This document shows, one piece after another, positions 1 to 64,000 of a DNA stretch of 64,000 bases (within the stretch, counting starts at the first letter, position 1; every line of letters starts with the position of its first letter). Under the pieces are notes generated by a model that did no database searches, had not been told where the DNA came from, and saw nothing but the letters and a program-made list of their open reading frames with translations. The position numbers and the translations under genes were made by a program. Source of the DNA: Mumia sp. zg.B17 (GTDB taxonomy: Bacteria; Actinomycetota; Actinomycetes; Propionibacteriales; Nocardioidaceae); the NCBI RefSeq assembly GCF_019550915.1, contig NZ_JAHWCI010000004.1:1-64000 (forward strand). The letters run 5' to 3'.

Positions 1-60
1 CCCCGGCGGCGGGGGCGCCCGCCCGGGCGGCGCCCGCCCGCCGGGGGGGGCCCCGGCCGG
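1..60. other. C/G-only low-complexity sequence at window edge
   Basis: The first 60 bases consist only of C and G, with runs of up to eight G. Genuine coding sequence downstream has about 30% A+T, so this looks like a sequencing or assembly artefact at a contig end rather than real gene sequence. It stays open in the permease frame, so it cannot be used to place the start of that gene. Confidence 0.5.
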
Positions 61-950
61 GCGGTCGGCGGCGCCACGGTCCCCCCGGAGAGCCGCGAGC
101 GGTCGCGTACCTCTACATCCTCCCCGGGTTCGTCGTCCTCACGCTCTTCCTGCTTGCCCCGCTGGCATACGCCGTGTGGCTGTCGTTCTTCGCGTGGGAC
201 GGGCTCTCCCCCGGCACCTGGGTCGGCCTTCAGAACTACGCCGACGTGCTGACCGACCCGACGTTGCGCGCCCCGTTCGGGCACGCCCTCGTCCTCGTCG
301 TGTTCTTCTCGCTCGTCCCCGTCCTCCTCGGACTGCTCGCCGCGTCGCTTCTGATGCGGTCGACCGTCCGCGGCCGAGGCGTCTTCCAGGCGGTCGTGTT
401 CGTGCCGCAGGTGATCGCCCTGACGGTCGTCGCGGTGGCGTGGAAGCGGATCCTCGCCCCCGACGGGCCGCTCAACGAGGCCCTCCGCGCGATCGGTCTC
501 GACGGCCTCACCCGCGGCTGGCTGGGCGACCCCGACACCGCCCTCGTCGCCATCGGCGTCGTCGGGACGTGGCTCGGGACGGGACTGTGCACCGTGCTCT
601 TCCTCGCGGGCCTCTCGCGGGTGCCGCGCTCGATCTACGACGCCGCCCGTCTCGACGGCGCCGGGTTCTTCCGCGAGACATTCGCGATCAGCCTGCCCTC
701 GCTGCGCAACGAGCTCGCCGTCGCCCTGACGCTGACGATGGTCGCCGCGCTGCGGACGTTCGACCTCGTCTATCTCATGACCTCCGGCGGCCCGGGCGGC
801 GCGAGCGCGGTCCCGGCGTACGAGGTCTACATGAAGTCGATGCGCCAGGGCGAGGTCGGCACCGGCGTCACGATCGCGCTGATCCTGGCGGCGTTCATCA
901 TGCTCCTCACCGTGCTGGTCAACCGGATCCCCGAGCGGGAGGAGCGATGA
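3..950 (+). CDS. sugar ABC transporter permease, MalF/UgpA type, 5' partial
   Basis: Inner-membrane permease of a carbohydrate-uptake ABC transporter (CUT1 family), pairing with the next gene. The frame stays open to the left edge. Convincing family sequence (VAYLYILPGF, then a first membrane helix) starts near position 102, so the GTG at 174 is internal and the true start is missing or hidden in the low-complexity edge. The cytoplasmic EAA loop that contacts the ATPase is visible as YDAARLDGAGFFRETF around 640-690, followed by ISLPSL. The stop overlaps the ATG of the second permease by 4 nt. The solute-binding protein, and probably an upstream regulator, should lie left of the window; no ATPase is visible, as is common when a shared MsiK-type ATPase is used. 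Confidence 0.88.
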   Translation, partial: PAAGAPARAAPARRGGPRPGGRRRHGPPGEPRAVAYLYILPGFVVLTLFLLAPLAYAVWLSFFAWDGLSPGTWVGLQNYADVLTDPTLRAPFGHALVLVVFFSLVPVLLGLLAASLLMRSTVRGRGVFQAVVFVPQVIALTVVAVAWKRILAPDGPLNEALRAIGLDGLTRGWLGDPDTALVAIGVVGTWLGTGLCTVLFLAGLSRVPRSIYDAARLDGAGFFRETFAISLPSLRNELAVALTLTMVAALRTFDLVYLMTSGGPGGASAVPAYEVYMKSMRQGEVGTGVTIALILAAFIMLLTVLVNRIPEREER

Positions 951-1756
951 GCGAGCCTCGCCTCGAACGCAGCGTCACGATCGTCGTGCTCGCCCTCGGC
1001 ACCGTGGTCGCGCTCTTCCCGATCGCGATGATCGTCGCGTCGGCGTTCGTCTCCGACAACCCCAACGAGACCGGGATCGTCTGGAGCAACCTCGCCACGG
1101 CGTGGGACGAGGGCCACTTCTCGACCTACATGCGTTCCAGCGTGATCGTCACCGTCTGCGTGGTGGTGCTGGCGACGGCGCTCTCGTGCCTGCTCGGCTA
1201 CGCGTTCGGGACGATGCGGTTCCGCGGGTCCTCGGTGCTGTTCTACGTGCTGCTGCTCGGCCTGATGGTCCCCAACGAGGCCATCGTCGTCCCGCTCTAC
1301 TACCAGCTCCGCGACCTCGGCCAGACCAACACCTACCAGGCGCTGATCTTCCCGCAGGTCGCTCAGTCGCTGGCCTTCGGCACGTTCTGGATGAGGGCCT
1401 ACTTCCGCGGCACCTCGCGCGAGCTCGTCGAGTCGGCCCGGCTCGACGGCGCCGGCCACTTCCGCGTCTTCTGGTCGATCCTGCTGCCGATGGGCCGTCC
1501 GGCGATCATCACGATGGTCGTGCTGTTCTCGATGTGGACGTGGAACGAGTTCCTCCTGCCGCTGGTGATGATCCCCAGCAACGAGGACCTCCGGACGGCG
1601 CCGCTCGGGCTGACGTTCTTCAGCGGGCAGTACACCGGCTCGCCGTCGCTGCTCGCCGCGGCCGCGCTCATCGTGGCGCTGCCGATGCTCGTGCTCTTCC
1701 TGGTCGCGCAGCGGCACTTCATCCGCGGCATGACCGAGGGGGCGGTCAAGGGCTGA
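947..1756 (+). CDS. sugar ABC transporter permease, MalG/UgpE type
   Basis: Second permease (269 aa) of the CUT1-type transporter. I chose the ATG at 947 because it overlaps the upstream stop (ATGA) and gives the usual MalG length; a longer open frame starting at 176 is a shadow of the first permease. It begins with a hydrophobic helix (TIVVLALGTVVALFPI), contains about six membrane segments, and has the EAA loop ESARLDGAGHFRVFWSILLP near residues 165-185. Its partners are the upstream permease and a substrate-binding protein outside the window. The catabolic genes that follow suggest an amino-sugar or oligosaccharide substrate; the exact sugar cannot be read from the sequence. Confidence 0.92.
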   Translation: MSEPRLERSVTIVVLALGTVVALFPIAMIVASAFVSDNPNETGIVWSNLATAWDEGHFSTYMRSSVIVTVCVVVLATALSCLLGYAFGTMRFRGSSVLFYVLLLGLMVPNEAIVVPLYYQLRDLGQTNTYQALIFPQVAQSLAFGTFWMRAYFRGTSRELVESARLDGAGHFRVFWSILLPMGRPAIITMVVLFSMWTWNEFLLPLVMIPSNEDLRTAPLGLTFFSGQYTGSPSLLAAAALIVALPMLVLFLVAQRHFIRGMTEGAVKG

Positions 1757-1804
1757 CCCGCTCAGCCGCACGTCGACGATCGACCGAGAACCAGAGGGGG
1801 ACTC

Positions 1805-4639
1805 ATGATCCAGCGCACCACGAACACCATCGACTCCGGCGGTGCCGCACCACCACGATGGCGCAGGCTCGCCACGACGTCGGCAGCCGCGGCCTTGCTC
1901 GGCGCAGGGCTCGTCGCCGGCCCGGCCGCCGCGGCACCGGCGTCGTCCGGTCACGCCGACCGGCCCAGCACGGGGAGGCACTCGACGGCAACCGATCTCG
2001 ACGTGCTCTTCGTGGGTGCCCACCCCGACGACGAGTCGGGACGGCTCTCGACCTTCGGCCAGTGGGGCGAGCAGTTCGGAAGTCGCGTCGGCGTCGTCAC
2101 CATCACCCGCGGCGAGGGCGGTGGCAACGCGGTGGGTCCCGAGGAGGGCCCTGCGCTCGGCGTCATCCGCGAGCGTGAGGAGCGCGCTGCGGTGGGCACC
2201 GCCGGCGTCGAGGACGTGTTCAACCTCGACAAGGTCGACTTCTACTACTCGGTCAGCGCGCCGCTGCACCAGCAGGCGTGGGACGAGGAGGACACGCTCG
2301 AGCGACTGGTCCGGATCGTCCGTGAGACCCGTCCCGACGTCGTGGTGACGATGACCCCGGCCCCCACCCCCGGCAACCACGGCGGCCACCAGCAGGCCGC
2401 GCGGCTGGCCGCGGAGGCGTACGCCGTCGCCGGCGACCCGCGGCGCTTCCGCTCGCAGATCACGAAGGAGGGCCTGCGCGCGTACGCGCCGGACAAGCTC
2501 TTCCTGAACTCCGCCCGCGGCTCCGGCCCCGCCGGGTCGTCGTGCCCTCGCGCGTTCACCCCGACCGACCCGACCGACGACGTGTACGGCGTGTGGGCCG
2601 GCGGGCGGTCGGCCAGCGGCAAGACCTGGGCGCTCGTCGAGCGCGAGGCGCAGCGCAAGTACGCCTCGCAGGGCTGGGCCGGGTTCCCCGACCCCAGCAC
2701 GGACCCCCAGGCGATCGGGTGCGACTACTTCACCCAGGTCGCCTCGCGCGTGCCGTTCGCCCGAGGCGACCAGTCGGCCGCCGCGGCGTCCCCGGCAGCG
2801 ATGCTCCACGGTGCGGTGCTCCAGGCTCCGCGCGGGCTTCCGCTCGGCACCGGACTCGAGCTCACCGGCGAGACGGTCGACCTCGTACCCGGGCAGAGCG
2901 TGACGCTCACCGCGCGCCTCACCGCTCCCCCGCGCGCCCGCCTGGTCCAGGCGACCGGCACCGTGGTCCTCCCCGAGGGGTGGCGCGGGACGCGGTCCGT
3001 CAGGTTCGGGACCGTGCCGCGCGGACGGACGGTCACCCGCCAGGTCACCGTCACGGCGCCGGCCGACGCCGCGCCCAACACCCGGGCGCTCATCGGGCTC
3101 GACGTCCGCTCCGGCTCACGGACGGGCTACACCAACCAGAAGCTGTCGGTGACCCCGGACGTGTCCGGGACCCAGCAGCTCCTCCCCCAGGTCGCAGAGT
3201 TCGAGGCCTGGGCGCCGACGGTGGGCCTCCCGCAGCTCCGTGGGCTGGTCGCGCCGGTCCTGACCCTGCCCAGCGGCGGAAGCCGTACGGTCGGGATCGA
3301 CGTCACCAACCGCAGCGACACCCCGCAGTCCGGCACGGTGACCGTGGACCTGCCCGACGGCTTCGCGACGGCCGACGACACCGTCGCGTACGAGGACCTT
3401 GCGCCCGGGGCGACGCAGCGCGTCGAGATCGAGGTCACCAACACCGACGACACGCTCCCGACGTCCAACGAGGGCGGGGCCGGCGGTGACTACGCCTACA
3501 CGATCACCACGACCAGCACCTCTGGCTCCTCCACCGCCACGGCGGCGCTCGAGCTGGTGCCGACGGCACAGGTCGGCGAGACGGCGGCGCCGACGCTCGA
3601 CGGTACGGTCGCCCCCGGGGAGTACGCCTCGACGCTCGATCTGTCGCGGCGGTGGGAGGGCGACGCCTGCACCTCGCCTGCCGACTGCAGTGCGACCGGC
3701 TACGTCACCCGTGCGGGCGACGATCTCTACGTCGCCGCCGAGGTGACCGACGACGTCAAGAGCGCCGTGCTCGCGGCGTCGGACTGCAAGCGTCACTGGC
3801 GCGTCGACTCCCTCGAGGTCGCCATCGACCCGACGGGGACGTCGGAGAACACCTCCACCACCTTCAAGATCGGGGCTCTCCCGTTCACCGCCGAGGGTCA
3901 GTCGTGCGCCGCCCGCGACGCCGACAACCGCCAGGGCCCGATCGGAGCGTTCCCGATGGCCGGGGAGGGCGGCTCGGACGAGACGACGCTCGACCCGGGC
4001 AACGTGGCGCCAGGGTTCGAGATGGCGTCAGCCGTGACCGCGCCCTACACGGGCTACGTCATCGAGATGAAGATCCCGCTGTCGGCGCTGCCGGCGACGG
4101 TCGACCCCGACCGCATGGGCTTCAACATGTTCGTCTACGACTCCGACACCCAGGACAAGGCGGGCCAGACGCGGCTCGGGTGGTCCACGTGGGGTGGCGT
4201 CCAGGGCGATCCCTACCGGTGGGGTCGCGTCGAGCTCGGCGGGGGTGCGACGCCGCAGGTCGAGACCACGCCGCCGACGCTGGACTTCCCGGCGCTCGAC
4301 AGCCTCGACTCGCCGCAGTCGGTCGAGCAGGCCGTACGCTCCGGCGTCGGGCTCTCCGGCCTGCCGACCCTCGACCCGAGGCGGACCGCGCGCGTGGTCC
4401 GGGCGACGGTCCGGGGAGGTACGGCCATCGTGACCGTGGACGTGCGGCAGCGAGGCACCGCGCACCTCTTCGCGGTCGCGGGCGCCGATGCTCGCGAGGT
4501 CGGCTCGACCGAGGTCGCGCTGCGGCCCGGACGACACCAGGTCCGCATCCCGGTGACGGCGCGGCCCACGTCGGTGCTCCTCGGGTTCGATCCTGACCGC
4601 TCCGAAGGCACTGCGAGCTCGTCGGTGAGGGTGCGGTGA
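1805..4639 (+). CDS. secreted PIG-L/LmbE-family N-deacetylase with accessory domains
   Basis: Predicted zinc-dependent N-deacetylase (944 aa) of the GlcNAc-PI de-N-acetylase superfamily. An N-terminal export signal (RWRRLATTSAAAALLGAGLVAGPAAAA, here split by RR and an Ala-rich core) is followed by the catalytic domain. That domain shows the metal motif AHPDDE at about residues 71-76 and a second ligand motif HGGHQQ near 190-195. Downstream are two NEW3-like beta-sandwich stretches (roughly 350-440 and 470-560), a CBM9-like sugar-binding domain (about 590-810) and a C-terminal beta-rich segment. The size is far above the ~250-300 aa of simple LmbE proteins. It lies 48 nt after the permease and overlaps nagB by 4 nt, so deacetylation of an extracellular N-acetyl amino sugar is a fair inference. 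An AGAGGGGGA ribosome site precedes the ATG. Confidence 0.85.
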   Translation: MIQRTTNTIDSGGAAPPRWRRLATTSAAAALLGAGLVAGPAAAAPASSGHADRPSTGRHSTATDLDVLFVGAHPDDESGRLSTFGQWGEQFGSRVGVVTITRGEGGGNAVGPEEGPALGVIREREERAAVGTAGVEDVFNLDKVDFYYSVSAPLHQQAWDEEDTLERLVRIVRETRPDVVVTMTPAPTPGNHGGHQQAARLAAEAYAVAGDPRRFRSQITKEGLRAYAPDKLFLNSARGSGPAGSSCPRAFTPTDPTDDVYGVWAGGRSASGKTWALVEREAQRKYASQGWAGFPDPSTDPQAIGCDYFTQVASRVPFARGDQSAAAASPAAMLHGAVLQAPRGLPLGTGLELTGETVDLVPGQSVTLTARLTAPPRARLVQATGTVVLPEGWRGTRSVRFGTVPRGRTVTRQVTVTAPADAAPNTRALIGLDVRSGSRTGYTNQKLSVTPDVSGTQQLLPQVAEFEAWAPTVGLPQLRGLVAPVLTLPSGGSRTVGIDVTNRSDTPQSGTVTVDLPDGFATADDTVAYEDLAPGATQRVEIEVTNTDDTLPTSNEGGAGGDYAYTITTTSTSGSSTATAALELVPTAQVGETAAPTLDGTVAPGEYASTLDLSRRWEGDACTSPADCSATGYVTRAGDDLYVAAEVTDDVKSAVLAASDCKRHWRVDSLEVAIDPTGTSENTSTTFKIGALPFTAEGQSCAARDADNRQGPIGAFPMAGEGGSDETTLDPGNVAPGFEMASAVTAPYTGYVIEMKIPLSALPATVDPDRMGFNMFVYDSDTQDKAGQTRLGWSTWGGVQGDPYRWGRVELGGGATPQVETTPPTLDFPALDSLDSPQSVEQAVRSGVGLSGLPTLDPRRTARVVRATVRGGTAIVTVDVRQRGTAHLFAVAGADAREVGSTEVALRPGRHQVRIPVTARPTSVLLGFDPDRSEGTASSSVRVR

Positions 4640-5382
4640 CGCAACCTCTCGGAGCCACCGCCCGCCACCTGGTCCGCGACGACGCGGACCAGGTGGCGGC
4701 GACGGCCGCCGACCTGATCCTCGAGGCGTGCGACGACGAGTGCTCGGTCGGGCTGGCGACCGGATCGTCCCCGCTCGGCGCGTACGACGAGATCGTCCGA
4801 CGCGTCAGGGCGGGGACGGCGCCGCGCCGGGTGGCGCGACGCGGCTATCTCCTCGACGAGTACCTCGGCCTCCCCGTAGGCGACCGGAACTCGTACGCGT
4901 CGGTCATCCGGCGCGAGGTCGCCGACGCCCTCGGCCTCGAGGTCCGGGGCCCGGACGGGCAGGCCGCCGACCCCGACGCCGAGGCCGAGCGCTACGGGCG
5001 CGAGGTGGCGGAGGCGAGGGTCGCCGTGCAGGTCCTCGGGATCGGGCGCAACGGGCACCTCGGGTTCAACGAGCCCGGATCGGCGCTCGACTCCCGCACC
5101 CGGGTCGTCCGGCTCACCGAGACCACCCGGCGCGACAACGCTCGCTTCTTCGACTCCCTCGCCGAGGTCCCCACCCACGCCATCACGCAAGGCCTCGGCA
5201 CCATCATGCAGGCACGGCGCCTCGTCCTGATCGCCCTGGGTGAGCGCAAGGCCGACGCCGTACGCGCCGCTCTGCACGGACCGGTCGACCCCGCCTGCCC
5301 AGCCTCGGTGCTGCAGCGGCATCCCGACTCCTACCTCGTCACCGACCGGGCGGCCGCGGGTGAGCCAGGAGCGGACCGATGA
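4636..5382 (+). CDS. nagB: glucosamine-6-phosphate deaminase
   Basis: Converts glucosamine-6-phosphate to fructose-6-phosphate and ammonia in the cytoplasm (248 aa, usual family length). Family motifs are clear: GSSPLGAYDEIV near residue 35, YLLDEYLGL near 70, and the active-site segment GIGRNGHLGFNEPGS near 135-149 with the catalytic His and Glu. The position of the Asp found in the E. coli enzyme carries Asn; I recall the Asn form from Gram-positive homologues, so I do not treat it as a defect. The GTG start overlaps the upstream stop (GTGA) and the 3' end overlaps the oxidase gene. It supplies the link from the deacetylated amino sugar to glycolysis. Confidence 0.92.
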   Translation: MTQPLGATARHLVRDDADQVAATAADLILEACDDECSVGLATGSSPLGAYDEIVRRVRAGTAPRRVARRGYLLDEYLGLPVGDRNSYASVIRREVADALGLEVRGPDGQAADPDAEAERYGREVAEARVAVQVLGIGRNGHLGFNEPGSALDSRTRVVRLTETTRRDNARFFDSLAEVPTHAITQGLGTIMQARRLVLIALGERKADAVRAALHGPVDPACPASVLQRHPDSYLVTDRAAAGEPGADR

Positions 5383-6602
5383 CCATGCGTCACGCCGTGA
5401 TCGGAGGCGGGATCCTCGGCGTCGCTGTCGCTCGGGAGCTGCTCCGCCGCGACCCGGCCGCGCACGTCACCCTGCTGGAGAAGGAGCCGGAGCTCGCCGC
5501 GCACCAGACCGGGCGCAACAGCGGCGTGGTCCATGCCGGGCTGTACTACGAGCCCGGGTCGGCGAAGGCCCTGATGTGCCGGCGAGGGGTGGCGCTGCTC
5601 GAGGCGTACTGCGAGGAGAAGGACATCCGGCGCGTCACGTGCGGGAAGGTGCTGGTCGCGCTCGACGACGACGAGCGCGCACGCCTGGCCGGGATCGAGC
5701 GTCGGGCCCTCGCCAACGGCGTCCCCGGGGTGCGGATCCTCAGCGCGGCCGAGCTCCGGGAGATCGAGCCCCATGTGGCCGGGATCGCCGCGCTGCACTC
5801 GCCGTCGACCTCGATCGTCGACTTCGCGGAGGTGACGCGAGCTCTCGCTGCCGACGCGGTGGCGGCAGGAGCCAGCCTGCGGCTCGGCCACGAGGTCACC
5901 GCCATCGGTCGGCGGGGGGCCGAGGTCGTCCTGGCGGTCGCGGCGGGCGGAAGCACCACCGACATCGCCTTCGACCACGTGGTGGCGTGCGGAGGTCTCC
6001 AGAGCGACCGGCTCGCCGCCATGGCGGGCGACGACCCCGATCCGGTGATCATCCCGTTCCGTGGCGAGTACTACGCCCTCCGCCCCGAGCGGCGCAGCCT
6101 GGTCAAGGGGCTCGTCTATCCCGTTCCCGATCCTCGCTACCCGTTCCTCGGCGTGCACCTCACGCCCCGCGTCGACGGCGAGGTCCTGGTCGGCCCCAAC
6201 GCCGTGCTCGCCCTCGCCAGGGAGGGGTACGACTGGCGCACCGTGTCCGCGCACGACCTGGCCCAGGTGGCTCGCAGCCCGGCGTTCTGGAGGTTCGCGC
6301 GTCACCACTGGCGGACCGGCGTGAGAGAGACGGCCGGATCGCTGAGCCGGCGTCGCTTCGTCGCCGCCGCCCGCGCATACCTGCCCGAGCTCGCCGACGA
6401 CGACGTGGTCCCCGGGCGGGCAGGCGTCCGAGCCCAGGCGCTCGACCGCGACGGCGGGCTCGTCGACGACTTCCGCATCACCGCACGCGAGCGCCTCGTG
6501 ATCCTCCGGAACGCGCCCTCGCCCGCTGCCACGTCCGCCCTTGCCATCGCCGAGCACGTCGGCAGCCTCGTCGCCGCATCCACCCGTACGGAGGACCTGT
6601 GA
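5379..6602 (+). CDS. FAD-dependent 2-hydroxyacid oxidase, LhgO-like
   Basis: 407-aa FAD oxidoreductase closely resembling L-2-hydroxyglutarate oxidase/dehydrogenase LhgO (DAO fold). The dinucleotide-binding GGGILG is at residues 7-12, followed by the LhgO signature HQTGRNSGVVHAGLYYEPGS near 43-63. The C-terminal half keeps the family segments GPNAVLALAREGY and NAPSPAATSALAIAEHV. LhgO oxidises 2-hydroxyglutarate to 2-oxoglutarate, but here the gene sits between nagB and an aldolase with 4-nt overlaps on both sides. A related 2-hydroxy (sugar) acid from the operon's own pathway is therefore a plausible alternative substrate. Family is certain; substrate is not. Confidence 0.88.
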   Translation: MTMRHAVIGGGILGVAVARELLRRDPAAHVTLLEKEPELAAHQTGRNSGVVHAGLYYEPGSAKALMCRRGVALLEAYCEEKDIRRVTCGKVLVALDDDERARLAGIERRALANGVPGVRILSAAELREIEPHVAGIAALHSPSTSIVDFAEVTRALAADAVAAGASLRLGHEVTAIGRRGAEVVLAVAAGGSTTDIAFDHVVACGGLQSDRLAAMAGDDPDPVIIPFRGEYYALRPERRSLVKGLVYPVPDPRYPFLGVHLTPRVDGEVLVGPNAVLALAREGYDWRTVSAHDLAQVARSPAFWRFARHHWRTGVRETAGSLSRRRFVAAARAYLPELADDDVVPGRAGVRAQALDRDGGLVDDFRITARERLVILRNAPSPAATSALAIAEHVGSLVAASTRTEDL

Positions 6603-7504
6603 ACGTCACGCTCGAACCAGGGCTGTGGGGCGTGCTCGCCACGCCCTTCGATACGGCTTTCGCCCTCGACCTTCCCTCGCTGCAGCGCGAGGTCGGGTCG
6701 TTCGTCGCCGACGGCTGCGACGGCCTGGTCGCGCTGGGCGTCTTCGGGGAGGCGGCGGCGCTGTCCGACGACGAGGCGGTCGCCGTCGCACGCACCGTGG
6801 CGGCGAGCACCGACCTCCCGTACGTGCTGGGGTTGTCGGAGCGCGACCCCGAGCAGGTCGTACGACAGGCCGACCGCCTGCTCGCCTCGGTGCCCCGACC
6901 GCCGGTCGCCGTGATGGCTCAGATCAACGACCCCGATCCCGGGTCGGTGGCGGCGTCGCTGCGCCGGCTGCACGAGGAGACAGGATCAGCGGTGCTGCTC
7001 CAGGACTACCCCGTGGTCTCCGGCATCACCGTCCCTGACGAGACGGTCGTCGCGATCGCCCGGGCGTGTCCGTTCGTCGTCGGCGTCAAGTCCGAGACTC
7101 CCCCGACGTCGCTCGCGGTCGCCCGCCTGACGGCTGCCCTGGACGTGCCGATCTTCGGTGGGCTGGGAGGAGTCGGGCTCCTCGACGAGCTGATGGCGGG
7201 CTCGGCCGGCGCGATGACCGGATTCAGCCATCCGGCCGCGCTCGCCGCCGTCCTGAGGTCGTACCGGGACACCGGCTTCGAGGACGCCCGGGCGCAGTGG
7301 GCGCCGTGGCTTCCGCTCGCCACCTTCGAAGGCCAGGTCGGCATCGGCCTGTCGATCCGCAAGGAGCTCTTGCACCGGCGCGGGATCCTCGGCACCAGTC
7401 GCGTCCGTCCGCCCGCGCGTGCCCTCCCGCCCGAGCTCGTCCCGCTCCTCGAACGCCACCTGGCCACCGTCCCGGCGTCCGGGCCCCTCTCGTCCGCCCT
7501 CTGA
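6599..7504 (+). CDS. DapA/NanA-superfamily class I aldolase
   Basis: 301-aa member of the dihydrodipicolinate synthase/N-acetylneuraminate lyase family. These enzymes form a Schiff base between a lysine and pyruvate or another 2-keto acid. The expected lysine is in VGVKSE near residue 163 and the partner tyrosine in LLQDYPVVSG near 137. The usual GTTGE loop is replaced by GVFGEAAAL near 45-53, so it is not a standard DapA. The GTG start overlaps the oxidase stop. In this context it is more likely a catabolic 2-keto-3-deoxy-acid aldolase or dehydratase than a lysine-biosynthetic enzyme. That is inference from neighbours; a true dapA would normally lie elsewhere with dapB. Confidence 0.85.
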   Translation: MNVTLEPGLWGVLATPFDTAFALDLPSLQREVGSFVADGCDGLVALGVFGEAAALSDDEAVAVARTVAASTDLPYVLGLSERDPEQVVRQADRLLASVPRPPVAVMAQINDPDPGSVAASLRRLHEETGSAVLLQDYPVVSGITVPDETVVAIARACPFVVGVKSETPPTSLAVARLTAALDVPIFGGLGGVGLLDELMAGSAGAMTGFSHPAALAAVLRSYRDTGFEDARAQWAPWLPLATFEGQVGIGLSIRKELLHRRGILGTSRVRPPARALPPELVPLLERHLATVPASGPLSSAL

Positions 7505-7517
7505 AGGAGGACCGCCC

Positions 7518-8369
7518 GTGCGACTCTCGACCATCCAGCTCAACGGCCGACCGACCGCGTGCGTGACCGTCGCCGAGGGACTCGCCCGGATCGACCAGGT
7601 GCTCCCCGGGGCGCCGGACGACGTGATGACTCTCCTCGAAGGCGACCGTCTCGGCGAGCTCGCCCGCGCGATCGCTGCCGGCGTCGACACCTCTGCCCTG
7701 GTCGATCCCGAAGGAGCGGTGCTCACGCCTTGGACGCGGCCGCGCAAGATCCTCGGCATCGGGCTCAACTACCGGGCGCACGCGGGTGACCTCGGCGAGG
7801 AGGCACCCCGTACGTCGCCGGCCTCGTTCCTCAAGGCCGACCACACCATCGTCGGGCCCGGCGAGCCGATCGTCGTCCCCGGCGACCTCGGCACGGTGAC
7901 CTCGGAGGCCGAGCTCGGTCTGGTCGTCGGCCGGCCCTGCTACCGCGTCAGCGTCGACGAGGCGATGGCGTACGTCGCGGGGGTCGTCGCGGTGCTCGAC
8001 CAGACGGCCGAGGAGGTCCTCCTCGAGAACCCCCGCTATCTGACCCGGGTCAAGAACTACCCCACCTTCTTCGCCTTCGGGCCCGAGCTGATCACCCTCG
8101 ACGAGGTGCTGGCGGAGGGGCCGCTGGAGGATCTACGCGTCGCAACGATCCACAACGGCGCGGTCCACCGCGAGGACGTGGTGGGCGGCATGACGTTCTC
8201 CCCCGCAGAGCTGCTGAGCTTCCACAGCCACGTCATGCCGTTCTTCCCTGGCGACATCCTGTCGACCGGGACACCGGGCGCCGTGGCGATCCAGGCGGGC
8301 GACACCGTGCGGTGCGAGCTCGGCGACGGGCTCTCCTTCCTGGAGAACCCGGTCAGGTCGGTCGGGTGA
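7518..8369 (+). CDS. fumarylacetoacetate hydrolase family protein
   Basis: 283-aa FAH-fold enzyme. The GTG at 7518 is chosen because a strong GAAGGAGG ribosome site lies 7 nt upstream; a longer frame from 7419 runs back into the aldolase. It shows the family segments GIGLNYRAHAGDLGEEAP, FLKADHTIVGPGEPIVVP and the metal-binding VTSEAELGLVVGR, and ends with FPGDILSTGTPG. Relatives hydrolyse acylpyruvates such as fumarylpyruvate or 2,4-diketo-3-deoxy sugar acids, or decarboxylate oxaloacetate. Directly after an aldolase and a 2-hydroxyacid oxidase, cleavage of a diketo-deoxy acid to pyruvate plus a small acid is a reasonable but untested role. Confidence 0.88.
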   Translation: MRLSTIQLNGRPTACVTVAEGLARIDQVLPGAPDDVMTLLEGDRLGELARAIAAGVDTSALVDPEGAVLTPWTRPRKILGIGLNYRAHAGDLGEEAPRTSPASFLKADHTIVGPGEPIVVPGDLGTVTSEAELGLVVGRPCYRVSVDEAMAYVAGVVAVLDQTAEEVLLENPRYLTRVKNYPTFFAFGPELITLDEVLAEGPLEDLRVATIHNGAVHREDVVGGMTFSPAELLSFHSHVMPFFPGDILSTGTPGAVAIQAGDTVRCELGDGLSFLENPVRSVG

Positions 8370-8443
8370 GCGCTCCCCCGGCCGTACGCTGAGCGCATGA
8401 CCGGCGATGTGACCCTCGTGATCGTGGTCTGAGCCAGGCGACG

Positions 8444-9658
8444 ATGTCCTCCCCGGCGGCCGACACGCGCAGACGTGAGCGATCGACCATCCTCGCCACG
8501 CGGCGGCTGCTCGGGGTCGACGCAGCACGCGCCGTCGCGCTGATCGGCATGATGGCGACCCACCTGGAGTCCAGGATCGGGCCGGACGGCTCGACGTCCA
8601 CGGTCCATCTCCTCGCGGCAGGGCGTGCCTCCGCCCTGTTCGCGCTGCTCGCCGGCGTCGGCATCGCGCTCGCCAGCGGCGGCACCCGGCCCCCGCGCGG
8701 GCGCTCCTGGCTCCAGGCTGCGGCCGCAACGTCGGCCCGGGCCGGCGTGATCTTCGCGGTCGGCCTCGTCCTCGGCTCGTTCGAGTCGGGACTGGCGATC
8801 ATCCTCTGCTACTACGGCGTGCTCTTCCTGGTCGCGCTGCCGTTCCTCCGCCTGAGCGCGGGCTGGCTGATCGGGCTCGGCCTCGTCGCCGCGGTCGTCA
8901 TGCCGGTGATCAGCCAGGCGTTGCGCCACACGGTGACGGTGCCGCTGGATTCGGCGGTGCCCGACATCGTCACGGTCGTCACCGATCCCGCCGACACCGT
9001 GGTCAACCTTCTTCTCACCGGCTACTACCCGGTGGTGACGTGGACGGCCTACCTCCTCGTGGGCATGGGCGTCGGCAGGCTCCCGCTCGGTCGGATCGGT
9101 GTCGCCGCCGGCATCGCGGTGACGGGCACCCTCCTGGCGATCGCAGCCTGGGTGAGCTCGTCGAGCTGGCTCGCTGGAGGCGGACTCGAGGTGCTGAAGG
9201 CGGCCGGCACGGGCGACACCCTCGCGTGGGTGCCCGTCGACGAGAACCTCCTGCACGTCGGGTTCGCGGGGAAGACACCCACCTCCTCGTGGGCATGGCT
9301 GGGGATCGCCTCACCGCACTCCGGCGCGCCGCCGGACCTCCTCCACACCCTCGGGACCTCGCTGGCCGTGCTGGGTCTGATGCTGATGCTGGAGCACGTG
9401 ATCGGGCGGTTCCTCTGGCCTGCCGCCGCGATCGGGAGCATGACGTTCACGCTCTACTCGCTGCACGTCGTCCTCATCTCGACGCTGCTCCCGCGCACGA
9501 TCGACCACGCGCTCCTCGTCCACGTCACGGTGGCGGCGCTGATCGCGGTCCCGTGGCGCCGCTACGTCGGCCGCGGGCCGCTCGAGGCGGCCGCCGCAGC
9601 CGCCGCCCGGGGTGCGGCACAGGCCGTCGGAGGAGGCGGCCGTACGATCGATCCGTGA
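8444..9658 (+). CDS. DUF1624/HGSNAT-like membrane acyltransferase
   Basis: 404-aa polytopic membrane protein with about ten hydrophobic segments. The N-terminal LLGVDAARAVALIGMMATHL matches the start of the heparan-alpha-glucosaminide N-acetyltransferase-like (DUF1624/DUF418-type) family, in which a His in the first loop is implicated in acetyl transfer across the membrane. An alternative is a general acyltransferase-3-like protein modifying cell-surface glycans. It lies 75 nt after the FAH gene, so it may or may not belong to that operon. The start lacks a strong ribosome site; an in-frame later start is possible. The stop overlaps the next GTG by 4 nt. Confidence 0.7.
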   Translation: MSSPAADTRRRERSTILATRRLLGVDAARAVALIGMMATHLESRIGPDGSTSTVHLLAAGRASALFALLAGVGIALASGGTRPPRGRSWLQAAAATSARAGVIFAVGLVLGSFESGLAIILCYYGVLFLVALPFLRLSAGWLIGLGLVAAVVMPVISQALRHTVTVPLDSAVPDIVTVVTDPADTVVNLLLTGYYPVVTWTAYLLVGMGVGRLPLGRIGVAAGIAVTGTLLAIAAWVSSSSWLAGGGLEVLKAAGTGDTLAWVPVDENLLHVGFAGKTPTSSWAWLGIASPHSGAPPDLLHTLGTSLAVLGLMLMLEHVIGRFLWPAAAIGSMTFTLYSLHVVLISTLLPRTIDHALLVHVTVAALIAVPWRRYVGRGPLEAAAAAAARGAAQAVGGGGRTIDP

Positions 9659-10224
9659 CTGCCACGACCTTCCGGATCGGCGACGGACAGCCGGTCGCGT
9701 ACGAGACCGCACTGCACTTCTGGGTCAAGAGCGCCCGCGAGGTGCTCGTCGAGAAGGCGCGCGAGTACGGCGGTGACGTCACCGATCAGGACCTCGCGGC
9801 CGAGGTGCAACGGCGTACGGGCGTGAAGGCGCAGGGTCAGTCGGCGACCTGGATCGGCGACGTCCTCGCCGAGGTCGCCGCCGACGCCCACGAGCGCGGC
9901 GAGCCCGCGATCACGTCGCTGTGCGTGCGGGCCGACGGGACGGTCGCCGACGGCTACCGCGAGGCCGTGGCGCGGGTGACCGGCTCGCCGGTCGCCGATC
10001 CGGATCGCCACGCGGCTGCGCAGCGGTTCGCGTGCTACCAGCGGTACGGTGCGCCGCTCCCCTCCGACGGCGGCCGGCCCCGACCGTCCTCCCGGGTCGC
10101 CGCGCACGCCCCACGGACGTCGCGCCGGGAGCCCACGCTCCGCAAGGTCGAGCGTCCCGGCGTCGTCTGCCCGCGGTGCTTCCTCGAGATGCCGGCGACC
10201 GGCGTGTGCGACTCCTGCGGCTGA
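9655..10224 (+). CDS. hypothetical protein with winged-helix-like N-terminus and C-terminal zinc ribbon
   Basis: 189 aa; no named family. The GTG at 9655 is chosen because it overlaps the upstream stop (GTGA) and starts at the conserved-looking region. Residues ~35-105 (GDVTDQDLAAEVQRRTGV ... WIGDVLAEVA ... GEPAITSLCVRADGTV ... GY) resemble, from memory, the small winged-helix domain found at the N-termini of some modification-dependent restriction enzymes. A basic, Pro/Arg-rich linker follows, and the protein ends in a four-cysteine ribbon, CPRCFLEMPATGVCDSC. Together these suggest nucleic-acid binding. It directly precedes the AddB/AddA-like pair (60 nt gap), but no functional link is proven. 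Confidence 0.65.
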   Translation: MTATTFRIGDGQPVAYETALHFWVKSAREVLVEKAREYGGDVTDQDLAAEVQRRTGVKAQGQSATWIGDVLAEVAADAHERGEPAITSLCVRADGTVADGYREAVARVTGSPVADPDRHAAAQRFACYQRYGAPLPSDGGRPRPSSRVAAHAPRTSRREPTLRKVERPGVVCPRCFLEMPATGVCDSCG

Positions 10225-10283
10225 GGTTCGCCCCGAACCTCCCTTGACCCCGCTACGGTCGGGAGAGCACGAGAGGGGGGCGG

Positions 10284-13200
10284 ATGTCGACTCGGGTCCT
10301 GACCGCGCCCTACGGGCGAGCCGCACTCGACGCGCTGACCGCGGTGGTCGCCGAGGCCAAGGGCACCGACCCCATGGCGCCCGTCACCGTGCTCGTGCCG
10401 ACCAACGTCGCCGGGATCGTCGCGCGGCGTCACCTCGCTCTGGGCCTGCGCGACGGCGCGCCCGGTGTCGCCGCGCTGACCGTGACCACCCTGCCCCGGC
10501 TCGCCGAGCAGGTCGCCGCGGCCCGGATGGACCCTCGACGGCCGGCGACGCAGCCGGTCCTCGCCGCCGCGTGGCGCCAGGCGCTCGACCAGGACCCCGG
10601 CGTCTTCGCTCCGGTGACCGACCATCCCGCGACGATCCGTGCCCTGGTCGCCGCTCATCGAGAGCTCCGCGACCTCTCCCCGGGCGGCCGCGCCCGTGCG
10701 CGCGACTCCACGGGCCTCTCGGCCGACCTCATCCGCCTGCACGAGCAGGTGGTGGCCCTCACCGACCCCGTGTCGTACGACGCGACCGACCTGCTGCGCG
10801 AGGCAACCCGTCTCGTGGAGCAGGGCGCCCCGGGCGCCGCCCCGCTCGGTGCGGTCGTCCTCTTCCTTCCCCAACGCCTCACCCGGGCCGAATCGGGACT
10901 CGCGCGTGCGCTGGCCGGGACGTCCGACTGCGTCGTCGTCGCGGGCATGACGGGGGTTCGGCGCGCGGACTCCGCCGTCCGTCACAGCCTCGATCTCATG
11001 GGGCTCGCTGTCCCGGAGGAGACGGCCGTCCCTCGCCCTGTCGCCTCTCGGGTCCTGCACGCCTCCGATGCCGACGACGAGGTCCGCTGCGTCGTGCGCG
11101 AGGTCGTCGCAACCCTGGACCGAACGCCCGCGCACCGGGTCGCCATCCTCTATGGCGCCCGCGTCCCCTACGCGCGCCAGCTCCACGAGCACCTCGAGGC
11201 GAGCGGGCTCACCGTCAACGGCCCGGCGACCCGCGCCGTGCAGGAGCGCGCGATCGCACGCGGTCTCCTCGGCATCCTCGACGCCGGCCGGACCGGTCTC
11301 GGCCGGGCGGACACGTTCACCGCACTCGCCGAGGCACCGGTGCTCGCCTTCTCCGACCGGCGCGTCCCGGTCTCGCGGTGGGAGCGGATCTCACGGCGCG
11401 CGGGCATCGTCGGACGAGGCGACTGGCGCACGCGTACGACCACCTTCATCGCCGACCAGCTGCGGCTCAAGGACCAGGAGCTCGCGCAGGAGAGCCCGCG
11501 CGAGGGACTTGTCGCGGCCGCCGATCGGGAGATCGGCGCCGCCGGCGCGATGCTGGAGTTCGTCGACCTCCTCGAGCAACGGTTCGAGGAGGCCGCGCGG
11601 ATCAGCCGCTGGCAGGACCTGCGCACGTGGGCGCTCGACCTCCTTCACGACCTGTACGGGACGTCCGAGGCGTGGGCCGCGCTCCCTGCCGAGGAGCAGT
11701 ACGCCGCGGTCGCGGTCGAGTCGGCGATCCACGGTCTGGCGGCGCTGGACGCGTTCGAGCTCCCGGTCGACGTCGAGACGCTCGCGGAGATCCTTGCCGT
11801 CGAGCTGGAGTCTTCGCTCCCCCGCGTCGGTCGCTACGGCGAGGGAGTCTTCGTCGGTCCGGTGTCGGCAGCGGTCGGCATGGACCTCGACGAGGTGTTC
11901 GTGCTCGGTCTGAGCGAGGACTCGTTCCCTGGCCGCCTGCACGAGGACGCGCTGCTCAGCGACACGCTCCGCACGGCCACCGGCGAGCTGGATCCTCTCC
12001 GCTCGACCCTCGACGACAAGCAGCGCCACCTCCTCGCTGCGCTGGCCGCGGCGCCGAGGTCGACCGCGTCCTTCCCGCGGGGCGACCTGCGGCGCAGCAC
12101 CACGCGGATCCCGAGCCAGTTCCTGCTTCCCAGCCTGCGCGAGCTCACCGGCAACAAGGAGCTCGCGGCGACCGAGTGGGACCACCCGGACAAGCACCGC
12201 GCGTCCACCGACGGACTCCTCGTCGGCAGCCGCTCCTTCGCCGACGGCATCCTCACGACCGACCTCCCGGCGTCCGAGCAGGAGTGGCAGATCCGCGCCG
12301 CAGCCAGCGGGACCCTGCTCGCGCCGGAGCCCGCTGCGCTGCTGTCCGCGGCACGTGCCCTGATCGACGCACGCGCGAGCACCCGGTTCACCCGTTACGA
12401 CGGCAACCTCGCCGGTGCGGCCGGCCTTCCCGACTACGCGCACAGCGATCAGGTGGTCTCACCCACCGCCCTCGAGTCGTACGCGCGGTGTCCCTTCGCC
12501 TACTTCGTCCAGCGACTGCTCCGCGTGGAGCCCTTGGAGCAGCCCGAGGAGATCGTCCAGATCTCGGCGGCGGAGATCGGCACCCTGGTGCACGGCGCGC
12601 TGGATGCCCTCATCACCGAGAGCGCCGGCGCCGGCACTCTCCCGTCGTACGCCGAACCCTGGACCACGTCGCAGCACCAGCGGCTGCAGGAGCTCGTCAC
12701 CGAGCGTGCGATCGATCTCGTCGAGCGCGGGCTCACCGGCCACCGGCGGCTGTGGGAGGCCGAGCTGGACGCCCTGCGGCAGGTGGTCGCACGCATGCTC
12801 GTGGACGACGACGTCTATCGGGCGCGGCGTGACGCCGAGGTGGTCCGAAGCGAGCTCGAGTTCGGCATCGGGAGCGATCGAGACCCCGTCGCTGTCGCAC
12901 TGCCGGACGGTCGGCTGCTGATGCGCGGCAGTGCGGACAAGGTCGACCGGACACGTGACGGCGTCCTTCTGGTCACCGACGTGAAGACCGGCCGGGCGGA
13001 CCCGTTCCGTGAGCTGGGGCAGGACCCGGTCGCCGCCGGGACAAAGCTCCAGCTCCCCGTGTACGCGCTGGCGGCGCGTGAGCGCGTCGCCGACAAGCCG
13101 GTCACCGGTGTCGAGGCGATGTACTGGTTCGTCCGCCGCAACGCCGGTGAGCGGATCCCGGTCACGCTCGACGACGATCTCGAGACGCGCTACGCCCAGA

Positions 13201-13406
13201 CGCTCCAGACGCTCGTCGACGGCATCGCCGCGGGCGTCTTCATCGGACGCCCGAGCGCACAACCGGCGTACGGCTTCGTGGAGTGCGAGTTCTGCACACC
13301 GGGCGGCCTCGGCCACAAGGAGGCGCGACAGCGCTACGAGGACAAGCGGAGCGACGCCGCGCTCGTGCACCTGATCGAGCTCGTCGACCCTGAGGCGCTG
13401 GCATGA
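10284..13406 (+). CDS. AddB-like protein with C-terminal PD-(D/E)XK nuclease
   Basis: 1040-aa subunit of a predicted ATP-dependent nuclease/helicase complex that processes double-strand DNA ends. The N-terminal helicase-like part (TVLVPTNVAGIVARRHLALG) lacks a Walker A lysine motif, as in AddB. The C-terminal RecB-type nuclease begins at SPTALESYARCPFAYF near residue 725 and has the catalytic GSADKVD near 882 and VTDVKTG near 897. Iron-sulphur ligands are incomplete: ARCPF plus CEFC near 1000 supply three Cys, and I find no fourth Cys after them. The ATG follows a GAGGGGGG ribosome site, and the stop overlaps the helicase gene by 4 nt (ATGA), implying a stoichiometric complex. Confidence 0.82.
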   Translation: MSTRVLTAPYGRAALDALTAVVAEAKGTDPMAPVTVLVPTNVAGIVARRHLALGLRDGAPGVAALTVTTLPRLAEQVAAARMDPRRPATQPVLAAAWRQALDQDPGVFAPVTDHPATIRALVAAHRELRDLSPGGRARARDSTGLSADLIRLHEQVVALTDPVSYDATDLLREATRLVEQGAPGAAPLGAVVLFLPQRLTRAESGLARALAGTSDCVVVAGMTGVRRADSAVRHSLDLMGLAVPEETAVPRPVASRVLHASDADDEVRCVVREVVATLDRTPAHRVAILYGARVPYARQLHEHLEASGLTVNGPATRAVQERAIARGLLGILDAGRTGLGRADTFTALAEAPVLAFSDRRVPVSRWERISRRAGIVGRGDWRTRTTTFIADQLRLKDQELAQESPREGLVAAADREIGAAGAMLEFVDLLEQRFEEAARISRWQDLRTWALDLLHDLYGTSEAWAALPAEEQYAAVAVESAIHGLAALDAFELPVDVETLAEILAVELESSLPRVGRYGEGVFVGPVSAAVGMDLDEVFVLGLSEDSFPGRLHEDALLSDTLRTATGELDPLRSTLDDKQRHLLAALAAAPRSTASFPRGDLRRSTTRIPSQFLLPSLRELTGNKELAATEWDHPDKHRASTDGLLVGSRSFADGILTTDLPASEQEWQIRAAASGTLLAPEPAALLSAARALIDARASTRFTRYDGNLAGAAGLPDYAHSDQVVSPTALESYARCPFAYFVQRLLRVEPLEQPEEIVQISAAEIGTLVHGALDALITESAGAGTLPSYAEPWTTSQHQRLQELVTERAIDLVERGLTGHRRLWEAELDALRQVVARMLVDDDVYRARRDAEVVRSELEFGIGSDRDPVAVALPDGRLLMRGSADKVDRTRDGVLLVTDVKTGRADPFRELGQDPVAAGTKLQLPVYALAARERVADKPVTGVEAMYWFVRRNAGERIPVTLDDDLETRYAQTLQTLVDGIAAGVFIGRPSAQPAYGFVECEFCTPGGLGHKEARQRYEDKRSDAALVHLIELVDPEALA

Positions 13407-16400
13407 CGTCGCTCACGACCCTGAACGACAAGCCCGCCCGCGACCGGATCACGACAGAGACCGACCGCAACCTGTTCGTCGACGCCGGGGCCGGCTCCGG
13501 CAAGACCCGAGCACTGGTCGACCGGGTGACGTTCCTGGTGCTCGACGCCGAGGCGCCCGTGCCGCTTCGCCACATCGTCGCGGTCACCTTCACCGAGAAG
13601 GCCGGGGCCGAGCTGCGGGACCGGCTGCGCGTCGCCTTCGAGGGCGCGCGACGCTCGTCGGTCATGCCGGAGCGCCAGGCGCGCGCCTCCGAAGCTCTCG
13701 AGGACCTCGACTCCGCCGCCATCGGCACGCTGCACGCCTTCGCGCAGCGCATCCTGACCCGACACCCGATCGAGGCGGGTCTCCCCCCGCTGATCGAGGT
13801 CCTCGACGAGGTCGCGTCCTCGGTGGCGTTCGAGGAGCGCTGGACGGTCATGCAGCGCGAGCTCCTCGACGACGACGCGATGGGCACGGCCTTGCTCCTC
13901 GCCCTCGCCGCCGACGTGCGACTTGCCCACCTCCGCTCGTTGACCCGCGCCTTCAACGCCGACTGGGACCTCATCGCCGACCGTGTCCCGCAGCGCGCCC
14001 CGGCCATCGTGCTGCCCGACCTGTCCGCGCTCTGGGAGGCAGCGTCCAGACTCGCGGCGCGGGCTGACGAGTGCACCGACGAGAGCGACAAGTTCCTCCC
14101 TCGTCTGGCCGCCTTCGGTGCCTGGGGCGACGAGCTCCGGACTGCGGTCGACGATCGCGCTCGATACACGACGCTCCTCCGCGCCGACACGCTCAAGACG
14201 TCGTACGGGCGCGGCGCGAACTGGCCCGATCTCGCGGGTCTGAAGGCAGCGTGCAAAGAGCTCCAGGCTCGCGCCGCCTCCGTCGCCCACGAGGTGACCG
14301 AGGCGACGCTGCGGCCGCTCGCATCCTGGATCGCTCACCGGGTGCGCGCCGACGCCGAGCGCCGGGCCGCGGAGGGCCGCGTCGAGTTCCACGACCTGCT
14401 CGTCCTGGCGCGCGACGTGCTGCGCCGCGACGCGGACGTGCGTGCCGCTCTGCAGACACAGTTCCGGCGCATCCTCCTCGACGAGTTCCAGGACACCGAC
14501 CCGATCCAGATCGAGCTTGCCGTCCGCATCGCCGGTGGCCGCGACGCCGACGCCGAGGACTGGCACGACGTCGTCGTCCCGCCGGGCTCGCTCTTCGTCG
14601 TCGGCGATCCGAAGCAGTCGATCTACCGGTTCCGCCGCGCGAGCATCGCGCTCTACCTGGACGCCCGAGACTGGTTCGGAGCCGACGACCGCGTGACGCT
14701 GACCACCAACTTCCGCACCGTCGCTCCCGTTCTGGGGTGGGTCAACGACGTTTTCGCGACCGTGATCGAGGCGTCACCCCGCTCCCAACCGGAGTACGCC
14801 CCGCTCGACCCCGCGCGGAGCGAGCACCCGTCCGTCGGACCGGCGGTCACGGTGCTCGGTCGCGTGGAGCACACCGAGTCGATCAGAGCAGATGCGCTGC
14901 GTGCCGTCGAGGCCGCCGACGTGGCCGCCACCATCCGGCGGGCGCTCGACGAGGGCTGGACAGTGCGGGACGAGCGGACCGGGGGGTGGCGACCGGTCGT
15001 GCTCGCGGACGTGGCGATCCTCATCCCGTCCCGCCTCTCGCTCGAGGCGCTGGAGACCGCGCTCGACCGCGAGGGCCTCCCCTACCGGGCCGAGTCCAGC
15101 TCGCTGGTCTACCAGGCGGCCGAGGTCCGAGACCTCCTGACGGCTGCACAGACGATCGCGGATCCCAGCGACCAGTTTGCGAGCGTGCAGTCCTTGCGCT
15201 CGCCGCTCTTCGGGTGCGGCGACGACGACCTCTGGTCCTGGAAGCACGCCGGCGGGTCGTTCCACGTGCTCGCTCCCACCACGAAGACGCTCGAACGCCT
15301 CGAACGGCCCAATCATCCGGTGGCTGCCGGGTTGGACGCGTTGCGCGACCTCGTCCGCCGGGCTCGCTGGATGACGCCGAGCGAGGTCCTCACGACGATC
15401 GTGGCCGAGCGGGTAATGCTGGAGACCGCCGCGGTCGGCCCCCGCGCCCGCGACGGGTGGCGACGCCTGCGCTTCGTCGTGGACCAGGCCCGCGCGTGGT
15501 CGGAGGTGGAGCACGGAGGGCTCCGTGCCTACCTCGAGTGGGCCAGGCGTCAGGCCGACGACGCGGCGCGCGTCGCCGAGGCGGTGCTGCCCGAGACCGA
15601 CGTGGACGCCATCCGGATCATGACCATCCACGGGGCCAAGGGCCTGGAGTTCCCCGTGGTGGTGCTCTCCGGCATGAGCACCCGCTCACAACGGCGCAAG
15701 GGCGTCCAGCTGCTCTGGACCGACGACGGCTACGAGGTGCGGCTCGTCGGGCAGGTCCAGACCAACGACTTCGAGGAAGCGGCCCCGGTCGACGAGCAGA
15801 TGGACGCCCTGGAGCGTCGGCGCCTGCTGTACGTCGGTGCGACCCGAGCGCGCGACCATCTCGTGGTGTCGTTGCACCGGGTGGCCGACAAGACCGACAC
15901 CAACGCGTGCATCCTCGCCGACGCCGGTGCAGGAGAGAACGCCTGGGCGACCGACGCTTCCGGCCTCGACGGCGACTCCGCTCCTGCCGAAGGCGCTCGT
16001 GGACGTCGGCGTGACCTTTCTCCCATGCCGCCGCCCGATCTCGCCGCCTGGCAGGCCCTGCTGGACGACGCACGTGCCGCAACCCGACTCACCGCGGTCC
16101 AGAGCGCCTCGGGCCTCGAAGGGACCGATCCGGAGATCGTTCTCCTCGACACCCCGCCGGCAGACGCCGGCCGCGCCAAGGGTGGGCGCGACGTCGAGCT
16201 CCCCCCGTGGCGCAAAGGTCGTTACGGGTCGGCGGTCGGACGTGCGGTCCACGGGGTGCTGCAGGCGGTCGACCTGGCCACCGGTGCGGGGCTCGACGAC
16301 GCGGTCGCTGCGCAGTGCCGCGCCGAGGCCGTGACGGACTTCTCCGCCGAGGTTCGCGCTCTCGCAGCCTCCGCGCTCAAGGCGCCGGTGGTGAGACGTG

Positions 16401-16696
16401 CCGCTGAGCGGGAGCACTGGCGGGAGTCCTACGTCGGCACCGTCAGCGAGGACGGCACGATGATCGAAGGCTTCGTCGACCTGATCTACCGCGACGACGA
16501 CGGCACGCTGCACGTCGTCGACTACAAGACCGACGACGTCCCGCAGGCTGCGCTCGGCGCACGGACGGCCTTCTACCGCCCGCAGGTGGCGGCGTACGAG
16601 GAGTGCCTCCGCGCGGCGACCGGTGCCTCTGTCACGACGTCGCTGCTCTTCCTCGGCGTCGGCCGTGAGGCGTGGGAGGTCCCCGTCGGTCGGTGA
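13403..16696 (+). CDS. AddA-like UvrD-family helicase-nuclease
   Basis: 1097-aa superfamily 1A helicase with a C-terminal RecB-type nuclease. Visible motifs: Walker A AGAGSGKT (29-36), Walker B/motif II LLDEFQDTD near 358, motif III VGDPKQSIYRFRRA near 400, motif IV TTNFRT, motif V MTIHGAKGLEFP near 740, motif VI LLYVGATRARDHLVV. The nuclease has GFVDLIY near 1022 and VVDYKTD near 1038. It forms a pair with the upstream AddB-like gene and probably performs double-strand-break end resection. The pair might be the cell's main AddAB/AdnAB-type enzyme or a second, specialised one; the window alone cannot decide. It ends 27 nt before a convergent gene. Confidence 0.88.
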   Translation: MTSLTTLNDKPARDRITTETDRNLFVDAGAGSGKTRALVDRVTFLVLDAEAPVPLRHIVAVTFTEKAGAELRDRLRVAFEGARRSSVMPERQARASEALEDLDSAAIGTLHAFAQRILTRHPIEAGLPPLIEVLDEVASSVAFEERWTVMQRELLDDDAMGTALLLALAADVRLAHLRSLTRAFNADWDLIADRVPQRAPAIVLPDLSALWEAASRLAARADECTDESDKFLPRLAAFGAWGDELRTAVDDRARYTTLLRADTLKTSYGRGANWPDLAGLKAACKELQARAASVAHEVTEATLRPLASWIAHRVRADAERRAAEGRVEFHDLLVLARDVLRRDADVRAALQTQFRRILLDEFQDTDPIQIELAVRIAGGRDADAEDWHDVVVPPGSLFVVGDPKQSIYRFRRASIALYLDARDWFGADDRVTLTTNFRTVAPVLGWVNDVFATVIEASPRSQPEYAPLDPARSEHPSVGPAVTVLGRVEHTESIRADALRAVEAADVAATIRRALDEGWTVRDERTGGWRPVVLADVAILIPSRLSLEALETALDREGLPYRAESSSLVYQAAEVRDLLTAAQTIADPSDQFASVQSLRSPLFGCGDDDLWSWKHAGGSFHVLAPTTKTLERLERPNHPVAAGLDALRDLVRRARWMTPSEVLTTIVAERVMLETAAVGPRARDGWRRLRFVVDQARAWSEVEHGGLRAYLEWARRQADDAARVAEAVLPETDVDAIRIMTIHGAKGLEFPVVVLSGMSTRSQRRKGVQLLWTDDGYEVRLVGQVQTNDFEEAAPVDEQMDALERRRLLYVGATRARDHLVVSLHRVADKTDTNACILADAGAGENAWATDASGLDGDSAPAEGARGRRRDLSPMPPPDLAAWQALLDDARAATRLTAVQSASGLEGTDPEIVLLDTPPADAGRAKGGRDVELPPWRKGRYGSAVGRAVHGVLQAVDLATGAGLDDAVAAQCRAEAVTDFSAEVRALAASALKAPVVRRAAEREHWRESYVGTVSEDGTMIEGFVDLIYRDDDGTLHVVDYKTDDVPQAALGARTAFYRPQVAAYEECLRAATGASVTTSLLFLGVGREAWEVPVGR

Positions 16697-16723
16697 GCCC
16701 GACGTCGCAACGCCGGCTTCGCG

Positions 16724-17497
16724 TCAGACCAGCGCGTTGCGGGCACGCTGCTCGTAGAGCGCCAGGAAGGCCTCGAGCAGCTGGAGCGCGGCCAGGGCGG
16801 GCAGGAGGGCGTTGGTCGGAGCGCCGAGCGCGGCCCACGGGCGTCCGTGGGCGAAGGCAGAGCCCAGCGTCCACGGAAGGAGCACCCCGAGGCTCGGCCG
16901 CGGGAGCTGCGCGTCGGCGTACGCGACGGCTGTCTCGACGCGATAGCCGCGCCGGACCTCGTCGACGTCGAGCCGACGACGACGCGCGACCATCTCGAGG
17001 GAGATCAGCCGCGCCTCGGCGGGGGGAAGGCTCGGCAGGCGGAGGTGCCGGGTCGCCGCCTCGGAGTCGGCGATGTCCTGGGCGTGCCATCGCAAGGTGC
17101 GTTCGATGCGGTCGTCGCGGCTGGCGGGTCCGAGGATCCAGTAGGCGGTGGCGAGGTTCTCCAACGCGCCGTGCGCGAGCGACCAGGTGGCCGCCGAGTG
17201 CGGGGCGTCCGCGTCGACCACGAGTGTCTTCACGGCATGCAGGTGATCGATCCCCGCGGTCAGGCACCGCCGAAGGGTCTGGCTGGTGGCATACGGGCCG
17301 CTGGTGATGTCGTCGGCCGACAACGACGACCCGGACGCCACGGGGAACTCCTCGCGCGCGCTGCAGCGCTGCATCACACGCTCGATCAGGACGCCGTTGC
17401 TGGCCCATCTCTCCAAGGCCTGCTCATCGAGGTCGACCAGGGCGAGCTCAGGGACGGAGCGCCCCGTCGCGGTCGTGGTGGCGTGGTCGTCGAGCAT
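16724..17497 (-). CDS. hypothetical protein
   Basis: 257 aa, mostly alpha-helical, no signal peptide and no family I recognise. A central stretch (HSAATWSLAHGALENLATAYWILGPAS) and the later LLPWTLGSAFAHGRPWAALG recall helical proteins of the HEPN/DUF5677-like kind, but I see no RX4-6H motif and do not claim membership. The start at 17497 gives a complete frame; the ribosome site is weak. It is transcribed divergently from the vapB-like antitoxin gene across a 153-bp spacer and convergently with the helicase. Confidence 0.6.
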   Translation of the reverse strand: MLDDHATTTATGRSVPELALVDLDEQALERWASNGVLIERVMQRCSAREEFPVASGSSLSADDITSGPYATSQTLRRCLTAGIDHLHAVKTLVVDADAPHSAATWSLAHGALENLATAYWILGPASRDDRIERTLRWHAQDIADSEAATRHLRLPSLPPAEARLISLEMVARRRRLDVDEVRRGYRVETAVAYADAQLPRPSLGVLLPWTLGSAFAHGRPWAALGAPTNALLPALAALQLLEAFLALYEQRARNALV

Positions 17498-17625
17498 GCG
17501 GGAGTCCTTGGCCGAGGGCAGTCACGGGGGTCGAGCGTTCCCGTGGAGGGCGGGGGTGCGCGTCACCGTATCGGAGCACGGACACCACGTTCCACTCGCG
17601 CGGTCGACCCGCGACGTCCGCTGTG

Positions 17626-17651
17626 TGTACATCGCTGTACGTTGTTGTACA
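17626..17651 (+). promoter_or_regulatory. phased TGTAC operator repeats over the vapBC promoter
   Basis: Three TGTAC copies start at 17626, 17636 and 17646, exactly one helical turn (10 bp) apart; the outer two extend to the palindrome TGTACA. The last overlaps the ATG of the antitoxin gene. A TANNNT -10 box (TACGTT, 17638-17643) lies within the array, 7 nt before the ATG, so the transcript is probably leaderless. Autoregulation by the Phd/VapB-like antitoxin bound cooperatively to one face of the helix is the natural reading. Confidence 0.6.
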
Positions 17652-17935
17652 TGTCCACCGTCACGATGAGTCAGGCACGGGCCCAGCTGGCGGCGCTGCT
17701 GGACCGCGTCGAGGCTGGCGAGGAGATCACGATCACCCGCCACGGCCGCGCGGTGGCCCGCCTCTCCGCTCCCCGCACGGCACGAGCGGCACGCGCGGAC
17801 CATCTCTTCGCGGCGGCCGACGCCATCGCCGACGAGGTCGACAGCTATCGAGGGCTCCCGCTTCCCCGCGCGCCCCGAGAGGCGGATGCGGACGCCGCGG
17901 TCCGGTCGCTCCGCGCGGACCGAGACTCTTGGTGA
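17651..17935 (+). CDS. vapB: type II antitoxin, Phd/YefM (VapB) family
   Basis: 94-aa DNA-binding antitoxin. The N-terminal TVTMSQARAQLAALLDRVE and GEEITITRHGRAVARL are the Phd/YefM signature, which forms the DNA-binding dimer; the C-terminal part should wrap the toxin. The ATG at 17651 is chosen because it begins this motif directly and sits at the edge of the operator repeats; upstream in-frame sequence reads through the promoter. The stop overlaps the PIN toxin's GTG by 4 nt. It is expected to neutralise the toxin and repress its own promoter. Confidence 0.88.
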   Translation: MSTVTMSQARAQLAALLDRVEAGEEITITRHGRAVARLSAPRTARAARADHLFAAADAIADEVDSYRGLPLPRAPREADADAAVRSLRADRDSW

Positions 17936-18321
17936 CGGTCGCCTTCGACGCTGGCGTCGTCATCTGTGCTGCGGTCGCCGACCAGCGGGGCGCGATCCTG
18001 CTCGACGCGATCGACGCCTCGTCTCCCGACGTGCCGGTCGGGATCGGATCGACGCTGCTCTTCACCGAGGCGCTCACGGTCGCCGACGACCGTCGTGACG
18101 AGCGCCTCCGCATGATCGCGATCCTTGGCCGGCTCGCGCTCCTCCCCGTCACTCAGGACGTCGCCGTGGTGGCTGCCGCCCTCAAGCTCCGGCACCGGCT
18201 CAAGACTCCCGACGCGCTGCACCTCGCCACCGCGATCACCGCGGGTGCCGATCAGTTCGTGACGATCAACCGACGCGACTTCGGCTCGCGGATCACCGAG
18301 ATCGACATCGTCCACCCGTGA
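17932..18321 (+). CDS. vapC: PIN-domain ribonuclease toxin, VapC family
   Basis: 129-aa PIN-domain endoribonuclease. The acidic residues that bind Mg/Mn are present: Asp in FDAGVV (residue 6), Glu in LLFTEAL (about 46), Asp in TPDALHLATA (about 94) and Asp in TINRRDF (about 114). VapC toxins cleave tRNA or rRNA; the target here is unknown. The GTG start overlaps the antitoxin stop (GTGA), giving the normal antitoxin-first order and translational coupling. A strong hairpin follows the stop. Confidence 0.88.
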   Translation: MTVAFDAGVVICAAVADQRGAILLDAIDASSPDVPVGIGSTLLFTEALTVADDRRDERLRMIAILGRLALLPVTQDVAVVAAALKLRHRLKTPDALHLATAITAGADQFVTINRRDFGSRITEIDIVHP

Positions 18322-18333
18322 GCGCTGTCCCGC

Positions 18334-18360
18334 CTGGCGGGCATCTGTGATGCCCGCCAG
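18334..18360. terminator. bidirectional terminator hairpin between convergent genes
   Basis: Perfect 12-bp inverted repeat CTGGCGGGCATC / GATGCCCGCCAG with a 3-nt loop, placed between the converging stops of vapC and the M15 peptidase gene. No long T run is present on either strand, which is usual in high-GC actinobacteria. Confidence 0.8.
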
Positions 18361-18369
18361 ACGGGCAGC

Positions 18370-19107
18370 TCAGATGCCGCAGGTGGGTGCGGACCAGAAG
18401 CGCGACGCGGGTGCTGCCACATGGACGTGGTCGTCGTGACCTGGGTAGCCCGGCCCCAGGATCATCGCGAACCCGTGGTTGCGTGCCTGCTTCGCGATCG
18501 TGCAGAACCCCTGGGAGCCGGCACCGAGATCGGCGGCGTCGCCGTAGAGGTGCCGACTGTTGGACGCTCCTCCGACCGCGCTGTTGCACGACGTGCTGCG
18601 GAAGCCGCTGTTGACCGTCAGTGGTCGATCACCCAAGGCGTGGCGGAGTGCCTGGAGCTTCCACATCGTGACGAGGGCGTTCGCCCGTGCCGTCGCAGCG
18701 GACACCGCCCCGCCCGACCAGGTGCTGTTGCACCGGTTCAGCTCGGCATAGCTGAAGTTGGCCGGCGTGCAGTCGTCGTCCTGCAGCGCGTAGATCTTGG
18801 AGTACGTCTGGGCGTTCGCGACTCCGTCGGCAGTGAGACCGTACGCCTGCTGGAAGCGCGTGACGGCCGCCTTGGTGGCGGGGCCGTAGCTGCTGTCGAG
18901 GGCGAGGACACCCCCGGAGCCGGGATAGCCCGACACCCGGATCTGGAGCTGACGGACGTCGTCACCCGTCGATCCTTGGGACAGCGTGCGGGACCACGTG
19001 TAGCAGGCGTCGGCAGAGGCCGGACCGGCCGTGGCGACCACGCCGAGCGTGGTGGTGGCGATCACGAGGGCAAGTGCTGCGACGAGATGACGGATGGATC
19101 GGACCAC
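18370..19107 (-). CDS. secreted peptidoglycan peptidase: PG-binding domain plus M15 (VanY/DD-carboxypeptidase-like)
   Basis: 245 aa. The GTG at 19107 is chosen because GGAGG lies 6 nt upstream and it starts directly with a Sec signal peptide (VVRSIRHLVAALALVIATT, cleaved near ASA/DA); a longer frame to 19188 would place about 27 residues before the signal. After the signal comes a peptidoglycan-binding-1 repeat (GSTGDDVRQLQ ... YGPATKAAVTRFQQAYGL). The M15 catalytic domain follows, with the zinc ligands in SRHLYGDAADLG and DDHVHV. Four paired cysteines suggest an exported, oxidised enzyme. It should cleave peptide stems of the cell wall. Confidence 0.85.
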   Translation of the reverse strand: MVRSIRHLVAALALVIATTTLGVVATAGPASADACYTWSRTLSQGSTGDDVRQLQIRVSGYPGSGGVLALDSSYGPATKAAVTRFQQAYGLTADGVANAQTYSKIYALQDDDCTPANFSYAELNRCNSTWSGGAVSAATARANALVTMWKLQALRHALGDRPLTVNSGFRSTSCNSAVGGASNSRHLYGDAADLGAGSQGFCTIAKQARNHGFAMILGPGYPGHDDHVHVAAPASRFWSAPTCGI

Positions 19108-19135
19108 GGTCTGCCTCCAGGGGTGAGGATCGTTG

Positions 19136-19168
19136 TGCCAAGGTTCGTCGCACTCGTCGATCTTGGCA
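19136..19168 (-). promoter_or_regulatory. inverted repeat upstream of the M15 peptidase gene
   Basis: Seven-base arms TGCCAAG (19136-19142) and CTTGGCA (19162-19168) separated by 19 bp, located about 30-60 bp upstream of the GTG start. The position suits an operator or extended transcription-factor site; no regulator is identified. Confidence 0.3.
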
Positions 19169-19251
19169 ACCCCCAACCGCGGGCGCACCGCCTGAGGGAG
19201 GCTGTGGACAACGCTGACGCGTGACGGTCGGTTCGCGGAACAGTTCGGCGC

Positions 19252-20217
19252 ATGCCGCTGTTCGACCCGTACCCCGCGTCACCCGAGCAGATCCTTGCCT
19301 CGGCCGGCGAGATCGAGGGCCGCGCCACTGCCGTGGGCTCCGTCGTGGACGAGACGGTCCGCCGGGTCGTGGCGGCCTCGTCCCACGTCGACGGGTCGCT
19401 CCTCACCGCGATCCCGCTGGGGGCGGGGCCGGTCATGGCGCTGGGTGGCCAGGTCGACGAGCGCTCCCGATACGCGGCGACCGTCGTCCGGGCCTGGGCT
19501 GTCAGCGTGACGATCTACGACGCAGGTGTGGAGGCGCTCAACGCGGAGTACGACGCGGCCGCCGCCGATACTCGCGCGGCGACGACCGCCGACCTTCATC
19601 ACCGGCACGCCGTGCTGGAGGGCTCGCTCGACGACGCCGCGCGGCAGCTCGCCAGGCTCCTCGACGCCGGCCCGTCGGACGACGGCTGGCGACGGCTCGG
19701 CGGGCTCGGCCCCGTGCCTTCCTCGTACGCGCCGCCCGTGGCACGGCCCCGGCGCGGCGGCGACCCCGCCGCGATCACGGCGCTGACGGTCCTGCTGGGC
19801 GATCCACGCGCCTGTCTTCCCGAGACCGGCAACGTCGCGGACTGCCTGGTCGAGGCCGCCTCGGTCCTGCCGGTCGGCAAGCTGCTCAAGCTCCGCAAGC
19901 TGCTCAGAGCCTTCGAGAAGGCCGACGACGTCAAGGACACCAGCAACTACGTCGACGACGTCGCCGACGTCCTCGATGAGCTCCCACACGGCCGGCGGCG
20001 GCACGTTCGTACGGTCGCAACCGAGCAAGAGCTCCGCGACCTCTACGGTCGCCTCACGTCCCGAGGTCTGCCCACCGAGATCGATCGCTACGACGGAATC
20101 GCCGTCAAGCGCCCAGATGGCATCATCATCGGACTCCGGGAGGAATCACGAAGTGGTGGTGTCACGATCGACGTCATCGCTGGGGACGGCATCAAACGGA
20201 AGGTTCATATCCAATGA
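19252..20217 (+). CDS. predicted polymorphic toxin (helical N-terminal delivery-type region, C-terminal toxin domain)
   Basis: 321 aa without a signal peptide. Residues 1-150 are Ala-rich, helical and WXG100/LXG-like in appearance (repeated amphipathic helices), which fits export by an ESX-type system. A Pro/Arg linker and a short hydrophobic segment (EAASVLPVGKLLKLRKLL) follow. The last ~70 residues are compact: ELRDLYGRL ... RPDGIIIGLREESRSGGVTIDV ... KRKVHIQ. The (L/S)R-x-S-SGG-TIDV ... KVHI pattern recurs, from memory, at the C-termini of bacterial polymorphic toxins with small RNase-like folds. The stop overlaps the next gene by 4 nt, as expected for a toxin-immunity pair. The nuclease activity itself is inference. 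Confidence 0.65.
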   Translation: MPLFDPYPASPEQILASAGEIEGRATAVGSVVDETVRRVVAASSHVDGSLLTAIPLGAGPVMALGGQVDERSRYAATVVRAWAVSVTIYDAGVEALNAEYDAAAADTRAATTADLHHRHAVLEGSLDDAARQLARLLDAGPSDDGWRRLGGLGPVPSSYAPPVARPRRGGDPAAITALTVLLGDPRACLPETGNVADCLVEAASVLPVGKLLKLRKLLRAFEKADDVKDTSNYVDDVADVLDELPHGRRRHVRTVATEQELRDLYGRLTSRGLPTEIDRYDGIAVKRPDGIIIGLREESRSGGVTIDVIAGDGIKRKVHIQ

Positions 20218-20639
20218 AGTCGGCAGATGGCCTGACCCTTGATCAAGAGATCCTCTCCAGCGGCTGCCTCGATTGGGTTGATGCCTCAGAGGTCATCGGT
20301 ATCGCCCGCAATCTCGACTCCGCGTCCGCGCTCGACCCTGCGGACCTCCGCGATCTCTGCATCGGTGTCATCGCGCGGCTTTCCGCGAGCGGGTTGATCG
20401 AGATCGGTGAGCTGGGCAAGGACAGCCGATTCGTCCCCTGGGACGGAAGCGAGCCCGAGAACCTCCGCCGCCTCGCGCGCGAGTGGGCACGGCGCGCGGA
20501 CCCGTACCCCCAGATGTGGGACCTCTTCTGGCTCAACACGACGCCTCGCGGTGACGAGATCGGCAACGCGATCACCGACTGGGTCAACGCCGACCCCGAG
20601 ACGCGAGGTCCTGCTCCCTCGGTCGACCCGGCACGGTGA
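20214..20639 (+). CDS. putative immunity protein of the preceding toxin
   Basis: 141 aa, acidic, no signal or membrane segments. The ATG overlaps the toxin stop (ATGA). The first ~70 bases are noticeably more A+T-rich than neighbouring genes, hinting at horizontal acquisition. Residues 70-120 (RFVPWDGSEPENLRRLAREWARRADPYPQMWDLFWLNTT, here quoted only in outline) are rich in aromatic and acidic residues, typical of an interface protein. I do not recognise a named family; the role is inferred from position, size and charge. It ends 7 nt from a convergent gene. Confidence 0.6.
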   Translation: MKSADGLTLDQEILSSGCLDWVDASEVIGIARNLDSASALDPADLRDLCIGVIARLSASGLIEIGELGKDSRFVPWDGSEPENLRRLAREWARRADPYPQMWDLFWLNTTPRGDEIGNAITDWVNADPETRGPAPSVDPAR

Positions 20640-20646
20640 GCGGGTG

Positions 20647-21330
20647 TCAGTTCGAGCTGGTGTCCCGCGGCAGCTTCGGGATCAGCCAGCCGAGGAACGC
20701 ATCCTGGCTCCGCGTCTGCAGATAGACCCGTCCGGGGCCGGTCAGGTCGACGACGAAACCCTCCCCGCTGAGCAGCGTCGACTTCCAGCCGCCAACCTTG
20801 CGCACCTTGAAGTCGACCCCCTCGCTCCAGCCGACGAGGTGACCGGTGTCCACGACGTGCCGCTCCCCCGGCGCGAGGTCCATCGTCTCGATCGCGCCGT
20901 AGCTCGCGACGAGCAACGGCCCGGTGCCCGTGCAGCGGAGCATGAACAGACCCTCGCCACCGAAGAACGTCTTCGCGCCGCCCCACTTGCTGTCGACCTC
21001 GATCTCGGATCCGGCGGCGAGGTAGGCCCCCGACTGGAGAAACACGGTCTCTCCGCTCAACGTCCACGTCACGATGTCGCCGGGCAGCACGGGCGCGAAG
21101 GTGATCGTGCCCGGCCCACCCTGCGCAGTGAAGGTGTTGACGAAGAACGACTCGCCACCGAGCACCGCTCGACGCAGACCCTTGAGCATGCCGCCGCCGG
21201 TCGAGGTCTGGATCTCGACGTTGGACGACATCGCCATCATGGCTCCACCCTCGGCCTTGACCGACTCGCCGGGCGAGAGGGTGCAGACGGCAGCGGCGTA
21301 GCCAGGGCGGCTGGTGATATCGATGTCCAT
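20647..21330 (-). CDS. AIM24/TIGR00266 family protein
   Basis: 227-aa cytosolic beta-rich protein of the TIGR00266/AIM24 family, of unclear biochemical function in bacteria. Recognisable segments are SVKAEGGAMMAMSSNVEI, GGMLKGLRRAVLGGESFF, FGGEGLFMLRCTGTG and the late GWKSTLLSGEGFVVDLTGPG, in the usual order. It is single-copy here, convergent with the immunity gene and 20 nt downstream of the GTPase gene on the same strand, so the two could be cotranscribed. Confidence 0.88.
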   Translation of the reverse strand: MDIDITSRPGYAAAVCTLSPGESVKAEGGAMMAMSSNVEIQTSTGGGMLKGLRRAVLGGESFFVNTFTAQGGPGTITFAPVLPGDIVTWTLSGETVFLQSGAYLAAGSEIEVDSKWGGAKTFFGGEGLFMLRCTGTGPLLVASYGAIETMDLAPGERHVVDTGHLVGWSEGVDFKVRKVGGWKSTLLSGEGFVVDLTGPGRVYLQTRSQDAFLGWLIPKLPRDTSSN

Positions 21331-21349
21331 GTGGGCAGTGTGCCAACTC

Positions 21350-23314
21350 CTACCGCCTTACGCTGTGGAACCACGCGTCGCGGTCTCGGGGGTCTGCACC
21401 GGTCCGTCGTCGGGTCGGCGGCGTGCCGCCCTGCGGTACGGGTGCATGGTGGTCCAGCGACGCGGTCAGCACGGCCTCCCCACCGCTCAGGTCGGACAGG
21501 CGACGCGAGAGTTCCGGCACCGCCACCGAGGGGAGGTGACCGGTGAGCACGGTGAACCCGTCCTGAGGCGCCGATCCGGCCACCGTCCCGCCGAGCCGGC
21601 CGATGAGCGAGAGCACGCGCGCCAGCGCCTTGTCGGGGAGCTCGACCTCGTACCGGTCGATCGGCTGGCACACCTGCGTCCCGGCCCGCTCGAGTGCGGC
21701 GATGACGACGACCGCCGCGAGGTTGCGGAAGTCGGCGCCGACGCTGGACATGGCCTTGTTGAACGACTGGTGCGCGTGGCTCTGCCGAGGCCAGTAGCCC
21801 GACGTCGTCATCGTGACGAGGCAGCCGGTGACCTCCCACCCACGGAGCCCTTGTCGGAGCGCCGCCCGGGCACCTTCCTCCGTCGCAGCCACGAACGCCG
21901 GTGGGAGGTTGCCACGCTCGCTGCCCGCCGAGAACGCGACGCCGCTCCCCCGCGCTCCCGGCTCCACCCGAAGGCCGATCGTTGCCAGGTACGGATTGCC
22001 GGCGACGCCGATCTCCTCGAGCGCGTCGCCGTCGCCGACGACCCGCTCGAGGCACACCACCGAGGTCTCCGCGAACCTGACCCGCACGCCGTAGCGCTCC
22101 TCGAGGACGGCGGCGATGACCTCCTTCTGCACCTCACCATGGAGCCGGACGACGGCCTCCCCCTCGACCTCGTCGACACGCAGGTCGATCAACGGGTCCT
22201 CGTCGGCGAGGTCGGCGAGCCCGGCGAACATCGTCGCCCGCTGCGTCGGGTCGTCCGGGGTGACCACGGTCTGCATCGTCGGCGGCGGAAAGCGGTACGA
22301 GGTCCGTCCCGGTGCGCTCCCCAGCACGTCGCCGATCCGGACGTCCAGCCCTCGCACCACCGCGACCTCGCCCGCCTCGACCGACCTCGTCGTCTGCAGG
22401 CCGCCGGGTCGACTCACCGCGAGCTCGGTCACGGGGGCCGGGGGGAGGCCGGCCGCGGTGACCTTCTCCCGCACCCGGAGCGTGCCGGACCACCATCGGA
22501 CCCACGCGCGACGGCCCCGCACGTCGCGATCGATCGCGAATACTGTCCCGCCGCTCGGGTCCTTCGCCGCCGGAGCCGGGCGAAGGAGCGTCGTGATCGC
22601 GTCACGCAGGGCATCGACGCCGGCGCCGGTGATCGCTGAGCCGACGAGGAGCGGGGTCACGGCCCGTCGGAGTACGGCGTCGCGGAGGCCCGCCGCGAGC
22701 TGGTCCGGCATGATCGGCCGGCCCTCGACCCAGCACGCCAGGACGTCGTCGTCAGCCGACGCGACCGCCTCGATCAGCCGCGGGTCGTCGGACTCCACCG
22801 CCTCGACGCGCGCGTCGCGGTGCCCGATGTTCCGTACGTGCGAGAGCACGGTGACGTCGGCCGTCAGCCGCCGCCGTACCTGCGAGACGACGTGGTCGAG
22901 ATCGGCGCCGCGCCGGTCCACCTTGTTGACGAAGAGCAGCGTCGGCACGCCGAGCCGCCGGAGGGCGCGCCAGATGGCGACCGTCTGAGGCTGCACGCCT
23001 TCGACCGCGGACACGACGAGCACCGCGGCGTCGAGGATCAGCAGCGAACGCTCCACCTCTGCGATGAAGTCCGGGTGGCCCGGCGTGTCCACGATCGTGA
23101 CCGCGAGGTCGTCGAGCGCGAAGGTCGCGACGGAGGCACGGATCGTGATCCCACGCCGACGCTCCAGGTCGGAGGCATCGGTGCGGGTGGTTCCGGCGTC
23201 GACGCTGCCGAGAGCGACAACGGCACCGGCGTCATACAGGAGTCGTTCGGTCAGGCTGGTCTTGCCGGCATCAACGTGCGCGACGACTCCGAGGGTGAGT
23301 GGGGACGAGATCAC
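21350..23314 (-). CDS. EF-G-like GTPase of the Tet(M)/Otr(A) ribosomal-protection type
   Basis: 654-aa translational GTPase with the length of tetracycline ribosomal protection proteins rather than EF-G (~700). G-domain motifs: G1 AHVDAGKTS, G2 RRGITI, G3 DTPGHPDF, G4 NKVDRRGADL. Domains II-V follow, including the domain IV segment GYWPRQSHAHQSFNKAMSS. Otr(A)/Tet(M) proteins bind the ribosome and eject tetracycline; many actinobacteria carry chromosomal relatives of unknown role, so resistance is possible but not shown. GTG start at 23314 with GGAGCT 5 nt upstream. No obvious leader peptide or attenuator precedes it. Confidence 0.85.
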   Translation of the reverse strand: MISSPLTLGVVAHVDAGKTSLTERLLYDAGAVVALGSVDAGTTRTDASDLERRRGITIRASVATFALDDLAVTIVDTPGHPDFIAEVERSLLILDAAVLVVSAVEGVQPQTVAIWRALRRLGVPTLLFVNKVDRRGADLDHVVSQVRRRLTADVTVLSHVRNIGHRDARVEAVESDDPRLIEAVASADDDVLACWVEGRPIMPDQLAAGLRDAVLRRAVTPLLVGSAITGAGVDALRDAITTLLRPAPAAKDPSGGTVFAIDRDVRGRRAWVRWWSGTLRVREKVTAAGLPPAPVTELAVSRPGGLQTTRSVEAGEVAVVRGLDVRIGDVLGSAPGRTSYRFPPPTMQTVVTPDDPTQRATMFAGLADLADEDPLIDLRVDEVEGEAVVRLHGEVQKEVIAAVLEERYGVRVRFAETSVVCLERVVGDGDALEEIGVAGNPYLATIGLRVEPGARGSGVAFSAGSERGNLPPAFVAATEEGARAALRQGLRGWEVTGCLVTMTTSGYWPRQSHAHQSFNKAMSSVGADFRNLAAVVVIAALERAGTQVCQPIDRYEVELPDKALARVLSLIGRLGGTVAGSAPQDGFTVLTGHLPSVAVPELSRRLSDLSGGEAVLTASLDHHAPVPQGGTPPTRRRTGADPRDRDAWFHSVRR

Positions 23315-23491
23315 AGGGCAGCTCCACGACTGGACGGAAGACGGTCCGGGGCGTGGTCGCTGCTGGCATGCTCGTGGTGCCTCTCACTGGTGGTCGGTTG
23401 TCTGCACCCTGGCACGGCAGGCGCGAAACGGTCGAACGGATTTCGACGGGCTGCCACCGGTTGCGGCCCCATGGGCCGTGACGAGACGAAA

Positions 23492-23529
23492 CCGCCCGCG
23501 GTCTCGACGGATGCCGAGGCCGCGGGCGG
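23492..23529 (-). terminator. rho-independent-type terminator of the HesB-fold gene
   Basis: Ten-base inverted repeat CCGCCCGCGG (23492-23501) and CCGCGGGCGG (23520-23529) with an 18-nt loop. On the minus strand it is followed by TTTCGTCTCG. It lies about 30 nt after the stop of the gene ending at 23561. Confidence 0.75.
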
Positions 23530-23560
23530 CTCTCTCGTACGACGGTGTCGTACGGCGTGC

Positions 23561-23845
23561 CTACTGCGCCGGACGCTCGGCGAGCTGGAACTGCACGGCG
23601 CCCTCACTGGTCACCTGGGCGTCGAGGATCTTGTCGTCGAGCACCTGCGAGGCGGCGCCGTCGAGGTACACCTTGGCGTCTCCCGACTCGACGAGCGTGT
23701 CGCCCGGCTCTCCGACGAAGACCGCCGAGATGGCGAACCCCTCGTCCGTCGGTCCGCTGATGCGGAGCCCCCCGTCCTCGGACGGGACCTGCTTGTTGAT
23801 GAGCGTCGTGACGATGTCGCTGGCGTTCTCGGTGAGGGTGAGCAT
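23561..23845 (-). CDS. HesB/IscA-fold protein lacking cysteines
   Basis: 94 aa. The pattern LTENASDIVTTLI ... GLRISG ... GDTLVESGDAKVYLDGAASQVLDDKILDAQV follows the HesB/IscA A-type iron-sulphur scaffold fold, in which three conserved Cys bind the cluster. This protein contains no cysteine at all, so it cannot act as a standard Fe-S carrier. Similar actinobacterial proteins are often labelled 'Fe-S cluster assembly protein HesB' or 'adhesin'. A very strong GGAAGGAG ribosome site precedes the ATG, and the gene has its own terminator, so it is probably a highly expressed monocistron. Function unknown. Confidence 0.75.
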   Translation of the reverse strand: MLTLTENASDIVTTLINKQVPSEDGGLRISGPTDEGFAISAVFVGEPGDTLVESGDAKVYLDGAASQVLDDKILDAQVTSEGAVQFQLAERPAQ

Positions 23846-23913
23846 GAGCTCTCCTTCCGTGGCGGTCAGATCACCCCACCGTTCGTCGGGATGCCGGCCC
23901 GTTCAAGTCGGGC

Positions 23914-23928
23914 GTCCACTGGGTGGAC
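23914..23928. promoter_or_regulatory. short perfect palindrome between the sulfatase and HesB-fold genes
   Basis: GTCCAC-TGG-GTGGAC: perfect 6-bp arms, 3-nt spacer. It sits 11 nt after the sulfatase stop and 69 nt upstream of the HesB-fold ATG (both minus strand). It could be a weak terminator of the sulfatase gene or an operator for the downstream gene. Confidence 0.3.
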
Positions 23929-23939
23929 ACTCGACTCGC

Positions 23940-25955
23940 CTAGCGGCGGTGCGCGGTGACCCCGTCGAGCGTGATCGTGCCGTCGTCCAGGCGGACGCTC
24001 GTCGCATACCGGTACCTCGCCCGTACGGCGGGGTCCGCGAGGTCGATCGCTCCCCCGACGTCGACGGAGAAGAGGAACTCCCACCCGCTCCCTTGGTCGG
24101 CGTACGCGGTCGCGGTGGTGCCGCGGAGCACGAAGGCGTAGCGGGCGTCCGGTCCCGCGAGGTCGACCGTCCCGTCGAGGTTCCCCAGCGGCTCGGCGCC
24201 GGCGGTGATGAGCGTGCCGTCCACCCGAAGGTCCCAGCCGACCCGGTTCAGCCCGTTGTGGTAGCGGAAGAGCAGGTAGTTGTCGGCATCCTCAGCCAGT
24301 CCGACGAACACCGTGTCCTGGTTGCCCGCCTCCGCGAACGTCCCGGGGTCCAGGACGAGCGCGACCTCGTCGGAGGTCGGTGACACGTCGGAGAGGAAGA
24401 CGAGGTGCGTCAGCCGCGAGGCGGAGACGGCGAGCTGCCCGTCCCGTACGGCCACCTCCCCCAGCCGCGCGCCGACCGGCAGGGTCGTCCAGCGCGACAG
24501 GTCGCCGTCGAAGGTCTCGGCGAGCTCGCGGCGTGGGTACGCACGCCTCGACGGCGCTGGCGGAAGCAGGTCCACATCGGCCATGTGCGCGCGGAGCATC
24601 GCCCGCAGGATCCGCTCGGTCACGACCTCGTCGGCGGAGATGTCGGTCGTCTCGCCGGGGTCGCGCGCGAGGTCGTACAGCTCCGTCCGTCCGTCACGCA
24701 GGTACTGGACGAGCTTGTGCCGACCGTGCCGCACCGCAGCGTGCGGATGGGTCCGTCCGATGAAGTGGGGATAGACCCAGAACAACGTGTCGCGCCGGAG
24801 CCGGCCTCGGCCCGTGAGCAGCGGCGCGATGCTCCTCCCGTCGAACTCGCGCCCGGGCCGACCACCGGCGAGGTCGAGCGCGGTCGGGAGGATGTCGATC
24901 GTGCTGGTGGGCGTCGTGTCCTGACGTCCAGGACGGATCGTCCCGGGCCACGAGGCGATCAGCGGCACGCGGATGCCGCCCTCGTACAGCTCGCCCTTGC
25001 CGCCACGCAGCGGCACGTTGGCGTCGCGGTACGGGCCACCGTTGTCGGCGGTGACCAGGAGGAGAGTGTCCTCGGCGATCCCCAGATCGGTGAGCGTCGC
25101 GGCGATGCGCCCGACCTGGTCGTCGATGCTCTCGAGCATCGCCGCCAGCACCGGCCGGTTGGGCGACTCGTCCGCGCCGGGCTTCGCGCGGTACTTCGCC
25201 ACGAGCTCGGGCTTCGCGTCCAGGCTCGTGTGGACCGCGTAGTTCGACAGGTGGAGGAAGAACGGCTCGTCGCGGTGGCGGGTGACGAAGTCGACGGCCT
25301 CCTGAGCCAGTCTGTCGGTGAGGTACTCGCCGGGCTCGCGCGCCGGGAGGCTCGGCATGAAGGAGTACGGGTGGAAGTAGTCGCCGTCGCCGATGTACAG
25401 CTCCTCGGAGGCGATCGCCTCGTCGAAGCCGTGCGCGAAGGGGTTGCCGGGACGGCTCCGGTAGTCGCCGGAGTAGCGCTCGGTCAGGTGCCACTTGCCG
25501 ATCAGGCCGGTCGTGTATCCGTACGGTCCGAGAACGTCGGGCACCGTGCGGAAGTCGGTCGAGAGGTGCTTGTCGCTGGGCGCCGGCTCCCCGCGCAGGA
25601 AGTCGGTGATGCCCGTCCGCGCGGGATAGAGGCCGGTGACGAGCGCCGCGCGGGTCGGCGAGCACAACGACGCCGCCGCGTACGCCGACTCGAACCTCAG
25701 GCCTTCGCGTGCCAGACGATCGATGTGCGGGGTCTCGTTGAAGCTCGTCCCGCAGCAGCCGATCTCGTCCCAGCCGAGATCGTCGATCGAGATGACCAGG
25801 ACGTTCGGTCGCCGCCGGCGTCGCCACGTCACGGCGTCCGCGCGGGTGACCGCGCTCGGCGCCACCGTCAGCGTGAGAGCACCCGCAGCGATGCCGCGGA
25901 GCACGGTGCGCCGGGTGGGTTCGGGGACGTGCTCGGAGGCCTCAGGAATCGACAT
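23940..25955 (-). CDS. Tat-exported sulfatase with C-terminal lectin-like domain
   Basis: 671-aa alkaline-phosphatase-fold sulfatase. The ATG at 25955 is preferred over the GTG at 25967 because AGGTGA sits 8 nt upstream and overlaps that GTG. A twin-arginine signal (TRRTVLRGIAAGALTL) is followed by the metal-binding ISIDDLGWDE and the formylglycine motif CSPTRAALVTG with Cys98 (maturation by FGE), then KWHLTE and TADNGG. Residues ~480-670 form a separate beta-sandwich (LARW-type start FDGDLSRWTTLP; NYLLFRYHNGLNRVGWDLRVDG) like concanavalin-type carbohydrate-binding domains. It should remove sulfate from an extracellular carbohydrate; the substrate is unknown. Confidence 0.88.
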   Translation of the reverse strand: MSIPEASEHVPEPTRRTVLRGIAAGALTLTVAPSAVTRADAVTWRRRRRPNVLVISIDDLGWDEIGCCGTSFNETPHIDRLAREGLRFESAYAAASLCSPTRAALVTGLYPARTGITDFLRGEPAPSDKHLSTDFRTVPDVLGPYGYTTGLIGKWHLTERYSGDYRSRPGNPFAHGFDEAIASEELYIGDGDYFHPYSFMPSLPAREPGEYLTDRLAQEAVDFVTRHRDEPFFLHLSNYAVHTSLDAKPELVAKYRAKPGADESPNRPVLAAMLESIDDQVGRIAATLTDLGIAEDTLLLVTADNGGPYRDANVPLRGGKGELYEGGIRVPLIASWPGTIRPGRQDTTPTSTIDILPTALDLAGGRPGREFDGRSIAPLLTGRGRLRRDTLFWVYPHFIGRTHPHAAVRHGRHKLVQYLRDGRTELYDLARDPGETTDISADEVVTERILRAMLRAHMADVDLLPPAPSRRAYPRRELAETFDGDLSRWTTLPVGARLGEVAVRDGQLAVSASRLTHLVFLSDVSPTSDEVALVLDPGTFAEAGNQDTVFVGLAEDADNYLLFRYHNGLNRVGWDLRVDGTLITAGAEPLGNLDGTVDLAGPDARYAFVLRGTTATAYADQGSGWEFLFSVDVGGAIDLADPAVRARYRYATSVRLDDGTITLDGVTAHRR

Positions 25956-26025
25956 GGGCGTGGTCACCTTTCGCTTCTGGCACGAGGTGAGTCGTGCAGC
26001 CGTTCGAGGCTAGTGACGCGTCGGG

Positions 26026-26949
26026 TCAGGGGTCGAGGTTCTCGGTCGGGATGAGCGAAAGGCTGCGGGCGATCTCCTCGCGGATGAGACCCGCCACGGC
26101 GTCCGCCCCGGGCGCGGACAGGACCAGGGTGTAGTGGTTCAGACCGTCGACGCGGCAGTGCCGGACGCTCGGGGTGCCCGCGAGCAGGGCGGGGATGCGG
26201 TCGTCGGAATAGAGCCCGGGTTCGTCGTCGAGAAGGCCTCGCGGCACCGTGACGAACAGGGTCCGGTGGCGAAGACGTGCCAGTGCCTGCACCGGAGCGG
26301 CGCCGCCGTTGAGGTCCACCGTGTCCTCGGCCATCGTCGCGTAGCTCGTCGCCGCCCGTAGGCGCGGCGGCTCCCCGACCAGGTCGTACGCCAGGTAGTC
26401 CTCGAGCTCGCGGGACCAGGCCTCGGTGAACGCCGGGTGCCGCCGCCAGAACCCGAGGTAGGCGTCGGTGTCGGCGAACTCCATGGCGAGGCGCTCCGCG
26501 GTCGGCCCGAGCACCATCGCGATCACCTGGTCCGCATCGAGCCCTGCGGGGACGTCCAGCGGCAGCCCTCCGTCCAGCAGTACCAGGCTGCGCACACGCT
26601 CCGCGTGCTGGTCAGCGAGGACGCAGGCGACGAAGCCGCCCATCGAGTGCCCGACCACGGTCACCGCCTGGGCACCGACGGCATCGAGTACGCAGGCCAG
26701 GTCGTCCGCGTGCGCCGTCATGCCCGCAGGTCCCGTGACGGCGTTGCTGCGGCCCCGCCCTCGAAGGTCGGGAGCGACGAGCCGGACACCGGGAAGGCGC
26801 GCAGCGAGAAGGTCCCACGACCGGTGCGACGCCGTGACGCCGTGGACGAGCAGGAGCGTGGGCGCCGCGATGTCGGTCGCATCCCAGATCCCGACGCGCA
26901 GGTCACCCCCTCGTACCGAGACGTCGACGGTGCGGTAGCGCTGCGTCAT
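26026..26949 (-). CDS. alpha/beta-fold hydrolase
   Basis: 307-aa serine hydrolase. The oxyanion segment LLVHGVTASHRSW, the nucleophile elbow GHSMGG and the C-terminal His in LNHYTLVL are present. The ATG at 26949 is chosen because it overlaps the upstream SDR stop by 4 nt (ATGA); the longer frame to 27330 is antisense-independent read-through of the SDR region. It is the last gene of the leftward nine-gene operon. It may hydrolyse an ester, lactone or thioester intermediate of the acid the operon imports; alternatives such as haloperoxidase-type activity cannot be excluded. Confidence 0.85.
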   Translation of the reverse strand: MTQRYRTVDVSVRGGDLRVGIWDATDIAAPTLLLVHGVTASHRSWDLLAARLPGVRLVAPDLRGRGRSNAVTGPAGMTAHADDLACVLDAVGAQAVTVVGHSMGGFVACVLADQHAERVRSLVLLDGGLPLDVPAGLDADQVIAMVLGPTAERLAMEFADTDAYLGFWRRHPAFTEAWSRELEDYLAYDLVGEPPRLRAATSYATMAEDTVDLNGGAAPVQALARLRHRTLFVTVPRGLLDDEPGLYSDDRIPALLAGTPSVRHCRVDGLNHYTLVLSAPGADAVAGLIREEIARSLSLIPTENLDP

Positions 26950-27698
26950 CGCGCGGTCCACCCGCCGTCCATCGTGTACGAGGCACCGGACACCATCCCT
27001 GCGTCCTCGGAGCACAGCCACGCGACGAGCGACGCCACCTGCTCCGGCTCGATCAACCGCTTGACCGCGGTCTCGGTGAGCATCACCTTCTCGACGACCT
27101 CCTCCTCGGGGATGCCGTGCGCCCGCGCCTGGTCCCCGATCTGCTTCTCGACGAGCGGTGTCCGGACGTACGCGGGGTTCACGCAGTTGCTCGTCACCCC
27201 GTACGGACCACCCTCGAGCGCCGTGACCTTCGAGAGCCCTTCGAGCCCGTGCTTGGCCGCGACGTAGGCCACCTTGTACGCGCTGGCGCGCAGGCCGTGC
27301 ACGCTCGAGAGGTTCACGATCCGTCCCCATCCCCGCTCGTACATGCAGGGAAGGGCGGCGCGGACGAGCAGGAACGGCGCCTCGACCATCAGGCGCTGGA
27401 TCAGGCGGAAGTCGTCGGGAGCGAGCTCCGTGATCGCAGCCACCCGCTGGATCCCCGCGTTGTTCACCAGGATGTCCGTGTCGAGGACCACGCTCTCGAG
27501 GGCCTCCGTGTCAGCCAGGTCGACCACCCAGGTGTGGCCGTCGATCGCATCGGCAGCGCGGGCGGTCGCCTCCCGGTCGATATCCGCGACCGTCACGTCA
27601 GCGCCGCGAACCGCGAGGGCGCGCGCACAGGCGAGGCCGATCCCGCTGGCCCCTCCCGTGACGACAGCGCGGCGTCCTTCGAGCGGGTGGTCGGTCAT
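26946..27698 (-). CDS. SDR oxidoreductase, 3-hydroxybutyrate dehydrogenase-like
   Basis: 250-aa short-chain dehydrogenase. NAD-binding TGGASGIG near residue 13, NNAG near 85, catalytic Ser in NLSSVHG and the YVAAK pair. The segments ASAYKVAYVAAKHGLEG, NCVNPAYVRTPLVEKQI and GGWTAR at the C-terminus match bacterial D-3-hydroxybutyrate dehydrogenases (EC 1.1.1.30). That enzyme interconverts 3-hydroxybutyrate and acetoacetate; here it may act on a related short hydroxy acid. The ATG overlaps the TetR stop, and the stop overlaps the hydrolase start, both by 4 nt. Confidence 0.85.
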   Translation of the reverse strand: MTDHPLEGRRAVVTGGASGIGLACARALAVRGADVTVADIDREATARAADAIDGHTWVVDLADTEALESVVLDTDILVNNAGIQRVAAITELAPDDFRLIQRLMVEAPFLLVRAALPCMYERGWGRIVNLSSVHGLRASAYKVAYVAAKHGLEGLSKVTALEGGPYGVTSNCVNPAYVRTPLVEKQIGDQARAHGIPEEEVVEKVMLTETAVKRLIEPEQVASLVAWLCSEDAGMVSGASYTMDGGWTAR

Positions 27699-28366
27699 GA
27701 CCTCTCCTTCGGCGCGAGGCCGCCGTTGACCAGGCGCATCATCTCGTCGATCACGTGGTCCGGGACGGCGGCCGGAGGGTTTCCGTCGGCGTCGCGCTCC
27801 CACAGCAGATAGCGCATGCCGAGCAGCTCCCCCATCCCCATCAACGCCCACGCCGCGACCTCGGGATCGATGTCACTGATCTCCCCCGCCGCCTGCGCCT
27901 TGGCGAGACCGGCGCGATAGCCCTCCACGATGCGGGTGTAGTGCAGCCGGAGCATCTCGGGTGACACGAACTCGGCCTCCCGCACGATCCGGTAGAGCGC
28001 CGGATGCTCGGCGGTAAACCGGAAGAACCCTTCGAAGCCGGCACGTTCGGCCTCCAGGCGGTTCTGCGCGCCGCTCATCGCCTCGGCCATCGAGTGCCGG
28101 ACGCGGCGGTTCAGGTCGACGACGAGCGCTTCGAAGAGGGCCTGTTTGGAATCGAAGTACAGATAGAAGGTGCCGAGCCCGCATCCTGCCCGTTCGGTGA
28201 TCTTCACGATGGAGGCGTCGTGGTAGCCGAGCTCGGCGAACACCGCCTCGGCCGCGACGAGAAGCCGAGCACGGGTCGCCTCCCCTCGTTTGCCCAGCGG
28301 CCGGCCCTGGGCGGAGGACACCGTCTCCACCTCGTCGAGCCGGAAGTCGTCGGCGGCACTGCTCAT
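27695..28366 (-). CDS. TetR/AcrR-family transcriptional regulator
   Basis: 223 aa. The N-terminal helix-turn-helix spans about residues 27-75 (RARLLVAAEAVFAELGYHDAS ... GLGTFYLYFDSKQAL, quoted in parts), preceded by a basic arm. The C-terminal half is a helical ligand pocket with GMGELLGMRYLLWE. The gene is embedded in the operon between the CoA ligase and the SDR, with 4-nt overlaps on both sides. It is therefore a strong candidate for autoregulating the operon through the palindrome at 34643-34664, perhaps sensing an acyl-CoA. Confidence 0.9.
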   Translation of the reverse strand: MSSAADDFRLDEVETVSSAQGRPLGKRGEATRARLLVAAEAVFAELGYHDASIVKITERAGCGLGTFYLYFDSKQALFEALVVDLNRRVRHSMAEAMSGAQNRLEAERAGFEGFFRFTAEHPALYRIVREAEFVSPEMLRLHYTRIVEGYRAGLAKAQAAGEISDIDPEVAAWALMGMGELLGMRYLLWERDADGNPPAAVPDHVIDEMMRLVNGGLAPKERS

Positions 28367-29940
28367 TTCTGTCCCCCTGTCGTCATGGCGTCCTCACGCA
28401 GTCGCGGCCGGACGATCTTCCCGAGAGCGCTGCGAGGGAGCACCTCGCGCACGTGTACGTCCCTGGGGACCTTGAAACCCGCGATGCTCCCGCGGAGGTA
28501 GGTCTGGATCTCGTCCGCGGTGAGGCGAGCCCCCGACCGCGGCACCACGAACGCGGCACCCACCTCGCCCCACACGTCGTCGGGGACGCCGACCACCGCA
28601 ACGTCGGCCACCAGCGGGTGCGCAGCGATCGCCGCCTCGATCTCGGCGGGTGCGATGTTCTCGCCACCGCTGATGTAGATGTCCTTCAACCGGTCGACGA
28701 TGCGGTAGCACCCGTCTGCGTCGCGGTTCGCGAGGTCGCCTGTCGCCAACCGGCCGGCGACAAGCGCTTCGGCTGTCGAGCGCGGATCGCCGAGGTATCC
28801 GGCGAAGAGGCTCGGCCCGCGGACCCACAGCTCACCCGTGCCGGGACCGACGACGTCCTCGCCGGTCGCGATGTCCCGCAGTCCCACGTCGACGTACGGA
28901 TAGGGCCGCCCCACCGCGCCGGGGTGGGCCTCCGCCTCGTCGGCACGCAGCATCAGGACGTTGGGACCGGCCTCGGTGAGCCCGTAGCCCTGGGTGATCC
29001 GCACGCCGCGGTCGGCCCATCGGCGCCAGAGCGGGTACGGCATCGCCGACCCGCCCGACATGGCCACGCAGAGACTGGAGACGTCGGCCTCGGGGAAGAG
29101 CGCATCCTCCGCCAGGAGGTGGTACTGCGTCGGCACGCCCATCATCGCGGTGATCCGGCGCTCCCTGATCAGGCTCAACACCCGGGAGGGCTGGAACGAG
29201 CGCTCGATCACCACCGTGGCGCCGGCCCGCCAGGCGAGCAGCGGCTGAATGTTCCAGGCGGCGACGTGGAACTGCGGCAGGGTCGCGAGCACGACGTCCG
29301 ACGAGGTGATCTCCACCGCCTGGCCGAGCGCCAGGTTGTTCCAGAAGCAGCTCGCGTGGGTGAGGACGACCGCCTTGGGTCGTCCGGAGCTGCCCGAGGT
29401 GACGATCACCAGCAGAGCGTCGTCGTCGCGCGCGGGGCGTGGTGCCACCAGGTCGCCGTCGACGGTGCCCCTCAGTCCCATCGACGGTGGGACGGCTGCC
29501 TCGACACCGGTGGTGCCGAGCTCGGCCACCGGTGGCACCGTCGGCAGCCGGGTCAGGGTCTCGCGCCCGAGTGCGGAGTACTCGTCCTCCACCAGCAGGA
29601 GCGCCGGATCGACCGTCGCGACGAGCTCTGCGAGCTCGCTCGCGGTCAACCTCCACGAGAGCGGCACCAGCGCGAGAGCGGCTTGTGCGCAGGCGAAGAA
29701 GACGACGACGTGGTCGATGGAGTTGCCGGTCAGCGTCGCGATGCGGTCACCGGGGGCGTACCCGGCGTCCTGCAGGGCACACGCCAGATCGCTCGACCGT
29801 CGGGCGAGCGCCCCGTAGGTGATGGTGACGCCGCGGTCGTCGATCGCCACGGCGTCGGGGTCCTGGCGGGACCGGTCGACCAGCCACCGCCCGAGCGTGT
29901 GGGCGCCCTCGTCGGAGCTCGGCCACGGCTTCTGCGTCAT
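28363..29940 (-). CDS. acyl-CoA synthetase / AMP-dependent CoA ligase
   Basis: 525-aa ANL-superfamily ligase that activates a carboxylic acid via an acyl-AMP. The P-loop-like TSGSSGRPKAV is near residue 185, then LPQFHVAAWNI, QGYGLTEAGPN near 320, the hinge region ATGDLANRD and DRLKDIYISGGENIAPAEIE near 420, and the catalytic lysine near the end in RSALGKIVRP. Length and motifs fit medium-chain or aryl acyl-CoA synthetases. Directly after the transporter genes (4-nt overlap), it probably traps the imported acid as its CoA ester. Substrate class is unresolved. Confidence 0.9.
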   Translation of the reverse strand: MTQKPWPSSDEGAHTLGRWLVDRSRQDPDAVAIDDRGVTITYGALARRSSDLACALQDAGYAPGDRIATLTGNSIDHVVVFFACAQAALALVPLSWRLTASELAELVATVDPALLLVEDEYSALGRETLTRLPTVPPVAELGTTGVEAAVPPSMGLRGTVDGDLVAPRPARDDDALLVIVTSGSSGRPKAVVLTHASCFWNNLALGQAVEITSSDVVLATLPQFHVAAWNIQPLLAWRAGATVVIERSFQPSRVLSLIRERRITAMMGVPTQYHLLAEDALFPEADVSSLCVAMSGGSAMPYPLWRRWADRGVRITQGYGLTEAGPNVLMLRADEAEAHPGAVGRPYPYVDVGLRDIATGEDVVGPGTGELWVRGPSLFAGYLGDPRSTAEALVAGRLATGDLANRDADGCYRIVDRLKDIYISGGENIAPAEIEAAIAAHPLVADVAVVGVPDDVWGEVGAAFVVPRSGARLTADEIQTYLRGSIAGFKVPRDVHVREVLPRSALGKIVRPRLREDAMTTGGQK

Positions 29941-31013
29941 GCTGCCGACTCTGCCAGCGGAGACTCGTCGCGACCCTCACGACGCGTCCGGGTGCGGGTC
30001 GTGGTCCGGGCTGCGCCCGCGATCCCACCGGGGAAGAACATCACCACGAGGATGAACACGGTGCCGAGGATGAACATGGGCTCGGAGAGCGGGACGCGCA
30101 GCACCGCCGGCAGCGACTCCACGGTGTCCGAGTGTGCGAGCAGGGACAGCCGCTGGTTGAGCACCGTGTAGACGACGGCGCCCACGATCACCCCCCAGCG
30201 CGACCCGACGCCGCCGAGGACGACCATGACGAGGATCGTGATCGTGAGATCGGCGGACACCACCCGGGGCACGGTCCCGCTCTGCAGCAGGAGATAGACC
30301 GCACCCGTCAACGAGGCGAGCACGCCGGCGACGGTGAAGACGACCAGCTTCGCCGCGTACGGCCGGATCCCGAGCACGCGGACCCGCAGCTCGTTCTCGC
30401 GCGTGGCCGCGGCGACGTGGCCGACCCTCGAACGGTCGATCCACACGACGACCGCGTAGACGAGCACCAGCATGGCCAGCGTCACCCAGTAGAGGTTCCG
30501 CGTGTTCGCCACGCCCACCATCCATTCCGGGACCTGGGCGGTGGCCAGGCTGAGTCCTTCGTCGCCACCGGTGGAACCCCAGGGATTACGTCGGACGAGG
30601 ACGGACGCGGCCTGGGCGAACGCGAGGGTGACCATGGCGAACGGGATCCCCGTGACGCGGAGGCTGATCGCTCCCGTCACCTGGGCCACCACGAAACAGC
30701 CGACCAGGGTGACCAGCAGCGCGGACCACAGCGAGAGGCCCGTGCGCTCGAGGACGATCCCCAAGCCGTACGCTCCGGCGCCGAAGGCGAGCGCGTGACC
30801 GAACGAGAGCAGTCCCGCAGTGCCGAGCATGAGGTTGTACGACAGCGCGAGCGCGGCGAAGACCATGCACAGAGCGAGCAGGCTCAACGCGCCCGGCTGG
30901 TAGGTGGCACCGGGCAGGATGCCGGGGACGCGCACGTTGAGCAGCGGCAGCACCGCCATGAGCACGATCAGCGCCGTGCCGCCGACGGCGGCGGGGATCG
31001 GTGGGCGAGTCAT
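29937..31013 (-). CDS. livM: branched-chain-type ABC transporter permease LivM
   Basis: 358-aa inner-membrane permease with about nine to ten helices. Family markers include ALSYNLMLGTAGLLSFGHALAFG near residue 57-80 and ILVMVVLGGVGSRWGVIVGA in the second half. It forms the channel with LivH, energised by LivF and LivG. Start and stop overlap the flanking genes by 4 nt. Transporters of this family import branched-chain amino acids, but also amides, urea and aromatic or aliphatic acids; the adjacent CoA ligase favours a carboxylic acid here. Confidence 0.92.
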   Translation of the reverse strand: MTRPPIPAAVGGTALIVLMAVLPLLNVRVPGILPGATYQPGALSLLALCMVFAALALSYNLMLGTAGLLSFGHALAFGAGAYGLGIVLERTGLSLWSALLVTLVGCFVVAQVTGAISLRVTGIPFAMVTLAFAQAASVLVRRNPWGSTGGDEGLSLATAQVPEWMVGVANTRNLYWVTLAMLVLVYAVVVWIDRSRVGHVAAATRENELRVRVLGIRPYAAKLVVFTVAGVLASLTGAVYLLLQSGTVPRVVSADLTITILVMVVLGGVGSRWGVIVGAVVYTVLNQRLSLLAHSDTVESLPAVLRVPLSEPMFILGTVFILVVMFFPGGIAGAARTTTRTRTRREGRDESPLAESAA

Positions 31014-31885
31014 GCGCGGGCTCCCATCAGTCCGGTGGGGCGTACGAGCAGGACGGCAGCGAGCGCGAGCACGACGACGAAGTCACCCGTGCCCGAGAGG
31101 TAGTAGTTGGCGAACTGCTGCAGCAGCGCGACCAGCACCGAGGCGACCGCCGCACCGGTGAGCGAGCCGAGTCCGCCGATCACCGTGACGATGAACGCGA
31201 AGATCAGCAGCGAGCCGCCGAGGCTCGGCGACACGTAGCCGAAGTAGTGCGACGCCAGGACACCCCCGAGTCCGGCCGCGGCCCCGCCAATGGTGAAGAC
31301 GAGCGTGAACGAGCGACGGACGTCGATCCCGAGCGCGGTGACCATCGCGCGGTTCTCCACGCCCGCGCGGATGATCATCCCGTAGCGGGTATGCCGCAGG
31401 AACATCACGATCGCGACGAGCACGACGCCGGCGACCGCGATCACCACGAACCGGTCGTTGGGGATCGCAGCTCCGGCGATCGAGGTCGTACGGTCCAGCC
31501 ACTCCGGCCCGCGGATGAAGCGCGCGTCCGACCCCCAGATGCCTTCGAAGAGGGCCACCGTCGCCAGGGACAGTCCGACGGTGACCAGGACCTGCTCGAT
31601 GTGACGCTCGTAGAGCGGGCGGATGAGGACGAGCTCGGTGAGCGCCGCGACCAGCGCACCGACGGCCGCGCCCACCAGCATCGACACCGCGAACCCGAGC
31701 CAGCTCGTCGCGTCGATCCGCTGCGCGACCATCCAGCCGAGGAATGCCCCGAGCGTGAGGAAGCTGCCGTGCGCGAAGTTCAGCACGTGCATCAGGCCGT
31801 AGATCAGCGACAGCCCGGAGGCCACGAGGAAGTAGAGGGCACCGAGTCCGAGACCCGTCACCGCGAGCAGGACGACGGTGCTCAC
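31010..31885 (-). CDS. livH: branched-chain-type ABC transporter permease LivH
   Basis: 291 aa, about eight membrane helices. Diagnostic LSLIYGLMHVLNFAHGSFLTLGAFLGW (in parts) near residue 25-50 and IVTVIGGLGSLTGAAVASVLVAL near 230. It pairs with LivM. GTG start at 31885 overlapping the LivF stop (4 nt). Confidence 0.92.
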   Translation of the reverse strand: MSTVVLLAVTGLGLGALYFLVASGLSLIYGLMHVLNFAHGSFLTLGAFLGWMVAQRIDATSWLGFAVSMLVGAAVGALVAALTELVLIRPLYERHIEQVLVTVGLSLATVALFEGIWGSDARFIRGPEWLDRTTSIAGAAIPNDRFVVIAVAGVVLVAIVMFLRHTRYGMIIRAGVENRAMVTALGIDVRRSFTLVFTIGGAAAGLGGVLASHYFGYVSPSLGGSLLIFAFIVTVIGGLGSLTGAAVASVLVALLQQFANYYLSGTGDFVVVLALAAVLLVRPTGLMGARA

Positions 31886-32616
31886 CGCGCCACCTCGCTC
31901 GAGATGTCACCGTGGACGCCGAGGAGCCGTGTCGTGAGGTCGGCGTCGTCGAGGAGTGCGGTGGCGTCGCCGGTGTGGACGACGCGACCACCCTCGATGA
32001 CGATCGCCGGGCCGGCCAGGCGGCGTACGACGTCGAGGTTCTGCTCGACCAGGAGGATCGGCACCGTCTTCGCCGCCTCCTCGAGGGCGTCGGTGACCTC
32101 CAGGACGACGCGTGGCGCGAGCCCCTTGGTCGGCTCGTCGACGAGGAGGATGCGGTTGTCGTTGACGAGGGCGCGGGCGAGCGACACCATCTGCTGCTGA
32201 CCTCCGGACAGCGTTCCCGCCACCTGGTCGCGACGGCCCACGAGGTCGGGGAACAGCGCGTCCACGAGATCGTGGCGGGGTTGCGCCGTGCGTACGGCGA
32301 GCCGGAGGTTCTCCGCGACCGTGAGCTTCGCGAAGACCTCCCGGTCCTCGGGCACGTAGCCGACGCCCCGCTGCACGATCTTGTGCGTCGGAAGGCGATC
32401 GATGCGCTCGCCGGCGAGCCGTATGTCTCCCGTGCGGTGGATCAGGCCGAGGATGGCGCGGAGCGTGCTCGTCTTGCCGACGCCGTTCCGACCGAGGATC
32501 GCCGTCACTCCGGACGACGGCACGGTGAGACTGACGTCCTCTACCACCTGCTGTCCGTCGATGTCGGCGCGGAGATGCTCGACGGCGAGCACCGGCTCAC
32601 CGGGCGTGCTGGTCAT
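31882..32616 (-). CDS. livF: branched-chain-type ABC transporter ATPase LivF
   Basis: 244-aa ATPase. Walker A GRNGVGKTS near residue 42, Q-loop region, ABC signature LSGGQQQMVSLARAL near 137, Walker B LLVDEP and switch His in LLVEQNLDVV. It hydrolyses ATP to drive LivHM with LivG. Overlaps both neighbours by 4 nt. Confidence 0.93.
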   Translation of the reverse strand: MTSTPGEPVLAVEHLRADIDGQQVVEDVSLTVPSSGVTAILGRNGVGKTSTLRAILGLIHRTGDIRLAGERIDRLPTHKIVQRGVGYVPEDREVFAKLTVAENLRLAVRTAQPRHDLVDALFPDLVGRRDQVAGTLSGGQQQMVSLARALVNDNRILLVDEPTKGLAPRVVLEVTDALEEAAKTVPILLVEQNLDVVRRLAGPAIVIEGGRVVHTGDATALLDDADLTTRLLGVHGDISSEVAR

Positions 32617-33377
32617 GCGCTCGCCCCCAGGTAGGCGTTCTGGACGGTCGGATCAGCCATCACGGCCGCGGGTGTGTCGTACGCGAGAAGGTGGCCGAAG
32701 TGGAGGACGGCCACCTTGTCGACGAGGCCGAGCAGCACATCCATGTGGTGCTCGACCATCAGGACGGTGCATCCCTTGTCGCGGTGGAGCGAGCGGATGA
32801 TCGCGCCGAGCCCGGCGACGTCACCCGACCCGATACCTGCCATCGGCTCGTCGAGCAGGATGACGTCCGGGTGGCACGCGAGGAGGACGGCGATCTCGAG
32901 CTTGCGCTTGTCGCCGTGCGAGAGGCCGCCGGCAACGACGTCAGCCTTGCCGGCGAGCCCGACCTCGTCGAGGTGGTTCGCGGCCGCTCGGCTGGCGGCG
33001 TCGCTGCGCCGCGGGAACCGGACGACCGAGAGGCTGCCTCCGCGTGAGACCTGTGCCGCCAGCCTGACGTTCTCGAGCAGGCTGAGATCGGGGAACAGGC
33101 TCGACGTCTGGAAGGTGCGCCCCAGTCCCGCACGCGCTCGCTTCGGCACCGACATCGCGGTGACGTCCTCGCCGTCGAGCAGCACCGCGCCCTCGGTGGG
33201 AGCGGTCAGGCCGGAGATCACGTTGAACAGGGTGGTCTTGCCTGCGCCGTTCGGGCCGATGATCCCGACCATCGCTCCCCGGTCGACGGTGAGGTCGATC
33301 CCCTCCAGGATGGTCGCTCCCCCGATCCGCAGACCGAGCCCTCGGACCTCGAGCGCGGGCGTTGCTGCTGCCGTCAT
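32613..33377 (-). CDS. livG: branched-chain-type ABC transporter ATPase LivG
   Basis: 254-aa ATPase. Walker A GPNGAGKTT near 40, LivG-typical GLGRTFQTSSLFPDLSLLENV near 85, ABC signature LSHGDKRKLEIAVLL (the LSHG variant common in this group), Walker B ILLDEPMAGIG, and MVEHHMDVLLGL. The start is 30 nt downstream of the binding-protein gene; the stop overlaps livF by 4 nt. Confidence 0.93.
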   Translation of the reverse strand: MTAAATPALEVRGLGLRIGGATILEGIDLTVDRGAMVGIIGPNGAGKTTLFNVISGLTAPTEGAVLLDGEDVTAMSVPKRARAGLGRTFQTSSLFPDLSLLENVRLAAQVSRGGSLSVVRFPRRSDAASRAAANHLDEVGLAGKADVVAGGLSHGDKRKLEIAVLLACHPDVILLDEPMAGIGSGDVAGLGAIIRSLHRDKGCTVLMVEHHMDVLLGLVDKVAVLHFGHLLAYDTPAAVMADPTVQNAYLGASA

Positions 33378-33407
33378 CTCGCCGCCGTCCTCCTCTGCGT
33401 CACGCCG

Positions 33408-34613
33408 TCACGACGCCTCGGGCGGGGCGACCTGGTCGGCCGGGACGACGTTGGCCACCTCGGGCACGAACGCGTCACCATCGGCGACGAGCTTGGCCTG
33501 GAACATGTCCTGGACCAGCGCGTGGTCGCTGGCACGGATGGTGGTCGCGCCCTTGGGACCGTCGAACGACCAGCCCTCGAGCGCCTTCACCATCGCGTCG
33601 ACGTCGTCGCCGCCCTCCTCGACCGCGCGGACGATCATCTGTCCGGCGACGAATCCGTCCGGCGAGAAGAGGTCGGGCTGGCTGCCGTTCTCCTCGAGGT
33701 AGGACACGAGCGCCTTGTTGACCTCGTTGTCGGTCGCGGTGCCGAAGTAGTGGCTCAGGAAGTTGATCTTCGCCGAGGCCGGTCCGTAGGCGCCGTACGT
33801 GGCGACGTCCCCGAGGCCGGTCACCACCGGTGCAGCGTCGAAGACTCCCTGCTGCTCCAGTGCCTGCCACATGCTGCCCGAGCTCGCACCGGCCCAGGCG
33901 ACGAAGACGAGGTCGGGCTTGCTGTTGACCACCTGGCGGGCGAAGGAGGTGAACTCCGTGACGTCCTCCGCCACCAGGACGGGCTTGACGGTCCCACCCT
34001 TGGCGCCGGCACCCAGCACCGCCTGGACCGCGGCGACGTTGCCCTGACCGAAGGCGTTGTCCTGGGCGAGGACGGTGATCGTCTTGCCCTGAACCTCCTC
34101 GAGGAAGGTCGCCGCCGTCGCGACGTCCTGGAAGCTCTGCCGTCCCGATCGGAACGTGTAGTCGTTGATGCCGGTCACGGCATCGGCTGCTGCGGGCCCG
34201 GCGATGTAGAGGACCTTGTTCTGCTCGGCCTGCTCGGCCAGCGCGAGCGCCACGCCGGAGGACGCCGTGCCGGCGATGATCTTCACACCGTCGCCGATGT
34301 ATTCCTTGGAGAGCTGCACGGCCTTGTCGACGTCGCCGGCGTCGTCGCCCTCGGTGATCTCGATCGTGGTGCCGTCGACCTCGTTCGTGCCGTCGGTCGC
34401 ATGGTCGAGACCTGCCTCCAAGCCCTCGAGGTAGGCCTTGCCGTACGCGGCGAGGGGCCCGGACTTGGACGTGATGACTCCGACCTCGACCGTGTCGCCG
34501 TCAGCCGCGGCGTCGTCGTCCGACGACGGAGCGCATGCCGCGAGGGTGAGCGCTGCGGCGAGCGCTGCGATGGGGGCCGCGAGGGTGCGGCGAGTGTTCT
34601 TCCGTGTGCTCAT
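33408..34613 (-). CDS. branched-chain-type ABC transporter substrate-binding lipoprotein
   Basis: 401-aa periplasmic-binding-type lipoprotein. The ATG at 34613 is preceded by GGAGG; a longer frame to 35024 runs through the promoter and is not used. Signal peptide with lipobox LAAC, lipidated Cys27. The mature protein shows the LivJ/LivK-type VGVITSKSGPLAAYGKAYLEGLE and IIAGTASSGVALALAEQAEQ (in parts), a two-lobed type I fold. It delivers the substrate to LivHM. As first gene of the operon it lies right behind the promoter/operator. Confidence 0.92.
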   Translation of the reverse strand: MSTRKNTRRTLAAPIAALAAALTLAACAPSSDDDAAADGDTVEVGVITSKSGPLAAYGKAYLEGLEAGLDHATDGTNEVDGTTIEITEGDDAGDVDKAVQLSKEYIGDGVKIIAGTASSGVALALAEQAEQNKVLYIAGPAAADAVTGINDYTFRSGRQSFQDVATAATFLEEVQGKTITVLAQDNAFGQGNVAAVQAVLGAGAKGGTVKPVLVAEDVTEFTSFARQVVNSKPDLVFVAWAGASSGSMWQALEQQGVFDAAPVVTGLGDVATYGAYGPASAKINFLSHYFGTATDNEVNKALVSYLEENGSQPDLFSPDGFVAGQMIVRAVEEGGDDVDAMVKALEGWSFDGPKGATTIRASDHALVQDMFQAKLVADGDAFVPEVANVVPADQVAPPEAS

Positions 34614-34642
34614 CTCCGTGCCTTTCCTCCCTGAAAGGACCG

Positions 34643-34664
34643 AACCTGAAACCTGATTCGGGTT
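34643..34664 (-). promoter_or_regulatory. candidate TetR operator of the LIV/CoA-ligase operon
   Basis: Inverted repeat AACCTGAA (34643-34650) / TTCGGGTT (34657-34664), 8-bp arms with one mismatch and a 6-bp spacer. It starts 5 bp downstream of the -10 box and covers the expected transcription start, a classic repressor position. The operon-encoded TetR protein is the likely ligand. Confidence 0.6.
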
Positions 34665-34669
34665 CCAGA

Positions 34670-34699
34670 AACGTAGGGCTCCGGAGGATGTGATGTCAA
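34670..34699 (-). promoter_or_regulatory. sigma70-type promoter of the LIV/CoA-ligase operon
   Basis: On the minus strand a perfect -35 TTGACA (34699-34694) and a -10 TACGTT (34675-34670, TANNNT) separated by 18 bp. The start codon of the binding-protein gene is about 57 nt downstream. This is the best promoter match in the window. Confidence 0.7.
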
Positions 34700-34776
34700 C
34701 CACATGGCTGGTCGCGCTGGGGCGCGGGCAGCACCCAGCACCCGCCCTGGGCAGGTGGGAGCGGGACGAGCGGAGC

Positions 34777-35526
34777 CTAGGGGTGGGTGAGCCGGGTCCG
34801 GGAGAGGAACGCGTCGGGGCTGCGTGACTCCAGGAGCTCGAGGCGGACACCGTCTCTCGTGGTGCCGTAGCAGACCGCGGCGATGCCACCGCTGGACTCG
34901 GTGACCGGGTGGTGCCACGTCGTCCCGTCGATGCTGCCCCGTACGGCGTCGATGCCCTCGACATCCACGCACAGGTGGTTGACCCCGAGGTCGACCGGAC
35001 GCGCGGGTGCGTCCTCCGCACCACCGCTCACCTCGACCGTGACCGGACCGGGGATGGGCGGGACCGCGTGCGCCGCGGCGTCGGCGACCTGGACGAGGAC
35101 CCCGACGAGGCCGCTCACCCCTTCTGCGGCGACCAAGGTCACCGGCGTGCCATCGGGGCACCGTACGCGGTGGTCGCCCAGGGGCGTGCCGCCCGCGTCG
35201 ACCGCGCGGGCGTACGCCTCGTCCGGATCCGTTACCGCCCACGCGAGACCCTTGACGCCGGGCGCACCACGAGGCCGTACGGCGGGGGTCGGCGACGAGA
35301 ACGCGAAGAGCTCCATGAACGCCGCATCCGTCCGGAGCAGCACCACGTCGGCCGCGGTTCCCTCGGTGGCCAGCGACTCGTCCGCAGGGGCCGTCCCGAC
35401 CGGCCAGCCGAAGGCACCGTGCTCGGTCGCGCCGAGACCCTCCACCCAGAAGCGTCGCGCTGCCTCGAGGTCGGCGACGCTGATGCCGACGTGGTTGAGA
35501 GCGACGATCCGCCCGGCGTTCTCCAT
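34777..35526 (-). CDS. VOC-family (glyoxalase/dioxygenase-fold) protein
   Basis: 249 aa with two vicinal-oxygen-chelate half-modules: LNHVGISVADLEAARRFW near the N-terminus and VNHLCVDVEGIDAVRG near residue 180. Candidate metal ligands are His in LNHVG and VNHLC and Glu in AFMELFAF and VRLELLES. Members include methylmalonyl-CoA epimerase, glyoxalases and extradiol dioxygenases; I cannot choose between them. It is upstream of, and same strand as, the LIV operon but separated by that operon's own promoter. Confidence 0.8.
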   Translation of the reverse strand: MENAGRIVALNHVGISVADLEAARRFWVEGLGATEHGAFGWPVGTAPADESLATEGTAADVVLLRTDAAFMELFAFSSPTPAVRPRGAPGVKGLAWAVTDPDEAYARAVDAGGTPLGDHRVRCPDGTPVTLVAAEGVSGLVGVLVQVADAAAHAVPPIPGPVTVEVSGGAEDAPARPVDLGVNHLCVDVEGIDAVRGSIDGTTWHHPVTESSGGIAAVCYGTTRDGVRLELLESRSPDAFLSRTRLTHP

Positions 35527-35532
35527 GCCCGG

Positions 35533-35538
35533 AACCTA
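35533..35538 (-). promoter_or_regulatory. -10 box of the VOC gene, probable leaderless transcript
   Basis: TAGGTT (TANNNT, read on the minus strand) ends 6 nt before the ATG at 35526, so transcription should start at or next to the start codon. A weak -35 match (TCGACC) lies 18 bp upstream. No ribosome site precedes the ATG. Confidence 0.4.
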
Positions 35539-35624
35539 TCGGTGGTGCGGCGGGCCGGTCGACCTCTCGCGCTGACCCTGTGTGTCGGGCAAGATGTGCG
35601 CAGCGCACCGGAGGGGGGTCGGAC

Positions 35625-37262
35625 ATGTCCGCGTTCCAGGACACACTCAGCGTGTTGCTCAAGGCGCGGTTCGCCATCCTCTACGTGGAGACGTTCGAGG
35701 AGCGCCGGGTCGAGCACGAGATCGCCGCGGCTGTCGGACCTGAGGGACTGCTCCCCAAGGCCCGCCCGGTCTTCGGCTGGAGCATCACGACCGGACTCGT
35801 CGACCCGGACGGGGCGGCACAGGGCAACACGACCGAGCCGGCCCGAGCTCTCGAGTCGATCCAGCGGCACACCCAGCCCGCCGTCTTCGTCTTCCGCGAC
35901 CTCCACGCGCACCTGGGTGACGGGAACCGGCCGGCCGACCCAGCGATCGTTCGCCGGCTGCGTGACGTGGCGGCCGCCTTCCAGCAGGGCACCAGCGCCC
36001 GGTCGCTCATCCTGGTCTCCCCCGTGGTGCGGATCCCTCCAGAGCTCGAGAAGGACGTCTACGTCCTCGACTTTGCCCTCCCCGGCGAAGCCGACATCCG
36101 CGCGATCCTCGACAGCATCATCGCGAGCAACGCCGACGGCGGCAGGATCAAGGTCAACGTCGACGAGCCCGACAAGGACCGGATGATCAAGGCGGCCCTC
36201 GGGCTCACCGAGCTGGAGACCGAGGGCGCGTTCGCGCGTGCCATGGCCAGCAACGGACAGCTCGACGCCAGCGACATCGACGTCGTCATCCAGGAGAAGC
36301 GACAGACCGTCCGCAGGAGCGGGGTCCTCGAGTACGTCCCGTCCGACCTCGATCTCACGCAGGTCGGCGGGCTGGAGAACCTCAAGCGCTGGCTCGGGCG
36401 GCGCGCCGACTCCTGGCTCGCCGAGGCCCAGGAGTACGGGGTGCCTGCACCGAAGGGTGTCCTCATCACCGGCGTGCCCGGCTGCGGCAAGTCACTCACC
36501 GCGAAGGCCGTGGCCTCCGCCTGGGGGATGCCCCTGCTCCGCCTGGACATCGGCAAGGTGTTCGCCGGCCTCGTCGGCTCGAGCGAGCAGAACATCCGGA
36601 GCGCGATCCGAGCGGCCGAGGCTGCCGCACCGGCCGTTCTGTGGATCGACGAGATCGAGAAGGGCTTCGCCGGCGTGTCCGGCGGCGGAGGTGACTCCGG
36701 GACGTCGGCTCGGGTGTTCGGCACGTTCTTGACCTGGATGCAGGAGAAGTCCACGCCGGTCTTCGTGATCGCGACCGCCAACGACGTCCAGTCCCTGCCA
36801 CCCGAGTTCCTCCGCAAGGGCAGGTTCGACGAGATCTTCTTCGTCGACCTTCCCGATCCGGTCGAACGCGACGAGATCTGGCGGCTCCAGATGATCAAGC
36901 ACATCGGCAACGCCCCCGCGCACGCCTCCTTCACGCCGGACGACCAGCTGGTCGCCGATCTCGTCGACGCGACACAGGACTTCTCGGGTGCCGAGATCGA
37001 AGAGGCCGTCATCGCGTCCCTCTTCGACGCGTTCGCGCAGAAGCGCGCGATCCGGGGAGCCGATCTGAGACTCGCGGTGGAGCGGACGGTCCCCTTGAGC
37101 ATCACCCAGCGGGAGGCGGTCGCCGCGATGCGTTCGTGGGCGGGCCGACGCGCTGTCTCGGCCAGTCTGCAGACCGCACTACGCGAGCCCGACGTCGCGC
37201 CCGGCCCCGTCCCGGAGATTCCCGCACCTTTCGAGTCCGGTGGACGCCGGATCGACTACTAG
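35625..37262 (+). CDS. AAA+ ATPase, Ycf46 type
   Basis: 545 aa. The ATG at 35625 has GAGGGGGG 5 nt upstream. Residues 1-230 form a degenerate, non-ATP-binding N-terminal AAA-like domain (FAILYVETFEERRVEHEI; VFVFRDLHAHL). The second half is a classical AAA+ module: Walker A GVPGCGKS near 283, Walker B VLWIDEIEKGF near 338, sensor-1 region VIATANDVQSLP near 380, arginine-finger RKGRFDE near 396, and a C-terminal helical lid. This layout matches Ycf46 of cyanobacteria and plastids, also present in other bacteria and large phages, with unknown function. It heads the operon with Ycf35-like and DUF2997 genes. It is probably a hexameric remodelling ATPase; its client is unknown. Confidence 0.85.
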   Translation: MSAFQDTLSVLLKARFAILYVETFEERRVEHEIAAAVGPEGLLPKARPVFGWSITTGLVDPDGAAQGNTTEPARALESIQRHTQPAVFVFRDLHAHLGDGNRPADPAIVRRLRDVAAAFQQGTSARSLILVSPVVRIPPELEKDVYVLDFALPGEADIRAILDSIIASNADGGRIKVNVDEPDKDRMIKAALGLTELETEGAFARAMASNGQLDASDIDVVIQEKRQTVRRSGVLEYVPSDLDLTQVGGLENLKRWLGRRADSWLAEAQEYGVPAPKGVLITGVPGCGKSLTAKAVASAWGMPLLRLDIGKVFAGLVGSSEQNIRSAIRAAEAAAPAVLWIDEIEKGFAGVSGGGGDSGTSARVFGTFLTWMQEKSTPVFVIATANDVQSLPPEFLRKGRFDEIFFVDLPDPVERDEIWRLQMIKHIGNAPAHASFTPDDQLVADLVDATQDFSGAEIEEAVIASLFDAFAQKRAIRGADLRLAVERTVPLSITQREAVAAMRSWAGRRAVSASLQTALREPDVAPGPVPEIPAPFESGGRRIDY

Positions 37263-37273
37263 GACGGACGCGC

Positions 37274-37726
37274 ATGAGTCTTGAGATCCTGCTGATCCCT
37301 CTTGCCATGGCGGCCGTCGGCGCCGCCAAGGCAGCGATCGACGACGGTCCGCGGGGCCTGGGGCCGAGGGAGCTGACGGTCCGGTCACGACTGAGCGACG
37401 GAAGCCTGGTCGCCGGAGCACTCGCCGATCTGGACGCGACGGTGAGCGTGACGAGTCCCGACGAGATCCGTGCGTCCTTCGATGCGCGCGCCCTGTCGCT
37501 GGACCGTAACGACGAGGGCCTGTGGGTCGCCCGCTTCGACGAGACCTGGACCGAGGAGGAGGCCCTGGGTCTCGTCACGGACCTCGACGCGGCCTACGGC
37601 GTGTGCGTTCAACGCGAGGTCGTACGCAAGATTCGGGAGCGAGCACCGGCGGCCGGCCTGTCCATCGCCGAGGAGTCGGTGGACGACGACGCCGTCACCC
37701 TGGTGCTGGACGTGAGGAGCGACTGA
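37274..37726 (+). CDS. Ycf35/DUF1257-like protein
   Basis: 150 aa. The ATG at 37274 is 11 nt after the AAA+ stop, with GGACG upstream. A short hydrophobic N-terminus (ILLIPLAMAAVGAAKAAI) is followed by a domain whose second half tracks Ycf35/DUF1257. A line reading F-D-A..L-LDRNDEGLWVARFDE is followed by AYG and then VVRKIRERAPAAGLSIAEE and DDDAVTLVLDV, like the family's C-terminal 'aeeqGftveeEev..dG.i.Lvl'. The similarity is divergent and judged by eye. Context (Ycf46 before, DUF2997 after) raises confidence. The stop shares one base with the next ATG (TGATG). Confidence 0.65.
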   Translation: MSLEILLIPLAMAAVGAAKAAIDDGPRGLGPRELTVRSRLSDGSLVAGALADLDATVSVTSPDEIRASFDARALSLDRNDEGLWVARFDETWTEEEALGLVTDLDAAYGVCVQREVVRKIRERAPAAGLSIAEESVDDDAVTLVLDVRSD

Positions 37727-37941
37727 TGGCGACACGCAAGCAGCTCCGCGTTCGTGTCGCGCGAGACGGCACGGTCTCGGCCGAGACGATCGGGTTCACC
37801 GGTCCGGAGTGCCTGGATCAGGTGGCCGTGCTCGAGGATCTCCTCGACGCGCTCTCGAGCTCCAGCTCCTTCACCGAGGAGTACTGGCAGACCGACCACG
37901 TCCAAGAGGAGGGGCAGAGCCTTGACACAGGACGCGGGTGA
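37726..37941 (+). CDS. DUF2997 domain protein
   Basis: 71 aa. It starts at the ATG of the TGATG junction. The segment LRVRVARDGTVSAETIGFTGPECLDQVAVLEDLLDAL follows the DUF2997 pattern (basic/acidic beta-strand with dGtv, then G-x-x-C and a helix L..LE..LG). The single conserved Cys is in GPECLD. DUF2997 proteins usually sit beside DUF1257 and AAA+ genes, as here. Biochemical role unknown. Its 3' end overlaps the next gene by 20 nt. Confidence 0.75.
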   Translation: MATRKQLRVRVARDGTVSAETIGFTGPECLDQVAVLEDLLDALSSSSSFTEEYWQTDHVQEEGQSLDTGRG

Positions 37942-38683
37942 CATCCTTCTCGCTCAGCAGTCGACCCGGTGGAAGGTGGCGAACAGCCTCTGGCTCGCCG
38001 TCCTCGTGCTGGGCTTCGGGTGCTTTTCCTTCGTCGGCTGGATCTGGGCGGCACTGCTCGCGCAGTCACGGGTGGTCTCGCGGGCGGCAGTGCTCTGGAG
38101 CAGCCTCGGGATTGCCGTTTTCATCGCCATCGGCGCGACGCCGGGCACTGAGGCCGACCCCTACGAGATGGCCGAGCCCTGGGGCACGATCGTGATCGTG
38201 GCCATGGCCGTGGCGTGGGTCGGAGGCCTCATCCACGCAGGGATTCTCTGGCGTACCGTCCTCAAGGAGCGCCTACTCCGGCTGGACCGGATCGCCTGGG
38301 CGGTCGCCGAGCACCGGAGTTCTCAGCCGCCGGTCCCATGGTCGACCTCGCCCCCACCTCCCCCGGCGCCCTTCCTCGGAGTCAGCGCAGCCGACTACTA
38401 CGGGCCACCGACCTCCGCGCCTCCTCCGCAGCCCCCCGCCTACCTCGACATCAACGCCGCCCCCGCCGACGCCATCGCGTTCCTCCCCCGCATCGGTCCC
38501 CAGGTCGCCGGGCAGATCGTCGCTGCCCGCACTCGCACGGGCGGGTTCCGTGACCTCGACGACCTCGCAACCTCCGCACAGCTCCAACCGCACCAGGTCG
38601 CCGGGATCCGGGGCTCCGTGACGTTCGGGCCCTTCAACCCTCAGCGACCACCTCAGGGTCCTGGGCGTGTCCTCGACATCTAG
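37922..38683 (+). CDS. membrane protein with C-terminal ComEA-like helix-hairpin-helix domain
   Basis: 253 aa from a TTG at 37922 preceded by GAGGAGGGG; no ATG or GTG fits better, and the overlap with the DUF2997 gene supports coupling. Three hydrophobic segments lie near residues 20-45, 50-70 and 85-110, followed by a proline-rich linker (residues ~130-165). The C-terminal domain YLDINAAPADAIAFLPRIG ... IVAARTRTGGFRDLDDL is the ComEA-type HhH, which in ComEA binds DNA at the membrane. Here it could tether the module to the membrane or bind nucleic acid or protein. Part of the Ycf46 operon; the stop overlaps the radical-SAM gene. Confidence 0.75.
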   Translation: MTQDAGDILLAQQSTRWKVANSLWLAVLVLGFGCFSFVGWIWAALLAQSRVVSRAAVLWSSLGIAVFIAIGATPGTEADPYEMAEPWGTIVIVAMAVAWVGGLIHAGILWRTVLKERLLRLDRIAWAVAEHRSSQPPVPWSTSPPPPPAPFLGVSAADYYGPPTSAPPPQPPAYLDINAAPADAIAFLPRIGPQVAGQIVAARTRTGGFRDLDDLATSAQLQPHQVAGIRGSVTFGPFNPQRPPQGPGRVLDI

Positions 38684-39296
38684 CCCCGTGCGGGTCGCTC
38701 GCTCGATCCCCCGGACGACGGCCGAAGGCCCCGGCACCCGCTTCGCGCTGTGGGTGCAGGGCTGCACCCTGCAGTGCCCGGGCTGCTTCAACCCTCACCT
38801 CTGGACCCAGCGCGGTGGCGACCTCGTCGCCCCGGAGACCTTGCTCGACGCTGTTCCCGCCGATGTCGAAGGCGTCACGCTGCTGGGTGGGGAGCCGTTC
38901 GAACAGGCCGGCCCTCTCGCCGTCTTCGCAGCCCTGGTCCGGCAACGTGGACAGAGCGTCATGACGTTCACGGGGTTCACCCTCGACGACCTCCGGAGGA
39001 AGGAGAGCGGCGACGTCGACGCGTTGATCGCGCAGACCGACCTGCTCGTCGACGGGCCCTTCCTCAAGGATCAAGTCGACCTTGCGAGGCCATGGGTCGG
39101 TTCGCGCAATCAGCGCTTCCACGCGCTCGGACCGCGATACCGCACGCTCGTCGACGAGCTCGACGGCATCGGCGATCGTCTGGAGATCCGCGTGAGCGCC
39201 GACGGGACCGTCAGCGTGAACGGGTGGGCGCCGACCGCCACCCTCGACCTGATCTTGGCGGACCTCGGCCGCAGGCAGTCGCGGACGCGACGATGA
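38667..39296 (+). CDS. NrdG-like radical-SAM / 4Fe-4S single-cluster protein
   Basis: 209 aa. Cluster motif C33-x3-C37-x2-C40 (GCTLQCPGCFNP) and the SAM-binding LLGGEPFEQA near 77 define a small activase-type radical-SAM fold, as in NrdG. No anaerobic ribonucleotide reductase (nrdD) is present, so it is probably not a true NrdG. The GTG at 38667 overlaps the HhH gene; a second in-frame GTG at 38688 is an alternative. Last gene of the Ycf46/Ycf35/DUF2997 operon. It may install or use a radical modification on another operon protein; that is inference. Confidence 0.82.
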   Translation: MSSTSSPVRVARSIPRTTAEGPGTRFALWVQGCTLQCPGCFNPHLWTQRGGDLVAPETLLDAVPADVEGVTLLGGEPFEQAGPLAVFAALVRQRGQSVMTFTGFTLDDLRRKESGDVDALIAQTDLLVDGPFLKDQVDLARPWVGSRNQRFHALGPRYRTLVDELDGIGDRLEIRVSADGTVSVNGWAPTATLDLILADLGRRQSRTRR

Positions 39297-39324
39297 CGGC
39301 GCGCCCGTGACCGCCTGACCGACC

Positions 39325-41274
39325 TCACCGCATCCGCAGCAGCCGCGCCTCCCCCGCCCGCAGAGTCAGACCACCAGAGCGCTGACGCGACCAGTCGTCG
39401 TCGCCGGGGTCGTACGCCTCCGCCTCGGCGGGCAGGGTGAGGCGGACGCGAGCGCGGTCGCGCCGTGAGTAGTTGGCGACGAGCGTGTGCAGCCGGTCGT
39501 CGGCATCGACGAACCGGCCCAGGACGACCGGGTCACCGCTGACGGCGGAGACGAGCGCGTCGCCCTCGAACGGCGCGAGTCCCGCAGGCGGGTTCGCCAG
39601 CCCGGCGACCTGCACGGCGGTGGAGGTCAGCTCCAGCATCTGCTTGCCGAGCGGTGCGAGATAGTCGGCGTTGACCTGCTTCGTGTCGCGATAGAGACCG
39701 GTGCGCTTGCCCTCGACGGTGATGAGGCCGTTCGTGAACGCCTCGCCACGCGCGGGGTCCGGCGTCCAGTACGTGAAGTACTGGATGCCCTTGCAGCCGT
39801 ACGCCAGGCTGATCGAGATCTGCCACAGCAGGTCCGCCTTGGTCGGGATCGCGTGGTTCGCATAGCCGACGCTCTGGATGTAGATCCACGGGTCACGCCC
39901 GTGCTTGAGGGCGGCAGCCCGCACCTGCGCCCAGTTGTCGAAGTAGCCCAGGTCCTCCCCGCTGGCCAGGATCGGATAGCGGTCGAACGAGAGCACCGGC
40001 GAGTCGATGTCGCGGGCCGCCTGCTCGTAGCCGGCACCGAAGCCGGGGAAGAGGTTCACGTACGACAACGCGTCGGCGTACGCGTCGTTGGCCATCGCCA
40101 CCGCCTTCGCCACCAGCGGCAGGCGGGCCACGCTGGGCTCGTCGAAGAGGTGCAGGCCGGCGAAGGCGCCGTACCCCGATCCAGCGGGCAACCGCCACGC
40201 GCCGAGACCCTCGTCGAAGCTGTCGCGGAACAGCGTCGCTCCCCCGGCGCCGGTGATCACGACGTTGTCGAAGTACGCCGACTCCGAGCCCGCCTCGCGG
40301 AATCCGGCCGAGCCGGCGGCGTGCGTGCTGTCGGTGGTCGTGTCGACCAGCACGCCGTCGATGCGGGTGGTGATCGTCGATCCGCTCAGCGCCGTCTCGA
40401 CGTGATAGGTCCGACCCTCCTCGAGCTGGTACGGCAGCGCGACCTGCGTGACGATCGGGTTGCCGTTGACGAACACCGCCTTCTTGAGCACCGCCTTGCC
40501 GTCGCTCCCCTGGGTGGAGAGCAGCCACACGTACGCGTTGGCCTCGTCCTTGATCCGGAACGCCCACCCGGCCTGCGCATAGCCGCCCGCACCGGTACGT
40601 AGCGGCTCGGTGTCGAAGGCGAACGTGTAGTCCTGCCACGCCGCACCATCCGCGACCCATCCGATCGAGCCGCTGCCGCTCCCCCGCAGCACGTGCAGGC
40701 GGCCGCCGACCGTGCGCCACGACGGCGCGTAGCGGTTGACGGCGTTGGTGATCCGCTGGCGCAGCTCGTCCTCGCTGATCGTGAACGGCTGGGCCGGGTC
40801 GCCGACGTTCATGGTCTGCAGCAGCCACTTGATCTCAGGGTCCTCGACGAGGACGTAGACGCCGGCCTCGTCGGCGACCCGCAGCATGTGCGTCGTGATC
40901 TGGACGTCGGAGTTCGAGTAGTTGCCACCGTGGACATAGGTGAAGCCCGCCTCGGCGATCTCGCGGTAGCGCTCGACCGTCGTCTCGGTCGGCGGCGGCG
41001 GCCAGAACAGGCCGATCGGGAACCGCCCGTCGTTCATGATCGGGCCGCCGGTCGTGGCCGACGCAGCGCGTGCGAGTGCGGCTGCCGCGGTGGCGGCACC
41101 AGCGGCGGCCGCGGTGGCCGTGGTGGCCGTGGTGGCCGTGGTGGCTCCGGTCGTCGCGCTCGCCGCTCCGCCGCCGAACGGCGACGCGACCCCGGCGGCC
41201 ACCAGGGCTCCGCCGAGTGCGAGGAAGGACTTGCGACTGAGTCCGTCGGCGGGCGGGTCGGATTCTGCGGTCAT
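39325..41274 (-). CDS. exported glycoside-hydrolase-like protein with inserted lectin-like domain
   Basis: 649 aa. The ATG at 41274 has GGGGGA upstream. The export signal (SRKSFLALGGALVAAGVA) is followed by an Ala/Thr low-complexity stretch near residues 45-75. A TIM-barrel-like part starts at FPIGLFWPPPPTETTVERY (GH42-like opening). It is interrupted at about residue 190 by a ~170-residue beta-sandwich (WQDYTFAFDTEPL ... GWAFRIKDEANAYVWLLST) of the concanavalin/DUF1080 type. It then resumes with LHLFDEPSV, a possible acid/base Glu, and IQYFTYWTPDPARGEAF. The tail is a beta domain typical of glycosidases. Extracellular carbohydrate cleavage is likely; family and substrate are not settled. Confidence 0.72.
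   Translation of the reverse strand: MTAESDPPADGLSRKSFLALGGALVAAGVASPFGGGAASATTGATTATTATTATAAAAGAATAAAALARAASATTGGPIMNDGRFPIGLFWPPPPTETTVERYREIAEAGFTYVHGGNYSNSDVQITTHMLRVADEAGVYVLVEDPEIKWLLQTMNVGDPAQPFTISEDELRQRITNAVNRYAPSWRTVGGRLHVLRGSGSGSIGWVADGAAWQDYTFAFDTEPLRTGAGGYAQAGWAFRIKDEANAYVWLLSTQGSDGKAVLKKAVFVNGNPIVTQVALPYQLEEGRTYHVETALSGSTITTRIDGVLVDTTTDSTHAAGSAGFREAGSESAYFDNVVITGAGGATLFRDSFDEGLGAWRLPAGSGYGAFAGLHLFDEPSVARLPLVAKAVAMANDAYADALSYVNLFPGFGAGYEQAARDIDSPVLSFDRYPILASGEDLGYFDNWAQVRAAALKHGRDPWIYIQSVGYANHAIPTKADLLWQISISLAYGCKGIQYFTYWTPDPARGEAFTNGLITVEGKRTGLYRDTKQVNADYLAPLGKQMLELTSTAVQVAGLANPPAGLAPFEGDALVSAVSGDPVVLGRFVDADDRLHTLVANYSRRDRARVRLTLPAEAEAYDPGDDDWSRQRSGGLTLRAGEARLLRMR
41114..41149. 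repeat. 9-bp tandem repeat (GTGGCCGTG)n
   Basis: Three exact copies of GTGGCCGTG (41114-41140) followed by a diverged fourth (GTGGCTCCG). It encodes the Thr-Ala-Thr repeats of the linker behind the export signal of the glycosidase-like protein. Slippage would change linker length in steps of three residues without a frameshift. Confidence 0.8.
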
Positions 41275-41287
41275 GGGTCCCCCTGGG

Positions 41288-42217
41288 TCAGTGTTGGCCG
41301 GTCGTGTCGGTACGGGTCTGGGTGCGGCGTCGTTCGGGTCGGCGTGGCCGGACGGCACGCTCGGTCACGGACAGGAGCTGGACGGTGCGGTCGTAGTCGT
41401 GCTGTCCCACGGCGAGATAGAGCATCTCGACGACGGCGAGCTCGGAGTGACGGGACGCGAGCGGACCGTCTTGGAAGGTCGTCGCCTCGGCGACGGTGAC
41501 CAGGACGTTGTCGGCGAGCGCGGCCAGCCGCGACCGTGGCCCCGCGGTGATCGCGACCGTGAGTGCGCCACGGTCTCGTGCGGTGGCGAGCATGTCGAGC
41601 GTCTCGTCGGTCTCTCCCGAGTACGAGATCGCGATCGCGACGTCCCCGTCGCCGAGCTGCGCGGCTGCGACGAGGCCGTCGTGGACATCGGCGTACGTCC
41701 AGCACGCGATGCCGATACGGCTCAACCGGAGCTCGAGCTCACGGGCCATCACCCCGCTGCCGCTGACCGCGTACACGTGGACGCGCTTCGCGCCGCTGAT
41801 CGCTCCGGCCGCTGCCGCGACGGCGTCGAGGTCGAGTCCCGCGAGGGTCGAGTGCACGGCGCGGGCGCCGACCGCCTCGAGGGTGCGGGCCACGTCGGCG
41901 AGCGAGTCGCCGGGGGCGATCTCGCGACTGATGTCGGCGTTCCAGCTGCCGTAGGCCGTCGCGGCCGCCTCCCTGATGACGCTGACCCGCAGGCTGGGAT
42001 AGCCGTCGAGACCGAGCGTGCGGCACAGGCGAGACACCGCCCCCGTCGAGGTGCCAGCGCTGGCGGCGAGATCGCTGATCGTCCCCGCTACCGCGGAGTG
42101 CGGGTCGTCGAGGATGCACTCCGCGGTGAGACGCGTCGACTCGGGCAGGTCCGGCACGAGCATGCGCATCCGGGCGAGGACCCCGTCCGTCGGTGCTGTG
42201 ATGCCGGTCACAGTCAT
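41288..42217 (-). CDS. MurR/RpiR-family regulator (HTH plus SIS sugar-phosphate sensor)
   Basis: 309 aa. The ATG at 42217 starts directly before the HTH_6 domain (AVAGTISDLAASAGTSTGAVSRLCRTLG near residues 41-70, in parts); the frame extends to 42253 without support. The SIS domain covers about 115-250 (VHVYAVSGSGVMARELELRL; AISYSGETDETLDMLATA) and should bind an amino-sugar or other sugar phosphate. It is encoded 13 nt upstream of the glycosidase-like gene, same strand, so it probably controls that gene and perhaps distant amino-sugar genes. Confidence 0.9.
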   Translation of the reverse strand: MTVTGITAPTDGVLARMRMLVPDLPESTRLTAECILDDPHSAVAGTISDLAASAGTSTGAVSRLCRTLGLDGYPSLRVSVIREAAATAYGSWNADISREIAPGDSLADVARTLEAVGARAVHSTLAGLDLDAVAAAAGAISGAKRVHVYAVSGSGVMARELELRLSRIGIACWTYADVHDGLVAAAQLGDGDVAIAISYSGETDETLDMLATARDRGALTVAITAGPRSRLAALADNVLVTVAEATTFQDGPLASRHSELAVVEMLYLAVGQHDYDRTVQLLSVTERAVRPRRPERRRTQTRTDTTGQH

Positions 42218-42299
42218 GACAAGGACTATCGCGCGCTGCGGTCGTACGCGCAAGAGGCGATAGGGATTCTCAGCGAGTCAATCGTGCCCGCCCGCGCTC

Positions 42300-42833
42300 T
42301 CAGTAGCCGAACACGTGCGCGCTGGTGACGTCGATCTCCCGCCGCGCATCGCCGAAGAAGGCACCGACCCGATGGGCGACGCGGACGAACGGGCGCTCCC
42401 GAACGGTTCCGTCGGCGCGCGTGTTCGCCTGAGGAACGATCAAGAAGAGGTGTTGCGCATCCGGCGCGACATGCGTCTTCCACACGTCCTTGAGGTCGTG
42501 GTTGTTCGTGACCGTGCCGCCCCGTTCGACCTCGGCAATGACGCCGCGCCCGGTCGCGAGCGGGTAGAAGAAGTCGGGCCGGGCCCGCGTGACGAGGCCG
42601 TCCTGCGGTGTCAGCACGATCTCCTCGCCGAACCCGAGCCGCGCACGGAGAAGCATCGCGACCAGACTCTGGATGGCAGCGCTCTTCGCTCCGTAGACAT
42701 GGGCGGCCGCGATGTCCTCGACGCTCGTCTCCAGGTATGTCCGCAGGTCCGAGGCGAGCGGGTCCACCGCCGCCAGCTCCCTCTGCTCGACGGCGGTCAG
42801 TGCGTGCTTGGCGAAGCGGACGTACTCGACCAC
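42300..42833 (-). CDS. hypothetical protein, possible PD-(D/E)XK-like fold
   Basis: 177 aa, no recognised family. A stretch with Asp then Glu-x-Glu (RARPDFFYPLATGRGVIAEVERGG) near residues 85-110 resembles the active-site spacing of restriction-endonuclease folds, but the usual Lys is absent (EVE rather than ExK). This is a weak suggestion. Preceding helices (QSLVAMLLRARLGFG) and the later HLFLIVPQ strand fit an alpha/beta fold. ATG at 42833; the spacer to the reductase gene holds nothing recognisable. Confidence 0.6.
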   Translation of the reverse strand: MVEYVRFAKHALTAVEQRELAAVDPLASDLRTYLETSVEDIAAAHVYGAKSAAIQSLVAMLLRARLGFGEEIVLTPQDGLVTRARPDFFYPLATGRGVIAEVERGGTVTNNHDLKDVWKTHVAPDAQHLFLIVPQANTRADGTVRERPFVRVAHRVGAFFGDARREIDVTSAHVFGY

Positions 42834-42911
42834 GCCCCGCAGCTTCGCAGCTCGGACGCAGCGGAGCTACTCGGAGCGGCGGGAGCGGCTCCCCCGGCTC
42901 AACTCATCGAC

Positions 42912-44009
42912 TCAGATGTCGGTCGGCATCATCGCCGTGCCGCTCTTCATCCGCTCGCGGAAGCTGCCGGTCGGGAACTCCCGGTCCTTCAGCCTCTCCA
43001 TGAAGCCCCGCAACGTGCGCGTCCCGTACGCCGGCGCAACGTGGTCGACGACCGACCAGTACTTCGCGGCCTCGAGGTAGTAGGCCACCGGCGCGACCTT
43101 CTTGCTCATCTTGCCGATGCGCCGCAGCCGCGCGATCTTCTTGTCCCACGTCGTCATCGCCACGACATCCCACTGCGGCTCGCGGCCGGTGATGTCGAAC
43201 ATCATCTGCCCGGCGTCCTTGAGGGTCACCACGTTGTCCTCGACCCAGGGCCCACCGACGGGAAGGACGCGACCGTACGCGTCGGCCGCCAGCACCTGGT
43301 TGGTGATGAACTCCGCGAGGTCCTCGCGGGCGATCGGGTTGACCACGTTGTACTCGCCGTGGTCGAAGATCCGGTACGGCAGCCCGTTCTTGACGTCGCC
43401 GAACGTCATCGACAGATAGGGGTAGTACGCCGTCGGCCGGACGATGGTCCACGGCAGCGCCCCGTGGTGCTGCCCCATGAGCTCGCCCTCGACCTGCAGC
43501 TTGTAGACCTGCGGGATCAGCTCCGGCCTGTAGGCGCCGAAGTCGCTGACCTGGATGAACTGCTGCACCTCGTGGGCGACGGCGGCCTTGATGCCGTTGA
43601 CGACGGCCTGGTAGTCGACGAGCTCGCACTCCTCGGCGTCGTTCGGGCGGCGCCCGCTGAGCAGGGAGATGACGACGGCGGTCGGGGCCACCGCCACCGC
43701 GTTCACGACGTCGTCCAGACGCGTCGGGTCGCCGGCGACGACCTCGGCCTCAGCAAACTCGGCGTCGTCCTTCACCGACGCGTCACGCGCCAGCACCACC
43801 GGTCGGTAGCCCCGGCGAGCCAGCTCGGGCACCAGCGCCCGGCCGATGTAGCCCGTGCCCCCGAGCACCAGCACGCGTTCGCCGCTGCCCTGGCCGGCCG
43901 GACCGGTGACGTAGGTGTCGGACGACGTGGCGAGCAGTCGGGCTCGCAGGTCCTCGCTGTGCTGGAGGGCTGCGTCGGTATCGAGGGAGGTGATCGTGCT
44001 GTAGGCCAT
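42912..44009 (-). CDS. NAD(P)-binding protein, divinyl chlorophyllide 8-vinyl-reductase (BciA/DVR)-like
   Basis: 365-aa atypical SDR. The Rossmann motif is VLVLGGTGYIGRALVPEL near residue 35. The following landmarks line up with DVR/BciA from plants and green bacteria: FIQVSDFGAY, WTIVRPTAYYPYLS, NGLPYRIFDHGEYNVVNPIAREDLAEFI (in parts), VLPVGGPW and MMFDITGREPQW. That enzyme reduces the 8-vinyl group in (bacterio)chlorophyll synthesis. Nothing else here is photosynthetic, so the substrate is probably another NAD(P)H-reducible compound. The ATG at 44009 is chosen from the adjacent -10 box; the frame extends to 44114 without support. Confidence 0.8.
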   Translation of the reverse strand: MAYSTITSLDTDAALQHSEDLRARLLATSSDTYVTGPAGQGSGERVLVLGGTGYIGRALVPELARRGYRPVVLARDASVKDDAEFAEAEVVAGDPTRLDDVVNAVAVAPTAVVISLLSGRRPNDAEECELVDYQAVVNGIKAAVAHEVQQFIQVSDFGAYRPELIPQVYKLQVEGELMGQHHGALPWTIVRPTAYYPYLSMTFGDVKNGLPYRIFDHGEYNVVNPIAREDLAEFITNQVLAADAYGRVLPVGGPWVEDNVVTLKDAGQMMFDITGREPQWDVVAMTTWDKKIARLRRIGKMSKKVAPVAYYLEAAKYWSVVDHVAPAYGTRTLRGFMERLKDREFPTGSFRERMKSGTAMMPTDI

Positions 44010-44015
44010 AGGCGA

Positions 44016-44021
44016 ATCGTA
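44016..44021 (-). promoter_or_regulatory. -10 box of the BciA-like gene, probable leaderless transcript
   Basis: TACGAT (TANNNT on the minus strand), within the only strongly A+T-rich patch nearby (TAAGATATACGAT), ends 6 nt before the ATG at 44009. Transcription would begin at the start codon. Confidence 0.45.
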
Positions 44022-44115
44022 TATCTTATTGCGCCTCGCCGGGCCGGTTTCGTGGCCCTTTCCCACGCGTCCGAGCGGCCGGCCGGCCGGGAGGTGAGCG
44101 GCGGTGTGACGCATT

Positions 44116-44148
44116 TCACCTTACGGTGACCTTCATCCACTCTTCATC
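44116..44148 (+). promoter_or_regulatory. palindrome and direct repeats upstream of the M14 peptidase gene
   Basis: Palindrome TCACC-TTAC-GGTGA (44116-44129) followed by two CTTCATC copies whose starts are 11 bp apart (44131 and 44142). The 11-bp spacing recalls PhoP/PHO-box direct repeats of actinobacteria, but the match to GTTCACC is poor, so the identity of the regulator is open. The ATG is 23 nt downstream. Confidence 0.25.
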
Positions 44149-44171
44149 ACCAGAAGCAAGGACGTAGCCGC

Positions 44172-47100
44172 ATGAAGAGATCGTCGCCCCTGCGCCGGAA
44201 GGTCGCCGCCGTCACGCTCGCACTGACGGTTCCCGGCCTCATCGCCGCCACCACCACCGCACCGGTTGCCTTCGCCGAGCCGTCCACCCCCGGTCCCGAC
44301 AGCGCCGTCACCCTCGAGCGCCTCCCCGACGAGGTGCCGTCCGTCGTCGAGATCACCGTGCCCAGCGCGGCCAAGCTCGACCAGCTCGTCGCCACCGGCG
44401 TCGACCTCGACCACGGTGTCGAGCAGCGTCCCGACGGCCTCGAGGTCCGCGCCGTCGTCACGCCGAACGAGATCAAGACGTTGAAGAAGGCCGGCTTCGA
44501 CACCGGCGAGGTCCTCTACACCTCGGAGGACACCGAGGCAGCGCTCGCCGAGCGCGACGCGACGATCAACGCGGCGAAGGCGGAGAACGAGGCGTTCGCC
44601 GACGAGGCGACCCACCCTGACGTCTCCGACGTCAAGATCACCCGCGCGCAGTACTACACGGCGTTCGGCATCCCCGTCCTCTCGGTCGAGGCCAAGTGGG
44701 CCAACGGGCAGGACGCCACGGACGCGCTCACCGTCGAGCGCGACAGCGGCCCCGGCACGGCGTTCGGCAGCGGCGGCACCCAGACCATCAGCCGCTTCGT
44801 CGACGCCGACGTCTACCTCTATCACCGCGGCGCGAGCCCGACCACGGGCGCCGAGGCGCTGACCTCGCGGCCGGACCGGGTCCGGATCACCAGCCCGACC
44901 GGCGACGTGGCGATCGCCAAGGTCACCGACTGGCTGCCGACGGGCGACGAGGAGGACCCGTTCAAGGGTCCGGGCTACCAGCAGGACTTCGTCAGCTCCT
45001 ACCTCGACCCGACCCAGCTGTACGACCGCATCAAGCAGCTCGCGACGGACTACCCGGAGCTGGCCGAGATCGTCGAGCTGCCGTACAAGACCAACGGCTA
45101 CCGGCGTCTCGCGCAGTCCGTCATCCCCGCTGGCGGTGCCGCCGCGGACGACGACCGCCGCGTGGCGATCGACTCGAAGCAGTTCGGCTCCGAGGGCGGC
45201 AACGGGATCACCGTCACGGTCGTGCACCCGACGACGGCCGACCAGCCGCTGACCGTGACGGTCGCCGACAAGGCGATCACCGTCTCCTCGGCCACCGACG
45301 CCAGCGGTACGGCCACGAGCACGGCAGCTCAGGTCGCCGCGGCCATCAACGCCAGCACGGGCGCGAGCGCGCTCGTGTCGGCGTACACCTACCGCGGCAA
45401 CGCCGGTGCCGGTGTAGTGCCCGCAACGGCGGCGACGACGCTCACCGACGGGCTCAACGCCCCGGCGACCGTCGCACGTGCGCCACAGCAGGTCTATGCG
45501 ATCAAGATGGGCAAGGTGCGCGACGGGTCCAAGCCGGGTGTCTTCTTCTACGCCCAGGAGCACGCACGCGAGTGGGTCCCGCCCCTCGTCACGATCGAGA
45601 CCGCCGAACGGCTGCTGCGCAACTACGGCACCCATCCGGCGACCCGCGACCTCCTCGACAACCTGGAGATCTGGGTGCTCCCGTCGGTGAACCCCGACGG
45701 CGGCCACTACTCGTTCTACGACTTCAACTCGCAGCGCAAGAACCTCGTCAACTACTGCGACAAGACCGGCACCGCCGACGCGAACGCCCGCAACTCCTGG
45801 GGCGTGGACGTCAACCGCAACTACGACGAGTACAGCCTGTTCGACGGCTACTCCGGCGCCTCGCCGGTCTGCACCAGCGGGACGTTCGCCGGGCCGTCGG
45901 AGCTCAGCGAGCCGGAGTCGCGCAACGTCGACTGGGTCGCGGCACGGTCCAACATCCAGTGGTCGATGAACGTGCACAGCTCCGGCAACTACTTCATGTG
46001 GTCGCCGGCGGCGTACAAGGTGCCGGGGCGGATCACCGCACCGGAGCCCACGCTCGAGGAGGAGTCGCTCTTCCAGGGCGCCTCGTCGCGGATCCTCACC
46101 GCGATCAAGCGCCACCGCGGTCTGTCGGTGACTCCGGCGCGGACCGGGCGGGTCGTCGACACGCTCTACTCGGCGGCGGGCAACTCCGGTGACATGCTCT
46201 GGTACAAGTACGGCATCTACGCGTGGGACTTCGAGGTCGGCTCGACGTTCCAGCCGCCGTTCGAGGCCGAGACCCCGACCGGGCCGGGCGCGCACCAGGA
46301 GGCGATGGAGTTCTCCAACGGCCTGGTCGAGATGCTGCGCATCGCGCGGGACTACGACACCGACACGGTGCCGCCCGTCAGCGACGTGAAGGTCACCTCC
46401 AGCACCGTCGAGGGCAAGGTCAACGTGGAGTTCTCCACGAACGAGCCCGCGAGCATCTTCTACACGACCGACGGCACGGTGCCGAACCTGCGGTCGACGA
46501 TGTACGCGGCCGCCGGCCTGCGTGAAGGCGGCGAACGCCTCAAGGTCGACAAGGGCGCCGAGATCCGTTGGATCGCGGTGGACAGCCGCGGCAACGTGGA
46601 GCGCAACTTCGTGCCGGGCCGCGAGGGCAACTACCGGACCTGGATCGCCGAGGTCGGGTACGAGCCGCCGCTGCCCGCGTCGGCCACGTCGCTGACGCTC
46701 GACCGTACGACGGTCGTCGCCGGCAAGACCGGGGTCACCGCCTCGGTCCAGGTCACGACGCCCGGTGCCGGTGACCAGCCGACTCCGGAGGGGGTCGTCA
46801 CCGTGTACGTCGACGGTGAGGCGTCCGGATCGGCGGAGATCGACGCGCAGGGCCGCGCCACGGTCCCGCTCGCGGCGATCGCGACGCCGGGCAGCCACCT
46901 CGTGACGGCGACGTACGGCGGGAGTGCGGAGCTGGCGCCGAGCACGTCCTTGCCGGTCGTTCTCAGGGTGACGGCCGCGACGAGCGTGCCGGTCGCTGCG
47001 GCGACGCTGACGGTGAAGCCGACGCGCATCGCCGCCGGCAGGTCGACTGCCGTGGCGACGGTCGGGGTCCGGGTGACCGAGGACGGCCGGACGACGGCCG

Positions 47101-47573
47101 GCTCGGGGGCGGTCGACGTGCTCGTGGACGGCCGGCGGGTCGGCACGGGGACGCTGGACCGACAGGGCCGTACGAGCGTGAGGCTCGGCCCGTTCCGTAC
47201 GGCGGGGCCGCGGATCGTGACTGCTCGTTATCGCGGGACGGCCACCGTCGGTGCCACCACCGCGGGGCCGGTGGTGCTGAGGGTGACCAAGGCGAGGGCC
47301 ACGGTCGGGGTCAAAGTCACGCCGAAGCGCGTGACGACCTCGCGGCGCGCGAAGGTCGCGATCACGGTCAGGGCCAAGGGCGTGAACGCTCGCGGTACGG
47401 CGCTGGTCAAGGTCGGGACGCGGTCGTTCGCCGTCCGGGTGAACGCGAACGGCAAGGGGTCGGTGCGACTCCCCCGCCTGTCGCGAGGCACCAAGAAGGT
47501 GACCGTGCGCTATCTCGGCAACGCGAACCTCACCTCGGCGAAGAAGGTGGTGCGGATCCAGGTCCGGCGATGA
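44172..47573 (+). CDS. secreted M14 zinc carboxypeptidase with inserted domain and C-terminal Ig-like repeats
   Basis: 1133 aa with a Sec signal peptide (basic N-terminus, hydrophobic core, AFA/EP cleavage). An N-terminal propeptide-like region is followed by the M14 catalytic domain. Zinc ligands are H464 and E467 (QEHAREW) and His near 602 (NVHSSG); substrate Arg is in DVNRNYDEY and the catalytic Glu is in AWDFEVGS near 688. Between roughly residues 318 and 437 the catalytic domain is interrupted by a ~120-aa beta-rich insert (GNGITVTVVHPTTADQPLTV...). The C-terminus carries a chitobiase-like beta domain (FYTTDGTVPN) and Ig-like (Big_3) repeats. AAGGA lies 9 nt upstream of the ATG. It should cleave C-terminal residues from extracellular peptides. 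Confidence 0.88.
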   Translation: MKRSSPLRRKVAAVTLALTVPGLIAATTTAPVAFAEPSTPGPDSAVTLERLPDEVPSVVEITVPSAAKLDQLVATGVDLDHGVEQRPDGLEVRAVVTPNEIKTLKKAGFDTGEVLYTSEDTEAALAERDATINAAKAENEAFADEATHPDVSDVKITRAQYYTAFGIPVLSVEAKWANGQDATDALTVERDSGPGTAFGSGGTQTISRFVDADVYLYHRGASPTTGAEALTSRPDRVRITSPTGDVAIAKVTDWLPTGDEEDPFKGPGYQQDFVSSYLDPTQLYDRIKQLATDYPELAEIVELPYKTNGYRRLAQSVIPAGGAAADDDRRVAIDSKQFGSEGGNGITVTVVHPTTADQPLTVTVADKAITVSSATDASGTATSTAAQVAAAINASTGASALVSAYTYRGNAGAGVVPATAATTLTDGLNAPATVARAPQQVYAIKMGKVRDGSKPGVFFYAQEHAREWVPPLVTIETAERLLRNYGTHPATRDLLDNLEIWVLPSVNPDGGHYSFYDFNSQRKNLVNYCDKTGTADANARNSWGVDVNRNYDEYSLFDGYSGASPVCTSGTFAGPSELSEPESRNVDWVAARSNIQWSMNVHSSGNYFMWSPAAYKVPGRITAPEPTLEEESLFQGASSRILTAIKRHRGLSVTPARTGRVVDTLYSAAGNSGDMLWYKYGIYAWDFEVGSTFQPPFEAETPTGPGAHQEAMEFSNGLVEMLRIARDYDTDTVPPVSDVKVTSSTVEGKVNVEFSTNEPASIFYTTDGTVPNLRSTMYAAAGLREGGERLKVDKGAEIRWIAVDSRGNVERNFVPGREGNYRTWIAEVGYEPPLPASATSLTLDRTTVVAGKTGVTASVQVTTPGAGDQPTPEGVVTVYVDGEASGSAEIDAQGRATVPLAAIATPGSHLVTATYGGSAELAPSTSLPVVLRVTAATSVPVAAATLTVKPTRIAAGRSTAVATVGVRVTEDGRTTAGSGAVDVLVDGRRVGTGTLDRQGRTSVRLGPFRTAGPRIVTARYRGTATVGATTAGPVVLRVTKARATVGVKVTPKRVTTSRRAKVAITVRAKGVNARGTALVKVGTRSFAVRVNANGKGSVRLPRLSRGTKKVTVRYLGNANLTSAKKVVRIQVRR

Positions 47574-47594
47574 CCGTCTGAGAACGCACGGCGA

Positions 47595-47624
47595 GGGGCC
47601 GGTCGCCGGGAGGCGGTCGGCCCT
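47595..47624. terminator. hairpin between convergent M14 peptidase and helicase genes
   Basis: Outer stem GGGCCG (47596-47601) / CGGCCC (47618-47623) enclosing an inner GCC/GGC stem, 22 nt after the peptidase stop and 25 nt before the convergent helicase stop. No T run; probably bidirectional. Confidence 0.5.
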
Positions 47625-47648
47625 TCGTCGTTCGGCGGAGGCTCGCGG

Positions 47649-50312
47649 TCACTTCCCCGGCGTGTCGAGGTCCTGCGTCAGCAGCCGCTTGCGTTCGGTG
47701 GCCACGACCTCCCGCGCCAGCTCTCCCTCGGAGATGTCGAGGGCCTCCGGTGCGCTCTCCGCGGTGTCGCTGACCCGGGCGAAGTCGTCGAACAACCGCC
47801 GCTTCTCGGCGAGGATCTCGGTGATGCGGCGATCCACGCCGTCCTCCGACAGCAGCCGGTGGACCTGGACGGACTTCAGCTGCCCCATCCGGTGCGCACG
47901 CGCCACCGCCTGCGCCTCGGTCGTGGGCTTGAGCTGTGGCTCGCAGATGATGACGACCGAGGCTGCCTGGATGTTCAGGCCGACGCCGCCCGCGACGATC
48001 TGCGCGACCAGCACGGCACCGTTGCCGGCGGCGGCGAACTTGTCGACCATGTCCTGCCGCGCGGCCGCCGGCACCGAGCCCGTCAGCGGTCCGAAGACCG
48101 GGCCGGGGAGCTCGCGGGCGACCCGTGACAGCACCTCGCGGAAGTGTGAGAACACGATCACGCGCCGGTCGTTCGCCTCGGCCTCCTCGACGACGTCGAT
48201 CAGGCGTTCCATCTTCTGGCTGTCGCTCGCGAGCATCGCCGCCTGCCGCATCGCCATGAAGTTGCCCGCCACCACGGCCTCGCGGTACGCCCGCTCGTCG
48301 TCGTGGGTCATCGGCAGCCACTCGTCCACCTCGACCAGCCCGGGGAGCTCGTCGAGGACGTCCTCCTGGTTGCGCCGCAGGTACGCGGGCGCCACCTGGC
48401 GCCTGAACCGGTGCGGCGCGAGCCCGTGGACGTCGACGACGAGGTCCGGGCGGACGTAGCCGACGAGGTTGCGGAACTCCTCGACGCGGTTCTCCAGCGG
48501 CGTCCCAGTGAGCAGCACGGCACGTTCGGCGCGGTCGAGCAGCGCCGCCGTCCGCTGGGAGCGCTGCGCGGCTGGGTTCTTGATGTAGTGCGCCTCGTCG
48601 ACGACGACACAGCTGAGCGTGTCGACCTGGTCGAGGTACGGGTCAAGGCGACCGAGGGTCTCGTACGTCGTGACGGCGACGCCGCCGCGGCGTACCCATG
48701 CCTGGGCGGCACCCTCGCGGCTCGGCCCGTGGACGCGAAGTGCCCGCAACGTCGACTTGCTCGCGACCTCGCGGGTCCAGTTGGTCACGACGGCCGCGGG
48801 ACAGACGACGACGAAGTGCGTCTCCCCCGCGCTGTGCAGGTGCGCAAAGACCGCCAGCGCCTCGACGGTCTTGCCGAGGCCCATCTCGTCGCCGATGATC
48901 ACCTTGCGCTGCACCAGCGCGAACCGCGCCGCAAAGCTCTGGTAGCCGCGGAGCGAGGCGTTGAGCGCGTCGCCCTTGAGCTCGAGGGCGCGCACGGCCT
49001 CGATGATCTCGTCCGGGAGGTCACCGTGCGTCTTGGCGTCGTCCTCGACGAGGAACCCGAGCTCGGCGAGCATCGCGAAGTAGTCGGCCGGCCGTGCCAG
49101 GAAGTCGTCCCACGGGTCGTCGGTGACGCGCGGCCGCGCTGGACCGCGACCACCCGTCGCGATTATGGTCGCCCTTCGTACGACCTGGTCCGCGCCGGCG
49201 AGGAGGTCGACGACCTCGTGCCCTGCGACACGCAGCACGAGCACGTGGGTCACGTGACCGCGCACGGCGGAGGCCAGCGGCCTGAGCTCCTCGGTCCGTG
49301 CGAGGTCGGCGGTCGCGCCCCGGGTCGCGCGCGCGGCGTCCCAGCTCGCCAGGTGGTCGAGCAGGCGTGTCGTCTCGCCGTCGCGACTGGCCACATCGAT
49401 ACGTACCGGTGTCTCGTCGTACGTGATCTGCCAGAGGGTGCGGGCAGCGCCGACCATCTGCGTCGCCGTCGTCGGACCGAGTCCCGGGAGCGAGGCCAGC
49501 TCGCGGCCGGCGGCGAGGACCTGCGCGATGGTCGCGACCTGGGCGTCCCGCAGCGGACCGAGCCGAAGCCGGTCCCGCGTCGCGTCCTTGAGAGCGTCGA
49601 TCGGCATCTCCGCGAGCAGCCGGTCGACCGCGGCGACTCGTACGGCCTCGCCGGCCTCCTTCGCCGCGTCCCTGTACGACGACTCCGCGGCGACGGCGCG
49701 GGTGATCACGGCGACTGCCCCTGCGAGCGGGTGCAGCACCTCGCCGGGCACGATCTCCGGAGCGCGGCCGAGGTGCGCGAGGTCGTCGGCCAGGCCGAGC
49801 GAGGGCTCGAGGAGGTCGGACACGGTCATCCGCGTCCCGTCGTGCATGTCCGTCGAGCGTGCGAGGTGCTCGAGCCGTGACCCGAGACCGAGGGCGGAGC
49901 CCCAGGCGTGCAGTGATCTCAGGACGTCCGCGGACGCCGCCGCCTCCGCCTTGCGCTCGCGCCCGGTGAAGAAGCGCCGGGCCGAGACCAGGGGCGCGAC
50001 GTCGTGGGCCACGTGCAGCTGGTCGTCGAGGCGCCGCAGCATCGCGTGATCGGCGTCGGTGAGGGCCGGCAGGTTCGCACGGTGGGCGAGCAGCTCGAGC
50101 AGCCGAGCGTCGTCGCGCGTCAGCGGGATCGCCCGCCACGCGGGGCGTCCGTCGTACGCGACCGTGACGACGCGCGTACGGAGGTCGTCGATGTACGCGC
50201 GCACGTGCGCGTCGACGTCCTCGCGCCGGCGGGTGACGGTGTCGGCGGCTGCGGCCCACCGCTCGACGTCGCTCACGAGGGCGCGCAGCTGCTTGCGTTC
50301 GTCTCGGTTCAT
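47649..50312 (-). CDS. SNF2-family DEAD/DEAH helicase with helix-hairpin-helix N-terminal region
   Basis: 887-aa superfamily 2 translocase. The N-terminal ~430 residues are unusual for the family: mostly helical, with a HhH motif (LPGLGPTTATQMVG near 285) suggesting DNA binding. The helicase core has Walker A GDEMGLGKT near 475, motif II VVDEAHYIKN near 570, motif III LLTGTPLENR, and C-terminal lobe motifs GGVGLNIQAAS and ARAHRMGQ. The ATG has GAGAGG upstream. It is divergent from a second SNF2-like helicase gene, 135 bp apart. Such proteins remodel protein-DNA complexes; the paired arrangement suggests a joint DNA-surveillance or defence role (inference). Confidence 0.85.
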   Translation of the reverse strand: MNRDERKQLRALVSDVERWAAAADTVTRRREDVDAHVRAYIDDLRTRVVTVAYDGRPAWRAIPLTRDDARLLELLAHRANLPALTDADHAMLRRLDDQLHVAHDVAPLVSARRFFTGRERKAEAAASADVLRSLHAWGSALGLGSRLEHLARSTDMHDGTRMTVSDLLEPSLGLADDLAHLGRAPEIVPGEVLHPLAGAVAVITRAVAAESSYRDAAKEAGEAVRVAAVDRLLAEMPIDALKDATRDRLRLGPLRDAQVATIAQVLAAGRELASLPGLGPTTATQMVGAARTLWQITYDETPVRIDVASRDGETTRLLDHLASWDAARATRGATADLARTEELRPLASAVRGHVTHVLVLRVAGHEVVDLLAGADQVVRRATIIATGGRGPARPRVTDDPWDDFLARPADYFAMLAELGFLVEDDAKTHGDLPDEIIEAVRALELKGDALNASLRGYQSFAARFALVQRKVIIGDEMGLGKTVEALAVFAHLHSAGETHFVVVCPAAVVTNWTREVASKSTLRALRVHGPSREGAAQAWVRRGGVAVTTYETLGRLDPYLDQVDTLSCVVVDEAHYIKNPAAQRSQRTAALLDRAERAVLLTGTPLENRVEEFRNLVGYVRPDLVVDVHGLAPHRFRRQVAPAYLRRNQEDVLDELPGLVEVDEWLPMTHDDERAYREAVVAGNFMAMRQAAMLASDSQKMERLIDVVEEAEANDRRVIVFSHFREVLSRVARELPGPVFGPLTGSVPAAARQDMVDKFAAAGNGAVLVAQIVAGGVGLNIQAASVVIICEPQLKPTTEAQAVARAHRMGQLKSVQVHRLLSEDGVDRRITEILAEKRRLFDDFARVSDTAESAPEALDISEGELAREVVATERKRLLTQDLDTPGK

Positions 50313-50447
50313 GACCTCTCACGGCTCGTGCGTCGGCGGGTTCCCGACGCAAGGCTAGTGACGCGCGCGGACGGTCCGACGGCCCCGTTCGTGTCAGCGG
50401 TGCTGGCTAGAGTCAGGCGGCTGCCACTCTCGGGAAGGACATGGTCG

Positions 50448-53400
50448 TTGACGCTCGAAGAGGTCACCGCCGGCGTACGCCTCGCCGGTCTGGTGCCCGG
50501 TGAGGCAGTGCTCGTCCTCGCCGCGCAGTGGCACGGTGGTGACGCACTCGAGGTGACCTACAAGCTCGGCTCCGGCGGCCTCGCGCAGCGCGTGCTCTTC
50601 CGCGACGACGAGGCCACGCTCGGGTCCGCGGAGGCCGGGGGACGCCCGTTCGACGCGGCCGCCTCCGACTTCGCGATCGTCGCCGAGGCGCAGCGCATCA
50701 CGCTCGCCGGTCTCTTCGACCCGATGCTCGCGGTCGCCACCAGCGACGTGCAGCCGCTCCCCCACCAGATCCGTGCCGTGTACGGCGAGATGCTCCCGCG
50801 CACGCCGCTGCGCTTCCTGCTCGCCGACGACCCCGGCGCCGGTAAGACGATCATGGCGGGCCTCTACATCAAGGAGCTCCTGCTCCGTGACGACGTCAGG
50901 CGGTGCCTCATCGTGGTGCCGGGCGGGCTCGTCGAGCAGTGGCAGGACGAGCTGTTCCTCAAGTTCGGGTTGTGCTTCGACCTGCTCACGCCGCAGGCGG
51001 TCGACGCGTACGGCGCCGGCAACGTGTTCGAGCGGCACCCGCTGCTCATCGCACGGATGGACCACCTCGCGCGCAACGAGGGCCTCCAGCGCCAGCTGGT
51101 CGACACCGAGTGGGACCTCGTCGTCGTCGACGAGGCGCACAGGATGGGTGCCCGCTACTTCGGCGGCACGGTCCACAAGACCAAGCGGTTCCTCCTCGGC
51201 GAGCGCCTCGCACGCACGACGCGGCACTTCCTCCTCATGACGGCGACCCCGCACTCGGGTAAGGAGGAGGACTTCCAGCTCTTCCTGACGCTGCTCGACC
51301 GCGACCGGTTCGAGGGCAGGTTCCGCAAGGGCACCCACTCCGGCGACACCTCCGGCCTCATGCGGCGAATGGTCAAGGAGGACCTGCTCAGCTTCGAGGG
51401 CAAGCGACTCTTCCCCGAGCGGATCGCCGAGACCGTCCCGTACGCGCTGACGTCGCTCGAGCGCGACCTGTACGAGGACGTCACCGCTTACGTGCGCGAC
51501 GGGATGAACCGCGCCGACCGGCTCGAGGGCAAGCGCCGGACCACCGTCGGCTTCGCGCTCACGGTGCTGCAGCGGCGCCTCGCGTCGAGCTCCGAGGCGA
51601 TCTACCAGTCCCTCGTCCGCCGTACTGCGCGCCTCGAACGCCGCAAGGAGGAGATCCTCGCGGACGCGCTCGAGGCGGGGGTCGAGCTTGAGGTCGACGA
51701 CCTTCCGGACATCCCCGACGACGAGGAGTACGCGGCCGCCGAGCTCGAGGAGCTGGAGGACGAGCTGGTCGACGCCGCGACCGCGTCCCGCACCATCGTC
51801 GAGCTCGACGCCGAGCTGGTCGAGCTCGCCGGACTCACGCGGGCCGCACAGCAGGTGCGTGACGCCGACATCGACCGCAAGTGGAGCGAGCTGCGCACGA
51901 TCCTCGAGACCGAGACGCTCGCCACCGCGCCGGACGGACGTCCGCGCAAGCTCATCATCTTCACCGAGCACCGCGACACGCTCGCCTTCCTCGAACGCCG
52001 CATCACCGCGCTGTTCGGCAGACCGGACGCCGTCCTCGCCATCCACGGCGGCGTGCCGCGGTCGGAGCGACGGCGCATCACCGAGGAGTTCACGACCAAC
52101 AGCCGCGCCCAGATCCTCCTCGCGACCGACGCCGCCGGCGAGGGCCTGAACCTCCACGCCGCCCACCTGATGGTCAACTACGACCTCCCGTGGAACCCGA
52201 ACCGTCTCGAGCAGCGCTTCGGACGCATCCACCGCATCGGCCAGACGGAGGTCTGCCACCTCTGGAACCTCGTCGCCAGCAACACCCGGGAGGGCCAGGT
52301 CTTCCAGCGCCTCCTCGACAAGGTCGACGAGCAGCGCAAGGCGTACGGCGGCAAGGTCTTCGACGTCCTCGGCGCCGCCTTCGACGAGACACCGCTGCGC
52401 GATCTCCTGATGAACGCCATCCGGTACGGCGAGGATCCTGCGGTGCGCGCCAGCATGGAGGAGGTCATCGATCACCGCGTCGCCGACGGGATCGCGGAGA
52501 TCCTCGCGGAGCAGGCGCTCGCCGGCAACTCGCTCACGGAGGCCGACGTCGCGGCCATGCGACGGCAGATGGACGAAGCCCGGGCGCGCCGCCTCCAGCC
52601 GCACTACATCGAGCTGGCGTTCACCGCCGCGTTCACCCGCCTCGGCGGGCGCATCACGCGCCGGGAACCGGGCCGGTACGAGATCGCTCACGTGCCGGCG
52701 CAGGTCCGCAGCAGCGCGCACGGACCGATCTCGTCGCGCTACCACCGCGTCACGTTCGACCTCGCCTGCATGGAGGCGGACGGTCTCGAACGAGCAGACC
52801 TGCTGGCTCCCGGTCATCCACTCCACGACGCGGTGATGGCCGAGTCGATCACGTTGCTCAGCGGCTGTCTGGAGCGCGGGACGGTGCTCGTGTCGGCAAC
52901 GCTGGACCGACCCCAGCTGCTCGTCGGGGTCGTGGAGGAGATCGTCGACGGCACGGGCGGCTCTGTCGCGCGGCGGTTCGGATACGCCTACGTCGACGAG
53001 CTGGGCGTCGTGACGGGCGCCGGGCCGGCCCCGTACCTGGACTGCGTCGCCGCACCTCCGACGGCCGACACCTCGAGCGCGCGCCGCTGGCCGTGGCTCG
53101 TCGACGCCGAAGCCAAGGCGATGAGCTGGATCATCGCCCACCAGCTCCCCTCGTACCTCGCCGACGTGCAGCCCGCCCGGGCCCGTGACCTCGCCCGGGC
53201 GAGGATGCTGGTCAGTGGACGTCTCGAGAGCGAGTGTGAGCGGCTCGAGCGTGATGCCTTCCTGGCCGCGCAGAGCGAGAGCGTCGGCGAGAGGCCCGCG
53301 GAGTCGTCGGACAGTCTGCGCCGCAAGGCTCACGAGCTGCAGGCGAGACTCGAACGCCGCCTCGCCACCCTCGACAAGCAGGCCACGATGTCGACGAAGC

Positions 53401-53876
53401 CACCGCGCATCGTCACCGCCGCGCTCGTCCTGCCGCTCGGGTTCGTGGACGGCGACCTCCCCCGCCACGCGCCGATGCACGCCGTCGCCACGAAGGAGGT
53501 CGAGCGGCGGGGCGTCGATCTCGTCCTCGCGTGCGAACGCCGGCTGGGGAGGTCACCGGAGGAGCAGGCGTTCAACAACCCCGGGTACGACGTCCTCAGC
53601 ACCGAGCCGAACGGCGACACGCTCCGCATCGAGGTCAAGGCGCGGATCGCGGGCGCCGACGACTTCTTCGTGACGCACAACGAGGTCGTGACGGGCAAGA
53701 ACGCGGCGCCGCGTTATCGGCTCGCGATGGTGCGCGTCGATCCACGCGGCGCGGCGTACGACGAGGTCCGCTATCTCGACGACCCCTTCGCCGGCGTGGA
53801 CCTGGGCGGCTTCGAGGCCACCGGACATCGCGGGAGCTGGGACAGGATGTGGGCGAAGGGGCGCGAGCCGCACTAA
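50448..53876 (+). CDS. RapA/SNF2-like helicase with C-terminal DUF3883 domain
   Basis: 1142 aa from a TTG at 50448; GGAAGGA lies 9 nt upstream, and no ATG or GTG is in frame at a sensible place. Core motifs: Walker A DDPGAGKT near 127 (Pro-Gly-Ala replaces the usual VGL), DEAH in VVVDEAHRM near 226, MTATPHSGKE, and the second lobe AAGEGLNLHAA near 563 and RFGRIHRIGQ near 588. A long helical, acidic mid-section (residues ~400-475) follows the first lobe. The C-terminus (about 1038-1100; NPGYDVLSTEP ... IEVKAR) is a DUF3883-type restriction-endonuclease-like domain. Similar helicases appear in phage-defence loci (for example the DrmD type), but no DISARM partners are present here. Confidence 0.85.
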   Translation: MTLEEVTAGVRLAGLVPGEAVLVLAAQWHGGDALEVTYKLGSGGLAQRVLFRDDEATLGSAEAGGRPFDAAASDFAIVAEAQRITLAGLFDPMLAVATSDVQPLPHQIRAVYGEMLPRTPLRFLLADDPGAGKTIMAGLYIKELLLRDDVRRCLIVVPGGLVEQWQDELFLKFGLCFDLLTPQAVDAYGAGNVFERHPLLIARMDHLARNEGLQRQLVDTEWDLVVVDEAHRMGARYFGGTVHKTKRFLLGERLARTTRHFLLMTATPHSGKEEDFQLFLTLLDRDRFEGRFRKGTHSGDTSGLMRRMVKEDLLSFEGKRLFPERIAETVPYALTSLERDLYEDVTAYVRDGMNRADRLEGKRRTTVGFALTVLQRRLASSSEAIYQSLVRRTARLERRKEEILADALEAGVELEVDDLPDIPDDEEYAAAELEELEDELVDAATASRTIVELDAELVELAGLTRAAQQVRDADIDRKWSELRTILETETLATAPDGRPRKLIIFTEHRDTLAFLERRITALFGRPDAVLAIHGGVPRSERRRITEEFTTNSRAQILLATDAAGEGLNLHAAHLMVNYDLPWNPNRLEQRFGRIHRIGQTEVCHLWNLVASNTREGQVFQRLLDKVDEQRKAYGGKVFDVLGAAFDETPLRDLLMNAIRYGEDPAVRASMEEVIDHRVADGIAEILAEQALAGNSLTEADVAAMRRQMDEARARRLQPHYIELAFTAAFTRLGGRITRREPGRYEIAHVPAQVRSSAHGPISSRYHRVTFDLACMEADGLERADLLAPGHPLHDAVMAESITLLSGCLERGTVLVSATLDRPQLLVGVVEEIVDGTGGSVARRFGYAYVDELGVVTGAGPAPYLDCVAAPPTADTSSARRWPWLVDAEAKAMSWIIAHQLPSYLADVQPARARDLARARMLVSGRLESECERLERDAFLAAQSESVGERPAESSDSLRRKAHELQARLERRLATLDKQATMSTKPPRIVTAALVLPLGFVDGDLPRHAPMHAVATKEVERRGVDLVLACERRLGRSPEEQAFNNPGYDVLSTEPNGDTLRIEVKARIAGADDFFVTHNEVVTGKNAAPRYRLAMVRVDPRGAAYDEVRYLDDPFAGVDLGGFEATGHRGSWDRMWAKGREPH

Positions 53877-53917
53877 AGCGCACGTGCGGCGGTGCGGTGC
53901 TCTGCTTCAATGCCCCG

Positions 53918-54439
53918 GTGGCGACGACACTGACCATCCCCTCCCCCGCGCTGTACGACTCCTGGGCCGAGTGCGTCACCGAGTTCGACGGGGACGGGCT
54001 GGATGGCTCCGGCTCATGGAAGGTCGACGGGTTCGGCCCTGACCGTGCGAGCTTCGATGCCCTCCTGGAGATCGCCGCCGCCGAGGCCGACGCCAGCCGG
54101 AGGTTGCCCGAAGGCCTGGTCCACTGCGACGCCTACTGGATCACCGATCCCGCCGACACCGTGATCGGCTTCATGGCGCTGCGTCACTCGCTCGCGACCG
54201 ACTTCCTCCGTACGGAGGGCGGCCACATCGGCTACTCCGTACGACCGAGCCGCCGCCGGCAGGGTCATGCGTCGCGCGCCCTCGGGCTCGTCCTCGACCG
54301 GGCCCGCGAGCGTCAGCTCGATCGCATACTCGTGACCTGCGACGAGTCGAACACCGCCTCGGCGCACACCATCGAGAGCCAGGGCGGTGTCTTCGAGAAT
54401 CACGTCGGCGTGAAGCGGCGCGACTGGATCACGCTCTGA
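53918..54439 (+). CDS. GNAT-family N-acetyltransferase
   Basis: 173 aa. The GTG at 53918 is chosen because the recognisable domain begins shortly after and the upstream frame runs into the helicase gene. The acetyl-CoA site is GYSVRPSRRRQGHASRAL near residues 107-124, with the following DRILVTCDESNTAS strand typical of the RimJ/RimL-like group. Acetyl acceptor unknown. It starts 41 nt after the helicase stop, so read-through cotranscription is possible. Confidence 0.82.
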   Translation: MATTLTIPSPALYDSWAECVTEFDGDGLDGSGSWKVDGFGPDRASFDALLEIAAAEADASRRLPEGLVHCDAYWITDPADTVIGFMALRHSLATDFLRTEGGHIGYSVRPSRRRQGHASRALGLVLDRARERQLDRILVTCDESNTASAHTIESQGGVFENHVGVKRRDWITL

Positions 54440-54512
54440 GCCAGAGGGCATCAGAGGGGCCCGCGAGCGTCGGACAGTGACGTGTGACGTGCGCATAGTG
54501 TGTGTCGTACTG

Positions 54513-54518
54513 TATAGT
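54513..54518 (+). promoter_or_regulatory. -10 box of padR with flanking ATAGTG repeats
   Basis: TATAGT lies 7 nt before the GTG at 54526, so the transcript is probably leaderless. ATAGTG occurs at 54495-54500 and again at 54514-54519, 19 bp apart, overlapping the -10; this is a possible PadR autoregulatory site. Confidence 0.45.
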
Positions 54519-54525
54519 GCAACGC

Positions 54526-54864
54526 GTGGACGACGAACTGATCCAACAGCACCTGCAGGAGCTGCGCCGCGGCACGGTCGTGCTCGCGAGCCTGCTCTCC
54601 CTGCGACAACCCGGCTACGGCTACGGCCTGCTCGAGTCGCTCAGCGAGGCGGGCATCGCGGTCGACGGCAACACCCTCTATCCGCTGCTGCGCCGCCTGG
54701 AGAAGCAGGGCCTGCTCACCAGCGAGTGGAACACCGAAGAAGCCAGGCCCCGGAAGTTCTACCGCACCAGTGACGACGGCGACCGGCTCGCCGACATCCT
54801 CGTCACCGCCTGGCACGACATCGACACCGCGCTCTCGCGCTTCACGACCGGAGGCACCCCATGA
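54526..54864 (+). CDS. PadR-family transcriptional regulator
   Basis: 112 aa. The GTG at 54526 is preferred to the one at 54502, which lies upstream of the -10 box. Winged-helix domain: GTVVLASLLSLRQPGYGYGLLESL (in parts) and the wing GNTLYPLLRRLEKQGLLTSEW, ending with RKFYRTSDDG. These are the standard PadR-s1 motifs. The stop overlaps the HAAS-domain membrane protein by 4 nt, a common pairing in which PadR controls the membrane partner. Confidence 0.92.
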   Translation: MDDELIQQHLQELRRGTVVLASLLSLRQPGYGYGLLESLSEAGIAVDGNTLYPLLRRLEKQGLLTSEWNTEEARPRKFYRTSDDGDRLADILVTAWHDIDTALSRFTTGGTP

Positions 54865-55799
54865 CCACCGCCCTGACCGACAGCTACGTCCGCGCCGCCA
54901 CCCGGTGGCTGCCCGGGCAGACCCGGCGCGAGGTCGAGGCGGAGCTGCGCGAGCGCATCACCGACACGGTCGCGGCGCGCGGCGACTCCACCGACGCCGA
55001 GCGCGAGGTGCTGGAGGAGATGGGCGATCCGTTGCTCGTCGCGGTGGAGTACACCGGTCGCGAGCCGCGTCTGATCGGTCCGCGGTTCTTCATGCCATGG
55101 CTGCGCCTCCTCGTGCTGGTGCTCGTGATCGTCCTCCCGATCGTCGGTACGGTGCACATCATCAGCGGCGTCACGTCCGACGACAACATCGTCACGACGC
55201 TGGTCGGCGCGGTCGGCGTCATGATCAGCGCCGCCATCCAAGTCGCGTTCTGGGTCACGGCTGTCTTCGCCCTCGTGGAATGGTCAGGCGTCGGTGAGAG
55301 CGAGGTGACAGAGCGCTGGACCGTGGACAAGCTGCCGGCCGCGGCCGCGACCCGTTCCGGCCGGCCGTACGCGGAGACGATCGCGAGCCTCGTGTTCCTG
55401 GCCGTCATGGCGTTTCTGCTGATCGGGCAGCAGACCAACTCGCCCATCCGTCTCGACGGCGAGAGCATCCCGGCACTCGACCCGGCTCTGTGGGGGTCGT
55501 GGATCCCGATCGTGCTCGGCCTGATCGCGCTCGAGATCGTGTTCACCCTCTGGGTGCACATCAAGGGATGGACGTGGACGGCGGCCGGCATCAACGCGGC
55601 GTTCGGCGTGGCCTTCGCTGCGGTGACGGTGCCCGTCCTGAAGAGCGGCGACTTCCTCAACCCCGAGCTGGTCGATCGTCTCGGGTGGGATACCTCGACA
55701 CTCGACCAGGTGACACAGGGGATCCTCGTCGGCGTGCTCGTCGTCACCGCGTGGGACGTCATCGACGGTGTCCTCAAGGCGCGGCGCGCCAGTCGCTGA
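54861..55799 (+). CDS. HAAS-domain membrane protein, PadR partner
   Basis: 312 aa. The N-terminal ~65 residues (SYVRAATRWLPGQTRREVEAEL ... VLEEMGDPLLVAVEY) are the helical HAAS/permease-prefix module typically encoded next to PadR. About seven hydrophobic segments follow from residue 75 to the C-terminus. The ATG overlaps the padR stop (ATGA). Such pairs are thought to sense membrane or envelope stress; the signal is unknown. Confidence 0.82.
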   Translation: MTTALTDSYVRAATRWLPGQTRREVEAELRERITDTVAARGDSTDAEREVLEEMGDPLLVAVEYTGREPRLIGPRFFMPWLRLLVLVLVIVLPIVGTVHIISGVTSDDNIVTTLVGAVGVMISAAIQVAFWVTAVFALVEWSGVGESEVTERWTVDKLPAAAATRSGRPYAETIASLVFLAVMAFLLIGQQTNSPIRLDGESIPALDPALWGSWIPIVLGLIALEIVFTLWVHIKGWTWTAAGINAAFGVAFAAVTVPVLKSGDFLNPELVDRLGWDTSTLDQVTQGILVGVLVVTAWDVIDGVLKARRASR

Positions 55800-55823
55800 G
55801 GAGGGAACCTTTCGGGTGCGACG

Positions 55824-56261
55824 ATGACGGCCATGTACCTGGACCGCACCACGCGACGCCTCCTCTACCTGTTGAGCGGGGTGGCGTTCATCGAAGGGCT
55901 CGTCGCCATGGCGTGGACCGTCTACTTCGGCTGGCTGATCATCGAACTCGGACTCTGGCACGCGGGATGGTTCACTGCCGCACTGAGCGCGGCTGGCGCG
56001 GCGTGCTTGGGCATCGTGCTCGTCCTGCCAGTCGGCACGAGGACCGCTCGGGGCTGGGCGGTGGGGCGCGTCGGCCTCGGAGGGTTCGTCGCTGTCAACG
56101 CCTGGGCGGCGTACTCCGTGGGGTCAGGGTGGCTCGGCATCGGTCGGAACCTGCCGCTGGTGTTGCTGCTCGCCGCGTTCGCGGTGCTCGGGGCGGTGGC
56201 GAGGAGGCGCGTGCGGCCCGTGTATCTCGCGGCGCGCGCACCGTCGCAGCAATCGCGCTGA
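55824..56261 (+). CDS. small integral membrane protein of unknown function
   Basis: 145 aa with four hydrophobic segments (about residues 12-40, 45-70, 80-100 and 105-125) and a basic C-terminal tail. No family recognised. The ATG at 55824 or the in-frame ATG at 55833 could be used. It lies 24 nt after the HAAS gene on the same strand and ends 4 nt before a convergent acetyltransferase gene. Confidence 0.65.
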   Translation: MTAMYLDRTTRRLLYLLSGVAFIEGLVAMAWTVYFGWLIIELGLWHAGWFTAALSAAGAACLGIVLVLPVGTRTARGWAVGRVGLGGFVAVNAWAAYSVGSGWLGIGRNLPLVLLLAAFAVLGAVARRRVRPVYLAARAPSQQSR

Positions 56262-56264
56262 GCA

Positions 56265-56846
56265 TCATGAGGAGCGCAGGTCGCGGCGTACGAGGACGCG
56301 GGGGAAGCCGTTGAGGACCGAGTCCGTGTCGGCTGCCTTCGTGAACCCTGCTCCCTCGAACATCGCCAGCGTGCCGACGTACGCCATCGTGAGGTCGACC
56401 TTCGCGCCGCCGTTGTCGACCGGATAGGCCTCGACCGCCGGCGCGCCGTGGTCGCGGGCGAAGTCGACGGCGCCCTCGATCAACGGGCGCACGATGCCCT
56501 GGCCACGGTGCCCCGGCCGCACCCGCACGCACCACAGCGACCACACGTCGAGGTCGTCGACGTGTGGGATCCTGCGGTTGCCCGCGAAGCTCGTGTCGGC
56601 ACGCGGATGCACGCCCGCCCACCCGACGACCTCGTCCCCGTCGTACGCCAGGACACCCGGCGGCGGGTCCTCCTTCACCAGATCGCGCATCCGCTCACCC
56701 CGGGCGGGGCCGGCGAGCGACTGGTTCTCCTTCGACGTCGTGAGCCGGTAGCTCAGGCACCAGCACACGTTGGCGTCAGGGCGCTTCGGCCCCACCATCG
56801 TCGCCACGTCCTCGAACGACGTGGCCGGTCGCACCTCGATCCCCAT
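56265..56846 (-). CDS. GNAT-family N-acetyltransferase
   Basis: 193 aa. An N-terminal CWCLSYRLT segment precedes the acetyl-CoA-binding motif VRVRPGHRGQGIVRPLIEGAV near residues 108-128. The C-terminal GAPAVEAYPVDNGGAKVD ... FEGAGF completes the fold. This pattern is common in actinobacterial acetyltransferases of unknown acceptor. ATG at 56846; single gene between convergent and codirectional neighbours. Confidence 0.85.
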   Translation of the reverse strand: MGIEVRPATSFEDVATMVGPKRPDANVCWCLSYRLTTSKENQSLAGPARGERMRDLVKEDPPPGVLAYDGDEVVGWAGVHPRADTSFAGNRRIPHVDDLDVWSLWCVRVRPGHRGQGIVRPLIEGAVDFARDHGAPAVEAYPVDNGGAKVDLTMAYVGTLAMFEGAGFTKAADTDSVLNGFPRVLVRRDLRSS

Positions 56847-56906
56847 GGCCGACGAGCGTAGAACGCGCCACCGACACGCGCACCCCTCTGCGGGGGACGG
56901 CGAGGG

Positions 56907-57728
56907 TCAGCTCTCGAGCACGTCAGCGACGTGGTCCGGCACGTACGTCGCCCGCTCCCGCGGCGGTCGCTCGTACGAGCTGGTGGCGGCCGGCCGGTCG
57001 GGGATCTCGATGCCGGGAGGCTCGACGTCGGTGTACGGGATGGTGGACAGGAAGTGGGCGATCATGTTGAGCCGTGCGCGCTTCTTGCTGTCGGACTCGA
57101 TCACGAACCACGGGCTCGTCACCGTGTCGGTGTAGGCCATCATCTCGTCCTTGGCCCGCGAGTAGTCCTCCCACCGGTTGATCGACTCGATGTCGGTCGG
57201 ACTCAGCTTCCACCGTCGGATCGGATCGGCGGCCCGGGACTGGAACCGCTTGAGCTGCTCCTCGTCCGACACCGAGAACCAGTACTTGCGCAGCAGGATC
57301 CCGTCATCGATCAGCATCTGCTCGAACGTCGGCGCCTGCCGCATGAACAGCGCGTACTGCTCCTCGGTGCAGTAGCCCATCACGTGCTCGACTCCTGCGC
57401 GGTTGTACCAAGAGCGGTCGAACAACACCATCTCCCCCGCTGCGGGCAGGTGCGGGACGTAGCGCTGGAAGTACCACTGCGTCCTCTCGCGCTCGGTCGG
57501 TGCGGGGAGCGCGGCGATGCGCGCGACGCGCGGGTTGAGGTTTTCGGCGACGCGCTTGATCGTGCCGCCCTTGCCGGCGGCGTCGCGGCCCTCGAAGAGG
57601 ATGACGATGCGCGCCCCGCTGTGGCGCACCCACTCCTGGAGCTTCACCAGCTCGATCTGCAGCCGGGCGAGCTCGGCCTCGTACACCTTCTTGTCGAGCT
57701 TGGGATGCTTCTTCGCTGCGGCGCTCAT
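56907..57728 (-). CDS. ppk2: polyphosphate kinase 2
   Basis: 273-aa class I-type PPK2, which uses polyphosphate to phosphorylate nucleoside diphosphates (or the reverse). Walker A GRDAAGKGGTI near residues 48-58, the PPK2 signature RIAALPAPTERERTQWYFQRYV (in parts), Walker B FDRSWYNRAGVEHVMG, and the lid-region DPIRRWKLSP. One-domain length is normal. The ATG at 57728 has a weak ribosome site. The upstream gene on the same strand is 35 nt away. Confidence 0.93.
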   Translation of the reverse strand: MSAAAKKHPKLDKKVYEAELARLQIELVKLQEWVRHSGARIVILFEGRDAAGKGGTIKRVAENLNPRVARIAALPAPTERERTQWYFQRYVPHLPAAGEMVLFDRSWYNRAGVEHVMGYCTEEQYALFMRQAPTFEQMLIDDGILLRKYWFSVSDEEQLKRFQSRAADPIRRWKLSPTDIESINRWEDYSRAKDEMMAYTDTVTSPWFVIESDSKKRARLNMIAHFLSTIPYTDVEPPGIEIPDRPAATSSYERPPRERATYVPDHVADVLES

Positions 57729-57763
57729 GACGGGACACTAGCGCTGGTGGCCTTCGATGGCGC

Positions 57764-58786
57764 TCAGGAAGCCCCGAAGTTTTCGGTCTTGACCAGGCGG
57801 CCGTCCTTCATCGTGTACTCGACGGTGTAGTCGATGCCCGCCGCGCCCGCATCGGGCTGTGCCTCCCCACCTCTGGTCGTTGCCATGCCGTCCGCCACCG
57901 CCACACGGATCGTGGTCGAGTCGTACGCCGTGGCGGTGATCGTCGGCGTTGTGGTCAAGGTCCAGGTCACCCGGGGCGCACCAGCGACCTGGGCGTTCAC
58001 GTCTCGGAACGGGCAGCCCGGCGGATCGGGCTTCCGGCTGGCAAGACACGTGTCGAGCTCGGCCCGGGCAAGGCCCTCTGCCGCCTCGAGTGCGGCGGGC
58101 GTCATCGTGTACTCCAGCGTGTCGGTGACGTAGACCGGCAGTCCTTCCTGCGCGACGCCCCCGACAGGCGCCCTGATCGTCGGCGCAGTGACCAACGGTG
58201 CTCGGTCGGGCAGGGTCACCTCCCACATCCCGGGGAGCGCGGCGAACCGCGGCGAGTCAGGGTCGGGCATTTTCATCTCGACGCCGTTCACCACGACAGC
58301 AGGCGTGCCTCCGTCCATCGAGTTCGTGAGGTCGACGACGGGGACCTCGGGCGGGCTCAGCTTCCACCGGTCGAAGATCCCATAGCTGCTGCCGTCGCGG
58401 ACGACGCTGAACTCCTGCTCGACGGTGCTTCCGTCGAGCTCCCAGGACGCCTCGACCACGGCCGCGTCACCGTCGCGCCGAACAGTCCGGACCTCGACGT
58501 CGTCCGGACGTCCCTCGACCTTCTCGTACACCTCGTTGCTCAGCAGGGCCTGCTCCGAGAAGGGCAGCTCCGACTCCGCGATCGCGAGCGCGGCCTCGGC
58601 GTCACCACGACCGAGCGCCGCCATGTAGTCCTCGACGGGTCCCGTCGGCGAGAACTGGGTCGCGTTGATGACGCTGCGAGCGACGAACACGGTGATGAGG
58701 AGCACGAGTGCGGCGATGACCCCTCGAACGATCATGGCCGTACTCCGTGGATCGGCCGAAGGGTCAGTGCGCGGTTCGTCGAGCAT
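57764..58786 (-). CDS. membrane-anchored hypothetical protein
   Basis: 340 aa with one N-terminal membrane helix near residues 19-38 (VRGVIAALVLLITVFVARSV) and a long extracytoplasmic domain. The first part (FSPTGPVEDYMAALGRGDAEAALAIAE) resembles the DUF4878/NTF2-like 'lumazine-binding' start; the rest is beta-rich. Two Cys (DTCLASRKPDPPGC) could form a disulfide. Function unknown. Confidence 0.68.
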   Translation of the reverse strand: MLDEPRTDPSADPRSTAMIVRGVIAALVLLITVFVARSVINATQFSPTGPVEDYMAALGRGDAEAALAIAESELPFSEQALLSNEVYEKVEGRPDDVEVRTVRRDGDAAVVEASWELDGSTVEQEFSVVRDGSSYGIFDRWKLSPPEVPVVDLTNSMDGGTPAVVVNGVEMKMPDPDSPRFAALPGMWEVTLPDRAPLVTAPTIRAPVGGVAQEGLPVYVTDTLEYTMTPAALEAAEGLARAELDTCLASRKPDPPGCPFRDVNAQVAGAPRVTWTLTTTPTITATAYDSTTIRVAVADGMATTRGGEAQPDAGAAGIDYTVEYTMKDGRLVKTENFGAS

Positions 58787-58918
58787 CGCGTCTCCTTCGC
58801 GGACGAGGCCATCAGCACCGGGGACGGCACATGTCTAGCAGCGCGCGGGGTCACCTGAGGGGCGCGAGGGTGATCTGGATTGTCGGTCGAGACCCTCTGT
58901 CGTGCGACGCTGCCTGCC

Positions 58919-59710
58919 ATGCACCGCTCATCGAACCGCACGCGATCGCCGTGGCTTCTCGCCATGGTCTGCGCCGCGCTGTGCCTGGTCGCCGCGTGTG
59001 ACGGCAGTGACCAGAACACGAGCGACGCGAAACCAAGCGGTCAAACTCAGGGCGACCCCAACGCGAGCGACCCGAGCCAGAGCGGGGAGCCCGAGGAGAA
59101 GGTTGCGGCCCTGACGAAGGCACAGCTCAAGACCGCGCTCCTGACTCGCGCGGATGTCGGCGCGAGATATCGCAAGACCAGAGCGGACACGTCGGATGGG
59201 TCCGAAGACTCAGAAGGCTCAGATCCCAGCGACATCGGCTGCCTCAAGAAACTCGACACGATCGAAGAGCCGGAGGGAGACGCTCCGGAGGTCGAGGTCG
59301 CCTTCGAGAAGGCCGGTGACATCAGCTCGAGCGAGATCGACAACAGTGTGACGTCGCTGTCGACCCCTGATGTCGCCGAGAAGATGCTCGACCAGATGGC
59401 CAACGCCTTCGCGGAGTGCCGGAAGCTCGCGATCTCCGAGGAGGGGGTGACGCTGAAGGGGAAGGTGACGACGAATACAGACATGACCATTGACGGCGTT
59501 GATCAGCAGCTGAACGTCCTCGTCCGCGGGAAAGCAATATATCGCGACGTTCGGTTCCCGATCACGTTTCGATGGGCGTTCGTACGGATGGGCAACAACC
59601 TCGCGTACGTCTCGCTGATCGATCTTGGCCCCTCCGACCCACAGCAGTTCGCGGGTCTTGTCTCGACTGCTGTGAGTCGCCTCGGAAGCGTGATGGACGA
59701 CTCTGCCTGA
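58919..59710 (+). CDS. lipoprotein of unknown function
   Basis: 263 aa. The ATG at 58919 places the lipobox LVAAC at Cys27; the longer frame from 58880 would bury the signal peptide. The mature N-terminus is a Ser/Asp/Gly-rich acidic linker (residues 28-60). A compact domain follows with two Cys (IGCLKKL, FAECRKL) that may pair. The pattern (KAQLKTALLTRADVGARY; FRMGNN-type strand; LVSTAVSRL at the end) is common in actinobacterial 'sensor-domain'/PknH-like lipoproteins, but I cannot assign a family. It is divergent from the preceding membrane-protein gene. Confidence 0.78.
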   Translation: MHRSSNRTRSPWLLAMVCAALCLVAACDGSDQNTSDAKPSGQTQGDPNASDPSQSGEPEEKVAALTKAQLKTALLTRADVGARYRKTRADTSDGSEDSEGSDPSDIGCLKKLDTIEEPEGDAPEVEVAFEKAGDISSSEIDNSVTSLSTPDVAEKMLDQMANAFAECRKLAISEEGVTLKGKVTTNTDMTIDGVDQQLNVLVRGKAIYRDVRFPITFRWAFVRMGNNLAYVSLIDLGPSDPQQFAGLVSTAVSRLGSVMDDSA

Positions 59711-59739
59711 GGGATGACACGCACCCCGCGACGCGGCGG

Positions 59740-60084
59740 TTACATCGCGTCGTCCGGCATGAGCTCCCATACCTCCTGCTCGCAGCGACACCCAGCGGCG
59801 ATCTTGGCGGCCCACCCGCACGCCTCCTCGTACGAGGCGACGTCCACGATGGAGAACCCTCCGACGGGCGGTCGGCGTGCGGGCTCGGTGATCGGGACGG
59901 CCCGACCGTCGGTGGAGACGGTCACCCCCGAGACTTCACCGCTGTCGATGCCGCCGCCGAAGACCCACACCCCCGCCTGCTTTGCCTCGTCGACCACGGC
60001 GTGCGAGTCGATGGCGGCTTGCGCGAGCTCGTCTGGCGAGAGGTTCATCGTGCCGTCGGCGAACGAGATCAGATAACGCGCCAT
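59740..60084 (-). CDS. YCII-related domain protein
   Basis: 114 aa. The ATG at 60084 has GTGGAG 7 nt upstream; the frame continues to 60141 without a ribosome site. A small ferredoxin-like fold: RYLISFADGTMNL at the start, then VVDEAKQAGVWVFGGGI and VGGFSIVDVASYEEACGWA, as in YCII/DGPF-domain proteins often found near ECF sigma factors. None is visible nearby. Function unknown. Confidence 0.78.
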   Translation of the reverse strand: MARYLISFADGTMNLSPDELAQAAIDSHAVVDEAKQAGVWVFGGGIDSGEVSGVTVSTDGRAVPITEPARRPPVGGFSIVDVASYEEACGWAAKIAAGCRCEQEVWELMPDDAM

Positions 60085-60144
60085 CCCAGGGCTCCACTTC
60101 GTCGGTTCTTCAGGTGGTGAGAAGACGGCGTGGGGTTGCAAAAG

Positions 60145-60357
60145 TCATCGGTGGCGCGCGTCGACCACGCGGCTCGTCCCGGCCGGCGGCGCGTCCGGGT
60201 GGCGCTGGAGATCGACCCGCCGCGCGCCGCACTCCGGGCACCGGACGTAGCGAACCATCCCGTCGGAGGTGGCGTGGTGGGACTCCGTCAGCCAGGCGTG
60301 CTCGTGGGTGCTGACCGGCAGCTGTGCCGTGGTGTCTGTGCGGTGGCATGTGCTCAT
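60145..60357 (-). CDS. small hypothetical protein with CxxC-type motif
   Basis: 70 aa, possibly metal-binding: CPECGARRVDL plus several His in the N-terminal half. Small proteins of this kind occur widely in actinobacteria without assigned function. Its ATG is only 26 bp from the divergent CGNR-type gene, so both need overlapping promoters; that makes the start, or the gene, less certain. Confidence 0.5.
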   Translation of the reverse strand: MSTCHRTDTTAQLPVSTHEHAWLTESHHATSDGMVRYVRCPECGARRVDLQRHPDAPPAGTSRVVDARHR

Positions 60358-60383
60358 AGACGCAACAGTGGTGTAATGGTCTT

Positions 60384-60962
60384 ATGCATCTCAACCCTTA
60401 CGGCGAGTACGCGGTGCTGCTGGCCGCCTCACTCGCCAACGACTGGCCCGAGGACCGCGACGGCATCGCCGCTCGGGCCCGCGAGCTGGGTATGACGATG
60501 ACCTTCCCCGTAGGCCCCGACGATCATGCGGGGGCCCGCCGCGTCATCGACGACTGGCTGGCGATCGTCGACGCCACCGAGCCGACCGAGCGCGCGCGGC
60601 TGCTGAATGCGCAGATGGCGGTCGCCGCTGCGTACCCGCGCCTCACCGATCACGACGACGAAGGCTGGCACCTTCACTACCGCGACGACAACGACGCCCT
60701 CCCCCACGTGCTCCGCGCCGTCATCAGCGTCGGCACCGCGCTGCACCTGACCACCCGCGGCATGCACCGGCTGCGCCGCTGCGAAGCCGGCACCGCACCC
60801 GACGACCCCTGCACCAACGTCGTCGTCGACGTCACCCGCAACGGCCGCCAGCGCTACTGCTCCGTCCGCTGTGCCAACCGCGCCGCCGTCCGCCGCCACC
60901 GCGCGCGTGCGGTGGGCGTGGGCGGGGGAGACCAGGAGACCAATGCGGCGCTTGCCACCTGA
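60384..60962 (+). CDS. CGNR/ABATE zinc-finger regulator-like protein
   Basis: 192 aa. The N-terminal ~130 residues follow the ABATE domain (YAVLLAASLANDWP ... GARRVIDDWLAIV). The C-terminal zinc finger is C-x(n)-CSVRC-AN-RAAVRRHR, the CGNR finger with Ala in place of Gly. These proteins are presumed stress-response transcription factors. TAATGG, 4 nt before the ATG, is a poor promoter match. GC-rich tail (VGVGGGDQ) after the finger. Confidence 0.85.
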   Translation: MHLNPYGEYAVLLAASLANDWPEDRDGIAARARELGMTMTFPVGPDDHAGARRVIDDWLAIVDATEPTERARLLNAQMAVAAAYPRLTDHDDEGWHLHYRDDNDALPHVLRAVISVGTALHLTTRGMHRLRRCEAGTAPDDPCTNVVVDVTRNGRQRYCSVRCANRAAVRRHRARAVGVGGGDQETNAALAT

Positions 60963-60987
60963 GCGACGTTCGGAGTGGCGCGCCTTC

Positions 60988-61335
60988 CTATGACGGCAGT
61001 TCCGGCATGAGTCGCGACAAGACCTCGATGAGCGGGTCGATATCGGTCGTGACGTTTGCCCATACCTGGCGATCGTCAACGACCGCGTAGCCATGAATGA
61101 GCAGGTTCCTGAAACCGATGATCTGCCCGATGTACGGGATCTCGGCCGCGACCTCGGAGTCTTCTTTGCGAACCCGTCCCAGCGCCTCACCGATAATCTC
61201 GAACTGCCGCTCAACAGCGGACCGCAGCAGAGCATCGTCCGCGTAGTCACTCCAGGACTTGTTCGCGCAGAACTCGCGGATGCGCGTCGCAGCACGCCAG
61301 GCATCCCACAGCAACGCCGGCGTCTTAGGCTGCAT
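60988..61335 (-). CDS. hepT: HepT-like HEPN ribonuclease toxin
   Basis: 115 aa. The ATG at 61335 is chosen because it overlaps the upstream antitoxin gene by 11 nt; the longer frame to 61410 lies inside that gene. The HEPN active-site motif R-x4-H-x-Y is present as RNLLIHGY near residue 78-85, and RQFEIIGEALGRV is typical for HepT. In characterised pairs the MNT partner modifies the toxin's Tyr by adding AMP. This gene is downstream of the MNT gene, the usual order. Confidence 0.9.
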   Translation of the reverse strand: MQPKTPALLWDAWRAATRIREFCANKSWSDYADDALLRSAVERQFEIIGEALGRVRKEDSEVAAEIPYIGQIIGFRNLLIHGYAVVDDRQVWANVTTDIDPLIEVLSRLMPELPS

Positions 61336-61618
61336 AGACGTCCTCGGCAGTCTCGCGCGCGGTCGCGGCGAAGAACGGATTCTCGAGCGCGCGAGGAGAA
61401 ACGAGATCAACAGGTCTTCCCAGCAGCTCCTCGAGATCTGCCTTCAGCCCGAAATAGTCGCTCAGTCCGGCGTCACTGGTGAACTCCGCCAGAAAGTCCA
61501 CGTCACTTCGTCGAGGATCGAAGTCGGCCGTCGTGGCGGAACCGAAGACCGTCAGCCGGGTAACGCGGTGGCGTCGACAAAGCACCGCAATGGCGTCGTG
61601 GTCCAGAGTGAGAGCCAT
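61325..61618 (-). CDS. mntA: MNT-domain nucleotidyltransferase antitoxin
   Basis: 97-aa minimal nucleotidyltransferase. The catalytic GS-x10-DxD motif is intact (GSATTADFDPRRSDVDF near residues 25-42), so it can probably AMPylate HepT rather than being an inactive remnant. ELLGRPVDLVSP and the C-terminal tail follow the family. The stop lies within hepT (11-nt overlap). The ~170 bp upstream holds its promoter; I found no clear boxes. Confidence 0.9.
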   Translation of the reverse strand: MALTLDHDAIAVLCRRHRVTRLTVFGSATTADFDPRRSDVDFLAEFTSDAGLSDYFGLKADLEELLGRPVDLVSPRALENPFFAATARETAEDVYAA

Positions 61619-61791
61619 TGCGCCTCCTGCGATTCGTCTGACAGCGCGGTAGTAGTGTCACACGCGTTTCCCCCGAGCCGAGCGTATCCAACGAAGGCGA
61701 CATCCTGACACTTCACATGGGCGGCCGAGGGCAAGAAGCTCACTCGTTGTCGTGTTCCCTCAGGGGTCACTGGAGACCCGCGACGGGCTGC

Positions 61792-62106
61792 TTACGCCCG
61801 GTGCTTCTCCGCGTTCAGCTGCATCTTGCGCGCCGCCGCCTCCCCAAGGTCGATCTCCACCACATCGGCCAGTCGGACCAGATAGAGCAGCACGTCAGCC
61901 ATCTCCTCACCTACCCGCGTGTGGAGCGGCTCACCGACGGCAGCGTCCCGCGCCTCGACGGCGGGCAGCCACTGGAACAGCTCAGCGAGCTCACCAACCT
62001 CGCCGACGAGTGCCAGGAGCAGCGACTTCGGGTCGTGAAACCTCTCCCAGTCGCGCTCCGCAGTGAACGCGCGCATCACGTCGCGCAGTGACAACAGGTC
62101 GGACAT
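61792..62106 (-). CDS. MazG-like nucleotide pyrophosphohydrolase
   Basis: 104 aa. All-alpha NTP pyrophosphohydrolase: the metal-binding pattern E-x2-E-x(n)-E-x2-D is visible as GEVGELAELF and GEEMADVLLYLVRLAD. Short single-domain members (RS21-C6/MazG-like) hydrolyse dNTPs, especially modified ones. It is 13 nt downstream of the DUF2075 gene on the same strand, so the two are almost certainly cotranscribed. Confidence 0.9.
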   Translation of the reverse strand: MSDLLSLRDVMRAFTAERDWERFHDPKSLLLALVGEVGELAELFQWLPAVEARDAAVGEPLHTRVGEEMADVLLYLVRLADVVEIDLGEAAARKMQLNAEKHRA

Positions 62107-62119
62107 GCCGGCCAGCCTT

Positions 62120-63982
62120 TCACGCCCGCTCAGGGATCAACGACTCCAGCAGAGCCTGCGTCTCCGGATCGGTGGAGTAGACGATGGTCCCGCGCATCCC
62201 CCGCGTGAGGAGCACCTTGTACGCGTTGCGGACGGCACGGTCGAACTCCTCGTACGAACCTCGTTTGACGGCGGTGTCGCGACTCCGGTCCGGTTGAGCA
62301 ACCCAGTGATCACCGCGCCATACAAGGTCGGGCCCGAGGATGACGCCCGAATAGTCGTACTCGAATCCCTGCGCGGTGTAGATGCACCCGACCTGCTCGA
62401 AGCCCGCCGGGTCGGTCGCCCAGAACGGGGTGCCAGGCGCGCCGCCATGGGAGGTGGGCTTCCGGTTGTTCCATGGCCGGTGCCAGTCTCCGATCTTGAC
62501 GTCGGGAACGAGCCCGCCGCCCTTGATCGGGTCGCTCCACTCCCAGCAGTAGCCTGCTGCTATCCGAGCTCCATAGCCCTCCCCGAGCATTTCCCGAAGA
62601 TGGTCTTCCATCGGGCTGGGGGCGTCGGCGAGGCGGAGATCGAATGTTGTTTCGTCACCTTCCCACGCGGTGGGTCCGCCCGACTCGAGCCCGAGCAGGC
62701 GGAGCACCCACTGCTCGTACGCACGGCTGCCGCCACAACGGAACTGGCCGTCGAGCGAGATCACGCGGGTTTCGAGACCTTGAGCTCGCGCCGCATCGCG
62801 AATGTCGTCGACGGTGCCGATCTCACCTGGCCGGACCACCTGGTGCTCATCGAGGAGGAACACGGGCACTCGCGCGGCATCGATCAGCTCGGTGACCTGC
62901 AGCTTTCCTGTCCGTTCTGTCGCCTTCGTGTAGCGGTTCGCGGATGTCTCACGCAGGCGGTGGGCCTCGTCGCAGATGAGAACGTCGATGCCGTTCGGCT
63001 GAGCGGTGATGAACTGGTTGAAGTACTTGAAGAGCGACCTCACCCGCGGCGCGCGGGCCCCAGCGACACGACGCAACGTCTGTGTGAAGGCCGACGAGCC
63101 CGTGGCGTGCAGCGCGGTCATCCCGCGGCGCGAGAGTTCGCCGAGAACAGACAACGCGATCACGCTCTTGCCTGATCCGGGGCCGCCCGAGATGACGAGC
63201 ACCTCCTTGGCGTTCAGTCGGTGCGCACGCTCGACCGCGCGGATGACGAGCGAGTACGCGACCTGCTGCTCGTCGAGGAGGACGAACTGCTCGCGTCGCT
63301 GTACCTCATCGGCTGCGAGCGCCATCAGCTGCTTGCTCGGCCGGATGGCAGAGGAGAGGAGGTCGTCAGCGACGCTCACCCCCGGGGCGTCGCTGAGCTT
63401 CGTCTGGAGGAACTCGAGGAACTCCCCGCGCCGCTGTCCGGTGAAGAGGCGCCCCTGCTCATCTTCGCGGAGCTCCCACAGGTCGGAGACGTCGAGATCG
63501 GTCGCGTTGTGCAGGTACGCCGCGCCAGAAAGATGGTCAACGTCACCGCCTACGGAAGCAACGAAGTCGGAGATGTAGGTGCAGTAGCGCCGAACCTGCT
63601 CGACCGGGTGCAGCCGCTCCCCTGCGCCATCGAGCTGAACGATCGTGTCCGAGTCCTCGAGTAGATGCGCCCGCGACCACTGTTTGAGCTCGATGACGAC
63701 ATACGACGACTCCCCCGTGCGCGGATGGGTGCCGCAGAGGATGACGTCAGCTCGCTTGCTCGTCAGCGGGAGCTGATACTCGACCAGCGCCTCAACCTTC
63801 TCCAGACGTGCCTCGACGAGGTCTGCGGACAGCACTTGGAGACTTCGCTCCCACGAGCGCACTTCGGCTGGCGCCACTGAACGTCCGAGGCGATGCCGGA
63901 ACTGCTCGGAGAGCACAGGCACCAGAGATCCATCCTCGATCTGAGCACGCAAACGTGCGACAGACCCGCGATATAGCGGCAC
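62120..63982 (-). CDS. DUF2075-family helicase/ATPase with N-terminal nuclease-like domain
   Basis: 620 aa as read; the GTG at 63982 is 18 nt from the window edge and the frame stays open, so the true start may lie outside. The N-terminal ~170 residues contain a PD-(D/E)XK-like pattern (RADVILCGTH ... YVVIELKQW). The DUF2075 motor follows: Walker A GGPGSGKS near 264, DEAHRL in VLICDEAHRL near 342, LDEHQVVRPGE, and SLDGQFRCGG. The C-terminal part has YTAQGFEYDYSGVILG and YKVLLTRGMRGTIVYS, as in SF1 helicases. It is cotranscribed with a MazG-like enzyme; such pairs look like phage-defence or nucleotide-stress units (inference). Confidence 0.82.
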   Translation of the reverse strand: MPLYRGSVARLRAQIEDGSLVPVLSEQFRHRLGRSVAPAEVRSWERSLQVLSADLVEARLEKVEALVEYQLPLTSKRADVILCGTHPRTGESSYVVIELKQWSRAHLLEDSDTIVQLDGAGERLHPVEQVRRYCTYISDFVASVGGDVDHLSGAAYLHNATDLDVSDLWELREDEQGRLFTGQRRGEFLEFLQTKLSDAPGVSVADDLLSSAIRPSKQLMALAADEVQRREQFVLLDEQQVAYSLVIRAVERAHRLNAKEVLVISGGPGSGKSVIALSVLGELSRRGMTALHATGSSAFTQTLRRVAGARAPRVRSLFKYFNQFITAQPNGIDVLICDEAHRLRETSANRYTKATERTGKLQVTELIDAARVPVFLLDEHQVVRPGEIGTVDDIRDAARAQGLETRVISLDGQFRCGGSRAYEQWVLRLLGLESGGPTAWEGDETTFDLRLADAPSPMEDHLREMLGEGYGARIAAGYCWEWSDPIKGGGLVPDVKIGDWHRPWNNRKPTSHGGAPGTPFWATDPAGFEQVGCIYTAQGFEYDYSGVILGPDLVWRGDHWVAQPDRSRDTAVKRGSYEEFDRAVRNAYKVLLTRGMRGTIVYSTDPETQALLESLIPERA

Positions 63983-64000
63983 GACCCACCCCAGGAAGAC

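Follow-up and report, generated by a model that had tools for sequence, protein, structure and literature searches.

We know of no molecular mechanism for the Ycf46, Ycf35 and DUF2997 protein families, which are conserved from cyanobacteria to red-algal plastids. What, then, might their members do in an actinobacterium, where a five-gene module joins them with a radical-SAM enzyme and a membrane protein? The question is raised by a cluster in Mumia sp. zg.B17 (GCF_019550915.1), which we analysed within a window of 64,000 nucleotides (positions 1-64,000 of contig NZ_JAHWCI010000004.1, forward strand).

Five protein families in one operon

The five genes, A to E, occupy positions 35625-39296, all on the + strand, in a list of mechanically called ORFs: an 11-base gap separates A from B, and the following genes overlap by 1 base (B/C), 20 bases (C/D) and 17 bases (D/E), the start of D being a TTG at 37922 that we placed by reading the sequence. 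These coordinates confirm one tight operon, as a preliminary description had it, and the five families named there, including the hard call of B as a divergent DUF1257 protein, were borne out.

A (35625-37262, 545 aa) is a Ycf46-type AAA+ ATPase with a degenerate AAA-like first domain and an active-looking second one. It matches the Pfam AAA model (E 2e-30), and the ATPases of cyanobacterial loci L062-L085 align with nearly its whole length at 43-47% identity, which places A within the Ycf46 type; we take those ATPases to be Ycf46, a name supported by the adjacent DUF1257 gene. The predicted model of A has the tandem AAA fold of p97/Cdc48 and aligns to p97 only from p97 residue 209, the N-domain being absent; in the first AAA domain, no Walker A was visible on reading the sequence.

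B (37274-37726, 150 aa) begins with a hydrophobic stretch and gave no match to the Pfam DUF1257 (Ycf35) model, PF06868, at E 0.01; two of the 40 members of its alignment match weakly, the best at 0.0006. Its profile nevertheless aligned with that of 16 cyanobacterial proteins, all of which match PF06868 (hhalign 94.7%, E 5.7e-8), so that B is a divergent relative of DUF1257 rather than a model-level member. Residues M1 and S2 are invariant in the 40 aligned proteins. The predicted structure reached a pLDDT of 83.6, with low values in the N-terminal 30 residues, and a sequence search for solved structures returned none beyond designed proteins (6w90, 4.2e-4).

C (37726-37941, 71 aa) had been described as DUF2997, and scores 46 bits against that model's cut-off of 24.1 (PF11211, E 4.8e-12). 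Residues G15, G26 and C29 are invariant in 37 aligned proteins, and C keeps the Gly and Cys in L061, L067 and L070, where no E was found near. Searching by sequence gave no solved structure for C (best 0.68). A plasmid search for DUF2997 with C alone as query found nothing; this short query is insensitive, since plasmids do carry DUF2997 in such clusters.

D (37922-38683) is a membrane protein with three hydrophobic segments by a simple hydropathy count, a Pro-rich linker, a helix-hairpin-helix and a C-terminal tail. Its domain at residues 174-232 of the translation (38444-38620) matches HHH_3 (E 3e-10) and, weakly, ComEA models (0.0018), which would suit a ComEA-type machine at the membrane whose hairpin binds DNA while the ATPase moves or remodels it. 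The hairpins themselves argue against this: the ComEA-type G-h-G reads R-I-G in the window's D, and of 65 D domains no more than 7 retain both glycines and 11 the second one, making DNA binding by D doubtful, as judged from sequence. Moreover, L042, L055 and L060 encode a membrane protein with the same tail but no helix-hairpin-helix, and the stretch of the window between 33000 and 42500 showed no genes for competence or pili. We consider such DNA handling quite improbable, and the suggestion that this operon acts on nucleic acid by way of a ComEA-type domain is not supported; action at the membrane, suggested alongside it, fits D, and also B with its hydrophobic N-terminus.

E (38667-39296, 209 aa from a GTG start, with 38689 as an alternative) is a small NrdG-like radical-SAM protein. 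It matches Fer4_12 (E 5.8e-33), with the Radical_SAM model below cut-off (22.3 versus 29.5 bits); its C-x3-C-x2-C iron-sulphur motif (38763-38786) and GGE motif place it in the radical-SAM superfamily, and C33, C37, C40 and GGEP are invariant in 39/39 aligned E proteins. Could E simply be an ordinary NrdG that activates an anaerobic ribonucleotide reductase and sits in the cluster by accident? NrdG is its best NCBIfam match (1.3e-27), and all 39 aligned E proteins match that model, but the window's E scores 96.6 bits against an equivalog cut-off of 126.1 and carries an extension C-terminal to the NrdG-like part. NRDD is absent from its own genome (0/1, 99.97% complete; control 6/14), and E stands in 51 of the 80 A loci described below, in one of them (L049) as a distant reverse-strand ORF. 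We regard an accidental NrdG as scarcely credible. By sequence, the nearest solved relative of E is the pyruvate formate-lyase activating enzyme (4.6e-20). A DUF2997-like domain in the C-terminal part of E was considered and dropped, hhalign giving 43.6% over 17 columns only.

Distribution of a patchy accessory module

Of the 80 GTDB loci that match A best, 43 combine all five families, more than chance would give, across six phylum-level groups and in several gene orders; these loci were chosen by similarity to A, so that 43/80 is no unbiased share, and B, C, D and E were counted in the very loci from which their profiles had been made. The gene order of the window recurs on plasmids of Paenarthrobacter and Rhodococcus, and the module is also found on other plasmids and in viral contigs. 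The five genes are thus a coherent unit kept far beyond close relatives, as the preliminary description had supposed; of the two outcomes that it named as telling against it, a lack of DUF1257/DUF2997 similarity and a neighbourhood confined to close relatives, neither was found.

Nearer to Mumia the module is rare. Among 58 sampled genomes (the own genome and relatives), A was found in the own genome only, and an unbiased draw of 393 genomes from the class gave A in eight: the own genome with all five genes, one with B, C and E, no D and an A with an internal stop, and six in which the stretch taken showed A without the others. The preliminary description missed that the module is lacking in congeners and in most of the class. 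The notion that a DUF2997 module is common in Actinobacteria was dropped, with 3/396 phylum genomes, two of them over cut-off. In a tree of A made by a quick method from 85 rows, all rows with D fall to the same side of a 59-row branch (SH-aLRT 95), and the A of the window forms a long branch. The cluster is a widespread but patchy accessory module.

Such patchiness, and the presence on plasmids and viral contigs, would also suit an anti-phage or inter-element conflict system in which an AAA+ ring holds or releases a membrane effector, D or a variant of it (nuclease or TM-only), with E as regulator or effector. One cluster indeed encodes an Mrr-nuclease protein with the D tail, near the PADLOC candidate gene PDC-S06 (6.7e-85), and E-like proteins also occur in a plasmid cluster with a helicase, a PIN nuclease and another AAA+ ATPase. 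The PADLOC library of 2023, however, matches A to IetA models (9.6e-22) only through the generic AAA domain and gave no match for B, C, D or E at E 0.01, so that nothing beyond generic AAA+ similarity ties A to E to a known anti-phage system. The neighbours of the cluster in the window are ABC-transporter and enzyme genes, and what is presumably an F-ATPase operon follows downstream of the module in L036. Work cited in PMC7496141, moreover, gives cyanobacterial Ycf46 a role in stress and in the use of carbon rather than in defence. On balance we think a conflict system unlikely.

A C-terminal tail common to A and D

A and D end alike, in the form R-x-[LIVM]-[DE]-hydrophobic-COOH: A in G-R-R-I-D-Y-stop (37242-37262) and D in G-R-V-L-D-I-stop (38663-38683), encoded by different codons. 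This common tail is a new observation, absent from the preliminary description. By a strict definition it ends 65 of 66 ORFs of the D type and, among the ATPases, 52 of 88, versus 5 of 2237 other ORFs, and those five sit in the same clusters; it is missing in 36 of the 88 ATPases and, by a looser rule, in 61 of 81 viral rows. A pattern search of the Mumia genome returned eight matches, a true stop combined with a hydrophobic last residue being confined to A and D, and the tail as a mark of many clients genome-wide was accordingly dropped. Thirty pattern loci from 12 genomes included six with tailed ORFs, of which five lie at the module; the sixth (L242) does not, and tails away from the module may occur. 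The viral loci L162, L178 and L189 have tailed ORFs near A that are not D-like. In 14 of the 80 loci, A is a Ycf46 that likewise ends in a short, hydrophobic, R-containing tail, QR[LM]EF.

Among radical-SAM enzymes there are some that modify the C-terminus of a peptide. Might the shared tail of A and D, taken as an R-x-h-D-aromatic peptide, be the substrate of E? Across the 80 loci, a G-R-x-h-[DE] tail is found on A in 44/49 with D versus 1/31 without, and E is present in 47 of the 49 with D; the acidic residue of the tail is mostly Asp in E-containing loci and Glu in cyanobacterial A. Tail and enzyme nevertheless come apart in both directions. A is tailed in cyanobacterial loci that lack a nearby E, and A alone has its tail in six genomes of cyanobacteria and in four phage records, no partner being found in the latter; conversely, of the 15 viral rows in which E lies close to A, only the one that also has D shows a tailed A (E thus accompanies an untailed A in 14/15), and L048 and L097 likewise pair E with an untailed A. 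A tail modified by E seems to us rather improbable.

The shared peptide looks like a docking tag. We tentatively favour, as plausible but short of probable, an operon for a protein-remodelling machine that is tethered to the membrane and coupled to radical-SAM modification, with the tail as docking peptide. Against this reading stand the many untailed A proteins, among them those of phages that have A, C and E but no D, and the tailed ORFs near viral A that are not D-like. A, whose fold is predicted, would form a p97-like AAA+ ring, and its flexible C-terminus ends in the conserved peptide. The monomer model leaves this tail disordered, docked nowhere on the monomer, and a tail resting inside the A monomer was dropped. 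Since A retains the peptide even at loci where we found no second tailed protein, a neighbouring subunit of the A ring would be its most likely binding site; the receptor may instead be a host factor or B. The copy on D-type membrane proteins would dock at the same site, holding the ring at the membrane, and may thereby free or block A's own tail. B could be a second membrane-side cofactor. In what is the weakest step, E, using SAM and a 4Fe-4S cluster, might modify C or a client presented by the ring. Adjacency and the invariant residues speak for E acting on C; against it, C has the same Gly and Cys in L061, L067 and L070, with no E found nearby.

This docking reading would give a gene family of unassigned function a concrete mechanism. 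If it is true, AAA+ adaptor recruitment by a copied ATPase tail exists in bacteria, and the multiplied tailed membrane proteins of some genomes would be explained, as in L035 with its seven tailed helix-hairpin-helix ORFs. With its six residues, the tail also offers a handle for deletion, for exchange or for use as bait. More broadly, though this we put forward as a speculative possibility, at least six phylum-level groups may have radical-SAM-coupled, p97-like AAA+ machines that recruit membrane proteins with interchangeable middles (HhH, TPR, GYF, Mrr nuclease or none) by a copied ATPase tail, a case of C-terminal mimicry in prokaryotes.

Relation to known systems

A, B and C belong to the same families as the Ycf46/Ycf35/DUF2997 set of cyanobacteria and red-algal plastids. 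The co-occurrence of the three in cyanobacteria and phages, as first described, stands in part: A and B are adjacent in the 16 cyanobacterial loci among the 80, but C is not near. Unlike the window, these loci have A and B only, neither D nor E being near, and in them B is short and lacks the hydrophobic N-terminus of the window's B. A review (PMC4284462) groups DUF2997, ycf35 and a ferredoxin gene in cyanobacteria, and PMC7496141, citing Jiang 2015, reports that EcaB carbonic anhydrase is less active when Ycf46 is lost. A ferredoxin gene beside cyanobacterial A was considered here and dropped; the small upstream ORFs of five loci resemble DNA-binding or zinc-ribbon proteins by eye. A literature search, whose scope left subscription journals and preprints mostly outside, found DUF1257 or DUF2997 in 3 papers and ycf46 in 32, but not ycf46 with radical SAM, or any three of the five terms together.

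Compared with p97/Cdc48/VCP, A has neither the p97 N-domain nor a visible Walker A in its first AAA domain, and its tail motif is unlike the p97 PIM motif as given in PMC6995525. E shares the radical-SAM Cys motif, GGEP and size with NrdG and the glycyl-radical activating enzymes, but differs from NrdG in its sub-cut-off score, its C-terminal extension and a genome without NRDD. With ComEA-type helix-hairpin-helix proteins, D shares an HHH_3 domain on a membrane-anchored protein; the D family differs from them in that its hairpin glycines are mostly lost and that it has its tail in common with an ATPase.

A five-gene module and its spread

Five genes lie on one strand (+) of the Mumia sp. zg.B17 window, with a gap of 11 bases between the first two and overlaps of 1, 20 and 17 bases thereafter. 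They encode a Ycf46-type AAA+ ATPase (A, 545 aa, 35625..37262), a DUF1257 (Ycf35)-like protein (B, 37274..37726), a DUF2997 protein (C, 37726..37941), a membrane protein with a helix-hairpin-helix (HhH) domain (D, 37922..38683) and a small NrdG-like radical-SAM protein (E, 38667..39296). Pfam matched A to AAA (2e-30), D to HHH_3 (3e-10), E to Fer4_12 (5.8e-33) and C to DUF2997 (4.8e-12), the last as the preliminary description had proposed. DUF1257 was not found in B by this Pfam search of the window proteins, and 2/40 members of the B alignment gave weak PF06868 matches, but profile–profile alignment of B with 16 cyanobacterial proteins, 16/16 of which match PF06868, returned 94.7% probability (E 5.7e-8); judged by profile similarity, B is a divergent DUF1257 protein, as had been suggested.

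Neighbourhood analysis showed that these genes stay together past close relatives. Among the best 80 loci from one GTDB scan with A, using B–E profiles built from the same loci, B was present in 69, C in 50, D in 49 and E in 51 (including, in L049, a reverse-strand ORF ~3 kb off), and all five families in 43; a further 16, all cyanobacterial, had A and B only. By record or tree labels, several of them of metagenome bins, the 43 belong to Actinomycetota, Bacillota, Melainabacteria, Bacteroidota, Armatimonadota and Fusobacteriota. Gene orders vary (DEABC 16, ABCDE 9, CDEAB 4, plus others); Paenarthrobacter and Rhodococcus plasmids are annotated in the order A-B-C-D-E, and two further Micrococcaceae plasmids share this layout with D replaced by a tailed hypothetical protein. 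Yet at 1e-40 A was found in its own genome alone among 58 in a search of relatives, five congeners being among the misses, and at 1e-60 in 8/393 genomes of the class. This wide phylum spread and varied order, set against such rarity among relatives, indicate an old module that has been gained and lost repeatedly. The cluster is real, and its interest exceeds what the preliminary description claimed, for a feature overlooked there.

Two neighbouring arrangements were also seen: in Gastranaerophilales (L036:4110-8631) the module sits immediately upstream of genes that we take to be an F-ATPase operon, and in L062, L072, L077, L080 and L085 an ORF of 110-123 aa, DNA-binding-like in appearance, with a CxxC pair and an end in (E)LVPC or similar, precedes cyanobacterial A.

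A C-terminal tail common to A and D

In the window A ends in GRRIDY and D in GRVLDI, encoded by different codons. D-type proteins are diverse in their middle parts and alike at their ends (GRMVDF in Neobacillus, ERSVDL in Melainabacteria-like bins, GRLLDW in others), and A of other loci ends in RGGRTLDF and similar. Across 88 loci or records, the strict tail, R-x-[LIVM]-[DE]-[FYWLIVM]-COOH, was found on 65/66 D-type ORFs (the remaining one being longer by one residue), 52/88 A and 5/2237 other ORFs of at least 100 aa. All five of the latter fall within module clusters: four are hydrophobic proteins without HhH (L012, L042, L055 and L060), and the fifth, in L045, is likewise hydrophobic and carries an Mrr_cat nuclease domain (3.4e-21). 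The form G-R-x-h-[DE] occurs on A in 44/49 loci with D versus 1/31 without (best 80; Fisher 1e-15, uncorrected for relatedness).

D itself varies: GYF_2 plus HhH in L019, six HhH repeats in L058, and in L045 a 926-aa TPR protein whose HhH was detected only by our own profile. L035 has seven tail-bearing HhH ORFs. The L045 cluster, whose Mrr_cat protein (7809-8549) has hydrophobic segments, also holds a PADLOC candidate, PDC-S06 (10780-12388). A ComEA-type DNA-binding domain had been ascribed to D; across 65 aligned D domains the first hairpin glycine is kept in 56, the second in 11 and both in just 7, which makes DNA binding doubtful, and the domain may be a protein-contact module.

The Mumia genome itself has eight matches to the tail pattern, with a true stop after the hydrophobic residue only in A and D, and 6/6 cyanobacterial genomes each have a single copy of the exact tail Y-Q-R-x-E-F, which terminates A. 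Across 12 other genomes a looser pattern matched about as often as its reversed control; a tailed ORF was present in six of the 30 loci returned from them, at the module in five cases and away from it in one. When five phage or virus records were scanned by stretches, A was the sole strict-tailed ORF in four and none was found in the fifth, and when 16 tailed-A records, several being short fragments, were searched with Pfam, neither DUF2997 nor DUF1257 was found. Three viral loci provide a contrary case, with four tailed ORFs near A, two of which resemble each other. Because most viral A, and A of phage A-C-E clusters, lack the tail, it is dispensable for joint action of A, C and E; its best fit is with D.

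Many mobile elements carry A relatives: they were found in 1220 plasmid records and 114 phage records, of which 624 and 39, respectively, cover at least 80% of A. On a Paenibacillus plasmid (L097:6977-11199) with A, DUF1257, DUF2997 and E, A terminates in YRRISH, and SRVIHF and KRVIRL close the next two proteins; this may be a diverged tail that changed in concert; on a Klebsiella plasmid (L096:5918-9684), A (ending RKLAIED), two small ORFs and DUF2997 lie close to type IV secretion genes, and a downstream 377-aa protein ends in KRKIILD.

The radical-SAM protein and its candidate substrate

The Cys triad and GGEP are present in 39/39 aligned E; the window E scores below the NrdG cut-off, and NRDD was not found in its own genome. 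E accompanies D in 47/49 loci (best 80), the two exceptions (L024 and L030) sitting at contig ends. An E match lies near A in 15 viral-contig rows, nine of which, three being near-copies, reach the profile's C-terminal extension; C and E abut in one viral contig (L160) and overlap by 4 bases in another (L165). G15, G26 and C29 of C are invariant in 37/37, and are retained also where no E is nearby. The adjacency and these invariant residues make C the first candidate substrate of E.

E-like proteins also occur in another plasmid cluster, whose layout agrees in five plasmids (L234, from Polaromonas, 1-6618; L235, L236, L237 and L241): a large AAA-domain protein (with AAA_12 in L234), a PIN-domain protein (weakly MkoB-like in L234, 1.4e-4), a ~370-aa protein, an AAA_2 ATPase of ~620 aa and the E-like protein. 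Beside it on the Acinetobacter plasmid (L237:6844-8348) are two proteins, one thymidylate-kinase-like and similar to VakA (5e-19), the other of the radical-SAM type and similar to viperin (1.1e-11).

Role, mechanism and known parallels

Ycf46-DUF1257-DUF2997 clusters and AAA+ remodelling are of a known kind; the literature searched contained no instance of the five-part form combined with tail mimicry. A stress role is plausible, given that, in passages of PMC7496141 citing earlier work, cyanobacterial ycf46 sits in a stress operon that responds to shortage of iron and to other limitations, and EcaB activity falls when ycf46 is lost, and that retention of ycf35 and ycf46 in red algae tracks habitat (portions of PMC5940233). 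The module's mobility and the nuclease variant make a conflict system the main rival to this stress role.

The observed conservation of the five-part module, the tail common to A and D and the tails on A alone would fit a scheme in which the A ring is the docking site of the tail, D tethers the ring by carrying a copy of that tail, and E modifies C or a client protein. The scheme is weakest in that most viral A, and A of phage A-C-E clusters, are tailless. A has a p97-like predicted fold, and p97 offers a eukaryotic parallel in logic: according to sections of PMC6995525, PUB domains bind the PIM peptide at p97's own C-terminus, and PIM peptides are present in OTULIN and SPATA2 as well. Actinobacterial proteasome ATPases, as described in part of PMC6017811, end in GQYL.
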